Shown one piece after another: positions 1-64,000 of a stretch of DNA of 64,000 bases (position 1 is its first letter; every line of letters begins with the position of its first letter). Position numbers and translations under genes: made by a program. This stretch comes from an uncultured Cohaesibacter sp. (GTDB lineage Bacteria; Pseudomonadota; Alphaproteobacteria; Rhizobiales; Cohaesibacteraceae): positions 5,039,001-5,103,000 of the forward strand of contig NZ_OY762905.1 in NCBI RefSeq assembly GCF_963666525.1. Direction: 5' to 3'. The notes under the pieces were generated by a model. That model did not search any database, was not told where the DNA came from, and saw only the letters and a program-made list of their open reading frames with translations.

Positions 1-386
1 AAAACTGGTTGACCGCTCATCCGGGTGACATTGCCGGTGTCATCGGTCAGAACGATGAAATGGCACTGGGTGCCATCGAAGCCATCAAGTCCGCAAGCCT
101 CAAGGTCGAAGACTTCGCCATCGCCGGTATCGATGGCGTGACCGACGCTCTGATGGCAGTGAAGAACAACGAAATGGCTTCCATCCTTCAGGACGGCGCA
201 GCACAGGCTCAGGGTGCTCTTGATCTGGCCATCAAGGCTGTCCAGCCAGACTACGAACCGATGTCGGAAATCTGGAAACAGTATCCGGACATGCCTTGGA
301 ATGGCGGTAAAGACGCAGAATATAGCGTTCCCTGGACCCCGGTCACCCTCGACAATGCCGACGCCCTGCTGGCTAAACGTCAGTAG
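1..386 (+). CDS. Sugar ABC transporter substrate-binding protein, C-terminal part (5' end outside window)
   Basis: The reading frame is already open at the window start, so only about the last 127 residues are visible. They match the C-terminal lobe of ribose/RbsB-type periplasmic binding proteins: a segment with NDEMALGAIEAIK, then the hinge-proximal AGIDGVTDAL stretch, both typical of the family. The protein would capture a sugar or polyol in the periplasm for an ABC importer whose other genes must lie to the left. It is followed by a strong hairpin and by polyol-dehydrogenase and triose-kinase genes on the same strand, so its ligand is probably the polyol or ketose handled there. The exact ligand cannot be read from this fragment. 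Confidence 0.85.
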   Translation, partial: NWLTAHPGDIAGVIGQNDEMALGAIEAIKSASLKVEDFAIAGIDGVTDALMAVKNNEMASILQDGAAQAQGALDLAIKAVQPDYEPMSEIWKQYPDMPWNGGKDAEYSVPWTPVTLDNADALLAKRQ

Positions 387-415
387 TCTGACCTGAACCA
401 TACGGAATAACGAAA

Positions 416-448
416 CCTGTCCGGAAAGAATAGGTCTTTCCGGACAGG
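416..448 (+). terminator. Strong intercistronic hairpin after the binding-protein gene
   Basis: Perfect 14-bp arms (CCTGTCCGGAAAGA and its complement) enclose a 5-nt loop. No T-run follows, so it is more likely an mRNA-stabilising or partially attenuating hairpin than a full terminator. It lies between the binding-protein gene and the dehydrogenase gene. Confidence 0.7.
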
Positions 449-490
449 GCCCAAACCCACAGGGCATAGAAATTACCAAAGGATATAGCC

Positions 491-1258
491 ATGTCATCGG
501 GACCTGAAACCCTCGATTTCGACTTCCCACTAACCGGGAAAACCGCTTTCGTGACCGGAGCAGCCTCTGGTATCGGAGCTGCTATCGCCGATGCATTGAA
601 CGCAAAGGGCGTGCGCGTTGCCATTGTTGATCTGAAAGAAGAGGCGGCGTCAGCCAAGGCGAAAGAGCTCAAAGATGCCATCGCTGTATCCTGCAATGTC
701 GCAGACGCTGCATCCGTTGAAGCTGCGGTCAAGGCCGTTGTCGACGCCTTCGGTCGCATCGACATTCTGGTCAATAGCGCCGGTATTGTCGCGCTAGCCC
801 CGGCTGAAGAGCTGAGCCTCGACGCCTGGAAGCTTACCATGGACGTCAACCTCACCGGCAGCTTCATCGTTGCCCAGACGGTGGGCAAGGTCATGATCAA
901 GCAGGGCGGCGGACGCATCATCAACATCGCATCCCAGGCTGGCTCTGTTGCCATTGACGAACATGTTGCCTATTGCGCCTCGAAATTCGCCATTCGCGGC
1001 ATGACCAAGACGCTTGCCCTCGAATGGGGCAAATATGGCATCAACGTCAACAGTGTGTCCCCAACCGTTGTGCTGACCGAACTGGGCAAATCCGCCTGGG
1101 CCGGACAGAAGGGCGTCGACGCCATCAAGCAGATCCCGGTTGGCCGGTTCGCCGAGCCTTGTGAAGTTGCTGCGGTTGCCGTCTTCCTGGCATCGGATGC
1201 AGCAGCCATGTTCAACGGCGCCGATCTCGTCATCGACGGCGGCTACACCATCAAGTAA
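491..1258 (+). CDS. Short-chain dehydrogenase, GolD/DthD-like polyol dehydrogenase
   Basis: A 255-residue classical SDR. It has the NAD-binding TGAASGIG (residues 22-29), the NSAG motif, a catalytic Ser in IINIAS, and YCASK with Tyr161 and Lys165. The N-terminus (ETLDFDFPLTGK) resembles the GolD/DthD group, whose members oxidise glycerol or D-threitol to dihydroxyacetone or D-erythrulose; this is remembered family knowledge, not a search. An AAGGA site precedes the ATG. The product ketose would be the substrate of the DhaK-DhaL pair immediately downstream, which fits oxidation followed by phosphorylation. Whether the substrate is a C3 or C4 polyol cannot be decided here; no tetrulose-phosphate isomerase is visible in the window. 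Confidence 0.82.
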   Translation: MSSGPETLDFDFPLTGKTAFVTGAASGIGAAIADALNAKGVRVAIVDLKEEAASAKAKELKDAIAVSCNVADAASVEAAVKAVVDAFGRIDILVNSAGIVALAPAEELSLDAWKLTMDVNLTGSFIVAQTVGKVMIKQGGGRIINIASQAGSVAIDEHVAYCASKFAIRGMTKTLALEWGKYGINVNSVSPTVVLTELGKSAWAGQKGVDAIKQIPVGRFAEPCEVAAVAVFLASDAAAMFNGADLVIDGGYTIK

Positions 1259-1268
1259 GGGCAGTATC

Positions 1269-2261
1269 ATGCAACGTTTTATCAATAATCCCGATGACAT
1301 CGTTGACGAAACCGTCGCCGGGTTTGTCCGGACACACAACGACGTTGTTCGTCTTCACGAAGGTAACAACAGGGTCGTGGTTTCCAATTTTGCTGGCGAA
1401 AAAGGGCGTGTCGGCATCGTTACCGGCGGTGGCTCGGGTCACGAGCCAGCCTTCATCGGCTACACGGGCAAGAACATGCTCGATGCGGTGGCGGTTGGCG
1501 AACTGTTCTCGTCTCCGACCGCGAAGAGCTTCCTTGACGCCATCAAGGCGGCCGACGGTGGCGCCGGTGTGGCCGTACTCTACGGCAACTATGCTGGCGA
1601 CAACATGAATGTCAAAATGGCCAGCAAGATGATCAAGAAGGACGGCATCGAGGTTGCAACCGTTGTGGCCAACGACGACGTCTGCTCAGCTCCTGCAGAG
1701 GAGCGCGAGAAACGGCGCGGTGTGGCCGGTGAAATCTTCATGTGGAAGATCGGCGGAGCCAAGGCTGCAACCGGCGCTTCTCTGGAAGAAGTGATTGCCG
1801 CCGCTCAGAAGGCCATCGACAACTGCCGTTCCATCGGCCTTGGTCTTGGCCCATGCACTTTGCCAGCTGTCGGCCACCCCAACTTTCTGATCGAACCGGG
1901 AAAAATGGAAGTCGGCATCGGGCACCATGGCGAACCAGGCGTCCGCGTTGAAGATCTCAAGTCCGCCAACGAGATTGCCGATGACATGGTGAAGGTCGTA
2001 CTTGATGACCACAACCTGCCTGCTGGCACCGAAGTGGCGGTCCTTGTATCCGGCCTAGGCGCCACCCCTATCAATGAGCTGTATGTGCTCTATGATCGCA
2101 TGGCGACCAAGATCGAGGAACGGGGTCTCAAGATCCACAAGGCTTTCGTGGGCAATTATTTCACGTCGCTTGAGATGGTCGGAGCTACACTGACGGTCAT
2201 GGCTCTCGACGAAGAGCTCAAACCGCTGCTGGACGCCGAAACCAACTGTCCGGGCTTTTAA
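1269..2261 (+). CDS. dhaK: Dihydroxyacetone (or erythrulose) kinase, DhaK subunit
   Basis: A 330-residue DhaK domain protein. It shows the GGGSGHEPAFIGYTG substrate-loop motif near the N-terminus and the HGEPG motif with the nucleophilic histidine (His220) that forms a hemiaminal with the ketose carbonyl. The length fits stand-alone DhaK. The ATG at 1269 was chosen because the protein starts there as DhaK does (MQRFINNPDDIVDE); the open frame upstream runs inside the dehydrogenase gene. It works with DhaL, which supplies the nucleotide. No PTS DhaM gene is visible, so the pair is probably ATP-dependent. The substrate could equally be D- or L-erythrulose, because some actinobacterial and alphaproteobacterial DhaK homologues phosphorylate tetruloses. 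Confidence 0.9.
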   Translation: MQRFINNPDDIVDETVAGFVRTHNDVVRLHEGNNRVVVSNFAGEKGRVGIVTGGGSGHEPAFIGYTGKNMLDAVAVGELFSSPTAKSFLDAIKAADGGAGVAVLYGNYAGDNMNVKMASKMIKKDGIEVATVVANDDVCSAPAEEREKRRGVAGEIFMWKIGGAKAATGASLEEVIAAAQKAIDNCRSIGLGLGPCTLPAVGHPNFLIEPGKMEVGIGHHGEPGVRVEDLKSANEIADDMVKVVLDDHNLPAGTEVAVLVSGLGATPINELYVLYDRMATKIEERGLKIHKAFVGNYFTSLEMVGATLTVMALDEELKPLLDAETNCPGF

Positions 2262-2274
2262 GGGAGACAATAGG

Positions 2275-2913
2275 ATGCAGGGAATTCCGAACAAGGGTGC
2301 AGGCAAGATCGTTGCAGACATTGCCGAAGTGATTGTGTCCAACAAGGCTTACCTGTCGGAAATCGACGGCAAGATTGGTGACGGCGACCATGGCATCAAC
2401 ATGGCCAAGGGCTTTGGCCGTGCAGCTGAACGTCTGGATCCGGATGGGACATTGACCGAGGCAATGGAGATCCTCTCCGACGTGCTGATGTCCGAAATCG
2501 GCGGTTCCATGGGTCCTCTTTACGGCATGATGTTCTCGGATATGGCCGAATCGCTTGGTGATACCGAGACTATTGATGCGGAAAGCTTCACCGCGATGCT
2601 GCAGGCTGGGCTCGATGGTATTCAGGGCATCGGCAATGCAAAGGTTGGTGACAAGACGCTTATGGATGCCCTGTCTCCGGCACTGGATGCCCTCAAGGCC
2701 GCCACTGCCGAGGGCAAGAGTTTCCCCGAAGCGCTGGACGCCATGAAGGCAGCCGCTGCCGTCGGTAGGGACAGCACGATCGACATGGTCGCCAAACTCG
2801 GGCGTTCTGCCCGACTTGGTGAGCGGTCCCGAGGTGTTCTAGATGCCGGAGCAACATCCTGTTGCATGATCCTGACGGCATTCGCCGACAGCATCACGGC
2901 ACGTCTTGATTGA
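2275..2913 (+). CDS. dhaL: Dihydroxyacetone kinase nucleotide-binding subunit DhaL
   Basis: A 212-residue DhaL domain protein. The magnesium/nucleotide aspartates are in DGKIGDGDHG (Asp31, Asp36, Asp38), with GSMGPLYGMMF and the GDKTLMDAL segment further on, all family hallmarks. It starts 13 bp after dhaK, preceded by AGGGAGA, so the two are made together. DhaL delivers the phosphoryl group to the ketose bound on DhaK in the cytosol. A second DhaL gene follows 166 bp later. That spacer holds small GC-rich inverted repeats, for example 6-bp arms around 2958-2970, and could carry a separate promoter or operator for the following pair. Confidence 0.9.
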   Translation: MQGIPNKGAGKIVADIAEVIVSNKAYLSEIDGKIGDGDHGINMAKGFGRAAERLDPDGTLTEAMEILSDVLMSEIGGSMGPLYGMMFSDMAESLGDTETIDAESFTAMLQAGLDGIQGIGNAKVGDKTLMDALSPALDALKAATAEGKSFPEALDAMKAAAAVGRDSTIDMVAKLGRSARLGERSRGVLDAGATSCCMILTAFADSITARLD

Positions 2914-3079
2914 ACGGAAGACAACCGGCTTTCCGTAACACCCTCAGGCGTCGCGCAAGACGCGGCGTCTCGTTCCACCTGTTTTGTCTGAGAGATCTGG
3001 TGCAAATCTGCACGCCCAGACGCAGTTTTGGGTCGTGTGTCTGTTGCGGAGCAGACGCCCTTGGGATATAAAATCTTGC

Positions 3080-3730
3080 ATGAAACAGGTGGAAATTGAC
3101 GATATCGTTGCGTTTCTCAGAGAAGCTGCGACGCGCATGAAAGAGGCGGCCGATTATCTCGGTCAGCTCGACGGAGAGATCGGCGATGGCGATCATGGCT
3201 ACACCATGTCGCGCGGCTTTTCCGCCATCGTCAGAGCATTGAATGAAATCGATGTTCAGTCCCATGACATGTCGACGCTCTTCAGGTCCTGCGCTGAGAG
3301 CTTTCTGGAAGCGGTTGGTGCCACTCCCGGCCCGCTTTATGCCTCCGGCCTGATTGCGGCGGGAGATTTTGCGGGCAATCGTTCGGCGATGGATGCAGAC
3401 CAAGCTCTGATGATTCTGGTTGCCATCTCTGACGGGATCGGTGCGCGTGGCAAGGCAATTGCGGGCGACAAGACCATGATGGATGTATGGCTTCCTGTAG
3501 TACAGACAATCAAGAACCTCAGGCAGGAGAATGCGCCGCTTGAGGTCATTCTGTCTGAGATCCGGACCTCGGCCAATCGCGGCGTGGAAAGTACACGGTC
3601 CATGGTGGCCATGCGCGGCCGTGCGGCACGCCTTGGCGGGCGCAGCCTTGGGCACATCGATCCAGGGGCAGCCTCCGCCGCCATCATCATCGACAGCTTT
3701 GCAAATATTCTAGAGCAGAGGGCGCTCTAA
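3080..3730 (+). CDS. Second DhaL-type subunit, partner of the regulator-kinase fusion
   Basis: A 216-residue DhaL paralogue with DGEIGDGDHG (Asp31, Asp36, Asp38), GATPGPLYASG and GDKTMMD, so the nucleotide site looks intact. The ATG at 3080 gives the normal DhaL N-terminus (MKQVEIDDIVAFL); the TTG 96 bp upstream adds residues the family lacks. Its stop codon overlaps the start of the next gene by one base (TAATG), so it is translationally coupled to the SorC-DhaK fusion. It therefore looks like a dedicated nucleotide subunit for that fusion rather than a spare copy of the first DhaL. In E. coli, DhaL also acts as a co-regulator of DhaR, so a regulatory role is plausible. Confidence 0.85.
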   Translation: MKQVEIDDIVAFLREAATRMKEAADYLGQLDGEIGDGDHGYTMSRGFSAIVRALNEIDVQSHDMSTLFRSCAESFLEAVGATPGPLYASGLIAAGDFAGNRSAMDADQALMILVAISDGIGARGKAIAGDKTMMDVWLPVVQTIKNLRQENAPLEVILSEIRTSANRGVESTRSMVAMRGRAARLGGRSLGHIDPGAASAAIIIDSFANILEQRAL

Positions 3731-5805
3731 TGCCCCCAAAGAAGCGGCTGAGTGCCGCTCGCCCCGAAAAGACAGGTTCCGAGCCCGATCTGGTCATGCC
3801 ATTGCGATTTGGCAATGATCCGTTGCTGTGGGCCAGCTGGCTCTATTACGAAGAGGGTATGACGCAAGGCGACATCGCGCGGACAATCGGAGTTTCGCGC
3901 GCTACAGTAATATCCTATCTCGCCGACGCTAGGACCCGCGGTCTGGTCAACATTTCCATTGAAACCGAGCATCTCAAGACCCTTACGATATCTAAGGCGC
4001 TCAAAGAGCATTTCGGGCTGAGAGACTGTCTGGTCATCCCCGGCGATGGTGGTGACAGGTCTTTGATCGACCGCCTTGGCGCTGCAGGCGCCCAGGTCCT
4101 GCAGGGCATTCTGAGATCTGGCGACACGATAGGTGTCGGCTGGGGCCGGACTGTTCTGGCATCAGCCCAGGCACTCAATATCGACAATCTTCAAGATGTG
4201 AGGGTTGTTCAGGCCACAGGTACGACCTCTGGCCATGTGCCTTTCACGCCCGCCGCGTGCGCGACAAAGATGGCAGCCGCCATTCGGGCAGAATGTGTGC
4301 CGATTTCCGCCCCGGCGATCGTCTCCAGCCCTGATCTGCGCGATATCCTGACCAGCGAGCCACTGGTTAGGGAACAGCTCGCAACTCTTGGTCAGCTGAA
4401 CTGCATTGTCTTCGGCATTGCCTCTTTGAGGCCCAATTCAACGTTGCACAGCTCCGGGTTCTTCCATGATGATCCCGAGCTTCGCGATGCCTATTCCACT
4501 GCAGTCGGAGCCATTGCCGGTCGCTACATCAATGAGCGTGGCAAACTCGTCAAGGGCCCCTTGGAAGACCGTACGATCGGCATCACCCTTGGCCAGTTGG
4601 CTCGGGTCAAGCAGCGGATCGGCATCGCCGGTGGCACGGACAAGGTGCCAGCCATTCTGGCCACTTTGCGCGGCGGATTTGTCAACATCCTCATCACTGA
4701 CGCGACAACCGGTCTTGGCATTCTGAGCGCTGACGGCAAGAAGGGATCGATCCGACCCGAAAAGGAAGTCGCCGAGCCAACTGAATCCATCAAGCGTACC
4801 CGGGTCAAGAAATTCCTCAACGAACCCGAAGATGCGGTTGATGAATCGCTGGAAGGGGCCGTTCTTGAATATGCCCAGTATCTGAAACCGGCGCGCAAAT
4901 CCAACCGCGCACTTGTAGCCCAGGATGGCCCTCGTGCGGGCAAGGTCGGGCTGGTCATCGGCGGGGGTGCCGGACATGACCCTTATTTCTATGGTTATGT
5001 CGGCAAGGGCCTCGCCGATGCCGTTGCGATAGGCAACATTTTCGCGTCGCCTCCTCCCATGCCCATCCTCGAATGCACGAGGGCGGCAAATGGTGGGGCA
5101 GGGGTCGTCTATCTGTTCGGCAACTATTCCGGAGATATCTTGAACTTTGAAATGGCCGCAGACATGGCCAAACGCGAAGGCATAGATGTGCGCACCGTCA
5201 TCACCACGGATGATATTGCGTCCTCGCGCAAGGAAGACCGCGAAAGCCGCCGCGGGGTAGCTGGCAACGTTTTTGTCTTCAAGATCGCCGGCGCCGCCTG
5301 CGACCAGATGCTGCCCATCGAGAGGGTCGAGGAACTGGCACGGAAGGCCAACCGCGAAACCTATACCGTCGGTGTGGCACTGGAACCCTGCTCCATGCCG
5401 GAGACGCGACGCCCCACCTTTCTGATCGGTGAAAATGAAATGGAAGTCGGCGTGGGTGTTCACGGCGAACCTGGCATCGCCCGCCAGCCTCTGGTCAGCG
5501 CCAATGACACCGCAGACATCATGGTTGACCGCATTCTGGCGGAAATGGCCCCCGAGCGTGGCGATGAAGTGGCGCTGCTGGTCAATTCTCTGGGAGCAAC
5601 ACCGATGATGGAATTGCTCATTATCGCCCGCCGCGTTCGCCAGCGACTGAAGGCGCGCAATGTCCATGTTGCCCGAAGCTGGACAGGAAGCTACTGCACC
5701 TCCCTTGACATGTCCGGTGTATCGATCTCCATGATGAAACTGGATGCCGAGCTGAAGGTCCTTCTGGATCATCCCTGCAACGCTGCTTCTTTCCAGATAC
5801 GCTAG
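3730..5805 (+). CDS. SorC-family transcriptional regulator fused to a DhaK kinase domain
   Basis: A 691-residue two-part protein. Residues about 43-69 (MTQGDIARTIGVSRATVISYL) form a helix-turn-helix. Residues about 75-340 are a SorC/DeoR-type sugar-binding domain. From about residue 358 a complete DhaK domain follows, with GGGAGHDPYFYGYVG, NYSGDILNFEMA and the nucleophilic histidine His578 in VHGEPG. Both halves look full length and intact, so this is a real fusion. I infer that the DhaK domain either senses the ketose or phosphorylates it with the coupled DhaL and passes the product to the SorC domain, which in its family binds sugar phosphates. It probably controls the operon in which it lies. 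This architecture is known from automated annotation; the mechanism is my inference. Confidence 0.88.
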   Translation: MPPKKRLSAARPEKTGSEPDLVMPLRFGNDPLLWASWLYYEEGMTQGDIARTIGVSRATVISYLADARTRGLVNISIETEHLKTLTISKALKEHFGLRDCLVIPGDGGDRSLIDRLGAAGAQVLQGILRSGDTIGVGWGRTVLASAQALNIDNLQDVRVVQATGTTSGHVPFTPAACATKMAAAIRAECVPISAPAIVSSPDLRDILTSEPLVREQLATLGQLNCIVFGIASLRPNSTLHSSGFFHDDPELRDAYSTAVGAIAGRYINERGKLVKGPLEDRTIGITLGQLARVKQRIGIAGGTDKVPAILATLRGGFVNILITDATTGLGILSADGKKGSIRPEKEVAEPTESIKRTRVKKFLNEPEDAVDESLEGAVLEYAQYLKPARKSNRALVAQDGPRAGKVGLVIGGGAGHDPYFYGYVGKGLADAVAIGNIFASPPPMPILECTRAANGGAGVVYLFGNYSGDILNFEMAADMAKREGIDVRTVITTDDIASSRKEDRESRRGVAGNVFVFKIAGAACDQMLPIERVEELARKANRETYTVGVALEPCSMPETRRPTFLIGENEMEVGVGVHGEPGIARQPLVSANDTADIMVDRILAEMAPERGDEVALLVNSLGATPMMELLIIARRVRQRLKARNVHVARSWTGSYCTSLDMSGVSISMMKLDAELKVLLDHPCNAASFQIR

Positions 5806-5859
5806 GCGCCAAATTCCCCCGAGCCTGAAGCAGGCCGGAGAGCGATTTCATTGCAAATG

Positions 5860-5897
5860 AAAAAAAGGAAGCCTCGAATGGAGTCTTCCTTTTTTTG
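5860..5897. terminator. Bidirectional terminator between the dha operon and tex
   Basis: An A-run, a 12-bp stem with one mismatch (AAAGGAAG...CTTCCTTT plus a 3-bp inner stem), a GAATG loop and a T-run. It sits between convergent genes. Confidence 0.85.
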
Positions 5898-5958
5898 TCG
5901 AACCAAATAGCGTTTTCACATGAGACTTGCTGACGTACCAATTGCCGTGCCAGTCGCG

Positions 5959-8253
5959 CTACTTGCGTAGCGCCTTGGCAAGAGCTTCTCCCAACTGTCC
6001 CATACCTTCGCCTTTGCCCTTGTCCTTGCCTTGTCGGTTTTGGGGCATTTTTTGCTGTGAGCGCTGGTCAGGCTTCCGTCCGCGAGACGTTTCGCCAATT
6101 TCCGGCGCCGACTTCATGGACAGGCTGATGCGTTTGGCCTTAACGTCGACAGCGGTAACCACGACCTTGACGACCTGACCGGCCTTGACGACCTTGGACG
6201 GATCAGAGACATAGCTGTCGGACAATTGCGAGATATGCACCAGCCCATCCTGATGAACGCCGATGTCGACAAACGCACCAAAGGCAGCAACGTTGGTCAC
6301 GGTGCCCTCAAGACGCATACCTGGCAGCAGGTCGGAAATCTCATGAATGCCTTCCATGAATGTCGCCGTCTTGAACTGCGGGCGCGGGTCGCGACCCGGC
6401 TTGCGCAATTCCTCGATGATGTCCTTGATGGTCGGTATACCGAACTCTCCGGTGACAAATTTCGCAGGGTCGACACTCTTGAGACTGTTGGCATCACCCA
6501 TGATCTCCCTGAGATCGCGGCCACAGTCGGCAACAATTTTTCGGGCCACCTTATAGGCTTCTGGATGGACAGCTGACGCATCGAGCGGTTCGGATCCGCC
6601 AATCACCCGCAAGAACCCGGCGCATTGTGAGAAGGTCCTGTCGCCGAGCCTTGGAACCGACTTCAGCTCGGACCGCTTGGTGAAGACGCCATTGCTGTCC
6701 CGGTAGCTGACGATGGACTCGGCAAGCGATGGCCCGACACCGGCGACATAGGACAACAGGGCGGGGGATGCGGTGTTGACATCGACCCCGACAGCATTCA
6801 CCACGTCCTCGACAGCCCCAGCCAGGGCCCGCGCGAGACGCGTCTGATCCACATCATGCTGATACTGCCCGACGCCAATGGCCTTGGGATCGATTTTCAC
6901 CAGTTCGGCCAGAGGGTCCTGCAACCGGCGTGCTATGGAAACCGCCCCGCGAAGGGACACATCGAGATCCGGGAACTCACGTGAGGCGAATTCAGACGCT
7001 GAATAGACCGAAGCCCCGGCCTCGCTGACAACGACCTTGGTCGGCTTCTTGCCATCAATTCCTTTCAGCAGCTCAGCCACCAGCGCATCGGTTTCCCGCG
7101 AGGCCGTACCATTGCCGATCGCGATCAGTTCGACGCCAAACCGACGGATGAGAGCGCCAAGCTCGCTGAGCGTCCCCCGAACATCATTGCGTGGCGCGTA
7201 AGGGTAGACGGTGCTGGTCGCCAGAAGCTTGCCCGTTGCATCAACAACAGCCACCTTCACGCCAGTACGAATGCCCGGGTCAAGCCCCATCGTCGCTTTC
7301 ATGCCCGCAGGTGCTGCCATCAGCAGAGCCTTGAGGTTGGTGACAAATACGTCGATGGCTTCCTTCTCGGCCCGTTCCCGCATTTCGCCGGTCATTTCAG
7401 AGACAAGCCTTGTTGTGAATTTCACCTTCCAGGTCCAATCGATGACCTTGTCAAGAAAGGCATTGCCAGAGGGAATCTTGTTGTCGTTGACAATGGCCGA
7501 TTTGGAAAAGGCAACCGCTTCGTCATCGAACTCGATATCAAGGGACAGGGCGCCAGCCTCCTGTCCGCGCATCATCGCCAGAATGCGGTGGCTTGGTGCC
7601 TTGGACCAGTTTTCGGTGTGATCAAAATAGTCGGCAAACTTGTTGCCTTCCTCTTCCTTGCCACTCACGACAGATGCTTTCAGACGCGCTGTCTTCTTGG
7701 CGACAGGGCGAATCTTTGCAGTGGTATCGGGATGGAGGGAAAACCGTTCAGACAGGATATCACGCACACCATCCAGCGCCGCCTTGATGTCAGCAACCTT
7801 CTCGCCGAGGAACGGCTTGGCCAGCGCCTCGGGGTCACTGGCGGGCTTTTCGAGAATGGCATCGGCAAGCGGCAGCAGACCATTGTCGATTGCCTTCTGC
7901 GCTCTGGTCTTCACCTTGACGCGGAACGGAGCATTGATGTCTTCCAGTTCGGCCTTGGTCGTCGCCTTGGCGAGGCGGGCGAGGATTTCATCCGTCAGCT
8001 TGCCCTGAGCCTCGATTGCGCTTCGCACAGCTTCCCGGCGCTTTGAGAATTCTCGGAGGTAAATGAGCCGCTCATCCAGCTTGCGCAGTTGGATATCGTC
8101 AAGTCCACCGGTCACTTCCTTGCGGTATCGCGCGATGAATGGAATGGTGTCTCCATTGTCGATGAGCTCGACTGCTGCGATGACCTGTTTTGCTTGACAG
8201 CCGATTTCGGCCGCAATGACAGATGGGATGGACATTTCTTCGATCAAATTCAT
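5959..8253 (-). CDS. tex: Tex, S1-domain RNA-binding transcription accessory protein
   Basis: A 764-residue protein with the full Tex layout: N-terminal Tex domain (IPFIARYRKEVTGGLDD), a YqgF/RNase H-like domain (GLDPGIRTGVKVAVVD), helix-hairpin-helix repeats (GVDVNTASPALLSYVAGVG) and an S1 RNA-binding domain at about 640-715 (GMRLEGTVTNVAAFGAFVDIGVHQDGLVHISQ). The length is normal. The last 45 residues form a basic, Gln/Gly/Lys-rich tail of low complexity, common in alphaproteobacterial Tex. Tex is a cytosolic nucleic-acid-binding protein associated with transcription fidelity and stress tolerance. It is transcribed alone, divergently from the dehydratase gene that follows. Confidence 0.95.
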   Translation of the reverse strand: MNLIEEMSIPSVIAAEIGCQAKQVIAAVELIDNGDTIPFIARYRKEVTGGLDDIQLRKLDERLIYLREFSKRREAVRSAIEAQGKLTDEILARLAKATTKAELEDINAPFRVKVKTRAQKAIDNGLLPLADAILEKPASDPEALAKPFLGEKVADIKAALDGVRDILSERFSLHPDTTAKIRPVAKKTARLKASVVSGKEEEGNKFADYFDHTENWSKAPSHRILAMMRGQEAGALSLDIEFDDEAVAFSKSAIVNDNKIPSGNAFLDKVIDWTWKVKFTTRLVSEMTGEMRERAEKEAIDVFVTNLKALLMAAPAGMKATMGLDPGIRTGVKVAVVDATGKLLATSTVYPYAPRNDVRGTLSELGALIRRFGVELIAIGNGTASRETDALVAELLKGIDGKKPTKVVVSEAGASVYSASEFASREFPDLDVSLRGAVSIARRLQDPLAELVKIDPKAIGVGQYQHDVDQTRLARALAGAVEDVVNAVGVDVNTASPALLSYVAGVGPSLAESIVSYRDSNGVFTKRSELKSVPRLGDRTFSQCAGFLRVIGGSEPLDASAVHPEAYKVARKIVADCGRDLREIMGDANSLKSVDPAKFVTGEFGIPTIKDIIEELRKPGRDPRPQFKTATFMEGIHEISDLLPGMRLEGTVTNVAAFGAFVDIGVHQDGLVHISQLSDSYVSDPSKVVKAGQVVKVVVTAVDVKAKRISLSMKSAPEIGETSRGRKPDQRSQQKMPQNRQGKDKGKGEGMGQLGEALAKALRK

Positions 8254-8514
8254 AATCCGTACCTTGTTTATCTCCGGCCAGATATTGATGCATTTGGGCG
8301 CGATAGGAAAGGGCCATTAGATGTCACCCAAAGCTTCTTGCCCCACAGACAACTTGCGGCAAGTCAGAAGGCGACCATGGCAAGATCAGTGATATGGGAG
8401 TTTGCCCACACGCCATCACGTTGTGGGCTTTGTCTTTTGCCTTTGCACCCATGGTTCACAACCACACCCGATGTGCATAATCTAAGGGCGTGATCGATAA
8501 CAGGGAATTGCGCC

Positions 8515-9363
8515 ATGGATATGTCAAAGCTAGAGGAATGGATCGGGCGAACCGAAACTTGCGAAGAAGTTATAGCGTCCTTTCCTGCCAATGCCCTAGC
8601 TGCCACACTTGATAGGGATGATCCGGAATATACGATCGGAACAGCCTTGCCCCCGCTCTGGCACTGGTTGCATTTCCTGCCGATTTTCAGGCTTTCAGAG
8701 GCTGGTTACGATGGACATGCGGCCCTTGGCGGCTTTTTGCCGCCGGTGGCCCTGCCACGTCGGATGTGGGCCGGTAGCCGGCTCAAATTCCTGTCTGCCA
8801 TGCCCATCGGCAACAAGCTTCGCAAGATATCAACCATCAAGGCCATCAAGGCCAAATCTGGCCGCTCCGGCCAACTGGTGTTCGTGACAGTCGGCCATCA
8901 GGTGTTTGACGGCGATACACTTGGCGTAGACGAAGAACATGACATCGTCTATCGCGAGCAGGCGGCCCCCGGAGCAACCCCGCCAGCAGTGCCATTGGCG
9001 CCGGAGAACAGTGCGTTTTCACGAGAAATCGATCCGAACCCGGTGTTGCTGTTCCGCTATTCGGCACTCACTTTCAACGGCCACCGCATCCACTATGACC
9101 AACCCTTTTGCGTCCAGTCCGAGGGCTATAAAGGGCTGGTCGTGCATGGCCCTCTGATCGCGACCCTGCTTCTTGATTTGCTGAGAAGAGAATATCCTTC
9201 TGCGACGGTACAGGAGTTCAATTTCCGGGCTGTCTCAACCATCTTCGACTCGGAGCGGTTCACCGTGCATGGGACCCCCGAAGGCGATAAAAAAGCCTTC
9301 AGGCTCTGGGCTCAAAGAGAAGATGGCGCGCTTGCGATGGATGCTACGGCGCGGATTGCGTAA
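8515..9363 (+). CDS. FAS1-like/MaoC-type acyl-CoA dehydratase (mesaconyl-CoA hydratase family)
   Basis: A 282-residue double hot-dog protein of the group that includes mesaconyl-C4-CoA and 3-methylfumaryl-CoA hydratases and eukaryotic HTD2. Visible marks are the N-terminal PPLWHWLHFLP stretch and, in the second half, RYSALTFNGHRIHYD, the hydratase-2-like motif with the catalytic Asp/His region, then VVHGPLIATLLLDLL. It would hydrate or dehydrate an enoyl-CoA in the cytosol. The neighbours (tex, and pyrK after 580 bp) give no pathway, so the acyl-CoA substrate is unknown. The start MDMSKLEEW was taken at 8515; a second ATG lies two codons on. Confidence 0.8.
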   Translation: MDMSKLEEWIGRTETCEEVIASFPANALAATLDRDDPEYTIGTALPPLWHWLHFLPIFRLSEAGYDGHAALGGFLPPVALPRRMWAGSRLKFLSAMPIGNKLRKISTIKAIKAKSGRSGQLVFVTVGHQVFDGDTLGVDEEHDIVYREQAAPGATPPAVPLAPENSAFSREIDPNPVLLFRYSALTFNGHRIHYDQPFCVQSEGYKGLVVHGPLIATLLLDLLRREYPSATVQEFNFRAVSTIFDSERFTVHGTPEGDKKAFRLWAQREDGALAMDATARIA

Positions 9364-9510
9364 GGATTCTAGCATCGCGTCATTTCGCTATCGGGCCTTG
9401 CCCATCTTTGCAAAGGCGGAGAAATCGCCGACATTCCACGGGAGGCATGACAGAGATTTGCCTCGCAAAGTTGACAGCATTATGTTTCGTTTTCGAGATA
9501 TTGGATAAAA

Positions 9511-9530
9511 AATTCTCAAATATGAGAATT
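9511..9530. promoter_or_regulatory. Palindromic operator upstream of pyrK (copy 1)
   Basis: AATTCTCA-AATA-TGAGAATT: perfect 8-bp arms with a 4-bp spacer. The same arms, ATTCTCA and TGAGAAT with a 4-bp AT spacer, recur at 17999-18017 in the promoter of the ABC transporter operon. Two copies in front of two functionally related operons make a shared regulator binding site likely. The best candidate regulator is the XRE protein at 18200. Confidence 0.75.
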
Positions 9531-9533
9531 GTC

Positions 9534-9563
9534 TTGACCGATCCTGATTTTGAGGGGTAAGCT
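9534..9563 (+). promoter_or_regulatory. Possible sigma-70 promoter of the pyrKD operon
   Basis: TTGACC at 9534-9539 and TAAGCT at 9558-9563, separated by 18 bp. The -35 element begins 4 bp after the palindromic operator. The match is modest, so the assignment is tentative. Confidence 0.4.
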
Positions 9564-9944
9564 CTCATCTTAGCAATACTGGAACTAGGAACAAGAGATG
9601 ACTCTTCCCTTTTCGAGCTTTTGTCGCGGCGCCGGGCATCCGACGCATACAGCGCTGACTGTGCGGATCTGGTGCATCAAATCGATCCAGAAACAGAGCC
9701 TGACGCTTGCTTCCTCTCTTTCCATGCTTCCATCCATGGTCCGCCGCAAGGCTGACCGCATTGCATTGACTTGGCCATCTCTCTTGCGTCTGCATCGAGC
9801 GAACAATCGCCGATGGTGCTTGGCTCTCCGTTCCTGATCGTTTTCCGATCTCCCCTTTCAAAACAATTTCCTTTTGCCAGCTTTCTTCGTTTCAAGCCCG
9901 GACTTGAAGCGAAGCGAGACCCATTTTCTATTTCAGAGAGAACA
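9564..9944 (+). other. Long pyrK leader with a 12-bp hairpin at 9885-9914
   Basis: About 380 bp separate the proposed promoter from the pyrK ATG. Near its end CTTCGTTTCAAG and CTTGAAGCGAAG pair over 12 bp (one U-G) around a CCCGGA loop, and the stretch that follows, to the ATG, is T-rich in part. This could be an attenuator or a translation-control hairpin. A 79-codon open frame beginning at 9598 has no recognisable protein character, so I do not call it a gene. Confidence 0.45.
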
Positions 9945-10760
9945 ATGACCATCGATATCGGATTCAAACGCATTTACGAGACATCCTGTGTTGTCAAAAG
10001 CAACATAACGATCAATCGCGAATACAAGCGGATGGTGCTGGATGCTCCGTCACGGATTCTCGATTGCGAGCCGGGGCAGTTCTTTCATTTGCTCTGTCCG
10101 AGCACGAGCGAGCTGCAGCCCTATTTCCGCCGCCCCATGAGCATCTATGGATACTATCCAGACACCGGTGAGCTGCATTTTCTCTACAAGATAGCCGGCG
10201 AGGGTACTGCCGCCCTTGCGTCCCTGGAGCCGGGAGAGGCGTTGAATGTCGTCGGCCCGCTTGGGCATGGTTTTGAAATTCGGGATGACTGGCAGCACCT
10301 GATGGTCGTTGCACGTGGCGTCGGGCTGGCAACACTGGCACCATTGGCCCATAAGGCCCGGCTGATGGGGCGCAAGCTGACGGCAATTTGCAGCGCCAGA
10401 TCGCCCGAGGTATTGATGTCGATCGATCATTTCCGTGAACTCGGCGCAAACGTCATCCCTGTCACGGACAGCGAAGGTACATCCAGCGTCCAAAATCTGG
10501 AACGTCTGATCGAGCAGCAAATCACAAACGAAGATGTAGACGCCTTCTACACCTGCGGTTCCAGCCGGATCCTGCATCTGTTGCAGTCCATAAGCACACG
10601 ATACGGAATCCCCGGCCAGATAGCCCTTGAGCAACAGATGGCCTGTGGCGTTGGCATGTGTCAGTGCTGCGTCCGGTCTTTCCGTCGCAATGGCGGAATT
10701 GTCAATGAGCGGGTCTGCAAGGAAGGCCCGGTATTCGATCTTCAAGAGGCCATTGCATGA
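9945..10760 (+). CDS. PyrK-like FAD/[2Fe-2S] electron-transfer subunit of dihydroorotate dehydrogenase
   Basis: A 271-residue ferredoxin-reductase-type protein. The FAD domain carries FRRPMSIYGYY and the NAD domain carries GPLGHGFEI and ARGVGLATLAPL. The C-terminus has the [2Fe-2S] cysteines Cys234, Cys239, Cys242 and Cys258 in the C-x4-C-x2-C-x15-C pattern expected of PyrK. The ATG at 9945, with GAGAGAA in front, gives the normal N-terminus. It shares ATGA with the PyrD gene, so the two are coupled and should form a PyrK2PyrD2 complex that exchanges electrons between NAD(H) and orotate/dihydroorotate. Most alphaproteobacteria make pyrimidines with a quinone-linked PyrD, so a type 1B pair in a catabolic setting suggests reduction of orotate. 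Confidence 0.85.
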   Translation: MTIDIGFKRIYETSCVVKSNITINREYKRMVLDAPSRILDCEPGQFFHLLCPSTSELQPYFRRPMSIYGYYPDTGELHFLYKIAGEGTAALASLEPGEALNVVGPLGHGFEIRDDWQHLMVVARGVGLATLAPLAHKARLMGRKLTAICSARSPEVLMSIDHFRELGANVIPVTDSEGTSSVQNLERLIEQQITNEDVDAFYTCGSSRILHLLQSISTRYGIPGQIALEQQMACGVGMCQCCVRSFRRNGGIVNERVCKEGPVFDLQEAIA

Positions 10761-11701
10761 CTGATCTTTCCGTAACTGTCGGTTCCCTGCGTCTTCAGAA
10801 CCCGATCATGCCGGCCTCCGGAACCTTTTCGGAAGATCTGGCAAAGGTTTTCGACATCGGCATGCTTGGCGCACATGTGACCAAGACGATCACGCGCGAC
10901 ATTCGCGGAGGCAATCCAACGCCTCGTGTCTGCGAAGTGCGGGGATCAATGTTGAATTCGATCGGTATCCCTAGCAAGGGCGTCGACTATTTCAAATCCG
11001 AAGTCGTTCCCTTCTATAATCAGTATGACACGCCACTCGTCGTCAGCATCTCGGCGGGCAGTGCCGACGAGTTTGCACGCCTGTGCGAGGAAATCAGCGT
11101 TCCCGGCGTGGCAGCCATTGAGGTCAACATCTCGTGCCCCAACATTGAGGCCGATGGCAAGGCCTTCGCCATGCGTCCCTCAACCACCGAAGAGGTCATG
11201 AGAAGGCTCAGGTCTGCAACGGATCTGCCGCTATGGGCCAAGCTGTCACCGAACACTGGCGAGACGACGGAGGTCGCACTCGCAGCGGAAGGGGCAGGGG
11301 CTGACGCCCTCGTCGTTGCCAATACGCTCCTTTCTATGGCCATCGATATCCGTACCCGCAAACCAAAGCTAGGCAATCTGATGGGGGGGCTGTCCGGCCC
11401 GGGCCTCAAACCCATCACCCTTCGCATGACCTACCAGTGCGCAAAAGCCGTCGATATCCCGATCATCGGCTGTGGCGGCATTTCGACGGTCGAGGATGTC
11501 ATCGAATATCTCATCGCTGGGGCATCTGCTGTCCAGGTGGGGACCGCAACCTTTATCCGCCCGACTGCCATGGTGCAGATCATTCGTGACCTTGCCGCCT
11601 ATGTCGAAAGTCAGGGCCTTGTCGGTGTTTCTGACCTCACAGGCTCGATCCGCGATGAGGAAGCCTCCGATGGCATCGTATTTTTGGAAGCAGCACAATG
11701 A
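10757..11701 (+). CDS. Dihydroorotate dehydrogenase family protein, class 1B catalytic subunit
   Basis: A 314-residue FMN TIM-barrel protein. It has the 1B hallmarks: VTKTITRD with the active-site lysine, MLNSIGIP, NISCPN with the catalytic cysteine Cys127, ANTLLSM, and the FMN phosphate-binding GCGGIST and GASAVQVGTA. The asparagine-rich residues that hold the orotate carboxylate and ring in class 1 enzymes look conserved, so orotate/dihydroorotate is the likeliest substrate pair. It is not PreA/PydA, because the C-terminal 4Fe-4S domain is absent. The gene is coupled by ATGA overlaps both to pyrK before it and to the amidase after it. The direction of catalysis is inferred from context. Confidence 0.82.
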   Translation: MTDLSVTVGSLRLQNPIMPASGTFSEDLAKVFDIGMLGAHVTKTITRDIRGGNPTPRVCEVRGSMLNSIGIPSKGVDYFKSEVVPFYNQYDTPLVVSISAGSADEFARLCEEISVPGVAAIEVNISCPNIEADGKAFAMRPSTTEEVMRRLRSATDLPLWAKLSPNTGETTEVALAAEGAGADALVVANTLLSMAIDIRTRKPKLGNLMGGLSGPGLKPITLRMTYQCAKAVDIPIIGCGGISTVEDVIEYLIAGASAVQVGTATFIRPTAMVQIIRDLAAYVESQGLVGVSDLTGSIRDEEASDGIVFLEAAQ

Positions 11702-12990
11702 CCGCACTATCCCTGTCCATGATTCCGAGTAACACCCACACCGACTATCAGGCCATTGCGTCGCAACTTTTTGACGAGATAGCGGCCTTTTCAGCGGACG
11801 TACAGGGCATCAGCCGACCGGCCTTCTCGGAGCTGGAGACACGCACGCTGGCCTATCTGGCGGATTTTGCCGAGAGCCATGGTCTTGATGTTTCCTATGA
11901 TGCAGGCCAAAACGCCGTCTTTTCCCTACCGTGCGACACAGACGCCGAGGCTTTTGTGATCGTCGGCTCCCACGTCGACACCGTACCGCAAGGTGGAAAC
12001 TTCGACGGTTTGGCTGGTGTCATCACTGGGCTGATGTGTCTGGTGCGGGCCCAGAATGAGGGATTGCGCTTCGCACAGCCGGTAAAAGTTCTGGCCATGC
12101 GCGGTGAGGAAAGTGCCTGGTTCGGGCCGTGCTACATCGCCTCGAAGGCATTGCTTGGTCGCTTGACGCCAGAGGAACTGCGAGCCCGCCACAAGGGTGA
12201 CAGGAAAACGCTCGATGAACATATGGAAGCCGTCGGGATCGACATGGCAGCCGTAAGGGATGGCCAACCGCTGCTCGATACAAAATCCGTGCGCGCATAC
12301 ATCGAGCTTCATATCGAGCAAGGCCCGTTGCTGGTTCAAAAAGATCTGCCCGCCGCTGTGGTATCCGGCATTCGCGGCAACTTCCGCCATCAGAAGATCC
12401 GCTGCGTTGGTGAGGCAGGGCATTCAGGCGCAGTGCCTCGAGCCTTTCGCCGAGACCCCGTTCTGGCGCTGGCCGACCTTTTGACCCGCCTTGATGAAAG
12501 CTGGCTGACCATTCTTCAAAAAGGCGATGATCTGGTCCTGACAAGTGGCATCGTCTCAACCGATGTTGAACGTCATGCACTGTCTCGCATACCAGACTGG
12601 GTGGATTTCAGCCTCGACATCCGTAGCCAGAGTTCTCATGTGCTTAAGGCCATGCAGGAGCTACTGGCGCAGGAAATGCGGACAATCGAGCGCGAGCGCA
12701 GAGTAAGTTTCGAACTGGACGACACACTGCTCACCGCTCCAGCTCTCAGTGACCCGACAATTGTCGAGGGAATGAAATCTGCCATGGAAACCATCGGTCT
12801 GGAGCCCTTTGTGATGGCTTCGGGCGCAGGTCATGATGCCGCCGTTTTCGCCAATGCCGGCGTGCCGACAGCGATGGTTTTTGTCAGGAACCGAAACGGG
12901 TCTCACAACCCCGCCGAAGCCATGGACATCCCAGATTTCATGATCGCAACGGAGATCATCTACACCTATCTCATGGAGGCAAAGAGCTGA
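11698..12990 (+). CDS. M20-family N-carbamoyl-amino-acid amidohydrolase (ureidosuccinase/allantoate amidohydrolase type)
   Basis: A 430-residue metallo-amidase of the hydantoinase/carbamoylase group. Metal-site motifs are VGSHVDTVPQGGNFDG, RGEESAWFG, LHIEQGP and, near the C-terminus, SGAGHDAAVFA and SHNPAEAMD. GEAGHSGAVP marks the lid domain. Family members split N-carbamoyl amino acids, beta-ureidopropionate or allantoate into the amine, CO2 and ammonia. Behind PyrK-PyrD, N-carbamoyl-L-aspartate is the logical substrate: orotate to dihydroorotate to carbamoyl-aspartate to aspartate. The ring-opening dihydroorotase is not in the window and would have to come from elsewhere. The frame overlaps pyrD by 4 bp, so it belongs to the same transcript. 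Confidence 0.85.
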   Translation: MTALSLSMIPSNTHTDYQAIASQLFDEIAAFSADVQGISRPAFSELETRTLAYLADFAESHGLDVSYDAGQNAVFSLPCDTDAEAFVIVGSHVDTVPQGGNFDGLAGVITGLMCLVRAQNEGLRFAQPVKVLAMRGEESAWFGPCYIASKALLGRLTPEELRARHKGDRKTLDEHMEAVGIDMAAVRDGQPLLDTKSVRAYIELHIEQGPLLVQKDLPAAVVSGIRGNFRHQKIRCVGEAGHSGAVPRAFRRDPVLALADLLTRLDESWLTILQKGDDLVLTSGIVSTDVERHALSRIPDWVDFSLDIRSQSSHVLKAMQELLAQEMRTIERERRVSFELDDTLLTAPALSDPTIVEGMKSAMETIGLEPFVMASGAGHDAAVFANAGVPTAMVFVRNRNGSHNPAEAMDIPDFMIATEIIYTYLMEAKS

Positions 12991-13114
12991 AAAACAGCCG
13001 AAGTCTCCTGATTACGTCCCCGACGTGCAGGACCCGCCCTGCATCAATGGCCACAAGGCCTCTCAATACACAACAAACCGCACACTAGAGCCACACATAC
13101 GGAAAGGCAAAACA

Positions 13115-13435
13115 ATGTTCAAAGAACTACTCGACATCCTTATCGAAGGAAGCAAGGGCGTCAGCGCCTACAAGAAATGCGCCAGTGTCGCCCGCGAAAA
13201 GGCTGTGTCAAACCCTGACCATGCCGCTTGCTACTTCCTGTTCGGCATCATCGCCCAGGATTTTGCAGACAAGTTCGACCGGGAACCTCTGAGCAGCGCT
13301 GTTGCCAAGGACCAGTATGACCGTATCGAAAACTACACCAAACTGCTTGGTGAAGCCTTTGGGTCCGGTACGGCCGAGGCACAAGTGGCAGCACTCAACA
13401 GTGTCGCCAAGGAAATCGTTCCTCAAATTTCCTGA
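13115..13435 (+). CDS. Small helical protein of unknown function at the end of the pyrKD-amidase operon
   Basis: 106 residues from ATG 13115, chosen for the GGAAAGG site 8 bp upstream and because the upstream extension looks unlike protein. The sequence begins MFKELLDILIEG, is rich in Ala, Lys and Glu, and looks all-helical. It has two cysteines (KKCASVAR and HAACYFLFG), no signal peptide and no membrane span. I do not recognise a family. It lies 124 bp after the amidase on the same strand and is the last gene before a convergent operon. It could be a small accessory or regulatory subunit of the pathway; no catalytic motif supports an enzyme. Confidence 0.6.
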   Translation: MFKELLDILIEGSKGVSAYKKCASVAREKAVSNPDHAACYFLFGIIAQDFADKFDREPLSSAVAKDQYDRIENYTKLLGEAFGSGTAEAQVAALNSVAKEIVPQIS

Positions 13436-13477
13436 TCAATCGACAGCGTCTCTTTCAAGAGCCGTTTGGTGGCTGGA

Positions 13478-13504
13478 AGGCGATCCTCTTGCCAAGGATC
13501 GCCT
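13478..13504 (+). terminator. Hairpin after the small gene
   Basis: Perfect 10-bp arms (AGGCGATCCT/AGGATCGCCT) with a 7-nt loop, 40 bp beyond the stop of the small gene. No T-run follows, so termination may be weak. The stretch from here to 13795 has no convincing gene on either strand. Confidence 0.55.
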
Positions 13505-13795
13505 CAACGGCACCATGCAACCTCCGTCTGGTCAGACAAGCCTCACAAGGCATCACGCCACAATACACGCGCCCACAGCATCCGCGGCATGGCGCACCAG
13601 ATAGTGCGGATAGCGCTTTATAGATCCCCCAACCAATTTTGCCGAACCACAAAAAAGCAGGCCACCTGTAGGAGGGGACCGCTGGAATTCGTTTTTGCCT
13701 TTGACCGACCCTGAAGATGCACGGCTCCGGCATCCTTCGCATTCGTGGAGACGGGGTAAAAGGCCTTTGCAAGCGCTAGAGGGAAAAGAGTAGCT

Positions 13796-13817
13796 AGGCC
13801 CGCCAACTGACGGGCCT
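13796..13817 (-). terminator. Hairpin after the ABC transporter operon
   Basis: AGGCCCG and CGGGCCT form a 7-bp GC-rich stem with an 8-nt loop, 11 bp beyond the stop codon of the last transporter gene. It is a likely terminator for the leftward operon. Confidence 0.6.
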
Positions 13818-13828
13818 TTCAGCATCGC

Positions 13829-14566
13829 CTAAAGGAAGCGGTCCTCAACTCGCCGACGGCCATAATCGAGGATGGCGAACAGTGCCCAGCCGACGAAGGA
13901 CAAGAGAATGACCATGCCCATCACCGTAGCGGTATCGGCATTTTCCTGACCGGTGGCCAGTACAAACCCCATGCCCTTGTTGGCGCCCATCAACTCGCCG
14001 ATGACGGCTGCTGTCATCGCCAGCGTGGTTGCCACGGTTGCTCCGGCGAAGAGCGTTGGAATGGCGGCTGGCAATTCGATGTGCCAGAATCTCTGCCATG
14101 GGGACAATCTAAGCACAACAGACAGATCCGAATAGGATTTGTTCATGTAGCGAATGCCCGAGAGCATCGCGGTCATGACGGGAAAGAAGGTTACAACAGC
14201 CACAAGTGCAACTTTGGGTGAAGCACCAAGGCCAAGCCACAACAGCAGAAGTGGTGCAATTGCGATCTTGGGAATGGTCTGTAGCAGCAGGATGAGCGGT
14301 GTCAACACCCGCTCTACAATGGGAAAGCGCGAGAAGACCAACGCGGCCGCAATACCGACGACTGCACCCAGAATGAACCCGCCAAAAACTTCCGAAAGCG
14401 TCACATAGATGTGCCATGCCAGATCTCCCCTCTGAAACAGGAAAATGATCCGCTCAGCCACTTCAATGGGACCGGGAAGCAGATAGTGTGGCACATCGAA
14501 AATCGGAACCGCCGCGCCCCAAAGCACGGCGATTCCAACGAGGCCTATGATGGCTTTCAAGAACAT
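13829..14566 (-). CDS. ABC transporter permease (SsuC/ThiX type), second copy in operon
   Basis: A 245-residue inner-membrane protein of the binding-protein-dependent permease family. About six membrane spans are visible, with the EAA-type loop that contacts the ATPase (LSPWQRFWHIELPAAIPTLFAGATVA). The N-terminal VPHYLLPGPIEVAERI is typical of the nitrate/taurine/thiamine-precursor subgroup. It starts 6 bp after the binding-protein gene and is the last gene of the leftward operon. Together with the other permease it would make a heterodimeric channel for the ligand of the NMT1/THI5-like binding protein. Confidence 0.9.
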   Translation of the reverse strand: MFLKAIIGLVGIAVLWGAAVPIFDVPHYLLPGPIEVAERIIFLFQRGDLAWHIYVTLSEVFGGFILGAVVGIAAALVFSRFPIVERVLTPLILLLQTIPKIAIAPLLLLWLGLGASPKVALVAVVTFFPVMTAMLSGIRYMNKSYSDLSVVLRLSPWQRFWHIELPAAIPTLFAGATVATTLAMTAAVIGELMGANKGMGFVLATGQENADTATVMGMVILLSFVGWALFAILDYGRRRVEDRFL

Positions 14567-14572
14567 GAGCGA

Positions 14573-15568
14573 CTACTTGATATCGGAAGGATCGACAACG
14601 AAGTCAGCGGCTTTCGCACCACCGGAGATGACTTTGTACTCGGTCAGAATATCAATGTTCTTCTGCCATGCATCAAGGTCAGCTGCGCCGAGGCCCTTTT
14701 CCTTGGTCAGAGCGCTCTGCCATACGGAAGCAACGAAGGTCTTTTCGAATGCAGTCGACAGCATGGCTTTCTGGTCGGTCCAGGTCGGGGTGTATTTGTC
14801 CATGGAGATCTGCAGCGCATCATCGATATGGCCATCAATGACCCATGCATAGGATGCGGTAACAGCGTTGGTCATGCGCTTGACCAGATCGGGATTGTCA
14901 GCCAGCAGCTTGGAGCTGGTGACGAGCACGTTGCCAAAGGACGGCAGGAAGTCGTTGGACAGGATCATGTTGACTTCGAAACCATTGGCTTCCAGAGCAT
15001 ATTTGCGCAGCTCGGAGAAGATGATGGCATCGACATCGTCAGACTGCAGCGTCTGGACAATCGCACCGGAAGAAACAACTTCAACCTTTACGTCGTCGAG
15101 GGTCAGACCAGCTTTGGCAAGGCCGACCTGCAGCTGCAGATAGTTCGGGCTGCCCAGTGAGGTAACAGCAACAGTCTTGCCTTTCAGATCGGCGTAAGTC
15201 TTGATGCCGCTGGAGCTTTTGGCAAGCAGGGCGCCGATGCCGCGCTGATAGGTGGTGTGAACAACTTTGATCGGCAGACCATTGGAAGCAGCTGCGACGA
15301 CAGCGTCGCCGTTGGGGAAGCCGAAATCAACGTTGCCGGCAGCAATGTTGGTCAGAATGTCGGATGCGCCGCCATAGAGAAATTCAACTTCAATACCCTG
15401 ATCGGCGAAGAAGCCGTTTTCAACGCCAGCATAGAGTGGTGCATAGAAGGGTACAACGTTACCGTCGATCTGCAGAACGACCTTGTCCTCGGCAGAAGCG
15501 CCCGTGGTGAAGATGGATGTGGCAACCAGAGCAAGGGTTGCTGCAAGTCCTCTGATGGTGAAAGACAT
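14573..15568 (-). CDS. NMT1/THI5-like ABC substrate-binding protein, probably for a pyrimidine compound
   Basis: 331 residues with a clear signal peptide (MSFTIRGLAATLALVATSI, cleaved near GASA-ED). It then shows the NMT1/THI5 fold marks: PLYAGVENGFFADQGIEVEFLYGG, DFGFPNGDAV and LKGKTVAVTSLGSPN. This family binds thiamine-pyrimidine precursors, other pyrimidines, riboflavin, nitrate or sulfonates. The ATG at 15568 shares one base with the stop of the phosphorylase gene (TAATG). The neighbours (nucleoside phosphorylase, and the PyrKD-amidase operon with the same operator) point to a pyrimidine base, nucleoside or orotate as ligand. That is inference. Confidence 0.85.
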   Translation of the reverse strand: MSFTIRGLAATLALVATSIFTTGASAEDKVVLQIDGNVVPFYAPLYAGVENGFFADQGIEVEFLYGGASDILTNIAAGNVDFGFPNGDAVVAAASNGLPIKVVHTTYQRGIGALLAKSSSGIKTYADLKGKTVAVTSLGSPNYLQLQVGLAKAGLTLDDVKVEVVSSGAIVQTLQSDDVDAIIFSELRKYALEANGFEVNMILSNDFLPSFGNVLVTSSKLLADNPDLVKRMTNAVTASYAWVIDGHIDDALQISMDKYTPTWTDQKAMLSTAFEKTFVASVWQSALTKEKGLGAADLDAWQKNIDILTEYKVISGGAKAADFVVDPSDIK

Positions 15569-16383
15569 TATTGTTTTTCCTTTGCGGTTTGGTGATAGTC
15601 GGAAGTTCTGGCCAACGCTGTACCAGCTATGTCGAGAAGTTTGCGTTGCGTGGGTTCGTAATCGACGAGCCAATCATTGGTCGCCCGATTGCCATGGACG
15701 CCAAGAAGGCAGGCCCCCTTCAGCCCGAGGCTGGCGGCAACAGACAGCACCGTCTGGCATTCCATATCGACACCGACGGCCCCGCGCGCCTGCAACTCCT
15801 TCAGGTAGCTGATCTTGGGGGGCTGGGTTGTGGACGTCACGACGGAGCGGTCCTGACCAAAATAATAGCTGTCTGTGCTGCCGACCATGCCGGAATAGAT
15901 CCGCGTATCGTCGCCGAGATCGGTGGACATCAGAGCCTGGTGCAGGTCAGCATCGGCAAGAGCAAGTCCATTCTCGACACCGGAGTAGAGCCGTGCCACG
16001 GAAGAATAGCCGGTTGCCTTGTCGACGCATAGGAAGGAACCTGTCGGGATTTCCTTAACAAGAGACGACATGCCACCAACGCGTATGACCCGTTTGGCGC
16101 CGAGCAAGGACAGCTCGATGAGAGCAATCTCAGTGGACGACCCGCCAATGCCGGTCGAACAGATGGTAAGCGGGTGACCGCGATATTTACCGGAAACGAC
16201 AGCGAACTCGCGCTTGCGGCCGAAATCCTGAACATCATCCAGTTGATCCGCCAGCAGGGCCACGCGATCCGGATCGCCGGGTAACAGCACGTCGGGGTAG
16301 ATGTCGCCGGGCCCACAAGGCAAATGGGGCGGACGTCCATTGGTAAATGGATGTTCGGCAGTCGGGGTTGACTTACTGCTCAT
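15568..16383 (-). CDS. Uridine-phosphorylase-family nucleoside phosphorylase
   Basis: A 271-residue PNP/UDP-1 family protein. Phosphate- and ribose-site motifs are LLPGDPDRV (residues 34-41), STGIGGSSTEIALIEL and VIRVGG, and the GVDMECQTV segment near residue 200 supplies the ribose-binding Met-Glu. The family converts nucleoside plus phosphate into base plus ribose-1-phosphate in the cytosol. The gene lies inside an ABC operon, overlapping the permease before it by 11 bp and the binding protein after it by 1 bp. An imported nucleoside would therefore be split at once. It is somewhat longer at the N-terminus than E. coli Udp. Pyrimidine specificity is likely from context but not proven by a motif. 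Confidence 0.85.
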   Translation of the reverse strand: MSSKSTPTAEHPFTNGRPPHLPCGPGDIYPDVLLPGDPDRVALLADQLDDVQDFGRKREFAVVSGKYRGHPLTICSTGIGGSSTEIALIELSLLGAKRVIRVGGMSSLVKEIPTGSFLCVDKATGYSSVARLYSGVENGLALADADLHQALMSTDLGDDTRIYSGMVGSTDSYYFGQDRSVVTSTTQPPKISYLKELQARGAVGVDMECQTVLSVAASLGLKGACLLGVHGNRATNDWLVDYEPTQRKLLDIAGTALARTSDYHQTAKEKQ

Positions 16384-17140
16384 CAGGCGTGCTCCAGGCG
16401 AGATAACGCGCTTCGATCTCGTTCAAAATCGCGTGCATGGCGAGCCCAAGGAACGCCGTCAACAGCACAGCGCCAAAGAGCAAAGGAGTTTTGTAGGTGG
16501 CCGTTGCGAAGGTCATCAGATAACCAAGCCCGTCAGACCCGGACATCCATTCGGCCAGAATGGCACCAACCAGTGCCTGAATGGCGCCAATCTTGATACC
16601 AACAAAGATGCCGGGAAGGGCGGCTGGCAAATCGATACGCAGAAAACGCTGCGTGCGGGAAAGGTTCATCAGGAGTGCAAGGTCATGCAGACGGCTGTCA
16701 ATGGACCTGAACCCGGCCAAAGCCCCGGCAAAAACGGGAAAGAAGACAAGGCTGAAGATCAGCACAATCTTTGCGGTGAGCCCGAGCCCGAACCAGATGA
16801 TGATCAACGGAGCGATCGCGATTTTAGGAGCAGTCTGAATGACCACCAACGGACCTTCCAGATAATCGCTGAGGGACGGCGTCTTGAAAAACATATAGGC
16901 CAGGAGAACACCGAAGATAGTCCCGACGATCAGACCAATCAGGATGTTCTGAACCGTAAAGGCCAAATGGGGCCACAACTTGCCACTGAGAACCATGTCC
17001 CACAACAGGGAACCAACCGACGCAGGAGAAGGCAGCAGATAGGCTGGCATGCCCATCGGACCGCTGACATACCACCACGCAGCAACCAGAACCAGAAGAG
17101 CACCACTATACTCCAGTACGGGTTTGATGCGCCCCTTCAT
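16373..17140 (-). CDS. ABC transporter permease (SsuC/ThiX type), first copy in operon
   Basis: A 255-residue membrane permease paralogous to the one at 13829. It shows MPAYLLPSPASVGSLLWDMV at the N-terminus, about six hydrophobic spans, and the coupling loop LSRTQRFLRIDLPAALPGIFVGIKIG. Its start overlaps the ATPase stop (ATGA) and its end overlaps the phosphorylase start by 11 bp, so translation is coupled throughout. Two different permeases with one ATPase gene suggest a heterodimeric channel with an ATPase homodimer. Confidence 0.9.
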   Translation of the reverse strand: MKGRIKPVLEYSGALLVLVAAWWYVSGPMGMPAYLLPSPASVGSLLWDMVLSGKLWPHLAFTVQNILIGLIVGTIFGVLLAYMFFKTPSLSDYLEGPLVVIQTAPKIAIAPLIIIWFGLGLTAKIVLIFSLVFFPVFAGALAGFRSIDSRLHDLALLMNLSRTQRFLRIDLPAALPGIFVGIKIGAIQALVGAILAEWMSGSDGLGYLMTFATATYKTPLLFGAVLLTAFLGLAMHAILNEIEARYLAWSTPDEQ

Positions 17141-17883
17141 GAGGTCATCTCCCGCATGAGCGTTCTCAGCTCCGAGACGAGGTCAAGGAACTTTGGATCC
17201 CGCTTGGTGCATTCGCCACGCGGCAAAGGAAGGTCGACTTCATAAGTTGCCTTGAGCCTGCCGGGGCGAGGACTCATCACCATCACGCGACTTCCCAGAT
17301 AGGCAGCCTCTTCGACAGAATGGGTTACGAGAAGAATGGTCTTGCCGGTCTTTTGCCAAATCCGGCTCAGCTCATCATTGAGCGTTTCGCGCGTCAACAG
17401 GTCGACAGCAGAGAAAGGCTCATCCATCAGCAGTATGGGCGGATCATCGGCCAGAGCGCGGGCAATGGCAGCGCGCTGGCGCATTCCACCGGACAACTGC
17501 TTGGGCAGGGACTTCTCGAATCCCTTGAGACCAACCAGCTCAACCAGTTCATTGACCTTCTCGTCGGCCTGTTTGCGCGGAACACCACTGGTATCGAGCG
17601 GGAAACGGATATTTTCTGCAACAGTCTTCCATGGCAGCAGAACCGCATCTTGAAAGACAAAGCCAACTGGACGTTTCAAGCCAGCCGTTTCAAGAGTAAC
17701 GCGGCCGGAAGTGGGGGCCTCCAGATTGGCAATCAAACGCAGAAGGGTAGACTTTCCGCAACCGGATGGGCCGATGATGGAGACGAACTCGCCCTCATTG
17801 ATCATCTGGTCCAGAGGTTCCAGCGCCACGACCTGGCCTTCACCCTGCCCATATGTCTTGCTGAGCTTTTCAATTTTAATCAA
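17137..17883 (-). CDS. ABC transporter ATP-binding protein (SsuB/ThiZ/TauB type)
   Basis: The ATPase has Walker A GPSGCGKST, Q-loop FVFQDAVLLPW, signature LSGGMRQRAAIARAL, Walker B ILLMDEPFSAVD and the switch histidine in VTHSVEEA. The frame is open up to 18006, but I place the start at TTG 17883 (MIKIEKLSKTYG). GGGAGAA lies 6 bp upstream of it, and this gives the usual 248-residue length. The extra upstream residues have no family match, and the longer form would start inside the promoter/operator. It is the first gene of the five-gene leftward operon and energises import through the two permeases. Confidence 0.88.
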   Translation of the reverse strand: MIKIEKLSKTYGQGEGQVVALEPLDQMINEGEFVSIIGPSGCGKSTLLRLIANLEAPTSGRVTLETAGLKRPVGFVFQDAVLLPWKTVAENIRFPLDTSGVPRKQADEKVNELVELVGLKGFEKSLPKQLSGGMRQRAAIARALADDPPILLMDEPFSAVDLLTRETLNDELSRIWQKTGKTILLVTHSVEEAAYLGSRVMVMSPRPGRLKATYEVDLPLPRGECTKRDPKFLDLVSELRTLMREMTS

Positions 17884-17995
17884 TGCAGTTCTCCCGCGTT
17901 CTTTCTGGGTGCGACTGTTTTGAGCTGGAAGGCACCTTGCCAAAGGGGTTTTGCCAATTTGGTCATGTTTTCCATGATCCATTCTCCATGTCAAG

Positions 17996-18025
17996 AATAT
18001 TCTCAATTTTGAGAATTGTTGTCAA
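17996..18025 (-). promoter_or_regulatory. Promoter of the ABC operon with embedded palindromic operator (copy 2)
   Basis: On the minus strand TTGACA (18025-18020) is followed after 17-18 bp by GAATAT/AATATT. The palindrome ATTCTCA-ATTT-TGAGAAT (17999-18017) fills the space between the two elements. A bound regulator would block RNA polymerase. Further half-sites resembling ATTCTC lie just downstream, near 17981. The palindrome arms equal those at 9511-9530. Confidence 0.7.
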
Positions 18026-18199
18026 AACATCTGGATTTATGCGAAATTTTGTGCAGATTTAAAATGCGTGTTAGGGTTGTTTTTCGAAGATAGCTCTCAC
18101 CATACAAAGAACCGCAAGCGAGGGACTTTTGGCATCTTCAGCTTGCAAATACGTCATGCTGAAGCTATTTCAGAAAAATCAGCAAGAAAGAAAGACCAG

Positions 18200-19093
18200 A
18201 TGGCAAAGCAGTACGAAACGGCTCTCGATATTGGGGATCGCTTGAGATTGGTGCGGGTCGGCAAAGGCCTGACGCCAGAGGAAGTTGCTACTGCCACCGG
18301 CATCTCGCGAGCCGCCATCTATCGCTACGAGGCCGGCAACCCGATCCGGGTCGATGCCTTGGGCAAGATTGCCGATTTCTTCGACGTTTCCATTGCGTCC
18401 CTGTTCGGTGTCGGTTCCGAATTCATCGCCTCTGCAAAAGACTTTTTCGAAAGGATGCGGCAGATCGAGGCCGTCGCAGACCAGATCACAGCCTTGTTTG
18501 GTCCGGTTGCTTTCCTGCTTACCACAGACAATTTCGACAAGCTGCTGAAACAGCTCCTCCATGAAAGTGTGCCAGAAGCTGCGCCGAATCAGCAAAGCCT
18601 CGATAAGGAAATCGACCAGATCCTCAAGATCCTCTATGAGCGGAAGTCGGCCTATCGCTATCGACGGCCGAACATCGTCAGCCTGGTATCTGCAGCAGAG
18701 TTGGAACAGATGCTGTTGACCGGGCTTGTAGGGCGCTATGGCCTGTCGGACGACGTTGTCTCAGAGCGCAAGGAAGCCGCAATGATCGAGGCCGAAAATA
18801 TCTTGCGCCTGATGACGGACCAGCCGATGGGCGTGCAAATCGGGCTGGTCGAAGATTCCTTGCCCGGGGCCAGCTTTCAGATCCTGAAAAACGGACCCAG
18901 CTCCGTTGTCGCCGTCAGTCCGTTTCGTCTTGGGCTCTACGCCAACATCAGGGTAGGGGTAGGGACCATCACCTCTGCCCATGAGTCTGTCGAACTGCAC
19001 CAGAAAGTCACGGCCGACTTGTGGCACAACAGCAAAAAGAGTGTCGACGCCGTCGAACGTGTCAAAGAAATCATCAGACAGCACTCCAGGTAG
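18200..19093 (+). CDS. XRE-family transcriptional regulator with C-terminal sensor region
   Basis: 297 residues from ATG 18200, chosen because the DNA-binding domain starts right after it. Residues about 12-70 are a Cro/CI-type helix-turn-helix (IGDRLRLVRVGKGLTPEEV, then TGISRAAIYRYEAG). The remaining 220 residues have no named motif that I recognise and probably sense a ligand. The gene is divergent from the ABC operon and shares its control region, which contains the ATTCTCA-N4-TGAGAAT palindrome. That makes it the natural candidate to bind both copies of the operator and to control import and catabolism together. A hexamer-like C-terminal fold or an acyl-CoA-type sensor cannot be excluded. 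Confidence 0.8.
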   Translation: MAKQYETALDIGDRLRLVRVGKGLTPEEVATATGISRAAIYRYEAGNPIRVDALGKIADFFDVSIASLFGVGSEFIASAKDFFERMRQIEAVADQITALFGPVAFLLTTDNFDKLLKQLLHESVPEAAPNQQSLDKEIDQILKILYERKSAYRYRRPNIVSLVSAAELEQMLLTGLVGRYGLSDDVVSERKEAAMIEAENILRLMTDQPMGVQIGLVEDSLPGASFQILKNGPSSVVAVSPFRLGLYANIRVGVGTITSAHESVELHQKVTADLWHNSKKSVDAVERVKEIIRQHSR

Positions 19094-19294
19094 CCTTTCG
19101 ATGAAGCCGGCGAGGGACGGATGAAATGCACCGGAAAGTGAACCGGACAAGATACCGTGCGCTTCACTAAACCCTCTCTTTAAGATCGGCCCTTGACAGG
19201 AAACGGCAGCCGCACATCCTGGCATCAATAATTCAAGTGACATTTCTGGTGTGATAGGTATTCTATTATAACACCCCGGAACGTAATTTGTCGG

Positions 19295-20065
19295 ATGTCG
19301 GCAATGATTGGTCTTGAAACAACCATACGAAACATTCAAGACGCATCGACCGTCGATGCGGCCTTTGAAGTGTTCAAGACATATCTGGTTGATCTTGGCT
19401 ACGACAATGCCGTTTACACTCTGCTGACCGATCATCCATCGATTGGCCAACAGGCCCTCCATGGCGTTGCGACCGACTACCCGGAAGACTGGATCCGTTA
19501 TTATATCGATCAGGGCTATCAGCAGATCGATCCAGTTTGCATATACTCCCTGAAACGCCCTGTGCCATTCTTCTGGAAAGATGCGGTTGAGAGCCTCCGT
19601 CGCGATCCGCATATCGACCCTTCACTGCTGGCACGATCGTCTCTGGTCATGGACCAGGGGGCAGAAGCCGGTGTCGCCGATGGTATTGGCATGTCATTTA
19701 TCAACCGCTACGGCGAGGTTGCCGGATTCGGGATTTCGCGAGAGAGAGTTGAGCCCACACACGACTACACTGTACTCAGCGCCATCTACCTAGCCGCCTC
19801 CATGTTCCACGACAAATTCCTCAGCCTGCATTCCAATGTTGCCACACCGAGCCTGACGCAGAGGGAGAAGGACATTTTGGCCTGGGCGGCGGAGGGCAAA
19901 TCCGATTGGGAAATTGCTACGATACTGGGCATCAAACATCCCACGGTACGCTATCACTGGAGCAACATTTTCAAAAAGCTCGACGCGACAAACAGACTAC
20001 TGGCAACCGCCATTGCCATTCAAAAGAAAATTGTCACACCGCAATCGATCCGGCTGCAAAAATGA
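19295..20065 (+). CDS. LuxR-type autoinducer-binding regulator (solo)
   Basis: A 256-residue quorum-sensing-type regulator. The N-terminal autoinducer-binding domain keeps the diagnostic residues: WIRYYIDQGYQQIDPV holds the Trp, Tyr, Asp and Pro that line the acyl-homoserine-lactone pocket of TraR/LuxR, and a further Trp follows in PFFWKD. The C-terminal GerE helix-turn-helix is LTQREKDILAWAAEGKSDWEIATILG and on. No luxI-type synthase is in the window, so it is a solo at least locally. It may respond to signals made elsewhere in the genome or by other bacteria. Its targets are unknown; no clear lux box was found in the 200 bp upstream. Confidence 0.88.
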   Translation: MSAMIGLETTIRNIQDASTVDAAFEVFKTYLVDLGYDNAVYTLLTDHPSIGQQALHGVATDYPEDWIRYYIDQGYQQIDPVCIYSLKRPVPFFWKDAVESLRRDPHIDPSLLARSSLVMDQGAEAGVADGIGMSFINRYGEVAGFGISRERVEPTHDYTVLSAIYLAASMFHDKFLSLHSNVATPSLTQREKDILAWAAEGKSDWEIATILGIKHPTVRYHWSNIFKKLDATNRLLATAIAIQKKIVTPQSIRLQK

Positions 20066-20067
20066 AA

Positions 20068-20098
20068 CCGGGTGATCTACGTTAAGTAGACCACCCGG
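20068..20098 (+). terminator. Hairpin after the luxR gene
   Basis: 13-bp arms with one mismatch (CCGGGTGATCTAC/GTAGACCACCCGG) and a 5-nt loop begin 2 bp after the stop codon. No immediate T-run follows. From here to 20443 I see no gene on either strand. Confidence 0.6.
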
Positions 20099-20443
20099 AC
20101 TAGGTGATGAAAAGATTTTAAAAAAAATATCAAGTTTTCAAATCAGATGATCGAAACGGCCCCCACACGAAAGAAAACCGAACTTTTTCATCCGTGCTAA
20201 AAATTTTAGCTTACCACGACCACCAGTTCCACTATCAACTTTGATAGGGCGCGCCCGGCTTTGAGCAAAATTCGTAGAAATTGCTGAGAAATTTTGTCCC
20301 ACCGACCAAACCCGCATCATGAAATATCGATCCGATAGAAAGCAGTATGCGGCGATAAAGACCACCCCCATTACAGAGAAACCGTCGGGCTATGACCGGC
20401 CGCGTGTGCGACAAACACGAAGTCGAAACCCTAAATCGGCAAC

Positions 20444-20472
20444 AAAAAACCCCGATGCGCACACCAGGGTTT
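20444..20472 (-). terminator. Terminator of the cold-shock gene
   Basis: On the minus strand AAACCCTG and CGGGGTTT pair (one G-U) around a 10-nt loop and are followed by a T-rich run. It lies 40 bp beyond the cold-shock stop codon. Confidence 0.7.
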
Positions 20473-20512
20473 CAATCGAATAACAAAGCCTTCAATGGAT
20501 TGTTAGATCGCT

Positions 20513-20722
20513 TTAACCGAGCACTTTCAGGTTATCGGCATTTTCCTTGCCATTGCGACCTTCAACCATTTCATATTCAACCTTCTGACCTTCGGTAAGG
20601 GTTGTTAGGCCGGAACGTTCAACCGCCGAGATATGCACGAATGCATCCTTGCCACCTTCAGCTGGCTCGATAAAGCCATAGCCCTTGGTCGGGTTGAACC
20701 ACTTAACAGTTCCGGTTGCCAT
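20513..20722 (-). CDS. Cold-shock protein, CspA family
   Basis: A 69-residue single cold-shock domain. RNP1 (KGYGFIEP) and RNP2 (DAFVHISAV) are intact, and the protein starts [14 protein letters not shown] as the family does. It binds single-stranded RNA or DNA and acts as an RNA chaperone. GAGGAAAT precedes the ATG. The gene stands alone with its own terminator. The sequence upstream on the minus strand (20723 to about 20900) is probably the long 5' leader usual for csp genes, though no specific cold box could be identified. Confidence 0.95.
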
Positions 20723-21714
20723 TTCAAATTTCCTCTTGACTTAAGGGTCTTGTCCCTGGGTACCTCATATACTCCAAGGGGTCGTCATCCTCATCGTTTG
20801 GCCCTGCGCAGTCGTTTGGACGAAACGGCAAACCATACGGTTCAGAAAAACCAACGGTCAAAGATTACATCATCAAAAACAAAACCGGAAGAATAGATTT
20901 TTGTCTCTATGGAAATTTCACATTAATGTTACAAATTCCAGATTTCAAAGACAGGTGATCAAAGCTAAAACAATGATATACCAAAAGAAAAGAGATTCTT
21001 TATAGTCTTTCTTGTCATTTTCATTTAAAGCAATTTAAAACTTTTGCATAATTTAAATTTTTAAAGCGGTCGGATTTGACGCAATTATCGCCACAAAATG
21101 ACCGAAATTGCGCGATTTTCGTGCACGAAGCGGATTAGACATTTTTTACAATGAGGAAATGGGATCTTCTCCCAGATCAATCGCGCAAATTTTACTTAGA
21201 CTATCGTATATATCAATATAACAACACCCTACTTCCGAGACATTCATTGCTCTACTTGGGGTTGGTCGGTTTCACTGAAGAAGATCGGTAACTTTCGGGC
21301 TGAACACTTCTGGATTATCGAGCAGTCAATCGGGACACCAGCGTTCTGGCCAGTCAAAGTTTTCATCGAGATTATTGAACATGGTGCATCACCATCAAAT
21401 TGCTTCCTCGTTTGAAATCAGAGAGCGAATAGAGCGATCAGGCGATAACTGAAGAGATCCAATCTCTCATGTCTCTGGTGCGGAATACAACAGGTCGAGC
21501 ATCTTCAGCCGTCGAAGAAAAATTCACCAGAAAAGGTCCCCTCCAGACCACCCGCCAGCGTCAATGGCGTGCGGTGAGCCAATTAACATTACGCAAACCA
21601 AAACAATCTAACATCTTTGAACAGGCGGACGGGCTCCCGGGTTCGGGAATGGCGCGACAGAGACCCCCGAAATCTGTCTGGTCGCATGCCTAGGGGTTAG
21701 AAAATATTGTGATG
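20723..21714. other. Gene-free, partly AT-rich 1-kb stretch
   Basis: No convincing protein gene on either strand; the longest rightward frame (74 codons, 21469-21693) has no protein-like character. The part from about 20890 to 21240 is strongly AT-rich, in contrast to its neighbours. It could hold the csp leader, a small RNA or decayed sequence. No tRNA, 6S, SRP or RNase P signature was recognised. Confidence 0.5.
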
Positions 21715-21755
21715 ATATATAATTGCCCTAAGAAATATTTAGGGCAATTATATAT
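21715..21755. repeat. Perfect inverted repeat with 17-bp arms
   Basis: ATATATAATTGCCCTAA is followed by a 7-nt loop and then its exact reverse complement. It lies in the gene-free region between csp and the folD cluster. There is no long T-run, and the nearest rightward gene is far upstream, so a simple terminator role is not obvious. Confidence 0.75.
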
Positions 21756-21880
21756 TGGCGAACATTGTGTTGATAGTGAACTGCGGCTCGCCACGAACAC
21801 TTGAAGCATTTGAACAATCAACCCGGATGAGCCGGTCCTATTGATAGCCGTCGCTTTCGTCATTCAAAGTGTATGGCGCA

Positions 21881-21908
21881 AAAGAAAACCCGCCAGATTG
21901 GCGGGTTT
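21881..21908 (-). terminator. Terminator of the fhs-folD-unknown gene run
   Basis: On the minus strand AAACCCGCC, a 5-nt loop, GGCGGGTTT, then TCTTTT. It lies 36 bp beyond the stop of the small unknown gene. Confidence 0.85.
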
Positions 21909-21944
21909 ATTCAGTCTCGAATTGATAACAGCGAATGCCGAAAA

Positions 21945-22265
21945 CTATTCGGTATAGAATTTCCGGCGAGCATCCTGCTCAACACCCAGAACCATCTGCA
22001 GCTCTGCAAGTTTACGGAATTCGGCTTCCTTTTCCTCTTCCGTCTTTGCTTCACTCAACCGTTCGAACTGCTCGGCAATGGCCTTTTTCAATTCGATTTC
22101 ACGTGGCATGGCGCCAGTCTCTTCCAGAATGCGATATCCAGCCTTCAGGAAGGTATCGTCACTCTGTTTGGGCGGCTTTGGTTTCCGTGCGCGTTTGTAG
22201 CCCTCAAGCAAGCCTTCCGACTTTACTTTTGCAATTAGATATTCAGTGACGTCTTTGTTAGGCAT
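21945..22265 (-). CDS. Small charged protein of unknown function downstream of folD
   Basis: 106 residues (MPNKDVTEYLIAKVKSEG...). The ATG at 22265 is preferred because GGAG lies 6 bp upstream; a second ATG directly in front would leave only 3 bp. The protein is strongly charged and helical, with a basic patch (KRARKPKPPKQ) and a Glu/Lys-rich probable coiled coil (ERLSEAKTEEEKEAEFRKLAELQ). It has no signal peptide, membrane span or cysteine. I do not recognise a family. It follows folD by 123 bp on the same strand and ends in a good terminator, so it is probably expressed, perhaps with fhs-folD. Confidence 0.6.
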   Translation of the reverse strand: MPNKDVTEYLIAKVKSEGLLEGYKRARKPKPPKQSDDTFLKAGYRILEETGAMPREIELKKAIAEQFERLSEAKTEEEKEAEFRKLAELQMVLGVEQDARRKFYTE

Positions 22266-22388
22266 CATTTACTCCATCAGACCGTTCAGGCCCTTTAAAG
22301 ATAGGGTCAAATTCATGACTATTCAATCAGTAGAAGGTTTTGTGGACGGCACATTGCGGTCATATGTCCGCCGACATTCCAATCTCTT

Positions 22389-23303
22389 TCAGCCCAGAAG
22401 CGCCGCGAAATCGAGGTCTTCGAGTCCGGCTGCGCGCCGCGCTGCGGTAAGGGTGTTGGCCATGAGCAGAGCAATGGTCATCGGACCAACGCCACCGGGC
22501 ACCGGCGTAATGAAGGCGGCATTCTCGGCCGCACTGTCATAATCGACATCGCCCACAAGGCGGGTTTTGCCTTCGCCGCGCTCCGGGGCTGGAATACGGT
22601 TGATGCCAACGTCAATCACACATGCACCCTTCTTGATCCAGTCGCCCTTGATCATCTGTGGTCGTCCCACGGCAGCAACCACGATATCTGCAGCCCTCAC
22701 AACATCAGGAAGATCCTTGGTGCGGCTATGCGCAATGGTCACTGTACAGCTTTCCGCCAGCAAGAGGGCCGCCATCGGCTTGCCAACAATGTTGGACCGG
22801 CCAACGACCACTGCGGACTTGCCGGAAAGATCGCCAAGGCAGCGCTTGGCAAGAATGAGAGACCCGGCAGGCGTACAGGGCACCATGGCCTTTTCGCGCG
22901 CACCTGCAGTCAGTAGGCCGACGTTGATCGGATGAAAGCCATCTACATCCTTGTCGGGACGAATGAGTTCGAGCACCTTGGATTCGTCAATGTGGTCGGG
23001 CAGGGGAAGCTGCACCAGAATGCCATGGATACTGTCATCGTCATTTAGCTTGCCAACGAGTGCCAGAAGCGCTTCCTCGCTTGTGTCTGACGGCAGAGAA
23101 TGCTCGACCGACTTGAAATTGCATTCCCTGGCGGCCTTGCCCTTTGAAGCAACATAAACCTTGCTGGCGGGATCCTCGCCGACTATGACCACAGCAATGC
23201 CGGGCACCACGCCAGTCTCTTCGATCAGCGTTTTGCCTTCCAGGGCGATCTTTTCTCTAAGCGCGGCAGCAATCGCCTTGCCGTCTATGCGTGTTGCGGT
23301 CAT
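22389..23303 (-). CDS. folD: Methylenetetrahydrofolate dehydrogenase/methenyltetrahydrofolate cyclohydrolase FolD
   Basis: A 304-residue bifunctional FolD. It has YVASKGKAA with the catalytic lysine, [28 protein letters not shown], the Rossmann [11 protein letters not shown] and the C-terminal [13 protein letters not shown], all standard. It interconverts 5,10-methylene-, 5,10-methenyl- and 10-formyl-tetrahydrofolate in the cytosol. The gene lies 69 bp downstream of fhs on the same strand, so formate activation and one-carbon reduction are co-encoded. This is typical of bacteria that oxidise or assimilate C1 units released from methylated compounds such as choline derivatives. Confidence 0.96.
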
Positions 23304-23372
23304 GGGAAACTCTCTTTCAGAACGTGTGATTCTATACGCTTTCTGGCTGAATTTGCACCAGCTATAGACTCG

Positions 23373-25043
23373 TTAGAACAAGCCTTCAATCTCGCCTTTT
23401 TCATTAAGGTGGATAGAAAGGGCCGCAGGATGCCTCGGCAAGCCAGGCATGGTCATGATCTCGCCGCAGATGGCGACAATGAAACCGGCGCCCGCAGACA
23501 ACCGTACCTCTCGCACGGGTACAGCGAACCCGACTGGGGCACCAAGCAACTCCGGATCGGTGGAGAAGCTGTATTGGGTCTTGGCCATACAGACTGGCAG
23601 ATGGCCATAACCGCCATCCTGCCAGCGGGCAAGACGCTCACGAACCTTTCGATCAATGATGACAGAGTCAGCGCGATAGACCTCTTTGGCAATGACCTTG
23701 ATCTTCTCGGTCAGTGTCAATTCATCTCCATAGAGCAGATTGAACGGCGCAGCTGCCTCTTCGGTAATGGCAACGACGGCTTCTGCCAAAGCCAGCGCCC
23801 CCTTTGAACCGTCCGCCCAATGGGTGCAGACGATGGCCTTGCTGCCAAGAGCTTCGACATAATTTTGGACCGCAGCCGTTTCCTCTAGGGTATCCGAGGT
23901 GAAATGGTTGATGGCAACAATGACCGGTACGCCAAATTTGCGCACATTCTCAACATGCCGCCCAAGGTTGGCACAGCCGGCCAAAACAGCATCAACGTCC
24001 GGTCGATCAAGGTCCTTTTTGGCCGTGCCGCCATTCATCTTGAGTGCACGCACCGTGGCCACGATTACGGCAGCGGCCGGCGTCAGACCGGCCTTGCGGC
24101 ATTTGATGTTGAAGAATTTTTCCGCCCCAAGATCAGCACCGAACCCGGCTTCGGTCACAACATAGTCAGAGAGCTTGAGCGCAGCCTTGGTGGAAATCAC
24201 CGAGTTGCAGCCATGCGCGATATTCGCAAATGGCCCGCCATGCACAAGCGCCGGATTGTTCTCGATGGTTTGTACCAGATTGGGCAGTATGGCCTGTTTC
24301 AACAGAACCGTCATCGCGCCATCCGCTCCAAGATCGCGGCAGTTCACCGGTGTCAAATCGCGGCGATAAGCAACGATGATGTCGCCAAGCCGCCGCTGCA
24401 GATCATCGAGATCTTCAGCCAGACAAAGAATGGCCATCACTTCGGAAGCGACCGTGATGTCATAGCCGGATTCCGCGGGAAAGCCATTGGCAACCCCACC
24501 CAGACCTGTCGTGATCTGACGCAGGGCGCGATCATTGAGGTCCACAACGCGCCGCCAGTGGATGCGTCGCGTATCAATGCCCAACTCATTGCCCCAATAG
24601 ATGTGGTTGTCGATCATTGCGGCGAGAAGATTGTGCGCCGTCGTGACCGCATGCAGATCGCCGGTGAAATGAAGGTTCATCTCTTCCATCGGAACAACCT
24701 GCGCCATGCCACCACCGGCCGCGCCCCCCTTGACGCCAAAGCAGGGGCCCAGAGAGGCTTCTCGAATGCAGATAGTTGCCTTCTTGCCGATTGCGTTGAG
24801 CGCATCGCCAAGCCCGACCGTCGTCGTCGTCTTGCCTTCTCCTGCCGGTGTCGGACTGATCGCCGTCACCAGAATGAGCTTGCCGTCCGACCGGCCTTTC
24901 AGATCCTCGATGCAAGCCTGTGACAGTTTAGCCTTGTCGTGACCAAACGGGATCAGCTTGTCGGCGGAGATACCCAGCCTGTCACCAATCTCGACGATGG
25001 GCTTGAGACTGGCGGCGCGGGCAATATCAATGTCGGCTGGCAT
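23373..25043 (-). CDS. fhs: Formate-tetrahydrofolate ligase
   Basis: A 556-residue formyl-THF synthetase of normal length. The nucleotide-binding loop is [20 protein letters not shown], and the family signatures [19 protein letters not shown] and [13 protein letters not shown] are present. It makes 10-formyl-THF from formate, THF and ATP, or runs in reverse to recover ATP. It is the first gene of the leftward fhs-folD run. The 213-bp spacer to the divergent dehydrogenase gene holds both promoters; no specific operator was recognised. Confidence 0.97.
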
Positions 25044-25256
25044 CTATCAAACGGCTTTCTCAAATTCGATTGTAACGTGCGCGTGGGCGGATGTTCTGAT
25101 TTTGGTGCGCAGGAGATGATTTATTGCGAACACTGGGTAAAAATCAAGCTGGAGCGGCCACAATTGATTTTCTTTCGACAAGTCATGCCCATTCACCTTG
25201 CGACTGTGAAAAATATCGGTATACCAATAGAAAACAATACATAAGGGAACAGCATA

Positions 25257-26414
25257 ATGTCGCACATTCATTGGCTCGGCGCAGGTCTTTCTTCTGTGCC
25301 CGGTATTCGCCGACTCATTTCCAGAAACCATCAAATCACTCTCTGGAACCGTACAGTATCAAAGGCAGAGGCCGCAACCGTCGGGCTTGAAGGCTCTTTC
25401 GACGTCAAGGCTTTCACTCTGGAGGCGCTCAAGGCAGCCATCAAGGCTGGCGATGTGGTTGTCTCCATGTTGCCTGCCACCATGCATGTAGAGATCGCAC
25501 AGGCCTGTCTGGAAGCGGACTGCCACTTTGTCTCGTCCTCCTATGTCAGCCCGGAAATGGCCGCCCTTGACGAAAAGGCAAAAGCCAAGGGCCTGACCTT
25601 TGTCAACGAAGTCGGGCTCGATCCGGGACTCGATCATCTTCTGGCCCACCTCCTGATGACCGATTACAAGGCCAGCGACGTTTATGATCCGAAGAACAGC
25701 CACGAGTTCCGTTCCTTCTGCGGCGGCTTTCCGGCCATTGCCAATGATTTCAGATACAAGTTCAGTTGGTCTCCGCTTGGCGTATTGAAGGCATTGAAAA
25801 GCCCGGCCAAGGCAATCCTTGGTGGTGAGGTTGTCACAACGCAAAAGCCATGGGATGCAATTTCGGACTATTCTGCAAATCTTCCGGGCGGATCTGAAAT
25901 TTTCCAGTCCTATCCGAACCGCGATTCCCTGCCATTCATGGAAACCTACGGCATCGGCTCCGACTGGAATGTACATACCTTCGTGCGCGGAACCCTGCGC
26001 CTTGACGGCTGGTCCGATGCCTGGGCAGACATTTTCCATTTCGTTGAACATGAATTGACTGGCCCCGATGGCGACGCCAAGCTGGCAGCCATGAGCGAGA
26101 AGCTATGGACTGAATATGCCTACGACAAGGGTGAGCCGGATCGCGTGGTGCTGGTGGTCGATCTCAAGGTCACCAAGGACGGCAATACCGTATGGCACAA
26201 GGACTACGCGCTTGATTCCAAGGGAGATGCCGAATTCTCGGCCATGTCGCGTCTTGTCTCCATTCCGGTCAGCCTCGCTGTCGAAACGGTCCTGGAAGGT
26301 CGCCTTGCCGCTGGTGTGATGGCCGCTCCGTCCGACCCTACGACCATTCATCGCTGGTTCGAGGAAATCAAGGCACATGGCGACGAGTTCCATCTCAGCG
26401 AACATGTCTCCTGA
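25257..26414 (+). CDS. Saccharopine-dehydrogenase-family protein, paralogue 1
   Basis: A 385-residue oxidoreductase. The N-terminal Rossmann motif is unusual: HWLGAGLSSVPGIRRLI, a GxGxxS variant. The saccharopine dehydrogenase core follows, with VVSMLPATMHVEIA, HFVSSSYVSPEMAALDEKAKAKGLTF and NEVGLDPGLDHLLAHLL. This group includes lysine-forming and glutamate-forming saccharopine reductases, but the bacterial homologues are mostly unassigned. The second copy at 26730 is closely similar over its whole length, so the two arose by tandem duplication. A terminator separates them, so they are transcribed independently and may be used under different conditions. Confidence 0.85.
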   Translation: MSHIHWLGAGLSSVPGIRRLISRNHQITLWNRTVSKAEAATVGLEGSFDVKAFTLEALKAAIKAGDVVVSMLPATMHVEIAQACLEADCHFVSSSYVSPEMAALDEKAKAKGLTFVNEVGLDPGLDHLLAHLLMTDYKASDVYDPKNSHEFRSFCGGFPAIANDFRYKFSWSPLGVLKALKSPAKAILGGEVVTTQKPWDAISDYSANLPGGSEIFQSYPNRDSLPFMETYGIGSDWNVHTFVRGTLRLDGWSDAWADIFHFVEHELTGPDGDAKLAAMSEKLWTEYAYDKGEPDRVVLVVDLKVTKDGNTVWHKDYALDSKGDAEFSAMSRLVSIPVSLAVETVLEGRLAAGVMAAPSDPTTIHRWFEEIKAHGDEFHLSEHVS

Positions 26415-26441
26415 GCCGGGGCTCGTTTTGAGGCAATAAAG

Positions 26442-26470
26442 AAGGCCCGGATTCGTCCGGGCCTTTTTTT
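26442..26470 (+). terminator. Terminator after saccharopine-dehydrogenase paralogue 1
   Basis: A 10-bp stem (AAGGCCCGGA/TCCGGGCCTT) with a TTCG loop and a T7 run, 28 bp after the stop codon. Confidence 0.92.
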
Positions 26471-26547
26471 ACCCGTCTCGCCCTTTTGGACGATCTTGCA
26501 GACACGACACATCTTCAACTATCGAATAATGCACAGAGCACAAAAAA

Positions 26548-26633
26548 TAGGCATGCCTAATTTGCCGTCATTTTATCTTGACTGACAACAGAAGGAGGCA
26601 TTTTGCCGAAATTGGCCGTCATTTTGCCGAATT
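26548..26633. promoter_or_regulatory. Cluster of repeated motifs upstream of paralogue 2
   Basis: TAGGCATGCCTA (26548-26559) is a perfect 12-bp palindrome. GCCGTCATTTT occurs at 26564 and 26615, and ATTTTGCCGAA at 26600 and 26621, a 21-bp spacing that places the copies on the same DNA face. Nothing comparable precedes paralogue 1. This is probably a regulator-binding region for paralogue 2. Confidence 0.55.
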
Positions 26634-26729
26634 AGTCAAATCATCCTCTTGCGGGCGCATCCGGTTAGCGCAAAGGTCGTACAAAAGCCGGCATCAAACA
26701 GTCTGGCACCCTTCCGCTGGAGCAAATAA

Positions 26730-27920
26730 ATGAGCGTAGAAAGCAAGAAAATTCATTGGCTCGGAGCCGGACTCGCCTCCGTTCCCGGCATTCGGAGACT
26801 GATCGCCAAGGATTATGAATTCCATCTCTGGGAGCAGGATCTCAGCAAGGCAACCGCCGCCACGAAGGGACTCTCCGGCAATTTCACGCTACATCAGGCA
26901 GACACGAAGGCCATGGCCGAAGCCATCGCTCCAGGCGATATTGTCGTGTCCATGCTGCCCGCTTCCATGCACCTCGCCATCGCCCGGCTCTGCATCGAAA
27001 AGTGCGCCCACTTTGTTTCGTCTTCCTACATAAGCCCGGAAATGGCTGCGCTCGATGAAGACGCCAAACAAAAGGGCCTTGTCTTTGTCAATGAAGTCGG
27101 CCTCGACCCGGGCATCGATCATCTGCTCTCGCATCTGCTGGTGGAAGAATACAAGGCCAGTCCACAGTTCGACCCCGCCAACGAGCACGACTACCAGTCC
27201 TACTGCGGCGGATTCCCTGCCATCGCCAATGACTTTACCTACAAGTTCAGCTGGTCACCTCTGGGGGTTTTGAAAGCACTCAAGAACCCGGCCAAGGCAA
27301 TCGTCAACAGCAAGGTCGTTGACATCGCCAAACCGTGGGAAGCCGTCAAGGACTATGACGTTGCCCTTGAAGACGGCATGGAAACCTTCCAGTCCTACCC
27401 GAACCGCGACTCCGTTGTCTTCGTGCCTCACTATGGCATTTCCGAAGACTGGAACATGAAGCGCTTTGTACGCGGCACCTTGCGTCTGGCCGGTTGGTCG
27501 GAAGCATGGAAAGACATTTTCAATACCATTGAAATGACAGCTGCCGACAAGGTGGATGCGGAACTTGGACCGCTTAGCGACAAGCTCTGGGCCGACCATC
27601 GTTACGAGGAGGGAGAGTTTGACCGTGTAGTTCTCACTGTCGAACTGAAGGTCATGCGCAACGGTATCACCATTTGGCACAAGGCAAAAAGCATCGACAG
27701 CCTTGGTTCCCGCCACGCCAGCGCCATGGCGCGCCTGGTCTCCAATACCGTGAGCCTTGCCACGGAAGCAGCCTACAAGGGCCAGCTGAAGCCGGGTGTG
27801 CAAGCCGCTCCTGCCAATCCGTCCGTCATCCGTGAATGGCTCGAAACGATTGCCGAACTGGGAGACGCCGTGCATCACACTGACTATTGCGTCCAGTCCC
27901 GCATCATCGCGGCTGAATAG
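26730..27920 (+). CDS. Saccharopine-dehydrogenase-family protein, paralogue 2
   Basis: A 396-residue close paralogue of the protein at 25257. It starts KKIHWLGAGLASVPGIRRLIAKD and shares VVSMLPASMHLAIA, HFVSSSYISPEMAALDEDAKQKGL and NEVGLDPGIDHLLSHLL. The middle (YCGGFPAIANDFTYKFSWSP) is nearly identical in both. The C-terminus is about ten residues longer and differs most. Substrate unknown; amino-acid metabolism around lysine/2-oxoglutarate or a related imino acid is the family-level expectation. The upstream region carries repeated motifs absent from paralogue 1. Confidence 0.85.
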   Translation: MSVESKKIHWLGAGLASVPGIRRLIAKDYEFHLWEQDLSKATAATKGLSGNFTLHQADTKAMAEAIAPGDIVVSMLPASMHLAIARLCIEKCAHFVSSSYISPEMAALDEDAKQKGLVFVNEVGLDPGIDHLLSHLLVEEYKASPQFDPANEHDYQSYCGGFPAIANDFTYKFSWSPLGVLKALKNPAKAIVNSKVVDIAKPWEAVKDYDVALEDGMETFQSYPNRDSVVFVPHYGISEDWNMKRFVRGTLRLAGWSEAWKDIFNTIEMTAADKVDAELGPLSDKLWADHRYEEGEFDRVVLTVELKVMRNGITIWHKAKSIDSLGSRHASAMARLVSNTVSLATEAAYKGQLKPGVQAAPANPSVIREWLETIAELGDAVHHTDYCVQSRIIAAE

Positions 27921-27945
27921 AACCGGACCACGACGGCACAAACAG

Positions 27946-27976
27946 AAAGGGAGGATGGCATCCATCCTCCCTTTTC
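27946..27976. terminator. Bidirectional terminator between convergent genes
   Basis: A 13-bp stem (AAAGGGAGGATGG/CCATCCTCCCTTT) with a 3-nt loop, flanked by A- and T-rich ends, between the stops at 27920 and 27982. Confidence 0.9.
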
Positions 27977-27981
27977 ATGTC

Positions 27982-29658
27982 TCATAAAACCTTCTTGATG
28001 ACTTCCTGCCGCGCCTGCTGCTTGGTCAACAACTTGCCCTGTTCATTCTTGGCAAGCAAGTCACGGGCCTTTTCATATTTCGGATCGTTCCAGAAGATCG
28101 TGCAGCCGTTACAGCCACGACCACAACACCCCTCCGTGCCAAGACGCGGACTCTTGGTCGAGCGTTTGGTCTGGTCCGCATCAATCGCTTCCTGCAACTT
28201 GACATTCTTGCGCTCGTAGAGCCCCTGATCGCCCGTGCCGAGTTCCAACTCATGCGCTTCGGAATCGTGCTTGAGCCGCGCCCATTGCGCCGGCGTCAGG
28301 GCACGTTCCTTGCGAACCACCGTCATCACGGGAACATGTCTAGCCAACAGGGCCGGATCTTCATGATCAAACAGCGAGAAGGGCACGCGGATTTCCGGAT
28401 TGGTGCCCGGGTTGACAACGTCCGTGATCTTTCCGGTCTTGGCATCCTCGAATTCATAGAGCCGGATCGGAATGGGGGATCGCAGGTGAGGGGAGACGAA
28501 CTCGAACACGTCACCGGCTTCCAGCTTGTTCTTCACCAGCACGATGAACGCATCATCACGCACTTCCTTGACCATGCCGGCAAATTCCCATTCGGCAAAG
28601 GTCGACGTTTCTTCATAGCCGTGGGCATAGTTGGTCAAACGGCCTTCGTGGAACGCCAGCGTATAGCCACGGTTCGGCACCGTGGCCAGCTCTTCCATAT
28701 AGGCCTCGGGGTCCCAGCCGTCCGGGTCGGCGTACCAGTCATCGATCGCCATGCGATAGGCGCGCGCCACAAGTGCCACATAGTAGGGACTTTTGCCTCG
28801 CCCCTCTACCTTCAGACTATCGATGCCGATTGACAGAAGGTCCGGCAGTTTCGGCATGATGCAAAGATCACGACTGTTGAGGATGTAGGAACCGCGCTCG
28901 TCCTCGACGATCTGCATCAGCTCGCCGGGCCGCTGTTCTTCCTCGAGGAAGAAGTCGAACAGCTCCATGTTTTCTTCCGAAAGCTTCAGCTCGCGCACGG
29001 TGCCATCACGCATTTTCATGTGCACCTTATATTTCCAGCGACAGCTGTTGGCGCAGGAGCCCTGATTGGCTCCGCGCTCGGCCATGAAGTTGGACAGGAG
29101 ACAACGACCGGAATAGGTCATGCACATGGAGCCGTGAACAAAGGCTTCAAGCTTCACATCCGGGCATTTTTCCCGCACTTCGGCAAGCTCCGGATAGGAA
29201 ACCTCACGCCCCATGACCACCAGACTGGCCCCCTGAGTTTCCCAGAACTGAACCGATTGCCAGGAGCAGACGTTGGCCTGCGTCGACACATGCAGTTCCA
29301 GCTCCGGCGCCTGAGACTTGACGAACATGAACACGCCCGGGTCGGCGACGATCAACCCGTCCGGCTTCACCTTGCGCACCGTCTCGACATACTGCGGCAG
29401 CTTGTCGATGTCCTTGTTATGCGAAAACAGGTTGAGTGTGAGATAGACCCTTTTGCCATGGGCATGGGCAAACTCGATCCCCTCGACGACATCTTCCAGC
29501 GTCATCTGGGACTTGGTTCTGAGACTCATGTCCGGTGTGCCCATGTAGATCGCGTCGGCGCCATAGAGTACGGCCATCTTGAGCTTTTCCAGATTGCCTG
29601 CAGGCATCAAGAGTTCGGACCGTTCCGGTCTTTTTGCTTTCTGGTTAAGAGGCGACAT
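27982..29658 (-). CDS. U32 peptidase-family protein (TrhP/YegQ-like tRNA hydroxylation)
   Basis: A protein of about 558 residues. It has the U32 core: LLMPAGNLEKLKMAVLYGADAIYMG near the N-terminus, then EAFVHGSMCMTYSGRCLLSN and the cysteine-bearing QGSCANSCRWKY. It ends in a cysteine-rich tail, CCGRGCNGC. YegQ/TrhP members hydroxylate uridine-34 of tRNA with prephenate; RlhA members modify 23S rRNA. The length and the C-terminal extension fit the TrhP side better, but this is family-level. I prefer ATG 29658 (MSPLNQ), because AAGGG lies 7 bp upstream, over ATG 29673, which has no ribosome-binding site. Probably monocistronic. Confidence 0.82.
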   Translation of the reverse strand: MSPLNQKAKRPERSELLMPAGNLEKLKMAVLYGADAIYMGTPDMSLRTKSQMTLEDVVEGIEFAHAHGKRVYLTLNLFSHNKDIDKLPQYVETVRKVKPDGLIVADPGVFMFVKSQAPELELHVSTQANVCSWQSVQFWETQGASLVVMGREVSYPELAEVREKCPDVKLEAFVHGSMCMTYSGRCLLSNFMAERGANQGSCANSCRWKYKVHMKMRDGTVRELKLSEENMELFDFFLEEEQRPGELMQIVEDERGSYILNSRDLCIMPKLPDLLSIGIDSLKVEGRGKSPYYVALVARAYRMAIDDWYADPDGWDPEAYMEELATVPNRGYTLAFHEGRLTNYAHGYEETSTFAEWEFAGMVKEVRDDAFIVLVKNKLEAGDVFEFVSPHLRSPIPIRLYEFEDAKTGKITDVVNPGTNPEIRVPFSLFDHEDPALLARHVPVMTVVRKERALTPAQWARLKHDSEAHELELGTGDQGLYERKNVKLQEAIDADQTKRSTKSPRLGTEGCCGRGCNGCTIFWNDPKYEKARDLLAKNEQGKLLTKQQARQEVIKKVL

Positions 29659-29892
29659 CAGGAAACCCTTCATAAATTGCGCCGGATCAGTTTTGAGGGG
29701 AGACCAATAGCAAACAAAGACGACGCTTTCCAGTCAGATACACAGGCAAATCTCGCACTTTTTACCGAATACATCTGTACATATTCAGTTGTTATAGAAA
29801 TAACATCAGGATAATGAACAAAAACCAACGCCTGTCGAGCAGAAACCAGCACAAATCAAACCTGCAGCGACAGATCTTCAGGACAGAACCAA

Positions 29893-30513
29893 ATGGCATT
29901 TTCAGGAGAATATCGCCTATCAGCCGACTATAGGGCCATCAAGAAAAAGCTCAAGGACCCCGTCTACATCCAGCACAGCCTGCAAAACTGCATTGAGACC
30001 GAAAACCTTTCACAAGACACCGTTCTGGCTAAGATTGCGAGTTCAACGCTCGACGGCCAGATCGTCCACTACATTTTTCGTTTTATTGATCAAGACCCTG
30101 ACTTGCCGTATCTTGAAGTAGATTGGCAGGGAACAGATCCCAATGCCCTTATGCCAAAGGGCCATCATCGGATCTGGTTCCGAAAGGAAGGCCGCTTGAC
30201 CATTCTTAAAGTCGAGAGTGAACTGCATACGACATTGAATGGCAAACTGGTGTTCAATGACCCTGAAAAGACAAATGCCATCATGTCCGACTATTTTTCG
30301 CGTTTCGTCGATGAATTCAACCACCCGAAGGAGCCGACAATGAAAAATGATAGACCTGAACTGGACGAAGTACTCAACGAGGCCAAGAACGCCGTAGAGG
30401 AACTGGAGAACGAAGCCGAGAGCGCCGCAGCAAAGGGCTTTCTCGGCGGAGCCCAGATGTGGGCATGGATTGCGCTGGCGATCCTTGTCATTCTTCTGTT
30501 GGTCTTCTACTGA
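29893..30513 (+). CDS. SRPBCC (CoxG-like) domain protein with C-terminal membrane anchor
   Basis: 206 residues. The first 145 resemble the CoxG/SRPBCC lipid- or ligand-binding fold: it starts MAFSGEYRLSADYRAIKKKLKDP and continues with alternating strands. An acidic helix follows (ELDEVLNEAKNAVEELENEAES), and the last 20 residues are a single membrane helix (AWIALAILVILLLVFY). There is no signal peptide, so it would be tail-anchored with the domain in the cytosol. The cargo is unknown; the fold assignment is from pattern only. It is followed by an AT-rich palindrome and a secreted rhodanese gene. Confidence 0.6.
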   Translation: MAFSGEYRLSADYRAIKKKLKDPVYIQHSLQNCIETENLSQDTVLAKIASSTLDGQIVHYIFRFIDQDPDLPYLEVDWQGTDPNALMPKGHHRIWFRKEGRLTILKVESELHTTLNGKLVFNDPEKTNAIMSDYFSRFVDEFNHPKEPTMKNDRPELDEVLNEAKNAVEELENEAESAAAKGFLGGAQMWAWIALAILVILLLVFY

Positions 30514-30514
30514 T

Positions 30515-30541
30515 TAAAGTGATATTTAAAATATCACTTTA
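30515..30541. promoter_or_regulatory. AT-rich perfect palindrome before the rhodanese gene
   Basis: TAAAGTGATATT, a TAA centre, then the exact reverse complement: 12-bp arms. It starts 1 bp after one stop codon and ends 21 bp before the rhodanese ATG. No T-run follows. Symmetry and position suit a dimeric repressor, possibly of the ArsR type often found with sulfur-handling genes, but that identity is a guess. Confidence 0.55.
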
Positions 30542-30562
30542 TAGAATAAGGCGACAAGATTG

Positions 30563-31504
30563 ATGACCTTTTGTATTTCCGCGTTCTCGGGAACAGCCTA
30601 TGCTGTTCGTTTTGCCCGTCCAGCACTTTTGGGACTGGCCATCCTCGCATGTTTCCTGTCTTCCGAGACCTTCGCTGCAGATCCCCTTGTGACACCGAAA
30701 TGGCTACAGGACCATCTGTCCGATGACGCTGTTACTGTCGTGGATCTGCAGCCAGCAGCAGGCTATGCGCGCATCCATATTGCCGGTTCAGTCAACAGCG
30801 ACTTCAACAAATGGCGCCAGCCCAAACCCGTAAAGGGCATGTCTTTGCCCGATGAGCGTTATCTCGACGAACTGATCGGTTCTCTGGGCATCTCGAGCGA
30901 CAGCCACGTCGTGCTGGCCCCGGTTGGCGTCAATGCGGGTGAGATTGCAGTTGCAACGCGCATTTACTGGACCTTCAAGGTTCTCGGACACGAAAACATC
31001 TCGATCCTTGACGGAGGCCTGATCGCCTACAGCCAATTGGGCGATGCCAAATGGTCTGACCAGCCGACGGCAATCACACGGCAGTCTTATCAGGCAAGCG
31101 CCGACCTGACCATGGCTCCCGAAGCAAGTGAAGTGCTCAAGGAGTGGAAGGATGGTGTCTCATTTGTCGATTTTCGCTCGGAGGGCGAATACTACGGCAA
31201 AGCTGGCGGTGATCGACCCGGCACGATCCCAAACGCGAAAAACCTGCCCTTTGAATTGCTAGTGGAGCCGGTCAAGGGTGGACGTTTCCTGTCAGTTGAG
31301 CAGATCAAGACGCTTTTCACCACACATCAGGTTCCAATGGAAGGACAGCAGATCGCCTTCTGCAATTCCGGCCACAGAGCGTCCCTTGGCTGGTTTGTCT
31401 CCCACGAACTCCTCGGCAACAAGGACGTCCGCCTCTATGACGGCTCGATGTCCGAGTGGACCAAACTGCCGGACTACCCGGTCGCCATCCCCAAGGTGAA
31501 TTAG
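30563..31504 (+). CDS. Secreted two-domain thiosulfate sulfurtransferase (rhodanese)
   Basis: 313 residues from ATG 30563; the in-frame TTG just before it is ignored. A hydrophobic N-terminus (RPALLGLAILACFLSSETFAA) looks like a signal peptide cleaved near residue 40, so the enzyme is periplasmic. Two rhodanese domains follow: the first is the inactive type, and the second has the catalytic cysteine in FCNSGHRAS. The DLQPAAGYARIHIAGSVN segment is typical of the first domain. It transfers sulfane sulfur from thiosulfate to a thiol acceptor. The AT-rich palindrome upstream probably controls it. Confidence 0.85.
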   Translation: MTFCISAFSGTAYAVRFARPALLGLAILACFLSSETFAADPLVTPKWLQDHLSDDAVTVVDLQPAAGYARIHIAGSVNSDFNKWRQPKPVKGMSLPDERYLDELIGSLGISSDSHVVLAPVGVNAGEIAVATRIYWTFKVLGHENISILDGGLIAYSQLGDAKWSDQPTAITRQSYQASADLTMAPEASEVLKEWKDGVSFVDFRSEGEYYGKAGGDRPGTIPNAKNLPFELLVEPVKGGRFLSVEQIKTLFTTHQVPMEGQQIAFCNSGHRASLGWFVSHELLGNKDVRLYDGSMSEWTKLPDYPVAIPKVN

Positions 31505-31553
31505 GCAACGATCACAGGGTTTGAACGCGGGCAAGGCTGCCGCTGATGTCACG

Positions 31554-33338
31554 CTACTTGCTGGCGGCAGTCTTTTCGACCGTCTTGCGGACAGGGTCTA
31601 CACGTGGCGCCGCTGGTTTGCCCTCGGCCGCAAGTGCTGCATCGCAGACAATGCGCTCCAGATCCTGCTGACGCACCTCTTCCTCGATCTCGACAATCCG
31701 TTCTGTTGAAATACCCAGTTGGTCGAGCGCCTCCCGGCCAAAGGTAATGCCACTTTCGAAGGTTTCACGAATGTGATAATCGACCTCACTCATGGCCAGC
31801 TGGACAGCGTGGGCCCGGTCGGTTGCCCGGCAGAAGATCTTGGCCTTGGGGAAACAGTGCTTGATCAACTCGATTGCCTTGGCCATCACCAGTTCATTTT
31901 CGACGCAGAGCGCGATCAACAATGCGTCACCGGCACCGGCGGCCCGCAGAACATCTTCCCGCGTCGCATCTCCATAATAGACCGGCAGCCCCAGTCGCCG
32001 CGCCTGAACTGCCCGTCGGGCGTTGTTGTCGATAGCCACGATACCAAGTCCGTTTGACATCAGCATCTGGGCTACGACCATGCCAAACCGCCCGAAGCCG
32101 ACCACCAGAACCTGCGGCGCGTGGTCATCGAATTTTTCCTGCGCTACTTCAGGTTCACGGGCTTTCTGGCTCTCCTTGTGCTTCTGCCAGGCAGCATGCG
32201 CCTTGCCAACAAACGGCGTCATGATCATCGTCAGGATGACAATCGCGGCCATAACGGTAAACAGATCGCTTTCAAGCCCGGCTGAGGTTGCTGCGGCAAA
32301 CAACACGAAGGTGAACTCTCCCGCCTGAGGCAAGGCGACAGCGATGCTCATGGCGTCGGCATTGGACGACCCGGTAAGCTTGGCCAGTAGCCACAAGATG
32401 AGACCCTTCATGCTCATCACCACGACGACGCCCACAATGATCTGCCAAAGATAGGCAAGCGTAACCGGCAGGTTGAGCGTCATGCCGACTGTCATGAAGA
32501 ACAACCCCATCAACAGCGAGCGAAACGGAAAGATATCGGCTTCCAGTGTGTGGCGGTAGCTGGATTCAGCCAACATGATGCCAGCAAGAAAGGAACCCAG
32601 CGCCATCGACAACCCGGCCCAATGCATGAGCGCAGCACTGCCAAGCGCGACCAGCAACGCAGCAGCAAGCATCATCTCGCGAGCTTGCGTGTTGGCCAGA
32701 ATGGCGAAAAGATGGGAAAGCAGATAGCGCCCGATGACAATCACCAGCAGCACCGCAACAATGGTTATACCGATCTGCTCCCAGACCGTGTTGTCCGATT
32801 GCGAGGCCCCGCCGGAGACCAGAATGTCAACCATCGCCAGCAAGGGGACGATGGCAATGTCCTGCATCAACAGTATGCCAAAGGCCCGCTGGCCGTAGGC
32901 GGAGGAAAAATCGCCCCGATCCTTGAGAATTTGAACGGCAAAGGCCGTGGAGGAAAGGGCCATGCCGAACCCGCCGATAATGGCGACAGGCTGCTTCAAC
33001 CCGATCATGGTCATGATCCCGGCGAGAACAAAGCCGGTCAAAAGGATCTGGCTTGAGCCTAGCCCGAAGATATCACTTTTCATGCGCCAGAGCCGGTTGG
33101 GATTGAGCTCCAACCCGAGCACGAACAACAGCAGGACAACCCCCAGCTCTGCAATCGGCTGAATCTTCTCAACCGAGTGAATGGCCCCCAGACCGAACGG
33201 CCCGATAACCATGCCGGCGATCAGATAGCCGATAATCGCACCTACACCGATCCTCTTGGCAATGGGAACCGCAACAACAGCCGCGCCCAGGAAGACGATG
33301 GCTTCGGAAAAGAACAGGGGTTCGGTTGGATTGGCCAT
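31554..33338 (-). CDS. Monovalent cation:proton antiporter, CPA2/KefB-KefC type
   Basis: 594 residues from ATG 33338 (MANPTEPLFFSEAIVFLG). The open frame runs 42 bp further but the family N-terminus begins here. About twelve membrane spans cover residues 1-390 (GVGAIIGYLIAGMVIGPFGLG; GFGMALSSTAFAVQILKDRG with the exchanger motif). After a basic linker comes a TrkA-N/RCK domain with GFGRFGMVVAQMLMSNGLGIVAID. The acidic C-terminal region is short. It exchanges K+ or Na+ for protons at the inner membrane. Glyoxalase I lies 250 bp upstream on the same strand; KefB/C systems protect against methylglyoxal, so the pairing makes functional sense, though a terminator separates the genes. Confidence 0.9.
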   Translation of the reverse strand: MANPTEPLFFSEAIVFLGAAVVAVPIAKRIGVGAIIGYLIAGMVIGPFGLGAIHSVEKIQPIAELGVVLLLFVLGLELNPNRLWRMKSDIFGLGSSQILLTGFVLAGIMTMIGLKQPVAIIGGFGMALSSTAFAVQILKDRGDFSSAYGQRAFGILLMQDIAIVPLLAMVDILVSGGASQSDNTVWEQIGITIVAVLLVIVIGRYLLSHLFAILANTQAREMMLAAALLVALGSAALMHWAGLSMALGSFLAGIMLAESSYRHTLEADIFPFRSLLMGLFFMTVGMTLNLPVTLAYLWQIIVGVVVVMSMKGLILWLLAKLTGSSNADAMSIAVALPQAGEFTFVLFAAATSAGLESDLFTVMAAIVILTMIMTPFVGKAHAAWQKHKESQKAREPEVAQEKFDDHAPQVLVVGFGRFGMVVAQMLMSNGLGIVAIDNNARRAVQARRLGLPVYYGDATREDVLRAAGAGDALLIALCVENELVMAKAIELIKHCFPKAKIFCRATDRAHAVQLAMSEVDYHIRETFESGITFGREALDQLGISTERIVEIEEEVRQQDLERIVCDAALAAEGKPAAPRVDPVRKTVEKTAASK

Positions 33339-33519
33339 GAGAAAACGAGATCCGCAACGAGATGATGACGTCAGCCGCATACAAGAAAATACTGATTCTA
33401 CATCATTATAGACTGGCTCGGAGCAGTTTGATATCAGTCGAAATCGAATTGGCCCTGCGACAGTTTGCTAGGCAACAGATTGAATGCCCGACTTCTTTTG
33501 CGAGGCCAGCGACCCAAAC

Positions 33520-33552
33520 AAAAAGCCCTCCCGACAAGCGAAAGGGCTTCAT
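33520..33552 (-). terminator. Terminator of gloA
   Basis: On the minus strand AAGCCCTTT and AGGGCTTTTTGTTT form a stem followed by a T-rich run, 35 bp beyond the gloA stop. Confidence 0.75.
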
Positions 33553-33586
33553 CCTTTGAGATCGTCGCCGCATTATTGCGAGACGA

Positions 33587-34006
33587 TTACCATTTGCCTG
33601 TGTTCTGCATGGATGCCCATGGCTCTGCAGGAGGAAGTGGGTCGCCTTTCTGCAACAGCTCGATCGAGATATTGTCAGGGGACCGAACAAAGGCCATATT
33701 GCCATCACGGGGAGGGCGGTTGATAACCACGCCAGCATCCATCAGCTTTTGACAAAATTCATAAATGTTGTCTACTTCATAAGCCAGGTGGCCAAAATTG
33801 CGGCCCTCGCCATATTCTTCAGGATCCCAATTGTAGGTCAGCTCAACGCAATTTTCCAACCGACCGTCAACCGAGAGGAAAATGAGAGTGAAGCGACCAT
33901 TGGCATTCTCTGAACGGCGGACTTCTTTCAGACCGAGTTTGTTGCAATAGAAATCAAGAGATTCTTCAATGTTGCTGACGCGCACCATCGTATGGAGATA
34001 CTTCAT
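33587..34006 (-). CDS. gloA: Lactoylglutathione lyase (glyoxalase I)
   Basis: A 139-residue VOC-fold enzyme of normal length. Metal ligands expected for GloA are visible: the His in LHTMVRV, the Glu in CVELTYNW, the His in NFGHLAYEV and the Glu in ISIELLQ. It converts the hemithioacetal of methylglyoxal and glutathione to S-lactoylglutathione in the cytosol. It has its own terminator and is divergent from the sirtuin gene; the 56-bp spacer must hold both promoters. Confidence 0.92.
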
Positions 34007-34062
34007 ATGAATGCTTCCCTGAGCTGAATGAATTAATCTGCCCTAACTATAGGATCGATGAA

Positions 34063-34818
34063 ATGGATTTCAATAGCCCAAAATTGATTGCCGATGAGCT
34101 CATGACCCTGATCGAACATTCTGATCATATCGTTGCCTTTACCGGGGCAGGGATCAGTACGGAAAGCGGCATTCCGGATTTCCGTTCTCCAAAGGGTCTC
34201 TGGGCACAAATGGAACCGATCATGTTTGATGATTTCATTTCAAGTGAAGAAACACGCCTTGAGGACTGGAGAAGACGTTTCATTCAAAATGAAGAGTTTT
34301 CTAAATCAGTGCCGAACGAAGGGCACAAGGCACTCGTCCGCCTCGAACGGCGAGGAAAACTGAGCTGCACCATCACACAGAATATCGACGGACTTCATCA
34401 GCGCAGTGGTCTGCCAACCGACAGGATCATCGAAATCCACGGCAACGGAACCTTCGCCACATGCCTTGACTGTCACGCAGTCATGACGCTGGCCGAAGCC
34501 GAACTCCACATCAGGACGCACGGTACATCGCCCACCTGTCCCAACTGTGGTGGCATTGTCAAAACTGCTATCATCAACTTTGGCCAGGCCATGCCGGAAG
34601 AGGAAATGCGACAGGCCATGCATCAGGCCGGTGATTGTGACCTGTTTATCGTTCTGGGATCGTCGCTCGTCGTTTACCCGGCTGCCGGACTTCCCCAGAT
34701 AGCCAAGCAGCATGGCGCACGACTCGTGATCATCAATCGCGACCCGACTCCCCTTGATGAACTCGCAGACATGAGCATCCAGCACGAAATTGGTGACATC
34801 ATGCAATTCATTGCGTGA
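34063..34818 (+). CDS. Sir2-family NAD-dependent protein deacylase
   Basis: A 251-residue sirtuin. NAD-binding GAGISTESGIPDFRSP starts near residue 28, TQNIDGLHQRSG follows, and the catalytic His lies in EIHGNGTFATC. The structural zinc site is C-x2-C (CLDC) and C-x2-C (CPNC). The FGQAMPE and VLGSSLVVYPAAGLP segments close the NAD site. It removes acyl groups from lysine in cytosolic proteins. The Tyr-x-x-Arg desuccinylase signature was not obvious, so general deacetylation is more likely than desuccinylation. It appears monocistronic. Confidence 0.92.
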   Translation: MDFNSPKLIADELMTLIEHSDHIVAFTGAGISTESGIPDFRSPKGLWAQMEPIMFDDFISSEETRLEDWRRRFIQNEEFSKSVPNEGHKALVRLERRGKLSCTITQNIDGLHQRSGLPTDRIIEIHGNGTFATCLDCHAVMTLAEAELHIRTHGTSPTCPNCGGIVKTAIINFGQAMPEEEMRQAMHQAGDCDLFIVLGSSLVVYPAAGLPQIAKQHGARLVIINRDPTPLDELADMSIQHEIGDIMQFIA

Positions 34819-35058
34819 CCGCCATCAATTCGACGCAGTTCATTTTCTGCGCATTGCTCTGATCAGCAAAGCGGCACATGCCCAACCTTTGGATTGTCAA
34901 GGACATCGTTGACCTGCAAAAGGCCTCAAACGCAGCGAATCACTTTAAAAGTTAAAAAATTATTGATGCAGTCTCTGATCAAGATGATATCCTCAGCCCG
35001 AGAATCGACCAGTGTATTGAGTCGGGAACGAGGCTACGAATAGCATTGAGGCAAGGCT

Positions 35059-35640
35059 ATGGGGGTGAAGATAGTACCAGAGCAGCAACCTTTGGAAATC
35101 GCCGCATCGGATGATGCTGCCTTGGATGTCACGCAGATTGCGGGCAAGATCAAATGGTTTGATGTCGCCAAAGGTTTCGGCTTTATTGTGCCGGATGACA
35201 ACAGCTCTGATGTTTTGTTGCATGTAACCTGCCTTCGCCGGGATGGCTATCGCACCGCCTATGAAGGCGCGCGCGTCGTTTGCGAGGTACTTCAGGGTCC
35301 ACGTGGCTTACAGGCCTTGCGCATCCTTTCCATGGATGAAAGCACCGCGATCCATCCTTCCCAGCTGCCTCCCGCCAACACCCACGTAAAGGTCGACCCC
35401 ACCAGCGAGCTGGAAAAAGCCTGGGTCAAATGGTTCAACCGGGAAAAGGGCTTTGGATTCCTGACGCAAGGCGAGGGATCTGAGGACATTTTCATTCATA
35501 TGGAAACCCTGCGCATCTATGGCCTTACTGAACTGCGACCACATCAGGAAGTGCTTGTTCGTTATGGCCCAAGCCCCAAAGGCAAGATGGCAACGGAAAT
35601 CCGTCCGTCCACCGGAGCCCATATCCCGTCTTCCCATTGA
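35059..35640 (+). CDS. Tandem cold-shock-domain protein
   Basis: 193 residues with two cold-shock domains in one chain. Domain 1 (about 30-95) has KIKWFDVAKGFGFIVPDD and VLLHVTCL; domain 2 (about 118-185) has WVKWFNREKGFGFLTQG and DIFIHMETL. Both RNP1 motifs (KGFGF) are intact; RNP2 of domain 1 is degenerate (LLHVT instead of FVHIS). A Pro/Ser-rich linker joins them. Double-domain Csp proteins are common in alphaproteobacteria and are thought to act as RNA chaperones. The GAGGCAAGG upstream fits the ATG. It stands alone. Confidence 0.9.
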   Translation: MGVKIVPEQQPLEIAASDDAALDVTQIAGKIKWFDVAKGFGFIVPDDNSSDVLLHVTCLRRDGYRTAYEGARVVCEVLQGPRGLQALRILSMDESTAIHPSQLPPANTHVKVDPTSELEKAWVKWFNREKGFGFLTQGEGSEDIFIHMETLRIYGLTELRPHQEVLVRYGPSPKGKMATEIRPSTGAHIPSSH

Positions 35641-35896
35641 TGGTTTTGAGTTGAGGTGCGGCAGACATTGTGCTGCCACGCCACCAGATCTTTGTTGATA
35701 CGCACGGACAAGTGATATGTCCGACATCAAATCTCTTTCTATATTGGTTGAGCTGCCCAAATATCTGTGCGGGCTTCTATTTCGTGTACAGTTCCGCGTC
35801 TTTCCCACCTTGGTCACACTATAGCCACAGCGTCAGACGAAAAGGCGCGTCGAGGCTTCCCTGTTATGGCCGACTTCTGGCCCTGTGAGGTACCTG

Positions 35897-36445
35897 ATGC
35901 CATTCATCCAACACGCAAAAGCCGCTTTGGTACTCATCATTCTTACTGCCAGCTTCAGCCTGTCCGGAATGCAGGCGTCACTGGCTGTTGAGCCTGCTGG
36001 CGCGATCAAGCCACTGGAATCCGTTCCGACCGATTCAATCGCGGAATACCTCAGCGATCAGACACACCTTGTCATTGAGAGCGCAAACGGCAACAGTGCC
36101 TTTGTTATCGAACTGGCGCTTGATGATGCTACGCGCATGAAGGGGCTGATGTTTCGGACCAGTCTGGCGGACGGTCATGGCATGCTGTTCGACTTCGACG
36201 CTACAGAACCGGTGTTCATGTGGATGAAAAACACCTATATTTCGCTCGACATGATCTTTGCCGAAGAAGACGGAACCATCCACCATATCGTCAAGGCAAC
36301 GACCCCCTTGTCGGAATCTGTGATCGGCTCAGCCGGACCGGTGCGCTATGTTCTGGAAGTTCCAAAGGGGACGGCAGACAAGCTGGGGATCAAACCGGGA
36401 GACAAAATGCTCCATCAATTGTTCACACCCAAATCATCTAAATAG
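35897..36445 (+). CDS. Secreted DUF192-domain protein
   Basis: 182 residues from ATG 35897 (MPFIQHAKAALVLIILTAS), chosen because GAGG lies 6 bp upstream; a GTG four codons earlier is the alternative. A signal peptide or membrane anchor is followed after about 50 residues by DUF192: FVIELALDDATRMKGLMFRTSL, then HGMLFDF and VFMWMKNTYISLDMIF, then VLEVPKGTADKLGIKPGD. The domain is widespread and its role is not established; it acts outside the cytoplasm. It often sits beside a cold-shock gene in alphaproteobacteria, as here, for reasons not known to me. Confidence 0.85.
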   Translation: MPFIQHAKAALVLIILTASFSLSGMQASLAVEPAGAIKPLESVPTDSIAEYLSDQTHLVIESANGNSAFVIELALDDATRMKGLMFRTSLADGHGMLFDFDATEPVFMWMKNTYISLDMIFAEEDGTIHHIVKATTPLSESVIGSAGPVRYVLEVPKGTADKLGIKPGDKMLHQLFTPKSSK

Positions 36446-36539
36446 GCAAGGGATACCTATTTGCACTTGCCGATCCAAGGTGCGATTGCTATGCAAACGC
36501 CATTCTTCATCAGGGAACCAGTTGCCTGATGACCGGTAC

Positions 36540-36615
36540 GGAGCGTAGCGCAGCCTGGTAGCGCACCTGATTTGGGATCAGGGGGTCGGAGGTTCGAATC
36601 CTCTCGCTCCGACCA
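36540..36615 (+). tRNA. tRNA-Pro (anticodon TGG)
   Basis: The acceptor CGGAGCG pairs with CGCTCCG. The anticodon arm CCTGA-TTTGGGA-TCAGG gives TGG, and the T arm GGTTCGAATCC is standard. CCA is encoded. Confidence 0.95.
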
Positions 36616-36674
36616 TTTGAAAGTGGGTTTTCGTTCGGCATTTCAGCCAATGAAGGGCTCCCGGAAAGGGCTTC

Positions 36675-36986
36675 ATGACAAAAGCGAGAATTTTCAGACC
36701 CGCCAAGAATGCCATGCAGTCCGGTTTGGCGAACAGCCAGAACTGGCATCTCACGTTCGAACCAGAGACTGCAAGGAACAAGGATCCGCTGACCGGACAT
36801 ATTTCGTCATCTGATACCCGCCAGCAGATCAACATGTCGTTTCCGACAAAGGAGGCCGCCGTCTCCTATGCCCAGCGACATGACATAGCTTTTCAGATTC
36901 TGGAACCCAAGGCACGCAAGAGGATTGTCAAAGCCTATTCGGACAATTTTTCCTTCGAGCGTCAGGAAGGGAACTGGACCCACTGA
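36675..36986 (+). CDS. NDUFS4-like accessory subunit of NADH dehydrogenase (complex I)
   Basis: A 103-residue ETC complex I subunit conserved-region protein. It starts MTKARIFRPAKNAMQSG, has NSQNWHLTFEPE and DPLTGHISSSDTRQQINMSFPTKEAAVSYAQRHDI, and ends close to the usual YSDNFSFER signature. In alphaproteobacteria and mitochondria this subunit stabilises the peripheral arm of complex I near the NADH-binding module. Finding it far from the nuo operon is normal. It lies between two tRNA genes and has no operon partner. Confidence 0.93.
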   Translation: MTKARIFRPAKNAMQSGLANSQNWHLTFEPETARNKDPLTGHISSSDTRQQINMSFPTKEAAVSYAQRHDIAFQILEPKARKRIVKAYSDNFSFERQEGNWTH

Positions 36987-37046
36987 ACACCTCAGCTTCC
37001 ATAAGCTGATGGTTACTTTCGAGGGCCACAAGCCCCGCAACAATAC

Positions 37047-37123
37047 GGCCCCTTAGCTCAGTTGGATAGAGCAGCTGACTTCTAATCAGCAGGTCGCAGG
37101 TTCGAATCCTGCAGGGGTCGCCA
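37047..37123 (+). tRNA. tRNA-Arg (anticodon TCT)
   Basis: The acceptor GGCCCCT pairs with AGGGGTC (one G-U). The D arm is AGCTCAGTTGGATAGAGC, and the anticodon arm CTGAC-TTCTAAT-CAG presents TCT. The T arm CAGGTTCGAATCCTG is standard. CCA is encoded. Confidence 0.95.
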
Positions 37124-37448
37124 CTTTCCTTGAGACGATACATCTTTTTTCCGCTCAACATTGCGCTTGCTGCGAAACTGATTCCTTCGTAGAGATACAC
37201 CTCTGCAGGGCCTCTTTGCCTCGGCAAACTGCGCGCCAGACACTACGGCCATCACCATATTGTTCCAGCTTCGTTTTCACTGCAGATGAACTCAATGCTG
37301 AGTATCGGTGAAAATACGCAATTAAATGCGTTTGGAAACAATCGTCATGGCATGAAAATGCAAATCCGCATCTTGCCTCGACACCGGTCAATCAATAGCA
37401 TGGCGCCAAATCGCGACAGGATAGTCAAATCATTCGGGAGAGTGTGAA
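37124..37448. promoter_or_regulatory. Control region of choXWV
   Basis: No gene is seen in these 325 bp. ACGCA and TGCGT (37316-37331) form a small inverted repeat around ATTAAA, about 120 bp upstream of choX. It could bind a regulator, but nothing confirms this. No clear promoter was identified. Confidence 0.35.
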
Positions 37449-38369
37449 ATGAAACTGGCAGCCGCAGCAACCATCCTTGCCTTGTCCACCTCAGCTGCCT
37501 TTGCAGACTGTTCATTGGTAACCTTCTCCGATGTAGGTTGGACCGACATCACGGCAACAACAGCCACAACGAGCACCATTCTTCAGGCGCTTGGCTACAA
37601 GACCGACACCCGCATCCTTTCCTTGCCCGTGACCTATATCTCGCTCGAAGAGGGCAAGGTGGACGTCTTTCTCGGCACCTGGCTGCCAAGCATGGAAGCG
37701 GACATCAAACCCTATCGTGAAAAAGGTACTATCGACACCGTCCGCGCCAATCTGACGGGGGCAAAATACACCCTTGCCACCAACGCCGCCGGTGCAAAGC
37801 TGGGCATCACCGATTTCGCGTCTATTGCCACGCATGCCGACGAGTTGAAGAGCTCCATCTATGGCATCGAGCCGGGCAATGACGGCAATCGACTGATCAT
37901 GACTATGATTGAAAAGAACGCCTTCAACCTGAAAGATTTCAAGATCCGCGAAAGCTCGGAGCAGGGCATGCTCAGCCAGGTCCAGCGGCTCTCGAAACGG
38001 GATCAGCCGATCGTCTTTCTGGGCTGGGAACCGCATCCCATGAATTCGAGTTTCGAATTGACCTATCTGAGCGGCGGGGACGAGTTCTTCGGGCCAGACT
38101 TTGGCGGCGCAACGGTCTATACCAACACCCGAGCCGGATATGCAAATGAGTGCCCAAATGTTGGCAAACTGCTAAATAACCTTGAGTTTTCCCTCAAAAT
38201 GGAAAATGAGATCATGGGTTACATCCTCAACGACGGGAAAAAGGCCGAAGACGCTGCAAAGATCTGGCTAAAAGCCAATCCTTCCGTTTTGGATAAATGG
38301 CTCGATGGTGTAGAAACTCTCGATGGCAAACCTGCATTGCCAGCAGCAAAGTCCGCACTGGGGCTTTGA
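37449..38369 (+). CDS. choX: Choline ABC transporter, periplasmic binding protein ChoX
   Basis: A 306-residue binding protein with a signal peptide (KLAAAATILALSTSAAFAD). The OpuAC/ChoX fold is shown by VGWTDITATTATTSTILQALGY and DVFLGTWLPSM, and by VFLGWEPHPMN, where the aromatic-box residues that bind the quaternary ammonium lie. GGGAG precedes the ATG by 9 bp. It delivers choline, possibly betaine, to ChoW. It is the first gene of choXWV and is separated from choW by a strong hairpin. Confidence 0.93.
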   Translation: MKLAAAATILALSTSAAFADCSLVTFSDVGWTDITATTATTSTILQALGYKTDTRILSLPVTYISLEEGKVDVFLGTWLPSMEADIKPYREKGTIDTVRANLTGAKYTLATNAAGAKLGITDFASIATHADELKSSIYGIEPGNDGNRLIMTMIEKNAFNLKDFKIRESSEQGMLSQVQRLSKRDQPIVFLGWEPHPMNSSFELTYLSGGDEFFGPDFGGATVYTNTRAGYANECPNVGKLLNNLEFSLKMENEIMGYILNDGKKAEDAAKIWLKANPSVLDKWLDGVETLDGKPALPAAKSALGL

Positions 38370-38382
38370 CCATACCAAAATC

Positions 38383-38406
38383 ATGGTCCCATCGCGATGG
38401 GACCAT
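38383..38406 (+). terminator. Intercistronic hairpin after choX
   Basis: A perfect palindrome with 12-bp arms (ATGGTCCCATCG and complement), followed by TTTCT. It lies between choX and choW and probably attenuates or protects the choX transcript. Confidence 0.75.
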
Positions 38407-38461
38407 TTCTACCGCCCTGTTCTGAGCGTGTCGGTGGATTGAGACAAAAGGAACGCCGAAC

Positions 38462-39294
<833 letters not shown>

Positions 39295-39298
<4 letters not shown>

Positions 39299-40332
39299 CG
39301 ACCGCCATCAAACTCGAAAAAGTCTCCATCGTTTTTGGTGACAAACCCGAATCTGCCTTGCCCTATATGGATCAGGGACTTACCCGCACAGCGATTCAGG
39401 AAAAGTCAAACCAGATCATGGCCGTTCAGGATTGCTCCTTCGACGTTGAGGAGGGCGAGATATTTGTCCTGATGGGATTGTCCGGTTCTGGCAAGTCGAC
39501 CCTGCTGCGCGCGGTCAACGGCCTCAACCCGGTCGTGCGGGGTGCGGTTCATGTCAACACCGGAGACAATCTTCTGAACGTCACCAAAGCATCGGCCCAG
39601 AAACTGCGCAATATCCGGCGCAACCGAGTCGCCATGGTCTTCCAGCAATTTGCACTTTTGCCATGGCGCACGGTGGCGGAAAATGTCGGCCTCGGGTTGG
39701 AACTGTCTGGCATGCCACGACGTCTGCGCCGGGAAGCAGCCATGGAACAGTTGGCGCTGGTGGGACTTGAAGGCTGGGCCGACAATCAGGTCAGTGAACT
39801 GTCCGGCGGCATGCAGCAGCGGGTGGGGCTCGCCCGCGCCTTCGCAACGAAGGCGCCGATCCTGCTGATGGACGAACCCTTTTCCGCGCTCGATCCGCTT
39901 ATCCGCTGCAAGCTGCAGGATGAACTGCTCGACCTGCAGAAAAAGCTCAAGCGGACGATCCTGTTTGTCAGTCATGATCTGGACGAAGCCTTCAAACTGG
40001 GCAACCGCATTGCGATCATGGAAGGTGGCCACATCAAACAGATCGGCACACCGCAAACAATCTTTTCAAAACCGGCAGATGATTATGTCTCCGAGTTTGT
40101 CGCCAACATGAACCCGCTCGGCGTTCTACGTGTGTGCGATGGCATGGTAAGCCCCAAGAGCACACAATATGAAAAGACCATCGGCGCCGATGTTCTTCTG
40201 TCGGCCAGCCTCGACCTACTGGTGAAATCGACTAGTCCACTCGGGGTCATCCGCAATGGCCAGACCGTCGGCGAACTGTCTGCCCGCAATGCCTTGCGCC
40301 TGCTGTCGGGGTGCCCTGGGAATGAAGCCTGA
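39295..40332 (+). CDS. choV: Choline ABC transporter ATP-binding protein ChoV
   Basis: A 345-residue ProV-type ATPase. Walker A is GLSGSGKST, the Q-loop VFQQFALLPWRT, the signature LSGGMQQRVGLARAF, Walker B ILLMDEPFSALD, and the H-loop VSHDLDEAF. A C-terminal extension of about 75 residues stands where ProV has CBS domains; it is shorter, as in ChoV. Translation begins at TTG 39295, overlapping the choW stop, and no nearer ATG exists, so it depends on coupling to choW. Confidence 0.93.
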
Positions 40333-40433
40333 TCTCGGTCGAATGCGGGCGAGTGGCAGATCATCGACAGCGATTGTATTTTGCTCTGACCTGACGCTAA
40401 GATAGGCGAATGAAACAGATTTGAGGGCGTGTC

Positions 40434-41102
40434 ATGAATAACCGCAGCTTTGTCGTCATCGGCCTGGGCACATTCGGCAGCACTGTCGCCAGAGAGTTGG
40501 CCAACTTCGGCAATCCGGTTCTTGGCATCGATTCAAGGGAACAGAATGTCGCTGCACTGGCTGACACCCTGTCTGAAGCGATTATCGCAGACGGGCGTGA
40601 CGAGGTGGCGCTCAAGGAAGCCGGCGTCGGCGACTATGATGTTGCCATCATTGCCATTGGCGAAGATCTGGAAGCCAACATTCTCTGCACGATGAACACC
40701 AAGCTCCTCGGTGTGAAGACCATCTGGGTCAAGGCGCTCAACAAGACACATCATCGGATCCTTTCCCGGCTGGGGGCAGACCGTATCATTCTGCCTGAAC
40801 AGGAAGTCGGCCAGCATATCGCCCAGATGCTGCATAACCCTCAGGTGCGGGACTATGTCAGCCTCGGCAATGGCTATCATGTCGTCGACTTCAAGGTGCC
40901 AAAGCTGCTCGATGGCGTTTCCGTCTCCGACCCGAAATGGTTTGATGTCGACGATCTGCGTGTTCTGGGTTTCATGCGCGATAGCCAGTATTATTCCGGC
41001 GTCAACCAGAGCGAGCCCCTCAAGGAAGACGACAAGCTCTTGTTGCTGGGCAAGCGCCCGGACCTGCGCCGCTTCGGAGACTCCCTCAGAGGCCGGAGTT
41101 GA
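40434..41102 (+). CDS. ktrA: Potassium uptake regulatory subunit, KtrA/TrkA type
   Basis: A 222-residue RCK protein. The TrkA-N Rossmann domain has FVVIGLGTFGSTVARELANFG with a following Asp (GID), and a TrkA-C domain covers about 135-215. This single-domain-pair layout is KtrA rather than duplicated TrkA. It binds nucleotides on the cytosolic side and gates KtrB. The ktrB gene starts 3 bp after its stop. Confidence 0.9.
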   Translation: MNNRSFVVIGLGTFGSTVARELANFGNPVLGIDSREQNVAALADTLSEAIIADGRDEVALKEAGVGDYDVAIIAIGEDLEANILCTMNTKLLGVKTIWVKALNKTHHRILSRLGADRIILPEQEVGQHIAQMLHNPQVRDYVSLGNGYHVVDFKVPKLLDGVSVSDPKWFDVDDLRVLGFMRDSQYYSGVNQSEPLKEDDKLLLLGKRPDLRRFGDSLRGRS

Positions 41103-41105
41103 ACG

Positions 41106-42440
41106 ATGGCAGTCTCGAACCCGAAGCGCAAAGTGGCCGGTTATCCGCCACCTCTGGTGCTTGTCCTGCTCTATGCGTCGCTGATCCTTGTCGGCACTCT
41201 GGGCCTGAAGCTGCCCACGGCAACAACGTCTCCCATCACTTGGTCGGATGCGATGTTCACCGCCACTTCGGCGGTGACGGTGACCGGGCTCGCGGTGGTT
41301 GATACGGGGCAGGGGTTCACCTTCTTTGGTCAGACCATTATCTGCCTCTTGATCCAACTTGGCGGACTGGGCTTGATGACCTTCGCCGTCCTGATCCTGA
41401 CCATGCTCGGGATCCCCATCGGGTTTACCAACCGTCTCTATCTTCGTGAGGATCTCAATCAGACCTCGGCAACCGACCTTCTGGCCTTGACCAAGACTAT
41501 TCTGCGGGTGGTGCTGCTCTGCGAACTTATCGGCGCGGCCATTCTGGCGATGGTCTTCGTACCCGAATTTGGTGTTCAACTCGGCCTCTGGAGTGCGGTT
41601 TTCCATGCCGTATCCGCCTTCAACAATGCCGGATTTTCTCTCTATTCGGATAGCCTGAGCCACTGGGTCGGCAATCCGGTAATCAACATCACGGTGCCTT
41701 GCCTTTTCATTATTGGCGGATTGGGCTTCACCGTCATCGCCGATATCTGGCGCCTACGTTCCTGGCAGAAGTATTCCCTTCACAGCAAGCTGATGCTCGT
41801 CGGAACGGCCATTCTTCTCGTCGTCTCCTTTGCCAGTTTTGCGGCGCTGGAATGGAACAATCCTGCGACTCTTGGCGGGCTGGACTGGCCAGCCAAACTC
41901 TGGGCCAGCTGGTTTCAGGGGGCCACCACCCGAACGGCCGGCTTCAACACCGTAGACATGGCCGGACTGACCGATGCCAGCAGTCTGATGTTTATGATCC
42001 TGATGGTCATCGGCTCCGGAAGCACATCAACAGGCGGCGGGATCAAGGTCACCACATTCATCGTGCTCGTTCTGGCGACCCTTGCCTTTTTCAAGCGCCA
42101 GACCACGATCGATGTCTTCGGCCGCAGAATCGGACCTGAGCAGATCGTCAAGGTCCTCGCTCTGGTCATGGTCTCCCTGTCAATTATCCTGACGGGATTG
42201 TTCGTGATGCTGGTCTATCACGAAGGCCGCTTCCTCGACGTGGCCTTCGAAACCCTGTCGGCCTTCGGCACGGTCGGCCTTTCCCGCGGGATCACCGCCG
42301 AATTTGACAGTCTCGGACGCGTTATCATCATGACCATCATGTTCGTCGGACGCGTCGGCCCCTTAACGATAGGCTTCCTTCTGGCCGCGCAGAGACCAAA
42401 ACGGATCTCCTACCCTGCGGGCAGGATCTATCTGGGATAG
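41106..42440 (+). CDS. ktrB: Potassium transporter, KtrB/TrkH family
   Basis: A 444-residue membrane protein with four MPM repeats. Selectivity-loop sequences are TATSAVTVTGLAVVDTG, AVSAFNNAGFSLY, TTRTAGFNTVDM and TLSAFGTVGLSRG, with the filter glycine visible in each. It takes up K+, usually coupled to Na+, with KtrA. The GSGSTSTGGGIKV turn in the third repeat is the intramembrane gating loop. The pair probably serves osmotic adaptation, in keeping with the neighbouring choline importer. Confidence 0.92.
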   Translation: MAVSNPKRKVAGYPPPLVLVLLYASLILVGTLGLKLPTATTSPITWSDAMFTATSAVTVTGLAVVDTGQGFTFFGQTIICLLIQLGGLGLMTFAVLILTMLGIPIGFTNRLYLREDLNQTSATDLLALTKTILRVVLLCELIGAAILAMVFVPEFGVQLGLWSAVFHAVSAFNNAGFSLYSDSLSHWVGNPVINITVPCLFIIGGLGFTVIADIWRLRSWQKYSLHSKLMLVGTAILLVVSFASFAALEWNNPATLGGLDWPAKLWASWFQGATTRTAGFNTVDMAGLTDASSLMFMILMVIGSGSTSTGGGIKVTTFIVLVLATLAFFKRQTTIDVFGRRIGPEQIVKVLALVMVSLSIILTGLFVMLVYHEGRFLDVAFETLSAFGTVGLSRGITAEFDSLGRVIIMTIMFVGRVGPLTIGFLLAAQRPKRISYPAGRIYLG

Positions 42441-42490
42441 GGATGAGACCTGGAAAATAAAGTTGCTGATACTTCTACGCACAACATGCG

Positions 42491-43357
42491 TCAGATCATG
42501 ACCTGATTGCTTTCGACATAGTGATCGAGAAATCCGAACATCGGGCGGGTCTTGCCGAATTTCGGCGTATCGAGCCCGAGGCGCTTGTGCATGATGCTAT
42601 CAATGTCAGCCGCAGTAAACGGCTTCTTGAGGAAACCGGTGATGCCGACAAAGGCCGCTGAGCGCTCAAGATGGTCATTGTCACTGGTCGACATCATGTA
42701 AATGCCGATGCGATCGGAAACGCTGCGGATCATTCCGGCCAGTTCTATGCCATCAACATCTGGCATATGGAAGTCGGTCAGGATGATTTGCGGGCGCTCT
42801 GCAACAATCGCCTTGAGCGCTGCCTTGGCACTGTCTGCCTCGCAGATTTCAAACGAAAAGCGGCTTTTGTTGAGGATCTTGCAAGCCAGTTTGCGCATGG
42901 TTGCGGAATCATCGACAACCAGGATGCGATATTTTTCGGTCATCACGATATAAGTCATGAAGACATCCGCCGCGTCCTGCGCCTTGAATGGCTTCTCCAT
43001 GAAATGATAGGCGCCATACTCCTTGAGTACGGCTTCCGCCTTCTGGTCCATATTGCCCGAAACAGCAATCGTCAGGCAGTCTTTCGAGATCGTGTTCGGC
43101 AATTCTGAAACCAGCTGCGGCCCCGTCAGGCCCGGCATGTTGATATCGATGAAAGCCACATCGATCTTCTGCTTATTGAACACTTGGAGAGCGGCCGCCC
43201 CGTCCGCGACATAGGTCACGTCAAGATAGCGGTGATCCTTGTAGACCTGAATACCGCGTCGGATCACATCCCGCGTTACAGAACTGTCATCGGCCACAAG
43301 CACTCGAAGCATTTTGTGAACGACGGTTTGTTCGGATGTTTTTCTATTGGCGATCAT
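42491..43357 (-). CDS. Double-receiver response regulator without output domain
   Basis: A 288-residue protein with two receiver domains. REC1 (about 16-135) has VADDSS, the phospho-acceptor Asp71 in FIDINMPG, and Lys in MEKPF. REC2 (about 143-262) has VVDDSA, Asp195 in LTDFHMPD, and Lys in LKKPF. Neither domain is followed by a DNA-binding or enzymatic domain, only a 25-residue tail. A start at 43312 (MLRVLVADD) is equally possible; neither start has a clear ribosome-binding site. It may act as a phosphate relay or sink, or bind a partner protein. No cognate kinase is nearby. Confidence 0.85.
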   Translation of the reverse strand: MIANRKTSEQTVVHKMLRVLVADDSSVTRDVIRRGIQVYKDHRYLDVTYVADGAAALQVFNKQKIDVAFIDINMPGLTGPQLVSELPNTISKDCLTIAVSGNMDQKAEAVLKEYGAYHFMEKPFKAQDAADVFMTYIVMTEKYRILVVDDSATMRKLACKILNKSRFSFEICEADSAKAALKAIVAERPQIILTDFHMPDVDGIELAGMIRSVSDRIGIYMMSTSDNDHLERSAAFVGITGFLKKPFTAADIDSIMHKRLGLDTPKFGKTRPMFGFLDHYVESNQVMI

Positions 43358-43886
43358 GGCGGATGCTCTGCGTATATCGGACGGACTTCATGCACGTATC
43401 AGATGGAGCCAAGGAGAGTCGTTGGCATATAAGGAAATAGAAAACAAAAATTACCATTTGATGATCATTTCTGCTTCAGATTATACAAAAGTCTTTCATA
43501 AATTCAGCGTCGCGCAAGGGTGGCATTTGTGCCATCACACCAAATGTCCCCTAAGTCATTGTATTAGCGGTACAAAGTCTGACTTTTCCTATTTGCCACT
43601 ATATGGCAGCGCCTCTCCGGCAAGAAATTTTTTCTTTTTTCAGTACCCTCATTTCTCCCAAAAGGGAAAGGGGCGTTACCGCGCCTGCATTTGGCCACAT
43701 CTTGAGGCTTTCATGGCAAGGCTTACAATAAGATGATTGCAAGCCACGGCCGCTGTTGGAACGAGGAAACTTTTCACACCCGTTTGTGCCACATGTCTGT
43801 GCATCGCTGGCCAAATCCGCTAATAGGTTCGTATCAGAACACTGCGGTATCATCGAGATACAGCGCAAGCCCACGGAGAGACACCA
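43358..43886. other. Intergenic region before the lipid A cluster
   Basis: About 530 bp with no convincing gene on either strand. It contains short T-rich runs near 43625 and must hold the promoters of the double-receiver gene and the ArnT-like gene. No operator or RNA gene was recognised. Confidence 0.4.
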
Positions 43887-45638
43887 ATGTCAGATCTTGG
43901 CCCATTCCCTTTGGATCCCCAGAGTCCTCCCGGCTACCCGCGCCAAAACGCAACCCCGCCTGAAGCCGACTGGATCACATCCCTCAGCGATTCAATCGAA
44001 TCCGGCCTCAGCAAGCTGTGCTCATCGCGCACGAAATCCTTCATCGCACTCATGCTCTTTGCGCTCATCTGCTTCCTTCCGGGTTTCAATTCCATTCCGC
44101 CCGTCGACAGGGATGAAGCCCGCTTTGCACAGGCATCGAAGCAGATGATGGAATCGGGCGACTATGTCGACATCCGATTTCAGGACGGAACCCGCTACAA
44201 GAAGCCGGTTGGCATCTATTGGCTACAGGTGGCGAGTGCTGAACTGACAGGGAAGGGTGCAAACGCACCGATCTGGGCCTACCGCATTCCTTCTCTCGTT
44301 GGCGCACTTCTGAGCGTTGGTCTGACCTTTCTCATCGGCATGCGCATGGGCTCCGTCAGAAGTGGCATGCTGGCAGGCTTGGGCATGGCAGCTGCCATCC
44401 TGCTTGGTGTCGAAGCTCGGCTCGCCAAGACAGACGCCATGCTTCTGGCCACCATATTGGCAGTGCAGTGGCTCATCTGGGAGCTCTACGACCTGCGCAG
44501 TGGCCTCAGCAAACCCAAGGGCGCCCTTTTATGGATTGCGCTCGGCGTCGGCGTGCTCATCAAGGGTCCCATCATTCTCATGGTAAGCAGCCTCACGCTG
44601 ATCGTGCTTGCCATCCGCGAACGCTCAATCGGCTGGCTGAAAGGCAACGGCTGGAAATTTGGCGTTCCTCTGTTCATCCTGATTACCCTGCCATGGTTCA
44701 TCGCCATTGGCATCAAGACCGACTGGGCCTTCTTCTTCGATTCCGTCGGCCAGGACATGATGGCCAAGGTCGCCACGGGCAAGGAATCCCACGGAGCGCC
44801 TCCTGGAACCTACCTTGGTGCCAGCATCGGCACCTTCTGGCCAATCTCTGTCTTCTTCATTCTCTCGGTTGTCTGGATCTGGAAGCAACGCAAGCAACGG
44901 ACGGTGTTTTTCGCTCTGGCGTGGATCCTTCCGAGCTGGATCATTTTTGAAATCGTGCCGACCAAACTGCCTCATTACGTCCTTCCCGCCATGCCCGCGC
45001 TGGCGCTTCTCATGGCTGAAGCCCTCGAAGCCAGAGCCACGAGCTGGGCAAGTCTCTGGGGCAGGGTCGTTGCGCTTTTGATCCCGATTGTCGCCGTGGT
45101 CATGGGCCTTGGAGCACCCATCGGCCTGATCTTCCTTGAGGGCACCATCAATCCGGCCGCCTTTGGCCTCGGTCTGGTCGCTTCGGGTCTTGGGCTGCTC
45201 AGTTATGCTGTCTTGACCCGCGGTCGTGTCATGGCAGCGTTTGTTCTCGCCTGCCTCGTTGCACCGATCCTTTATCTCTCCCTGCATGGAACCATTTTCC
45301 CGGAACTGCGTTCCGTCTGGATATCTAACCAGTTGCAGGAAGCCGCCTGGAAGGTCAAACCCTGTGAGAGCTCCGAGATTGCCAGCGCCGGATACAGCGA
45401 ACCAAGCCTTGTGTTCCTGACCGGAACGGACACCGTGTTGACCGATGGCAAGGGCGCAGCAAGCTTCCTGCTCGAAGCAGGATGCCGCCTCGCCATTGTT
45501 GAAAAGCGACAGGAACAGGCTTTCCTTGATGCCCTTGGCGAAAGCCGTGAAAAATTCGAACAGGCCACCACCGTTGAAGGCTACAAGCTCAATGGTGGCA
45601 AATGGCAGACCTTCGGGCTTTATCGCTACAAGATGTAG
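43887..45638 (+). CDS. ArnT/RgtD-like lipid A glycosyltransferase (GT83/PMT family)
   Basis: A 583-residue membrane protein with about twelve spans. The first periplasmic loop carries the catalytic motif PPVDRDEARF (Asp74, Asp76, Glu77) and YKKPVGIYWLQ, diagnostic of ArnT-type enzymes that move a sugar from undecaprenyl phosphate to lipid A. GGAGA precedes the ATG. Sugar identity is unknown: aminoarabinose in ArnT, galacturonic acid in rhizobial RgtD. The following PAP2, GT2 and LAB_N genes supply phosphate removal and donor synthesis, so this is the final transferase of a local lipid A pathway. Confidence 0.85.
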   Translation: MSDLGPFPLDPQSPPGYPRQNATPPEADWITSLSDSIESGLSKLCSSRTKSFIALMLFALICFLPGFNSIPPVDRDEARFAQASKQMMESGDYVDIRFQDGTRYKKPVGIYWLQVASAELTGKGANAPIWAYRIPSLVGALLSVGLTFLIGMRMGSVRSGMLAGLGMAAAILLGVEARLAKTDAMLLATILAVQWLIWELYDLRSGLSKPKGALLWIALGVGVLIKGPIILMVSSLTLIVLAIRERSIGWLKGNGWKFGVPLFILITLPWFIAIGIKTDWAFFFDSVGQDMMAKVATGKESHGAPPGTYLGASIGTFWPISVFFILSVVWIWKQRKQRTVFFALAWILPSWIIFEIVPTKLPHYVLPAMPALALLMAEALEARATSWASLWGRVVALLIPIVAVVMGLGAPIGLIFLEGTINPAAFGLGLVASGLGLLSYAVLTRGRVMAAFVLACLVAPILYLSLHGTIFPELRSVWISNQLQEAAWKVKPCESSEIASAGYSEPSLVFLTGTDTVLTDGKGAASFLLEAGCRLAIVEKRQEQAFLDALGESREKFEQATTVEGYKLNGGKWQTFGLYRYKM

Positions 45639-45710
45639 CTTCCGGCGATATACAGGCAAGGAGACAGAACACTGCTGGATCAGATCAAAGCGGCCTGCAA
45701 TCGGGCAGGG

Positions 45711-46514
45711 ATGCATTATACCGCATTCAGGAACCTGCGTGCGCAACGGGCTTTTCAATACCGATCCTACAAGGCGGTGCCGCAAGCGGCCGGTCCGGAT
45801 TGGTTACTGATCCTTGTTGTCGCCTGTAGCTTGATGGCCCTCGGATTTCTGTTCGTGGACGAAGCCGCTGCGCAGTGGAAGGCGTCACTGCCGAAAGAAA
45901 CCCTTGATCTTTTCCGTTCCATCACTCGGCTTGGCAAATCTGAGAACTATCTTGTTCCCTCCGGCATTATCGCGCTTGGCTTGGCTTTTGCTCCCTGGGA
46001 CCGACTGACTTTGTCTGCCAAGGCGGCACTATTTCAGGTACAGATGATGGCCCTGTTCATCTTTGTGGCTGTTGCTGGAGCCGGGCTATCCAACAACGTG
46101 ATCAAGATCATCATTGGCCGGGCACGCCCTCGCTATTTCGAGGAGTTCGGCGCACATTACTTCAATTCCCCAGGATGGACCTCCGGCTTCCAGAGTTTCC
46201 CGTCGGGTCATTCGACGACGGCGGGCGCCATGGCCATTGCCTTGACGCTGTTGTTCCCTCGTTTGAAATGGCTCTGGATAGCCATCGGGCTCTGGATTGC
46301 CTTTTCGCGGGTGGTGGTCGGTGCGCATTATCCGTCCGACATTGTGGCCGGCTTCCTTTATGGCGCGACTTTTGCCTGGATGCTGGCAAAATACAGCACA
46401 AACCGCCGCCTGCTGTTCCGTGTGCGCGGGGGATTCATTACATTGCCAAAAACTGGCGGACTTTCGCTTTCCAGAGTGATGAAAGCCCTTCACATGCTGA
46501 TCCAAAAAGCCTAA
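45711..46514 (+). CDS. PAP2-family membrane phosphatase (LpxE/LpxF-like)
   Basis: 267 residues from ATG 45711, with six spans. The acid-phosphatase motif is complete: KIIIGRARP, PSGHS and SRVVVGAHYPSD. The lipid A phosphatases LpxE and LpxF and undecaprenyl-pyrophosphatases belong here. Next to an ArnT-like transferase, removal of a lipid A phosphate to free an acceptor site is plausible. The ATG has a purine run touching it at zero spacing. An in-frame CTG at 45672, 8 bp after AAGGAG, would add 13 residues (LLDQIKAACNRAG) and may be the true start. Confidence 0.82.
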   Translation: MHYTAFRNLRAQRAFQYRSYKAVPQAAGPDWLLILVVACSLMALGFLFVDEAAAQWKASLPKETLDLFRSITRLGKSENYLVPSGIIALGLAFAPWDRLTLSAKAALFQVQMMALFIFVAVAGAGLSNNVIKIIIGRARPRYFEEFGAHYFNSPGWTSGFQSFPSGHSTTAGAMAIALTLLFPRLKWLWIAIGLWIAFSRVVVGAHYPSDIVAGFLYGATFAWMLAKYSTNRRLLFRVRGGFITLPKTGGLSLSRVMKALHMLIQKA

Positions 46515-46667
46515 AGAGTGAGCAACTCGGCCCTTTCCGTCGCTCAATCGCGTCCAAGGCCACGACATCATCATTCTGTCGCATTCCAAAGGCTATTGAA
46601 CGCACCGGTCTGTCGCATGAGATGATGCCAGACCAATTGAAACCATGATCAGCGTCAGGAATGCGCC

Positions 46668-47444
46668 ATGCTATCCACCTTGCCCCCGTTGCACCATGCA
46701 CTTGAAGTCAGCGTGGTTATCCCTTGCAAGAACGAAAAGGACAATCTGGCTTTCCTGATCGATGAAGTCGGCACTGCGCTCGCTGGACGTAGCTTCGAGC
46801 TGATCATCGTTGACGATGGATCCGATGATGGCACGGACCTGTTCCTCAGGGAATCCGCGACGACCAGACCGTGGCTGCGTCATATCCGTCATGAGAAATC
46901 CTGCGGCCAGTCCAATGCCGTGCGTACTGGCCTGCTGTTTGCCAAGGGCGAGTTCATCGCGACGCTGGATGGTGATGGCCAGAACGACCCGGCCTTCTTC
47001 CCCCAGATGATCGACGCCCTGAAGGCAGGAGGGCCGTCCTGCGCACTCGCCGCCGGGCAACGCACCAAACGGACTGATGGTTTCGTCAAGAAATATGGCT
47101 CGCGCCTCGCCAACAAGATCCGTCAATCCATGCTCAAGGACAATACCCGGGATTCTGGTTGCGGGCTGAAGGTCATCCGCCGGCAGGTCTTCCTCAACTT
47201 GCCGTTCTTTGAAGCCTGGCACCGTTTTCTGCCTGCTTTGGTGGTACGTGAAGGCCTGGAGGTGGTTCATATCGACGTCCTCGACCGCGGGCGCAGCCAT
47301 GGCACCTCCAAATATGGCATCTTCGATCGCCTCTGGGTTGGCATTATCGACCTGTTCGGCGTTCTCTGGCTGCGCAAACGCCGCAAGAAGATCCCGATCA
47401 TCTCTGAGATCGACCTCAGCGGCACCACAACCGACCCAAGATAA
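46668..47444 (+). CDS. GT2 glycosyltransferase, polyprenyl-phosphate sugar synthase type
   Basis: A 258-residue GT-A family 2 enzyme. VVIPCKNEKDNL opens it, the nucleotide-binding DDGSDDGT and metal-binding DGDGQND follow, and a hydrophobic amphipathic C-terminus (VGIIDLFGVLWLRKRRKK) lacks full membrane spans. It resembles dolichol-phosphate-mannose synthase, ArnC and RgtE, which load a sugar on a polyprenyl phosphate at the inner leaflet. It would make the donor for the ArnT-like enzyme. Its last codons and stop lie in a 13-bp tandem repeat. Confidence 0.85.
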   Translation: MLSTLPPLHHALEVSVVIPCKNEKDNLAFLIDEVGTALAGRSFELIIVDDGSDDGTDLFLRESATTRPWLRHIRHEKSCGQSNAVRTGLLFAKGEFIATLDGDGQNDPAFFPQMIDALKAGGPSCALAAGQRTKRTDGFVKKYGSRLANKIRQSMLKDNTRDSGCGLKVIRRQVFLNLPFFEAWHRFLPALVVREGLEVVHIDVLDRGRSHGTSKYGIFDRLWVGIIDLFGVLWLRKRRKKIPIISEIDLSGTTTDPR

Positions 47445-47484
47445 CGACCCAAGATAACGACCCAAGATAACGACCCAAGATAAC
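47433..47484 (+). repeat. Four 13-bp tandem repeats across the GT2 stop codon
   Basis: GACCCAAGATAAC occurs four times without interruption. The TAA in the first copy is the GT2 stop, and every further copy repeats it in another frame. This is likely a slippage-prone minisatellite. The next gene starts 35 bp later. Confidence 0.92.
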
Positions 47485-47519
47485 TCCGGCACTGCATCGC
47501 CGATTGGAAAGACCCATAT

Positions 47520-47867
47520 ATGCATTCGTCACTCTGGAACGATATTCAATCCTGGCTCAATACCGTCTTTGTTGCGCAGTGGGATGTCTGGCTGGTGCTT
47601 GGCTTTGTCGCACAGGCCATGTTCACCATGCGTTTTGTGGTCCAGTGGATCGCCAGCGAACGCGCCGGAAAATCCATCATGCCCGTTGCCTTCTGGTTCT
47701 TCTCCATCGGCGGTGGTGCCTTGCTCTTCATCTATGCCCTGAAGCGCGCCGACCCGGTCTTCATCGTTGGGCAAGGGGCTGGCCTGCTGATCTACATACG
47801 CAACGTCTGGCTGATCATCAAGGAACACAAGGCCAACAAGCTGTTGGAAAATACCCCGATCGAATAG
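47520..47867 (+). CDS. Small membrane protein with lipid-A-disaccharide-synthase N-terminal (LAB_N) domain
   Basis: 115 residues with three to four hydrophobic spans. It shows the LAB_N pattern: VFVAQWDVWLVLGFVAQAMFTMRFVVQWIASERAGKS, with FWFFSIGGGALLFIYALKRADPVFIVGQ after it. Proteins of this kind accompany lipid A sugar-transfer genes and may flip the polyprenyl-linked sugar as ArnE/ArnF do. It ends the rightward cluster before a strong terminator. Confidence 0.85.
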   Translation: MHSSLWNDIQSWLNTVFVAQWDVWLVLGFVAQAMFTMRFVVQWIASERAGKSIMPVAFWFFSIGGGALLFIYALKRADPVFIVGQGAGLLIYIRNVWLIIKEHKANKLLENTPIE

Positions 47868-47891
47868 GATCTGGTTTCAATCGCAGCAAAT

Positions 47892-47920
47892 GAAAAGACG
47901 GGCTTGCGGCCCGTCTTTTC
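47892..47920. terminator. Bidirectional terminator between lipid A cluster and metC-like gene
   Basis: Perfect 12-bp arms (GAAAAGACGGGC and complement) with a 5-nt loop, A- and T-rich at both flanks, between convergent genes. Confidence 0.9.
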
Positions 47921-47960
47921 ATTTCAATTGATATCAAGACGAACAGCCCCGCCATTGAGT

Positions 47961-49136
47961 CTAAACAAGGGCTGCAAAACCCTTTTCCAGATCAGCCTTG
48001 AGATCGTCAGCATCCTCAAGACCGATATGCAGCCGCAACAGCTGGCCCGGCTCGGTCCATGTTGTTGCTGTTCTGTAGCCGCGCGGATCCACATGGGTTA
48101 CAAGGCTTTCAAAACCACCCCAGGAATAGCCAAGTCCGAACAACTCCAGCGCATCGATAAAGGCAAAGGCCTGCTTCTGGCTGCAATCCCTGAGCACAAA
48201 ACCAAGCAGCCCGCAAGCACCTGTGAAGTCCCGCTTCCAGATCTCGTAACCGGGATCACTCTCTAGCGCCGGGTAGAGAACACGATCCACCTCCGGACGG
48301 GCCTGCAACCATTTAGCCAAAGCCATAGCGCTTTCCTGATGCTGCTTCAAACGCACCGACATGGTCCTCAGGCCACGGAGCGCCAGATAGACATCATCTG
48401 GCCCGACATGATAACCCATTGCGCCATGGACCTCCAGAAGCCGGGGCCAGGCACGTTCGTTGGCCGAGATCGTACCCAGCATGACATCGGAATGCCCGAC
48501 GATATATTTGGTACCAGCCTGAATGGTGATGTCGATCCCATGGCCCATACTGTCAAAGAACAAAGGCGTTGCCCATGTGTTGTCGAGCAGCACAAGGATA
48601 TCACGCGCGTGCGCGGCTGCGACGATCGCAGGTATGTCCTGTATCTCGAAAGTCTGCGAGCCAGGTGACTCGGTGAATACGGCGCTGGTGTTCGGACGGA
48701 ACAGGGTGTTTATTTCGCCTCCGATCCGAGGGTCGTAATATTCCACCTCCACGCCCATGGGCGTCAGCACCTGTGTGGCAAAATTCCGCGTCGGCTCATA
48801 GGCACTGTCCGTAATCAGAACATGGTCGCCGCATTTACAGGCCGAGAGCAGGGCGAGGGAACACGCCGCCAGACCTGAAGGCGTCAAAACGGTGCCCGCG
48901 GCTCCCTCGAGATCCGTCAATGCCTCACAAAGCGCATTTGTTGTTGGCGTTCCGCGTCGGCCGTAGTAATACTTAGCCTTGCCACCGTACAGATGATCTG
49001 TAGACTCGAACAGCACAGTCGACGCATGAATCACGGGAGGATTGACAAAACAACCATGGTCTTCGGTAGGACGACCAGTGGTGATTAATCGTGTATCAGT
49101 GTGATAGTTTTTTGTGCAGTTTTTCTTTTTTTGCAT
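47961..49136 (-). CDS. metC: Cystathionine beta-lyase-like PLP enzyme
   Basis: 391 residues from ATG 49136 (MQKKKNCTKN), with TGGAAA directly upstream; the GTG start 18 bp earlier is less likely. It is a fold-type I PLP enzyme of the Cys/Met metabolism family. YYGRRGTPTTNALCEAL near the N-terminus and LTPSGLAACSLALL are family marks; DNTWATPLFF and the PLP lysine in AGTKYIVGHSDVMLG (Lys in TKY) fix the active site. The WATPL and YIVGHSDV variants match MetC rather than MetB. It splits cystathionine to homocysteine, pyruvate and ammonia in methionine synthesis. No other met gene is nearby. Confidence 0.88.
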   Translation of the reverse strand: MQKKKNCTKNYHTDTRLITTGRPTEDHGCFVNPPVIHASTVLFESTDHLYGGKAKYYYGRRGTPTTNALCEALTDLEGAAGTVLTPSGLAACSLALLSACKCGDHVLITDSAYEPTRNFATQVLTPMGVEVEYYDPRIGGEINTLFRPNTSAVFTESPGSQTFEIQDIPAIVAAAHARDILVLLDNTWATPLFFDSMGHGIDITIQAGTKYIVGHSDVMLGTISANERAWPRLLEVHGAMGYHVGPDDVYLALRGLRTMSVRLKQHQESAMALAKWLQARPEVDRVLYPALESDPGYEIWKRDFTGACGLLGFVLRDCSQKQAFAFIDALELFGLGYSWGGFESLVTHVDPRGYRTATTWTEPGQLLRLHIGLEDADDLKADLEKGFAALV

Positions 49137-49467
49137 TTTCCAGTGGCGCTCCACGCAAGGATGTCAGCTTCTCTATTCGGCATTATCGTCTGAATAAAAC
49201 ACGAAAAAGAACTAAATATTTCAGTTTTTTCGCCATCTTGCACAATTTTCGTGCGAAATATACAGAATTGAGCCTAACGCTGCATTTTGCCTCTTGACCC
49301 AAGTCCAATAATTTTCTTCGATAACGACTGTCAGACGTCAGTTTTCAGACGTTCGACCAACCATAAAACAACTGGCAGGGGCAATGACTGTTTTTGACAA
49401 TCCATTGCTATCTGAATCTTATCGAGACAATCGTATTCTTATTTGGGCAACAAACGAAGGCTGCAAA
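49137..49467. promoter_or_regulatory. Control region between metC-like gene and aapJ
   Basis: 331 bp with the divergent promoters. The part from about 49180 to 49280 is AT-rich. No clear operator or sigma-54 promoter was identified, although aap genes are often nitrogen-controlled. Confidence 0.35.
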
Positions 49468-50484
49468 ATGAAGAAAGTTCTTATTTCCGTACTTATGGGT
49501 TCTGCAATGGCTGTCGGCGCATCTGCTGCTAGCGCTGCTACCCTTGACGATGTTAAAGCCAAAGGCGCTGTTCAGTGCGGCGTGAGCCAGGGTCTGCCGG
49601 GCTTCTCCAACCCTGACGATCAGGGCAACTGGACTGGCATTGACGTTGACGTCTGCCGCGCTGTTGCTGCTGCTGTTTTCGGTGATGCAAAGGCCGTGAA
49701 ATACACCCCGCTGTCTGCCAAGGAGCGTTTCACCGCGCTGCAGTCCAGCGAAATCGACCTGCTGTCCCGTAACACCACCTGGACCATGACCCGTGACACG
49801 TCTCTGGGTCTGAACTTTGCTGGTGTGAACTATTATGACGGTCAGGGCTTCATGGTACGCAAGTCCCTGGGCATCACGTCCGCTCTGGAGCTTGATGGCG
49901 CTTCTGTCTGCACCAACACCGGCACCACCACCGAGCTGAACGTGACCGACTACTTCCGTTCCCACAACATGCAGCTCGAACTCGTTCAGTTCGAAAAGTC
50001 TGACGAAGTTGTTCAGGCATACGATAGCGGCCGTTGCGACGTTTACACCACCGACGCTTCCGGCCTCTATGCACAGCGCCTGAAACTCACCAACCCTGAT
50101 GAACATGTCGTTCTTCCGGAAATCATTTCCAAAGAGCCTCTTGGCCCGGTTGTCCGTCAGGGCGATGACCAGTGGTTCAACATTGTGAAATGGTCTCTGT
50201 TCGCCATGATCAACGCTGAAGAATTCGGTGTTACCTCCGCGAATGTTGACGAAATGAAAGAGTCCACCAACCCTGAAATCCGCCGTCTGCTCGGCCTTGA
50301 AGGTGCCTTCGGCGAAGCTCTCGGTATCCCGAATGACTGGGCTTACCAGATCGTCAAACAGGTTGGCAACTACGCTGAAATCTTCGACAACAACGTAGGT
50401 CCGGACACTCCGCTGAAAATCTCCCGCGGCGTAAACGCCCTGTGGTCCAACGGTGGCTTCCAGTACGCACCACCTATCCGCTAA
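49468..50484 (+). CDS. aapJ: General L-amino acid ABC transporter, binding protein AapJ
   Basis: 338 residues from ATG 49468, with GAAGG in front; the frame upstream adds 28 non-family residues. Signal peptide MKKVLISVLMGSAMAVGAS is cleaved near ASAA-TL. The SBP_bac_3 fold of AapJ/BztA is seen in GAVQCGVSQGLPGFSNPD, GIDVDVCRAVAAAVFGD and SEIDLLSRNTTWTMTRD. It binds a wide range of L-amino acids in the periplasm. First gene of aapJQMP; a terminator-like hairpin separates it from the membrane genes. Confidence 0.95.
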   Translation: MKKVLISVLMGSAMAVGASAASAATLDDVKAKGAVQCGVSQGLPGFSNPDDQGNWTGIDVDVCRAVAAAVFGDAKAVKYTPLSAKERFTALQSSEIDLLSRNTTWTMTRDTSLGLNFAGVNYYDGQGFMVRKSLGITSALELDGASVCTNTGTTTELNVTDYFRSHNMQLELVQFEKSDEVVQAYDSGRCDVYTTDASGLYAQRLKLTNPDEHVVLPEIISKEPLGPVVRQGDDQWFNIVKWSLFAMINAEEFGVTSANVDEMKESTNPEIRRLLGLEGAFGEALGIPNDWAYQIVKQVGNYAEIFDNNVGPDTPLKISRGVNALWSNGGFQYAPPIR

Positions 50485-50497
50485 TAGGCAATAAAGA

Positions 50498-50533
50498 TCC
50501 CCGGCAGGACAAATCCGTCCGCCGGGGTTTTTT
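50498..50533 (+). terminator. Terminator-like hairpin between aapJ and aapQ
   Basis: CCCCGGC and GCCGGGG with an inner 4-bp GGAC/GTCC stem (one bulged A) around AAATCC, followed by T6. It looks able to stop a large share of transcripts after aapJ. Confidence 0.85.
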
Positions 50534-50634
50534 GTAAGCGTCATCTAAAGAATAACAAAATCTAAACTGTCACCGTTTGGATGTCGCACTCGATAGACTG
50601 ACTGAACACAAGGTCAGTGTCACACGAGGATAAT

Positions 50635-51828
50635 ATGGCTGCTAAACCTCACCACTCCACCGGGCAAGCCTCGGCCAAGGGTTCTGTATTCAATGACCCC
50701 AAGGTCAGGGGTATCATCTATCAGCTCGTATTGGTCGCCGGGCTCGTTTACTTCTTCTGGAGCATCGTGCAAAACGCTGCTCACAACCTTGAAAAGCAAA
50801 ATATTGCTTCAGGTTTCGGATTTGTCGAAAACACCGCCGGCTTTCTGCCCAACCAGACTCTTATCAGTCTGACGGCCACCTCCACCTACGGTCAGGCATT
50901 GCTGGCAGGTCTTCTGAACACATTGCTGGTTGCCGTCATCGGCATCATCCTTGCCACCATCGTCGGCTTCGTCATGGGCGTTGCCCGGTTGTCCAACAAC
51001 TGGGTCGTCTCCAAACTCGCAACCATGTATATCGAGATCGTACGCAACATTCCGTTGTTGCTGCAGTTGTTCTTCTGGTATTTCGCGGTTTTGCGCAACC
51101 TGCCCAATCCCAAGAACTCTAGCAATCTGTTCGGTGTCTTTCATCTCAACAACCGCGGCCTCTTCATGCCTCGCCCCATTTTCGAGGCTGGTTCCGAAGC
51201 GATGTTCGTCGCTCTTGCCGTGGGCATCGTTGGCGCCATTGCCGTAAGCATCTGGGCAAAGAAACGCCAGATGGCGACGGGACAGCGTTTCCCGGCTTTC
51301 TGGACTGGCCTCGGCCTGATCATCCTGCTGCCTGTTGTGGCCTATTTCCTATCCGGCAGACCGGTCAGCTATGACTTTGCCGAGCTGAAAGGCTTCAACT
51401 ACAAGGGTGGCATGAAGGTCATCCCCGAGTTCGTTGGCCTGACCCTTGCCCTGACCATCTATACCGGTGCCTTCATCGCCGAAATCGTGCGCGCAGGCAT
51501 TCTGGCAGTCAACCATGGTCAGACCGAAGCTGCGCACGCCCTTGGTCTTCGCAATGGTCCGACCCTTCGCCTGGTCATCATTCCGCAGGCGATGCGCGTG
51601 ATCATTCCGCCACTCACCAGCCAGTATCTCAACCTGACGAAAAACTCGTCACTGGCGGTTGCCATCGCCTATCCGGATATCGTGTCGGTGGGTGGTACGG
51701 TGCTCAACCAGACAGGGCAGGCCATCGAGGTCATCGCAGTCTGGATGATCGTCTACCTGAGCATCTCGCTCATTACGTCCATTCTGATGAACTGGTATAA
51801 CCGGTCCATTGCGTTGGTTGAAAGATAA
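50635..51828 (+). CDS. aapQ: General L-amino acid ABC transporter permease AapQ
   Basis: 397 residues from ATG 50635; GAGGA lies 5 bp upstream. It is a HisM-type permease with about eight spans: two N-terminal spans, an intermediate large periplasmic insert typical of AapQ, and the coupling loop HALGLRNGPTLRLVIIPQAMRVIIPPL. The permease core VRNIPLLLQLFFWY is standard. It pairs with AapM to form the channel of the Aap system. Confidence 0.94.
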   Translation: MAAKPHHSTGQASAKGSVFNDPKVRGIIYQLVLVAGLVYFFWSIVQNAAHNLEKQNIASGFGFVENTAGFLPNQTLISLTATSTYGQALLAGLLNTLLVAVIGIILATIVGFVMGVARLSNNWVVSKLATMYIEIVRNIPLLLQLFFWYFAVLRNLPNPKNSSNLFGVFHLNNRGLFMPRPIFEAGSEAMFVALAVGIVGAIAVSIWAKKRQMATGQRFPAFWTGLGLIILLPVVAYFLSGRPVSYDFAELKGFNYKGGMKVIPEFVGLTLALTIYTGAFIAEIVRAGILAVNHGQTEAAHALGLRNGPTLRLVIIPQAMRVIIPPLTSQYLNLTKNSSLAVAIAYPDIVSVGGTVLNQTGQAIEVIAVWMIVYLSISLITSILMNWYNRSIALVER

Positions 51829-51838
51829 GGAGAAACCC

Positions 51839-53146
51839 ATGTCAGAACACTCTTTATCCTTCGTCCGCAAGGAAATGGTCGATCAGAGACCGGCTCCGGT
51901 ATCTTCGCAAGGCCCACTCTACTGGATGCATCAGAACCTGCTGTCATCCGTTCCAAACGCGCTGTTGACACTCCTGGGCATCTATATCATCTACCTGATC
52001 CTGAATGCCGTCATTCCGTTTGCGTTCATTCATGCGGTTTGGGAAGGGAAAGATCGTGAAGCCTGTGTTGTAACCGATGCGGCCGCACACGGCGCCTGCT
52101 GGGCTTATGTAAAAGCCTATTTCCCGCAGTTCGTCTATGGCCGCTATCCTGTCGACGAGATCTGGCGCGTCAACACTGTCTTTATCGTTGGTGCATTGGG
52201 CCTCATTCCGGCGCTCATTCCATCGCTTCCGTTCAAACGGGAAAACGTCCTCTTCATGCTACTTGTCTTTCCGGTCATGACATTCATTCTGCTGACCGGT
52301 GGCAACCTGGCTTTCGAGGATCACATTATCGCCTTTGTCATTATCTTCGTCGTCGTCATGGGGCTCGCTGCCCTCATCACATACGCGACACAAGGCAAGA
52401 TGAAGCCGGTTCTGACAACTGTCGGAGCAATCGGTATCGGCATTGCAATCATCTATGCGATCATGTCCATCGACTTCGGCCTCCAGCCTGTCGAAACAGC
52501 AAACTGGGGCGGGTTCCTTGTAACTCTCGTCATCGCGATCACGGGTATTGTGGCTTCGCTGCCGCTCGGCATCATCCTGGCCCTTGGCCGCCGTTCCAAG
52601 ATGCCGGTCGTTCGTCTTGTCTCGATCATCTTCATCGAGTTCTGGCGAGGCGTTCCGCTGATCACCGTGCTGTTCATGTCCTCGGTCGTGCTGCCGCTGT
52701 TCCTGCCGGAAGGCGTCAATTTCGACAAGCTGCTGCGCGCCCTGATTGGTGTTGCCCTTTTCTCCGCTGCCTATATGGCGGAAGTTGTCCGAGGTGGCTT
52801 GCAAGCCATCCCCAAAGGACAGTATGAAGGGGCCGACGCACTGGGACTGACCTTCTGGCAATCCACGGCACTGATCATCATGCCGCAAGCCTTGAAGCTG
52901 GTCATTCCGGGCATTGTGAACACCTTTATCGGGCTATTCAAGGACACCACGCTGGTTCTGATCATTGGTCTGTTTGATCTGTTGGGACAGGTTCAGTCCT
53001 CCTTTACGGATCCGACCTGGTCGACACCAGTGACATCGCATACGGGTTACCTCTTCGCAGCCATGGTCTTCTGGATCTTCTGCTTCGGTATGTCCCGCTA
53101 TTCAATTTTCATGGAAAACCGGCTGCACACCGGTCATAAACGATAA
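51839..53146 (+). CDS. aapM: General L-amino acid ABC transporter permease AapM
   Basis: 435 residues from ATG 51839 (MSEHSLSFV), 10 bp after aapQ, with AAGGAGA. About ten spans; the permease half has EFWRGVPLITVLFMSS and the coupling loop ALGLTFWQSTALIIMPQALKLVIPG. A long N-terminal region with extra spans (IYLILNAVIPFAFIHAVW) is normal for AapM. It works with AapQ and AapP. Confidence 0.94.
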   Translation: MSEHSLSFVRKEMVDQRPAPVSSQGPLYWMHQNLLSSVPNALLTLLGIYIIYLILNAVIPFAFIHAVWEGKDREACVVTDAAAHGACWAYVKAYFPQFVYGRYPVDEIWRVNTVFIVGALGLIPALIPSLPFKRENVLFMLLVFPVMTFILLTGGNLAFEDHIIAFVIIFVVVMGLAALITYATQGKMKPVLTTVGAIGIGIAIIYAIMSIDFGLQPVETANWGGFLVTLVIAITGIVASLPLGIILALGRRSKMPVVRLVSIIFIEFWRGVPLITVLFMSSVVLPLFLPEGVNFDKLLRALIGVALFSAAYMAEVVRGGLQAIPKGQYEGADALGLTFWQSTALIIMPQALKLVIPGIVNTFIGLFKDTTLVLIIGLFDLLGQVQSSFTDPTWSTPVTSHTGYLFAAMVFWIFCFGMSRYSIFMENRLHTGHKR

Positions 53147-53164
53147 GCAGTCAGGAGTAATACA

Positions 53165-53959
53165 ATGAGTGACAACGCAGTCGACGCAAAACCGAGCGAA
53201 GTCAAGAAAATGCACGTCTCCGAGACCGATGTCGCAATCGAAATCGAAAAGATGAACAAGTGGTACGGTGATTTCCACGTTCTCAGGGACATCAACCTGA
53301 AGGTCATGCGCGGAGAACGCATCGTTATCGCAGGGCCATCCGGCTCGGGCAAATCGACCATGATCCGCTGCATCAACCGGCTTGAAGAACATCAGGAAGG
53401 CAAGATCATCGTTGATGGCATCGAGCTGACCAACGATCTGAAAAAGATCGACGAGATCCGCAGGGAAGTTGGCATGGTGTTCCAGCACTTCAACCTTTTC
53501 CCGCATCTGACGATTCTCGAAAACCTGACGCTGGCACCGGTCTGGGTTCGCAACATGCCCAAGAAGGAAGCCGAAGAGATTGCCATGCACTATCTGGAGC
53601 GCGTAAAGATTCCGGAACAGGCCCTGAAATATCCCGGCCAGCTTTCCGGCGGTCAGCAGCAGCGTGTGGCCATCGCCCGTTCGCTCTGCATGAACCCGCG
53701 CATCATGCTGTTCGATGAGCCGACCTCGGCCCTCGATCCGGAAATGATCAAGGAAGTGCTCGACGTTATGGTTTCGCTCGCCGAAGAAGGCATGACCATG
53801 CTCTGCGTGACCCACGAAATGGGCTTTGCCCGTCAGGTTGCCAACCGCGTGATTTTCATGGATGCCGGCCAGATCGTAGAACAGAACGAGCCGGAAGAAT
53901 TCTTCACCAATCCTCAGCACGAACGGACCAAGCTGTTCCTCAGCCAGATCCTTCACTAG
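53165..53959 (+). CDS. aapP: General L-amino acid ABC transporter ATP-binding protein AapP
   Basis: 264 residues. Walker [11 protein letters not shown]-loop [12 protein letters not shown], signature [15 protein letters not shown], Walker [15 protein letters not shown] and switch VTHEMGFA are all standard for polar-amino-acid importers. An N-terminal extension of about 20 residues precedes the domain. CAGGAG lies before the ATG. Last gene of aapJQMP, with a strong terminator behind it. Confidence 0.96.
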
Positions 53960-53985
53960 GAAACGTGATCGCAGTCAATAAAGAA

Positions 53986-54014
53986 AGAGCCCGGACAGTT
54001 TGTCCGGGCTCTTT
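53986..54014. terminator. Terminator shared by aap operon and outer-membrane protein gene
   Basis: 12-bp perfect arms (AGAGCCCGGACA and complement) with a GTT loop, followed by TT on the plus strand and a short A-rich flank before it, between convergent stops. Confidence 0.88.
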
Positions 54015-54065
54015 TGCATTGAGGGTCAGATGAGGCGTTGAACCTCTCTTGCCTGACGATCTGTC

Positions 54066-54722
54066 CTAGAAGTGGTAGGACAGGCCGACCTTGGCAACAG
54101 CGCCGTCAACATCCGTCTTGGAGCTGGTACCGCCGAAATTGTAATTCTTGTGGTTGGACCAGCGATAGCCAGCCTCTGCACGCAAGGACACATTGTCAGC
54201 AACCATGGCTTCCACGCCACCCGTAGCGCCCACAAAGGTGTGAACGTTGTCGTCAGACACATTGGTTGCACGATCGGTCAGCTTGCCATCCTGGAAACCG
54301 ACGCCAACAGCGGCATAAGGCATAAAGAAGCCCATGTCGTAGCCCGCACGAACGCGCGCTTCGGTATCCCATCTGCTTTCAAAGCGGGTGGTAGCGTTCT
54401 TGTTGTCAATATCGTTGTAGTTGACGGACAATTCAGGACCAAACACGAAATGGTCATAGGTGAAATTGTAACCGCCAAACGCACCGATGGAAACGCCGTC
54501 ACCGTCTACGGAATTGGCGCCACCGTTCGTATCAGTGCCACTCCAGGTCCAGCCAGCAGCAGCACCGGCATAGGCACCAGCCCATGGTGTGCCCATGACT
54601 TCAGCCGGAGCCGGATCGGCATAGGCCGGTTCGGACTGAGGCAGGTCGGCAGCCATGCTGACGCCAGTTGCAGCCATCAAAACAATTGCACTCGATACAA
54701 TAACTCTTTTCATTTTCATCAC
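54066..54722 (-). CDS. Outer-membrane beta-barrel protein, Omp25/Omp31-like
   Basis: 218 residues with a signal peptide (MKRVIVSSAIVLMAATGVSMA, cleaved before ADLP). A Pro-rich linker and eight predicted strands with alternating aromatic residues follow: WAGAYAGAAAGWTW, SIGAFGGYNFTYDHFVFGPELS, FMPYAAVGVGF, SLRAEAGYRW. The last residue is Phe (KVGLSYHF), the signal for barrel insertion. Such small barrels anchor or stabilise the outer membrane in Rhizobiales. It is monocistronic. Confidence 0.9.
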   Translation of the reverse strand: MMKMKRVIVSSAIVLMAATGVSMAADLPQSEPAYADPAPAEVMGTPWAGAYAGAAAGWTWSGTDTNGGANSVDGDGVSIGAFGGYNFTYDHFVFGPELSVNYNDIDNKNATTRFESRWDTEARVRAGYDMGFFMPYAAVGVGFQDGKLTDRATNVSDDNVHTFVGATGGVEAMVADNVSLRAEAGYRWSNHKNYNFGGTSSKTDVDGAVAKVGLSYHF

Positions 54723-54912
54723 CGCTAGTTTGTTGTCATGTCTTTTGACTTATGCGACTGAACAACGTTTATCAGCGAGTGATGTTCCTATCGTGGTGGA
54801 ATTAAGCCAATATTATGGCAACGCCTAATAGTGACAACTTTGCAACAGAATTGGTAAGTTGGCAGAAAGCGGGGGTAATACCCCCACTTCCAAGGACGCG
54901 ACAAAGAGCGGT

Positions 54913-55761
54913 CTAGTCCCGTTCAATCACGCTGTCTTGCCGCGAAGCCCACTCAGTCCAGGAGCCGTCATAGAGCGCCAGTTTCGTCTGTCCGATGGTA
55001 TCGAGCGCCAGATAGAGAATGGCGGCAGTCGCCCCGGAACCGCAGGACGTGATGATCGGCTTGGACAGATCGACCCCGGCGTCGACAAAGCGAGCCCTGA
55101 GTGCATCGACATCCTTCAGACGCCCGGTTTCGTCAATCAGCCCTCCAAAAGGCACGTTGCGGGAACCAGGCATGCGCCCGGAAGACAAATGGGGCCGTGG
55201 TTCGGGCGCAGTTCCGCGCCAGCGTTCTTCTGAACGCGCATCGACAATCTCGACGCTATCGTCACGGATCGCCCTCAGCATGTCCTCAAAGCTCTTGACG
55301 GCACTGTGGTCGAGCTGCGCATGGAAATTGCCTTGTGCCCGCTTGGCGAGCACATCGGTCACCGGCTTCTTTTCCGCTCTCCATTTGGGTAGCCCGCCGT
55401 CGAGTATAAAGACATCCTTGACGCCCATGACACGGAAGGTCCACCACAGCCGCGGTGCGGAACTCAACCCGAGTCCATCGTAGACCACGATGGTCTGCCC
55501 ATTACTGATCCCCATTTTGGAGACCGCATCGCTGAACATCGCAGCACTTGGCAACATGTGCGGCAAGTCGGTCGACAGGTCCGCAATTTCGTCGATATCG
55601 AAGAACATGGCTCCGGGAATGTGGGCCCGCGCAAATTCCATCTTGGGGTCACGTTCAAGCTGCGGCAAGTACCATGACCCGTCCAGCACAACCACGTCAG
55701 GGCTATCGAGATGTTGTTCCAGCCAATCCGTATCCACCAGCCATTTTGTGCGTTCAGCCAT
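54913..55761 (-). CDS. sseA: 3-mercaptopyruvate sulfurtransferase
   Basis: 282 residues from ATG 55761 (MAERTKWLVDTDWLEQHL); the frame extends upstream but homologues begin here. Two rhodanese domains: domain 1 with DGSWYLPQLERDPKMEFARAHIPGA, domain 2 with the catalytic cysteine in TSCGSGATA, the CGSG(A/V)T loop that marks mercaptopyruvate specificity rather than thiosulfate. It transfers sulfur from 3-mercaptopyruvate to thiols or cyanide in the cytosol. It is not related in location to the secreted rhodanese at 30563. Confidence 0.92.
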   Translation of the reverse strand: MAERTKWLVDTDWLEQHLDSPDVVVLDGSWYLPQLERDPKMEFARAHIPGAMFFDIDEIADLSTDLPHMLPSAAMFSDAVSKMGISNGQTIVVYDGLGLSSAPRLWWTFRVMGVKDVFILDGGLPKWRAEKKPVTDVLAKRAQGNFHAQLDHSAVKSFEDMLRAIRDDSVEIVDARSEERWRGTAPEPRPHLSSGRMPGSRNVPFGGLIDETGRLKDVDALRARFVDAGVDLSKPIITSCGSGATAAILYLALDTIGQTKLALYDGSWTEWASRQDSVIERD

Positions 55762-55906
55762 TATATTCTCCACGTCAGAAACTGTTGCTTCGAGGCTAGA
55801 AGCGGGAAGCATGTCATGCAAGGCGGTTCACCTACTTTGTCCCAATAAAGCGTACCCGACGGGGAGGAGAGGGTTGCCGGCTGTCATTCGCACCGTGTCA
55901 AATGCG

Positions 55907-55936
55907 ATAAAAAAAGGCCAGCAACGAGCTGGCCTC
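55907..55936 (-). terminator. Terminator of the AhpD-like gene
   Basis: On the minus strand AGGCCAGC, a 5-nt loop, GCTGGCCT, then a T-run, 35 bp beyond the stop of the gene at 55971. Confidence 0.85.
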
Positions 55937-55970
55937 TCTTTTGTCTTCAAGACTGATCCGCCTAGACGGA

Positions 55971-56318
55971 TTAGTCCTTTTTGGAAATCTGAGCAAATGC
56001 TTCCATGGCATGTGCAGCATACATCAGAGCCGGGCCGCCGCCCATGTAGATGGCGCAACCGAGGGTCTCTTCCAGTTCTTCCTTGGTCACGCCAAGACGA
56101 ACCAGAGCAGCGGTATGGAAAGCCATGCAGGGTTCACAGCGCAGGGCAACGGCAATTGCCAGCGTGATCAGCTCTTTGGTTTTCTCGTCAAGAGCGCCAT
56201 TCTTGGTTGCGCCGCCAGCCATGGCATAAAAGCCAGAGATGGTGTCCGGCTGGTCCTTTTTCAGAACTGCAACCTGGGAAGAAACGTCTTTCATCATTTG
56301 TTTGTAATCGGAAGCCAT
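55971..56318 (-). CDS. Carboxymuconolactone decarboxylase/AhpD-like protein
   Basis: 115 residues from the ATG at 56318 (MASDYKQMM); ATG 56330 is an alternative. It shows the CMD fold with the redox motif CEPCMAFHT (C-x2-C-x3-H) and GVTKEELEETLGCAIYMGGGPALMYA. Proteins of this type act as thiol peroxidases or in disulfide exchange, as AhpD does, rather than as decarboxylases. It is monocistronic with its own terminator. Confidence 0.88.
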   Translation of the reverse strand: MASDYKQMMKDVSSQVAVLKKDQPDTISGFYAMAGGATKNGALDEKTKELITLAIAVALRCEPCMAFHTAALVRLGVTKEELEETLGCAIYMGGGPALMYAAHAMEAFAQISKKD

Positions 56319-56638
56319 TGCGAACCTCATTTTGGAAACTGTGAACCATGATGGTCGACTAATGTATTACGCGCTCATCGGCCCTATTTCAATAGTTTCA
56401 AACATACATAGCTATAAAAATTTGGAATTTTAGCTACCTGTTTAAAACCATTGGCTTCACAGACCGGAAGCACCGGTGACAATCTGCCGTCTGCAGACCG
56501 CACCATCTTAGTATATTGCAATTTGCCTGCAATAGGACATCGGTCACCAGGTTTTAAACTGGCAATGCCGCGGTAAAGAGAAGCAAGGCCGACCGTATTC
56601 TCGCGTCCCTTGCCCGCAGCGAGCGAAAAAGATCGAGA

Positions 56639-57355
56639 CTAGTCGGCGAACTTGATTCGAATCCGGCGGTTCTGTTTTCCCTTGTTCTCGATCTTGGCTA
56701 CGACGACGGCGCCGATTTCGGAGGTTTTGCCTACGTGGCTGCCGCCACACGGCTGCAAATCCACGTCCCCGATCGCCACAAGCCGCACCTTGCCGGACCC
56801 TCTGGGCGGCTGGACGGACATGGTTTTGACCAGATCCGGCTGGGAATCGAGCTCCTCGTCGGTAATCCACCGGGTGGAAACATCATAGTCCTTTTCAATC
56901 AGGTCCATGAGTTTCTCGGTGAGTGATTCCTTGGTGAAATCGGGATCCGGCAACATGAAGTCCAGACGGGCATCCTTGTCACTGACCTGACCTCCAGTAA
57001 CCGGGAAGGGGACAGCTACGGACAGCAGATGCAGCGCCGTGTGGAAGCGCATATGTTTGTAACGCGTCTCCCAGTCGATTTGACAGGTCACAGCATCACC
57101 AACCTTCACGCCAATGGCCTGATCGGCTGCCGGAACATGCAGAATGTCACCGCCGTCCTTGTCCTTCACAGTCGTCTGAATCTGGATGGTTTCCCCGCCA
57201 GCCAATGTCAAAACACCCGAGTCGCCAGGTTGTCCGCCGCCAGTAGGATAAAATACAGTGCGGTCAAGAATGATGGTGCCGTCGTCCCTTACCCCTGCGA
57301 CCGTTGCATCGCAGCAAGTGAGGTAGGAATCATGGCGAAACAGATCTTCAGTCAC
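56639..57355 (-). CDS. Alanyl-tRNA editing protein AlaX
   Basis: 238 residues from GTG 57355 (MTEDLFRHDSYL), chosen because AGAGG lies 8 bp upstream and homologues begin there; the open frame upstream reads through the terminator of the next gene. FYPTGGGQPGDSG opens the domain. The zinc ligands of the editing site are in HTALH (His-x3-His) and CGGSH (Cys-x3-His). It hydrolyses mischarged Ser- or Gly-tRNA(Ala) in trans. The GTG start is strongly supported by its site. Stand-alone gene. Confidence 0.9.
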   Translation of the reverse strand: MTEDLFRHDSYLTCCDATVAGVRDDGTIILDRTVFYPTGGGQPGDSGVLTLAGGETIQIQTTVKDKDGGDILHVPAADQAIGVKVGDAVTCQIDWETRYKHMRFHTALHLLSVAVPFPVTGGQVSDKDARLDFMLPDPDFTKESLTEKLMDLIEKDYDVSTRWITDEELDSQPDLVKTMSVQPPRGSGKVRLVAIGDVDLQPCGGSHVGKTSEIGAVVVAKIENKGKQNRRIRIKFAD

Positions 57356-57526
57356 GATCGAGCCTCTAGAAATGAATTGGATAAATCTGCTGAACAGCAG
57401 GATGCACACTCTGGCACGTTGCGACCTGAGGAACAAGGCCAATCCCTGCGACATCGGGCCATAGGCAGAAGACGAAAGCTGAAGGGGCAGGGAGTCCGCG
57501 TTTGGCTCAGTGGACGGAATATCCGT

Positions 57527-57574
57527 CAAAAAAAACGCGCTCTCTTCGCTTTGGGGGGACGAAAGAGAGCGCGT
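57527..57574 (-). terminator. Terminator of the iron alcohol dehydrogenase gene
   Basis: On the minus strand a 13-bp GC-rich stem with one bulge (CGCGCTCTCTTTCG/CGAAGAGAGCGCG), an 11-nt loop, then T8. It lies 50 bp past the stop at 57623. Confidence 0.88.
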
Positions 57575-57622
57575 CACCAGCTCACAAGGGAGGATGGTCG
57601 CTGGAGGAGATGTGCCCGACGA

Positions 57623-58741
57623 TCAGAACGCCTGACGATAGATGGCTTCGATATCAGCCACAGAAAGATCGACCGGGTTCCAGTCAAGCAGACGACGGAT
57701 ATCGTGTGCTTCCTGAGCCATGGAAGCCAGATCTTCTTCCGGAACACCGTGAGCACGCAGTCTCATGTCAAGTCCGAGCGATTCGCAGAAGGCTTTTGCC
57801 CCTGCCAGAACCTCTTCAACCGTCGAACCGGAGAAGCCCAAAGCAGCGCAGATCTTGGCAGTTTTCTCTGGCGCTGCTGGCGTGTTGGCTGCCAGCGTAT
57901 GCGGGAAAATCAACGCGTTAGCGATGCCATGAGCCAGATGGTAGCGAGTGCCCAGCGGGTAGGAGATGGCATGGCCGGACGTCGTGTTGACCGGACCAAG
58001 GCAGACACCGCCATAAAAGGCAGCCAGCGCCAGACCCGTCCGCGCTTCGGCGTCTGATCCGTCTTCGACGGCACGTTTGAGATATTTGCCAACCAACTCG
58101 ATGCCTTGCAGGGCATAGCTGTCGATGATCGGATGAGAGCGCTTGGACGTGAAAGCCTCAACGCAGTGCGCCATGGCATCAACGCCAGTTGCTGCGGTGA
58201 CCTTGGCAGGAACCGTCATCGTCATGCTAGGATCAACAATCGCAAGATCGGCCAGCATATGAACACTTTCCGTCGCCACCTTGCTGTTGGTTTCGGGGTT
58301 GGTCACCAGAGCACGGGTACCGACTTCCGAACCTGTTCCGGCGGTTGTCGGGATCTGAACAAGACCAACCTTGCGCGGCAGGGCACGATGTGGGCCGGAG
58401 ATATCCGTGAATTTCACATCCTGCCAGACGAGCACTGCAACAAGTTTGGCAAGGTCCATGGCAGAGCCGCCACCAAAACCGATCACCACATCACACCCGG
58501 CAGCAGCTTCTACGGCTTTCTGCAGGTTGGCAATATCGGGTTCAGGCACAACATCGCCAAAACAATTGACATTTTTCAGCCCCAGCATGTCCAGACGGGC
58601 GACGTTGACAGCATCGGCAACAACAAAAGGAGCCTTGTACCCTTTCTTTTCAACCCAGTCAGCCAGCGACCGGATGGTCCCTTCACCGAACCTGATAACA
58701 GACGGAAACTGCATTTCCAATGGAGACGTAAGGGATAGCAT
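57623..58741 (-). CDS. Iron-containing alcohol dehydrogenase
   Basis: A 372-residue group III (Fe-ADH) enzyme. The NAD loop is IGFGGGSAMDLAK. PTTAGTGSEVGTRALVT is the family signature, and metal ligands are in the ATGVDAMAHCVEAF and HLAHGIANALIFPH segments (His and Asp). It interconverts an alcohol or hydroxyacid and its carbonyl with NAD(P). Divergent from tctBCA and sharing its control region, it probably oxidises or reduces the imported carboxylate or a product. Substrate unknown; 4-hydroxybutyrate-type and glycerol-type members share this look. Confidence 0.85.
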   Translation of the reverse strand: MLSLTSPLEMQFPSVIRFGEGTIRSLADWVEKKGYKAPFVVADAVNVARLDMLGLKNVNCFGDVVPEPDIANLQKAVEAAAGCDVVIGFGGGSAMDLAKLVAVLVWQDVKFTDISGPHRALPRKVGLVQIPTTAGTGSEVGTRALVTNPETNSKVATESVHMLADLAIVDPSMTMTVPAKVTAATGVDAMAHCVEAFTSKRSHPIIDSYALQGIELVGKYLKRAVEDGSDAEARTGLALAAFYGGVCLGPVNTTSGHAISYPLGTRYHLAHGIANALIFPHTLAANTPAAPEKTAKICAALGFSGSTVEEVLAGAKAFCESLGLDMRLRAHGVPEEDLASMAQEAHDIRRLLDWNPVDLSVADIEAIYRQAF

Positions 58742-59164
58742 TGATCATTCCTCCCGGCGTGGCATTTCAAGACACATGTTTTTGACAACACGCAGCACTT
58801 GACAATTTTTTGCCAAGGCGCGCAGCATTTTTTCTAAAGATCGACCTTAAATTGCGCTCAATTCAAATATTTGTCAATCTTGTATTGACATGTAAAATAG
58901 ATTTAGGCACCGCACAATCGTGTATCCACAAATTTGAGAGACCCTCAGAATAATTCATTATATTGAGCAAATTCAATGATTTAAATCGATATAATTGGAG
59001 AAAATTGCCAAATCAGAAACAGTCGAAACATTTCAGGCTTCTTAGACTAATCACCAATTGGCACAATTGAGTTGACAAATTGTCAGATTGGAAGCATCTT
59101 GTAACCCAAGGTCCGAGAAGACCTTTGGGGGTCCTTTCTGATCCACCCCCATTTGGAGGAATAC
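58742..59164. promoter_or_regulatory. Divergent control region with two inverted repeats
   Basis: 423 bp without a gene. TGTCAAT-N5-ATTGACA lies at 58872-58890 and TGACAAATTGTCA at 59073-59085, both built from TGACA/TGTCA halves. The second overlaps a TTGACA (-35-like, 59072-59077) before tctB. This looks like a two-site operator of one regulator, perhaps of the GntR type. The region is AT-rich. Confidence 0.55.
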
Positions 59165-59626
59165 ATGACGACTGTATCGGAACGTAAAAGCGATATGTGG
59201 ATCGGCGGTGGTTTGCTGATCTTTTGCGCCATCTCAGCCTGGCTTACCCTCAGCATCAAACAGGGCATGATCAATTCGGTCGCTGGCCCGTCAATGGTCC
59301 CGTGGATCATGATTGGCGGTACTGCAATCCTCGCTCTGATGATGATTTTCAGGGCTAAGGCAGCTGAACAGGGCAAGGAAGAAAAGACGATTTCCATGCC
59401 CGATGTTCGCACATTGGTCATCATGTTGGCTTTTGTGCTTCTGCTGATCGCCTATGCACTGGCATTCTATCCAATAGGCTACATACCAGCCACGCTCGTG
59501 ACCTTTTTCGTCGGTCTCTGGTTGCTTGGGGAAAGACGCTGGCTCGTCTTTGTCCTGTTCCCGGCGATCATGACTTGCGCCGTCTATTTCGGCTTTACAG
59601 AACTTCTGTCGGTCTGGCTCCCATAA
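59165..59626 (+). CDS. tctB: Tripartite tricarboxylate transporter, small membrane subunit TctB
   Basis: 153 residues with four hydrophobic spans (WIGGGLLIFCAISAWLTL; VPWIMIGGTAILALMMIF; LVIMLAFVLLLIAYALAF; WLVFVLFPAIMTCAVYF). The ATG at 59165 follows GGAGG. TctB is poorly conserved and assigned mainly by length, spans and position before tctC and tctA. It pairs with TctA in the inner membrane. Confidence 0.85.
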   Translation: MTTVSERKSDMWIGGGLLIFCAISAWLTLSIKQGMINSVAGPSMVPWIMIGGTAILALMMIFRAKAAEQGKEEKTISMPDVRTLVIMLAFVLLLIAYALAFYPIGYIPATLVTFFVGLWLLGERRWLVFVLFPAIMTCAVYFGFTELLSVWLP

Positions 59627-59662
59627 GCATAGTCACGCCGTTCATTCTCGGGAGGATAACGA

Positions 59663-60628
59663 ATGAAAAAATCCCTGCTATCCCTTTCTGTCGCAGTCGC
59701 AGCCGTCATGGCCGCTGGCACAGTCTCCGCCGCAGACTTCCCTGCACGTCCAATTCAGGTCGTCGTGCCTTACTCTGCAGGCGGTTCTACTGACCTTTCC
59801 CTGCGCGTCTTTGCTGACACCTTCGAAAAGAACTTCGAAGGCAAGCAGATGGTCATCCGCAACCAGCCAGGTGGCGGCGGCGGTATCGGCACTTCCGCTG
59901 TGGCACATGGTCGTCCGGACGGCTATACGATTGGCGCAGCAGCCCAGGGCCCGATCGCCATCAAACCGCACATCGGCGGCACCGACTACGGCGTAGAAGA
60001 CTTCAACTATGTTGGTCTGTTCGCACGCTCCCTGCAGCTGCTTGTTGCTTGTAAAGACGCACCGTTCAATGACTATGACTCCTTCATTGAATATGCCAAA
60101 GCCAACAAGCCTCAGGTCGGCAACTCCGGCGCTGGTGGTGCCAACCAGATTTCTGCCGAAGCATTTGCAGAAGCCGCAGGCATCAAGATCGAATCCATTC
60201 CGTTCGAAGGTTCTTCCAAGGCTCGCACGGCCTGCATCGGCGGCCACATCCATGCAATGGTTGCCTCTCCGGCAGAAGCTAAGGCAGCAGCCGACTCTGG
60301 CCAGATGGTTCCGATCTTCGTGATGGAAGACAAGCGCATCGATCTGTTCCCAGATACCCCGACCGCCGTGGAAAAGGGCGTGGACTTCACCTGGTCTTCC
60401 TGGAAGGGCATCGTGGCTCCGAAGACAGTACAGGGTGAAACCCTCGAATACCTGCGCGCTGCCGTCCAGAAAGTCGCGACTGACCCGGCCTTCATCAAGA
60501 AAATGACCGACATGGGCGAATTCGTGACCTATGAAGATGCTGCAACCTTCGAAGCACGCGTCAAAAAGGATAGCGAAGTCTCCAAGAAGGTTCTTGAAGA
60601 CCTCGGCATGCTGGGCATGAACAAGTAA
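59663..60628 (+). CDS. tctC: Tripartite tricarboxylate transporter, binding protein TctC
   Basis: 321 residues with a signal peptide (MKKSLLSLSVAVAAVMAAGTVSA). The Bug/TctC fold is shown by FPARPIQVVVPYSAGGSTD, NQPGGGGGIGTSAVAHGRPDGYT and the ligand-Asp region. GGGAGGATAA precedes the ATG. It binds the substrate in the periplasm, citrate or another small carboxylate in known cases. It is followed by a strong hairpin before tctA. Confidence 0.92.
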   Translation: MKKSLLSLSVAVAAVMAAGTVSAADFPARPIQVVVPYSAGGSTDLSLRVFADTFEKNFEGKQMVIRNQPGGGGGIGTSAVAHGRPDGYTIGAAAQGPIAIKPHIGGTDYGVEDFNYVGLFARSLQLLVACKDAPFNDYDSFIEYAKANKPQVGNSGAGGANQISAEAFAEAAGIKIESIPFEGSSKARTACIGGHIHAMVASPAEAKAAADSGQMVPIFVMEDKRIDLFPDTPTAVEKGVDFTWSSWKGIVAPKTVQGETLEYLRAAVQKVATDPAFIKKMTDMGEFVTYEDAATFEARVKKDSEVSKKVLEDLGMLGMNK

Positions 60629-60656
60629 GCCAAAAGCTTCCCCGCAGACTATTGCT

Positions 60657-60678
60657 GGAGCGCGCGCCCGCGCGCTCC
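60657..60678 (+). terminator. Intercistronic GC-rich hairpin after tctC
   Basis: 10-bp perfect arms (GGAGCGCGCG and complement) around two bases, 28 bp after the stop. No T-run follows, so it is more likely a stabilising hairpin. Confidence 0.7.
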
Positions 60679-60745
60679 GGTCCTCAAAGAAAAAACTGTC
60701 ACGTCTGAAGACGAAGACTTCAGCAGATTTGTCTGAAAGTTGACC

Positions 60746-62239
60746 ATGGACACGCTCTCCTATCTCGCACCTCTTTTTCACGTCGACGTACTCTGGACTA
60801 TCGCCATGGGCACGTTGGGTGGGCTGGTAATCGGCGCCCTCCCTGGCTTGACCGCAACAATGGGCGTCGCTCTGCTCATCCCGCTCACCTTCAGCATGAC
60901 CCCGGTCATGGGCCTGAACATGCTGATCGGCATCTATATCGGCGGCATTTACGGTGGCTGTGTCTCTTCCATTCTGCTCAGAACGCCTGGCACTCCGGCG
61001 TCTGCTGCAACCGTTCTGGACGGCTATCCGATGGCCCAGAAAGGGCAGGCGGGCAAGGCACTCGGCATGGCAACGATCGCTTCGACGATTGGTGGCCTCA
61101 TTGCTGCAGTGGTGCTTGCAACGCTCGCTCCCCAGTTGGCCAGTGTCGCCCTGGAGTTCGGTGCACCAGAATATTTCGCGCTTGCCCTGTTTGGTCTGAC
61201 GATCATCGCATCGCTGTCCGGTGACATCCTGAAAGGTGCCATTTCCGGTCTTCTGGGTATCCTGATTTCCTGCGTCGGCGCAGATCCGATCTCCGGCGTC
61301 ATGCGTTACACCTTCGGCATCAACGGCTTCGCTTCCGGCTTTGCCTTTACGCCAGCCCTGATCGGCCTGTTCGCGCTTTCCGAGGTCTTCACCCAGCTCG
61401 AACGCCTGACCGTGAAGGATGACAACATCATCACCCACGTTTCCGGTCGTTGGCCAACCATGCAGGAAATGAAGGAAAGCACGTCGGCGCTGATCCGCGG
61501 CTCCATCATCGGCACCTTCATCGGCATCGTCCCCGGTACCGGCTCCGGCACGGCCTCCTGGATTTCCTACAACGAAGCCCGCCGCACCTCCAAGACACCG
61601 GAAAAGTTTGGCACCGGCTACATTCCTGGCGTTGCAGCAACCGAAAGCGCCAACAACGCGGTTTGTGCTGCGGCGCTCATCCCGCTGCTGGCCCTCGGTG
61701 TCCCCGGTGACGTTGTGACCGCCGTCCTCATGGGTGGCCTGATGATCCAGGGTCTTGCTCCCGGACCGATGTTGTTCCAGACCAACCCTGACGTGGTTGT
61801 CGGTATCTTCGGCGGCACGTTCATCGCGACCATCTTCATGTTCATCTTCGGCATGGCTCTCATTCCGCTCTTCTCGAAGATCCTGAAGGTTCCTCGCAGA
61901 ATGCTGACCATTTCGATCGTGATTTTCTGCTTCATCGGCTCCTTCTCCATCAACCTCAACCAGGTCGACCTGTTGACCATGGTAGGATTTGGTGTGCTGG
62001 GCTGGGGCATGCAGAAATACGGCTTCTCACAGGCAGCTCTGTGTATCGCTCTCATCCTTGGCCCAATGATGGAATCCAACTTGCGCCGCGGTCTTCTTCA
62101 GACTGGCGACAATGTTATCGAGTTCGTTTCCGGACCAATCACCCTTCTATTCATTGGCCTGACAATTCTTTCTCTCGCCTGGCCATTCATTTCGCAGGCA
62201 CGCATGAAATCCAAGCGAGCCGCAAACCCAACGGAGTAA
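60746..62239 (+). CDS. tctA: Tripartite tricarboxylate transporter, large membrane subunit TctA
   Basis: 497 residues from ATG 60746, with about twelve spans. It opens MDTLSYLAPLFHVDVLWTI, with GTLGGLVIGALPGLTATMGVALLIP and the repeat IGTFIGIVPGTGSGTASWISY, both TctA signatures. It is the transport channel of the tctBCA operon. The dapA-like gene begins 3 bp after its stop. Confidence 0.95.
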   Translation: MDTLSYLAPLFHVDVLWTIAMGTLGGLVIGALPGLTATMGVALLIPLTFSMTPVMGLNMLIGIYIGGIYGGCVSSILLRTPGTPASAATVLDGYPMAQKGQAGKALGMATIASTIGGLIAAVVLATLAPQLASVALEFGAPEYFALALFGLTIIASLSGDILKGAISGLLGILISCVGADPISGVMRYTFGINGFASGFAFTPALIGLFALSEVFTQLERLTVKDDNIITHVSGRWPTMQEMKESTSALIRGSIIGTFIGIVPGTGSGTASWISYNEARRTSKTPEKFGTGYIPGVAATESANNAVCAAALIPLLALGVPGDVVTAVLMGGLMIQGLAPGPMLFQTNPDVVVGIFGGTFIATIFMFIFGMALIPLFSKILKVPRRMLTISIVIFCFIGSFSINLNQVDLLTMVGFGVLGWGMQKYGFSQAALCIALILGPMMESNLRRGLLQTGDNVIEFVSGPITLLFIGLTILSLAWPFISQARMKSKRAANPTE

Positions 62240-62242
62240 ACC

Positions 62243-63127
62243 ATGACCAAAGAGGCATATGTTGCACTCGTCACCTGTTTCAACGAAGACGAGACACTGA
62301 ACTACGAAGCAACCCGGGCCCAGGTACGTCGTCAGATTGCAGCGGGCAACAACATTCTTGCAGCAGGGACGAACGGCGACTTTTCCGCTCTGACCTTTGA
62401 CGAGAAAGTCCGTCTGACGGAAGAAGTTGTTTCTGAAGTCAACGGTCGTTGCAAGGTCATCGTCAATGCCGGCATGCCGGCTACCTATGAGACCAAACTG
62501 CTGGCCAAGGAATTTGACCGCATCGGTGTTGATGGTATCGCCGTTATCACTCCGTTCTTCATTGCCTGCACCCAGGACGGTCTGGAACGCCATTATCTGA
62601 CGATTGCGGACGCTGTGAATACGCCGATCTATCTTTATGACATTCCCGCCCGCACCCAGAACCACATCGAGCCGGAAACCGCCCGCAAGCTGTCCGCTCA
62701 TCCGAACATCGCTGGCATCAAGGACTCCGGCGGCGCTCAGGAAACGCTGGAAGCCTACATGCAGATCGGCAACGAAGTCGAAGGCTTCGACGTCTATTCC
62801 GGTCCGGACCATCTGGTTCACTGGGCACTGAAGAATGGTGCAGCCGGCTGCATCTCCGGTCTTGGCAACGTCATGCCGGACGTTCTGGCAACGATCGTTT
62901 CCTGCTTCAATGCCGGTGACGAAGCCGGTGCTGCTGCCGCTCAGGAAATCTATGGCAACTTCCGCAAGGACCTCTATGGTCTCGGCTTCCCTCCTGCCAT
63001 GGTCAAGCGCGCCCTCTGGGTCATGGACCATTCCGTTGGAGCGTCCCGTCAGCCAGCACTTCTGCCAGATCCTGAACAGGACAAACTGGTTGAAGCCCTT
63101 CTCAAGAAATATGAGCTGATCAAGTAA
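62243..63127 (+). CDS. DapA-family (aldolase/dehydratase) enzyme
   Basis: A 294-residue class I TIM-barrel enzyme of the dihydrodipicolinate synthase/N-acetylneuraminate lyase family. Catalytic Lys160 in IAGIKDSGG and Tyr132 in YDIPAR are present, with AAGTNGDFSALTFDEK at the N-terminal substrate loop. It is not a simple DapA copy: in a tctBCA operon with a hydroxyacid dehydrogenase it more likely cleaves or dehydrates a 2-keto acid made from the transported compound. It begins 3 bp after tctA and its stop shares one base with the next start (TAATG). Confidence 0.85.
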   Translation: MTKEAYVALVTCFNEDETLNYEATRAQVRRQIAAGNNILAAGTNGDFSALTFDEKVRLTEEVVSEVNGRCKVIVNAGMPATYETKLLAKEFDRIGVDGIAVITPFFIACTQDGLERHYLTIADAVNTPIYLYDIPARTQNHIEPETARKLSAHPNIAGIKDSGGAQETLEAYMQIGNEVEGFDVYSGPDHLVHWALKNGAAGCISGLGNVMPDVLATIVSCFNAGDEAGAAAAQEIYGNFRKDLYGLGFPPAMVKRALWVMDHSVGASRQPALLPDPEQDKLVEALLKKYELIK

Positions 63128-64000
63128 TGGTAAAGGTAATCACCACGTCACCCGGCTTTGGCAAACACGGCCGGGTGCCCAATGAAATCGCAGCGCACGG
63201 ATGGGATCTCGTGCGTTGTGATGACACCTCCAAGCCGGATGGTGGCGTTTCCGCCGAGATCGCAGACGCAGACATTCTTGTCGTCGGCTTGGTTCCCGTT
63301 ACCGCTGAAACACTGGTCGGAGCAACCAATCTCAAAGCTGTCATCAAGCATGGGGTAGGGGTGGACAATATCGACATTCCCGCCTGCACGGCCCAAAACA
63401 TTCCGGTTTGCAACACTCCGGCCGCCAACGCGGACGCCGTTGCCGAACTGGCCATGGGCTTCATGTATGCCATGGCCCGCTTCATCCCGCAGGGTCATGT
63501 CTGTGTGACGGGCGGCAAATGGGAACGCCGCGTCGGCACCCAGCTTGGCGGCAAGACCCTAGGCATCGTCGGCCTTGGCAACATCGGCAAGCGCCTTGCC
63601 AAACTGGCTATCGGCGTCGGCATGAAGGTTGTTGCAACCGACCCCTATGCGGATATGGCCTTTGCTTCGGAAAACAGCATCGAGATCCTGTCTCTGGAAG
63701 ACCTGCTGGGCAAGGCGGACTATGTCTCCCTGCACATCTTCGGCGGCAAGGACAATGCGGCCCTGATCAACACCGACACCATCGCCAAGATGAAGCCGGG
63801 CGCCAAGCTGATCAACCTGGCCCGCGGTGAAGTGGTCGATCTGGACGCCATCTCTAAGGCGCTTGAAAGCGGGCAGCTGGGTGGAGTTGCCATCGATGCA
63901 TATGTAACCGAGCCACCGGAAACCTCTCATCCAGTGTTCAGCCACCCCAATGCGATCTTTACCCCGCATTCCGGAGCAGACACCAAGGAAGCGGTTGAGA
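63127..64000 (+). CDS. D-isomer-specific 2-hydroxyacid dehydrogenase, N-terminal part (cut by window end)
   Basis: A frame of 291 codons with no stop before the window ends. It starts MVKVITTSPGFGKHGRVPNE, has KHGVGVDNIDIPACTAQNI, the NAD fold GIVGLGNIGKRLAKLAIGVGM, NLARGEVVD with the catalytic Arg, and DAYVTEPPETSHPVF; the final His-containing segment (TPHSGADTKEA) is visible. It resembles phosphoglycerate dehydrogenase-like enzymes. Coupled to the DapA-family gene (TAATG), it probably reduces a 2-keto acid to a hydroxyacid or the reverse in the pathway for the imported compound. The end is outside the window. Confidence 0.88.
   Translation, partial: MVKVITTSPGFGKHGRVPNEIAAHGWDLVRCDDTSKPDGGVSAEIADADILVVGLVPVTAETLVGATNLKAVIKHGVGVDNIDIPACTAQNIPVCNTPAANADAVAELAMGFMYAMARFIPQGHVCVTGGKWERRVGTQLGGKTLGIVGLGNIGKRLAKLAIGVGMKVVATDPYADMAFASENSIEILSLEDLLGKADYVSLHIFGGKDNAALINTDTIAKMKPGAKLINLARGEVVDLDAISKALESGQLGGVAIDAYVTEPPETSHPVFSHPNAIFTPHSGADTKEAVE

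Follow-up and report, generated by a model that had tools for sequence, protein, structure and literature searches.

Genes and features of the two operons

The window, by which we mean the whole stretch of 64,000 nucleotides from a marine Cohaesibacter that was analysed, contains a pyrK-led cassette and an ABC transporter operon that converge on each other. Its features are given below in window coordinates; counts of loci refer to 40 related loci that were chosen by PyrD match.

9512..9529, no strand: 18-bp palindrome, probable operator of the pyrK operon, found by pattern search; a like site precedes the cassettes of relatives
9945..10760, +: pyrK-like electron transfer subunit (FAD, 2Fe-2S), above the cut-off of Pfam DHODB_Fe-S_bind
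10757..11701, +: pyrD, class 1B dihydroorotate dehydrogenase (DHOD) and candidate orotate reductase, from NCBIfam class 1 models
11698..12990, +: M20 ureido-amidase, candidate N-carbamoyl-L-aspartate amidohydrolase (ureidosuccinase), from TIGR01879, motifs and linkage
13115..13435, +: small all-helical cassette protein of 106 aa, family-less and conserved
13829..14566, -: ABC permease 2 (BPD_transp_1)
14573..15568, -: NMT1/THI5-type binding protein, above the cut-off of PF09084
15568..16383, -: uridine-phosphorylase-like enzyme, candidate orotidine (pyrimidine nucleoside) phosphorylase, above the cut-off of PF01048
16373..17140, -: ABC permease 1 (BPD_transp_1)
17137..18006, -: ABC ATPase (ABC_tran)
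17999..18016, no strand: 18-bp palindrome, probable operator shared by the ABC operon and XRE, overlapping a promoter-like site
18200..19093, +: XRE-family regulator of the cassette (HTH_3), present in 29/40 loci

This layout agrees with an initial annotation of the same DNA, which had described translational coupling of pyrK, pyrD and the M20 gene, a small gene after them, and a convergent ABC operon with a divergent XRE gene beside it. There is a 4-nt overlap (ATGA) at each junction of the first three genes, the small gene follows on the + strand, and the ABC operon runs from 18006 to 13829 in the order ATPase, permease, PNP_UDP_1 phosphorylase, NMT1-type binding protein and permease. The actual start of the ATPase is probably the TTG at 17883, and for the XRE gene the ATG at 18200 is more likely than the GTG at 18068.

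A palindrome common to both operons had also been claimed, and the arms of the two sites, ATTCTCAAATATGAGAAT (palindrome 1) and ATTCTCAATTTTGAGAAT (palindrome 2), are indeed identical, with only the central four bases differing. A scan of the window with up to 3 mismatches gives 2 matches where 0.32 are expected, a number reached in 1 of 100 shuffles. When the 5.18 Mb genome is scanned, ATTCTCA-WWWW-TGAGAAT occurs without mismatch at both window sites and at no third one, while up to 3 mismatches give 24 matches compared to 1 with a reversed control. Among the relatives, operator arms (up to 2 mismatches) lie near the XRE gene in 24/29 loci, compared to 6/375 control windows. On these genome, window-shuffle and relatives' counts, a palindrome arising by chance was rejected. 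Sites with intact arms at 551,135 and 2,691,226 lie inside long ORFs and were treated as chance matches and not as operators; read by eye, the ORFs there encode ribosomal protein L3 and a phosphate permease.

The promoter-like site of the ABC operon lies on the - strand at 18025-17996 (2 such sites there against 0.5 expected), and palindrome 2 spans most of its 18-nt spacer, reaching three bases into the second hexamer. No such site was found at palindrome 1. The 416-nt stretch upstream of pyrK is conserved with C. marisflavi close to the palindrome and divergent further down; a riboswitch in this stretch was rejected after zero Rfam matches to E 1. The PyrC and PyrE loci of this genome carry no operator-like site with up to 3 mismatches. 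An effector domain for the XRE protein, based on PLD/TrmBL2-like matches of low TM, was set aside.

Protein families and conserved linkage

PyrD scores above the cut-offs of two class 1 models of NCBIfam (344.7 against 269 and 314.5 against 270), and PyrK scores 44.8 against the DHODB_Fe-S_bind cut-off of 23.9 but passes no PyrK equivalog model (best 123 against 314, and 121 against 219). The CxxxxCxxC motif is found in 38/39 cassette PyrK proteins and the N(I/V)SCPN motif with the catalytic Cys in all 40 PyrD proteins; two cruder PyrD motif patterns, matched in 30/40 and 29/40, were left out. The pair thus has what defines a class 1B enzyme, a subclass 1 PyrD and a PyrK with a 2Fe-2S site.

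The M20 protein passes TIGR01879 for hydantoinases and carbamoylases (264.6, cut-off 204). It stays under the cut-offs of PRK12891 (393 against 461) and of the allantoate amidohydrolase subfamily (368.5 against 399), and the remaining named M20 models score lower still, with none passed. All 38 cassette M20 proteins have the four metal-site motifs. The window protein belongs to a cluster of 31 cassette M20s that is well supported; of the other cassette-linked M20s, some form a second cluster with weaker support and the rest lie outside, and 10 unlinked M20s cluster together. After the active-site His-x-Gly the window protein has PR instead of PM, as do some unlinked M20s. An IRGN motif was discarded as a strict signature, being present in 10/10 linked but also in 5/10 unlinked proteins.

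For the small protein there are zero Pfam or NCBIfam family matches. It is conserved among cassette loci, and in four rhizobial loci it and M20 form a single open frame. Its AF2 model has a mean pLDDT of 94.8, and the top PDB match in a fold search has an E of 1.3. In the ABC operon, the NMT1-type binding protein has pyrimidine-precursor binders among its PDB matches, and the phosphorylase reaches 129.2 with the uridine phosphorylase equivalog TIGR01718, under the cut-off of 280.3.

The initial annotation proposed to look for linkage of these genes in other genomes and to add the dihydroorotase. Linkage is borne out by M20, which occurs in 38/40 PyrD-selected loci and is the most constant partner of PyrD apart from PyrK. 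The dihydroorotase, PyrC, is borne by the cassette in 18/40 loci and lies at 1.399 Mb in the present genome (TIGR00856, 431 against a cut-off of 293). PyrE accompanies 26/40 and the TRAP genes DctPQM 27/40. PyrC and PyrE of locus L041 and DeoB of L058 score above curated cut-offs. The TRAP solute-binding protein of L041 matches PDB 4NN3 with 450 bits and 64% identity over 320 residues; 4NN3 is from Maridesulfovibrio salexigens, and orotic acid is reported as its ligand (PMC11668362). The window locus carries ABC and phosphorylase genes instead of TRAP genes. The sequences thus show what the genes are, that the palindrome is conserved, and that linkage of the genes with PyrC, PyrE and a TRAP importer of the orotate type is conserved as well.

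Selecting by M20 across 385 genomes of the class gives a similar association: relatives at 46-49% identity adjoin PyrE in 10/10 cases, and those at 40-44% have no PyrK, PyrD, PyrC, PyrE or XRE gene within 1.5 kb in 10/10. Four of the ten M20-PyrE genomes (G290, G292, G188, G312) lack a class 1B PyrD match at E<=1e-15, so M20-PyrE can occur without PyrKD. PyrKD is present and M20 absent at L064 and L065, and G108 (locus L055) has the cassette without a PyrC or PyrE match of the cassette type. The present genome has one copy each of PyrC and PyrE of this type, both away from the window.

A proposed route for orotate breakdown and its alternatives

The window genes very likely form an orotate catabolic regulon. 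This was the core of the initial annotation, and it gains support from the linkage, the palindrome and a separate class 2 quinone DHOD at 3.376 Mb, which means that PyrKD is not the sole DHOD of the organism, the case that would have told against the annotation. The likeness of the L041 binding protein to 4NN3, as far as its reported ligand goes, adds to this. Orotate would be imported directly, or the phosphorylase would free it from orotidine or, less probably, from another pyrimidine nucleoside. PyrK-PyrD would then reduce it with NADH to dihydroorotate, the PyrC encoded at 1.399 Mb would open this to N-carbamoyl-L-aspartate, and the M20 amidase would release aspartate, NH3 and CO2, so that the central steps of pyrimidine biosynthesis would proceed in reverse. 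The XRE protein is probably the repressor of both operons through the common palindrome, and an orotate-derived inducer would lift the repression. We infer in which direction the flux runs, what the amidase cleaves, what acts as inducer, and what the ABC system and the phosphorylase bind.

That the window variant is an orotidine catabolic system we propose only tentatively. The phosphorylase pocket has an invariant His-Gly where PDB 4g8j has Ile-Ile, and because of these residues orotidine may be what the ABC and phosphorylase version feeds into the pathway. The NMT1-type importer would bring in orotidine, which a new orotidine phosphorylase would split into orotate and ribose-1-phosphate. In loci with a linked deoB, phosphopentomutase would take the ribose-1-phosphate. 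Orotate would become aspartate by way of PyrKD, PyrC and an amidase that founds a new family of ureidosuccinases and acts with the small helical partner. It is rather unlikely that the ABC operon is instead a separate scavenging system for uridine-type nucleosides with only the regulator in common. G236 does have the operon without a class 1B PyrD, and a Microvirga plasmid copy has no cassette gene within 10 kb and no plasmid PyrD match. However, all 9 carriers among 397 genomes of the order have cassette-type PyrD (within about 10 kb in 7/9), although they span just 2 genera, M20 lies within 10 kb in 5/6 plasmid records, and uracil would be a dead end via PreA or RutA, as the searches gave no PreA-type protein and no RutA above the cut-off.

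Orotate catabolism must also be weighed against biosynthesis and salvage, with PyrKD as an oxygen-independent DHOD, PyrE salvaging imported orotate and M20 merely clearing excess carbamoyl-aspartate. The frequency of PyrE fits this, as does G082, where PyrC and PyrE come after PyrKD, M20 is missing within 1.5 kb, and the genome gives no further DHOD match. In five genomes (G059, G098, G102, G106, G109) the cassette PyrC is the sole copy of its type found, so the genes may serve biosynthesis too. Yet M20 is nearly constant in these loci although a carbamoyl-aspartate amidase would deplete the biosynthetic pool, the genome has its class 2 enzyme, and cassette-type PyrD is found in 6/18 genus genomes and missing from 12 (one of the 18 being just 64% complete), which makes it dispensable in the genus; we regard this account as improbable. 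Least probable is a reductive uracil, thymine or hydantoin route, in which PyrKD would be a dihydropyrimidine dehydrogenase and M20 a beta-ureidopropionase. Beta-alanine synthase and carbamoylases are among the M20 kin and the phosphorylase resembles uridine phosphorylase, but the PreA model scores 134.2 against a cut-off of 335, the linked genes are dihydroorotase and orotate phosphoribosyltransferase, and the reported ligand of the TRAP relative is orotic acid. Uracil catabolism was rejected on searches of this genome, which gave no third DHO_dh-family protein and a best RutA score of 25 against 498.

Relation to known systems

The biochemistry of orotate breakdown has been known for decades. 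Clostridium (Zymobacterium) oroticum ferments orotate by NADH-linked reduction, ring opening and ureidosuccinase, the same steps that we propose for the cassette. The cassette differs in being a gene set found mainly in Proteobacteria, with an importer, regulator, operator, small protein and often PyrE. We found no gene set for orotate breakdown in the literature listed, which does not cover Vetting 2015 on TRAP ligands.

The window pair shares its subunits, 2Fe-2S motif and catalytic-Cys motif with the class 1B PyrK-PyrD of 1EP1-1EP3, but would run in the reverse direction, beside an amidase and with a class 2 enzyme in the same genome. The M20 protein shares family and metal-site motifs with 3N5F and AllC (1Z2L), and differs by its cassette group and the PR for PM. 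The phosphorylase has the family and GQ(D/E)R motif of uridine phosphorylase, from which its His-Gly and low equivalog score set it apart. The 4NN3 protein resembles DctP of L041, whereas the window's locus has no TRAP genes.

If this reading holds, the cassette would identify the genes behind ureidosuccinase and behind a regulated pathway for orotate, and would account for genes currently annotated as surplus pyrimidine biosynthesis. It also offers a small protein in a clear context and a candidate orotidine phosphorylase. The hosts of the cassette are marine alphaproteobacteria and rhizobia, and relatives of it are found on Variovorax and Klebsiella plasmids.

Gene linkage of the cassette

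The pyrK, pyrD (class 1B) and M20 amidase genes of the window lie on the + strand with a 4-nt overlap at each junction, which bears out the translational coupling proposed in the initial annotation. The layout it described around them was also recovered: a 106-aa gene is next downstream of the amidase on the + strand, the five-gene ABC operon is convergent to the pyrK operon, and the XRE gene is divergent from the ABC operon. Judged from sequence, the core assignment of these genes to a route from orotate to aspartate is very probably right, because of linkage to PyrC and PyrE, an orotate-type TRAP protein, a shared conserved operator and a spare dihydroorotate dehydrogenase (DHOD). This type of pathway is known from Clostridium oroticum. 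Among the matches listed in literature searches, we found no gene set, regulon or ABC/phosphorylase variant for orotate breakdown.

A PyrD scan limited to a single genome for each species yielded 40 loci. Their gene content was read by profile searches of six-frame translations, in stretches of up to 10 kb on each side, some shortened by contig ends.

Gene content of the PyrD-selected loci
PyrD: 40 of 40
PyrK: 39 of 40
M20 amidase: 38 of 40
XRE regulator: 29 of 40
TRAP DctP, DctQ and DctM: 27 each of 40
PyrE: 26 of 40
Small protein: 21 of 40 as its own profile match, and 4 further loci in the M20 frame
PyrC: 18 of 40
ABC operon with phosphorylase: 7 of 40
Phosphopentomutase DeoB: 5 of 40

The conserved linkage suggested as a check was found, with M20 in the stretches of 38 PyrD loci and the added dihydroorotase, PyrC, in 18; against this trend, M20 was not found in the L064 and L065 stretches. 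A frequent gene order is XRE / DctP-DctQ-DctM-PyrK-PyrD-M20-(PyrC)-(PyrE)-small, and in one locus (L041) the TRAP and ABC/phosphorylase versions occur together around a single XRE gene. Curated cut-offs were passed by PyrC and PyrE of L041 and by DeoB of L058.

The M20 protein was searched against a sample of 385 genomes of the class (at most 4 candidates scored per genome, the query's own place excluded from linkage counts); at E≤1e-90 it hit 21 places, spread over 17 genomes. PyrE adjoins M20 in 10/10 places with 46-49% identity, and these hold PyrC (5/10), PyrD (3/10) and XRE (4/10) within 1.5 kb; at 40-44% identity, all four are absent within 1.5 kb (0/10). The ten unlinked M20s, one of them the second M20 gene of the window's genome, group together in the tree (99/97), and the linked M20s do not form a single supported clade. 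In four genomes with M20-PyrE (G290, G292, G188 and G312), a search for class 1B PyrD at E≤1e-15 gave no match, which counts against the simple model. The M20-PyrE pairs of L109, L110, L111 and L113 are in genomes without class 1B PyrD at E≤1e-15; for these a different reductase or a different substrate is needed.

The small protein could be an accessory subunit of the amidase, a guess made from gene context. The two share one open frame in four rhizobial loci, a CDS of an Agrobacterium plasmid (10001-11659 of locus L124) covers both, and on two plasmids, one from Klebsiella and one from Variovorax, homologues lie downstream of the cassette. An alignment of the small protein comprised 23 sequences. 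Its AlphaFold model is a five-helix fold of high confidence (pLDDT 94.8), for which a PDB fold search returned no convincing match.

Probable separation from pyrimidine biosynthesis

PyrKD might have been the organism's only DHOD, and it is not: the 5.18 Mb genome also has a class 2 quinone DHOD (488 against a cut-off of 366). A PyrC-PyrE pair lies at 1.398-1.400 Mb, both over cut-off, and the window's PyrKD is predicted not to be the biosynthetic enzyme. Among 101 genomes (the window's and 100 relatives), PyrD of at least 72% identity occurs in 9, with PyrK and M20 adjoining in 9/9 and at least one additional DHOD-type match in each; M20 is missing within 1.5 kb in two relatives whose PyrD has 54% and 50% identity. 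Cassette-type PyrD is present in 6 of 18 genomes of the genus, and the window's PyrD shares 96% identity with its Cohaesibacter haloalkalitolerans counterpart. A double role, catabolic and biosynthetic, is possible in some genomes, since among 23 searched the cassette PyrC is the sole PyrC of that type in five, and in one cassette genome (G108) neither PyrC nor PyrE of cassette type was found.

Candidate operator and regulator

The palindrome said to be shared by both operons was confirmed, in that identical arms precede both and are the genome's only zero-mismatch matches. The second, on the ABC operon side, overlaps a promoter-like site; none was found at the first, before pyrK. TTCTCA-N4-TGAGAA arms with at most 2 mismatches lie near the XRE gene in 24 of 29 loci (exact in 7 of those), as against 6/375 control windows from those loci. 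The control windows are mostly coding, but for most regions shuffling their own sequence led to the same result. L055 has XRE between PyrD and M20, with operator-like sites before DctP and before M20, and rhizobia have two such sites, before PyrK/XRE and before the ABC operon. This recurrence near XRE in relatives supports one regulon under the candidate shared operator.

C. marisflavi (L038) has two cassette-type XRE genes (7657 and 18391), one upstream of pyrK and the other beside the ABC operon. The predicted structure of the window's XRE protein (18200-19093) gave phospholipase-D-like/TrmBL2 fold matches at low TM-scores only. A LuxR-type protein with an autoinducer-binding domain follows at 19295-20065, a position also kept in C. 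haloalkalitolerans.

Possible use of orotidine, transport and plasmid cassettes

The phosphorylase is a uridine phosphorylase family member, below the equivalog cut-off. It retains the GQ(D/E)R motif, a binding element for the pyrimidine ring, and has His-Gly at the Ile-Ile position of PDB 4g8j, as do 8/8 aligned cassette enzymes; these positions presumably border the base on its C5/C6 side. A wider pattern search covered 22 loci, some of them the same gene retrieved a second time; 17 matched the pattern (His-Gly in 17/17), and two of the 5 without a match show His-Gly in the eight-enzyme alignment. A basic side chain in this position would be a fitting partner for the 6-carboxylate that orotidine carries. 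DeoB beside the phosphorylase, in 5 of the 7 ABC/phosphorylase loci and on two plasmids, fits a nucleoside source of ribose-1-phosphate; DeoB was not seen at the window's locus. This phosphorylase occurs in 9/397 genomes of the order (2 genera), with cassette-type PyrD in 9/9. One genome (G236) has the ABC/phosphorylase genes and no class 1B PyrD match was found in it, and a Microvirga plasmid with the phosphorylase has no cassette gene within 10 kb. We hold it somewhat less likely than not that orotidine is the nucleoside from which this enzyme frees orotate.

The transporter varies among cassettes and PyrK-PyrD-M20 is constant. L041 DctP shares 64% identity across 320 residues with PDB 4NN3, a TRAP binding protein reported with orotic acid bound, whereas the window's locus has no TRAP genes and the ABC operon instead. 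In L112 the transporter's place is taken by an NMT1-type ABC system distinct from that of the window, and plasmids of Klebsiella and Variovorax have an MFS gene there.

Klebsiella pneumoniae plasmid pBckp091-1, whose stated source is milk, has a divergent MFS gene and PyrK-PyrD-M20-PyrC-XRE-small beside lacY-lacZ (L123, 6552-19546). An 11.4-kb orotate and lac stretch is covered to at least 80% in 49 plasmid records, and the complete E. coli genomes searched gave nothing close to it. M20 relatives were matched in 78 records, 53 of them Klebsiella plasmids. Lactose and orotate are abundant in ruminant milk.

Elsewhere in the window, 3730-5805 encodes a 691-aa protein, a predicted regulator-kinase fusion in which a Sugar-bind domain (regulator type) precedes a complete Dak1 (dihydroxyacetone kinase) domain, and 25257-27920 holds a neighbouring pair of saccharopine-dehydrogenase-like paralogues.
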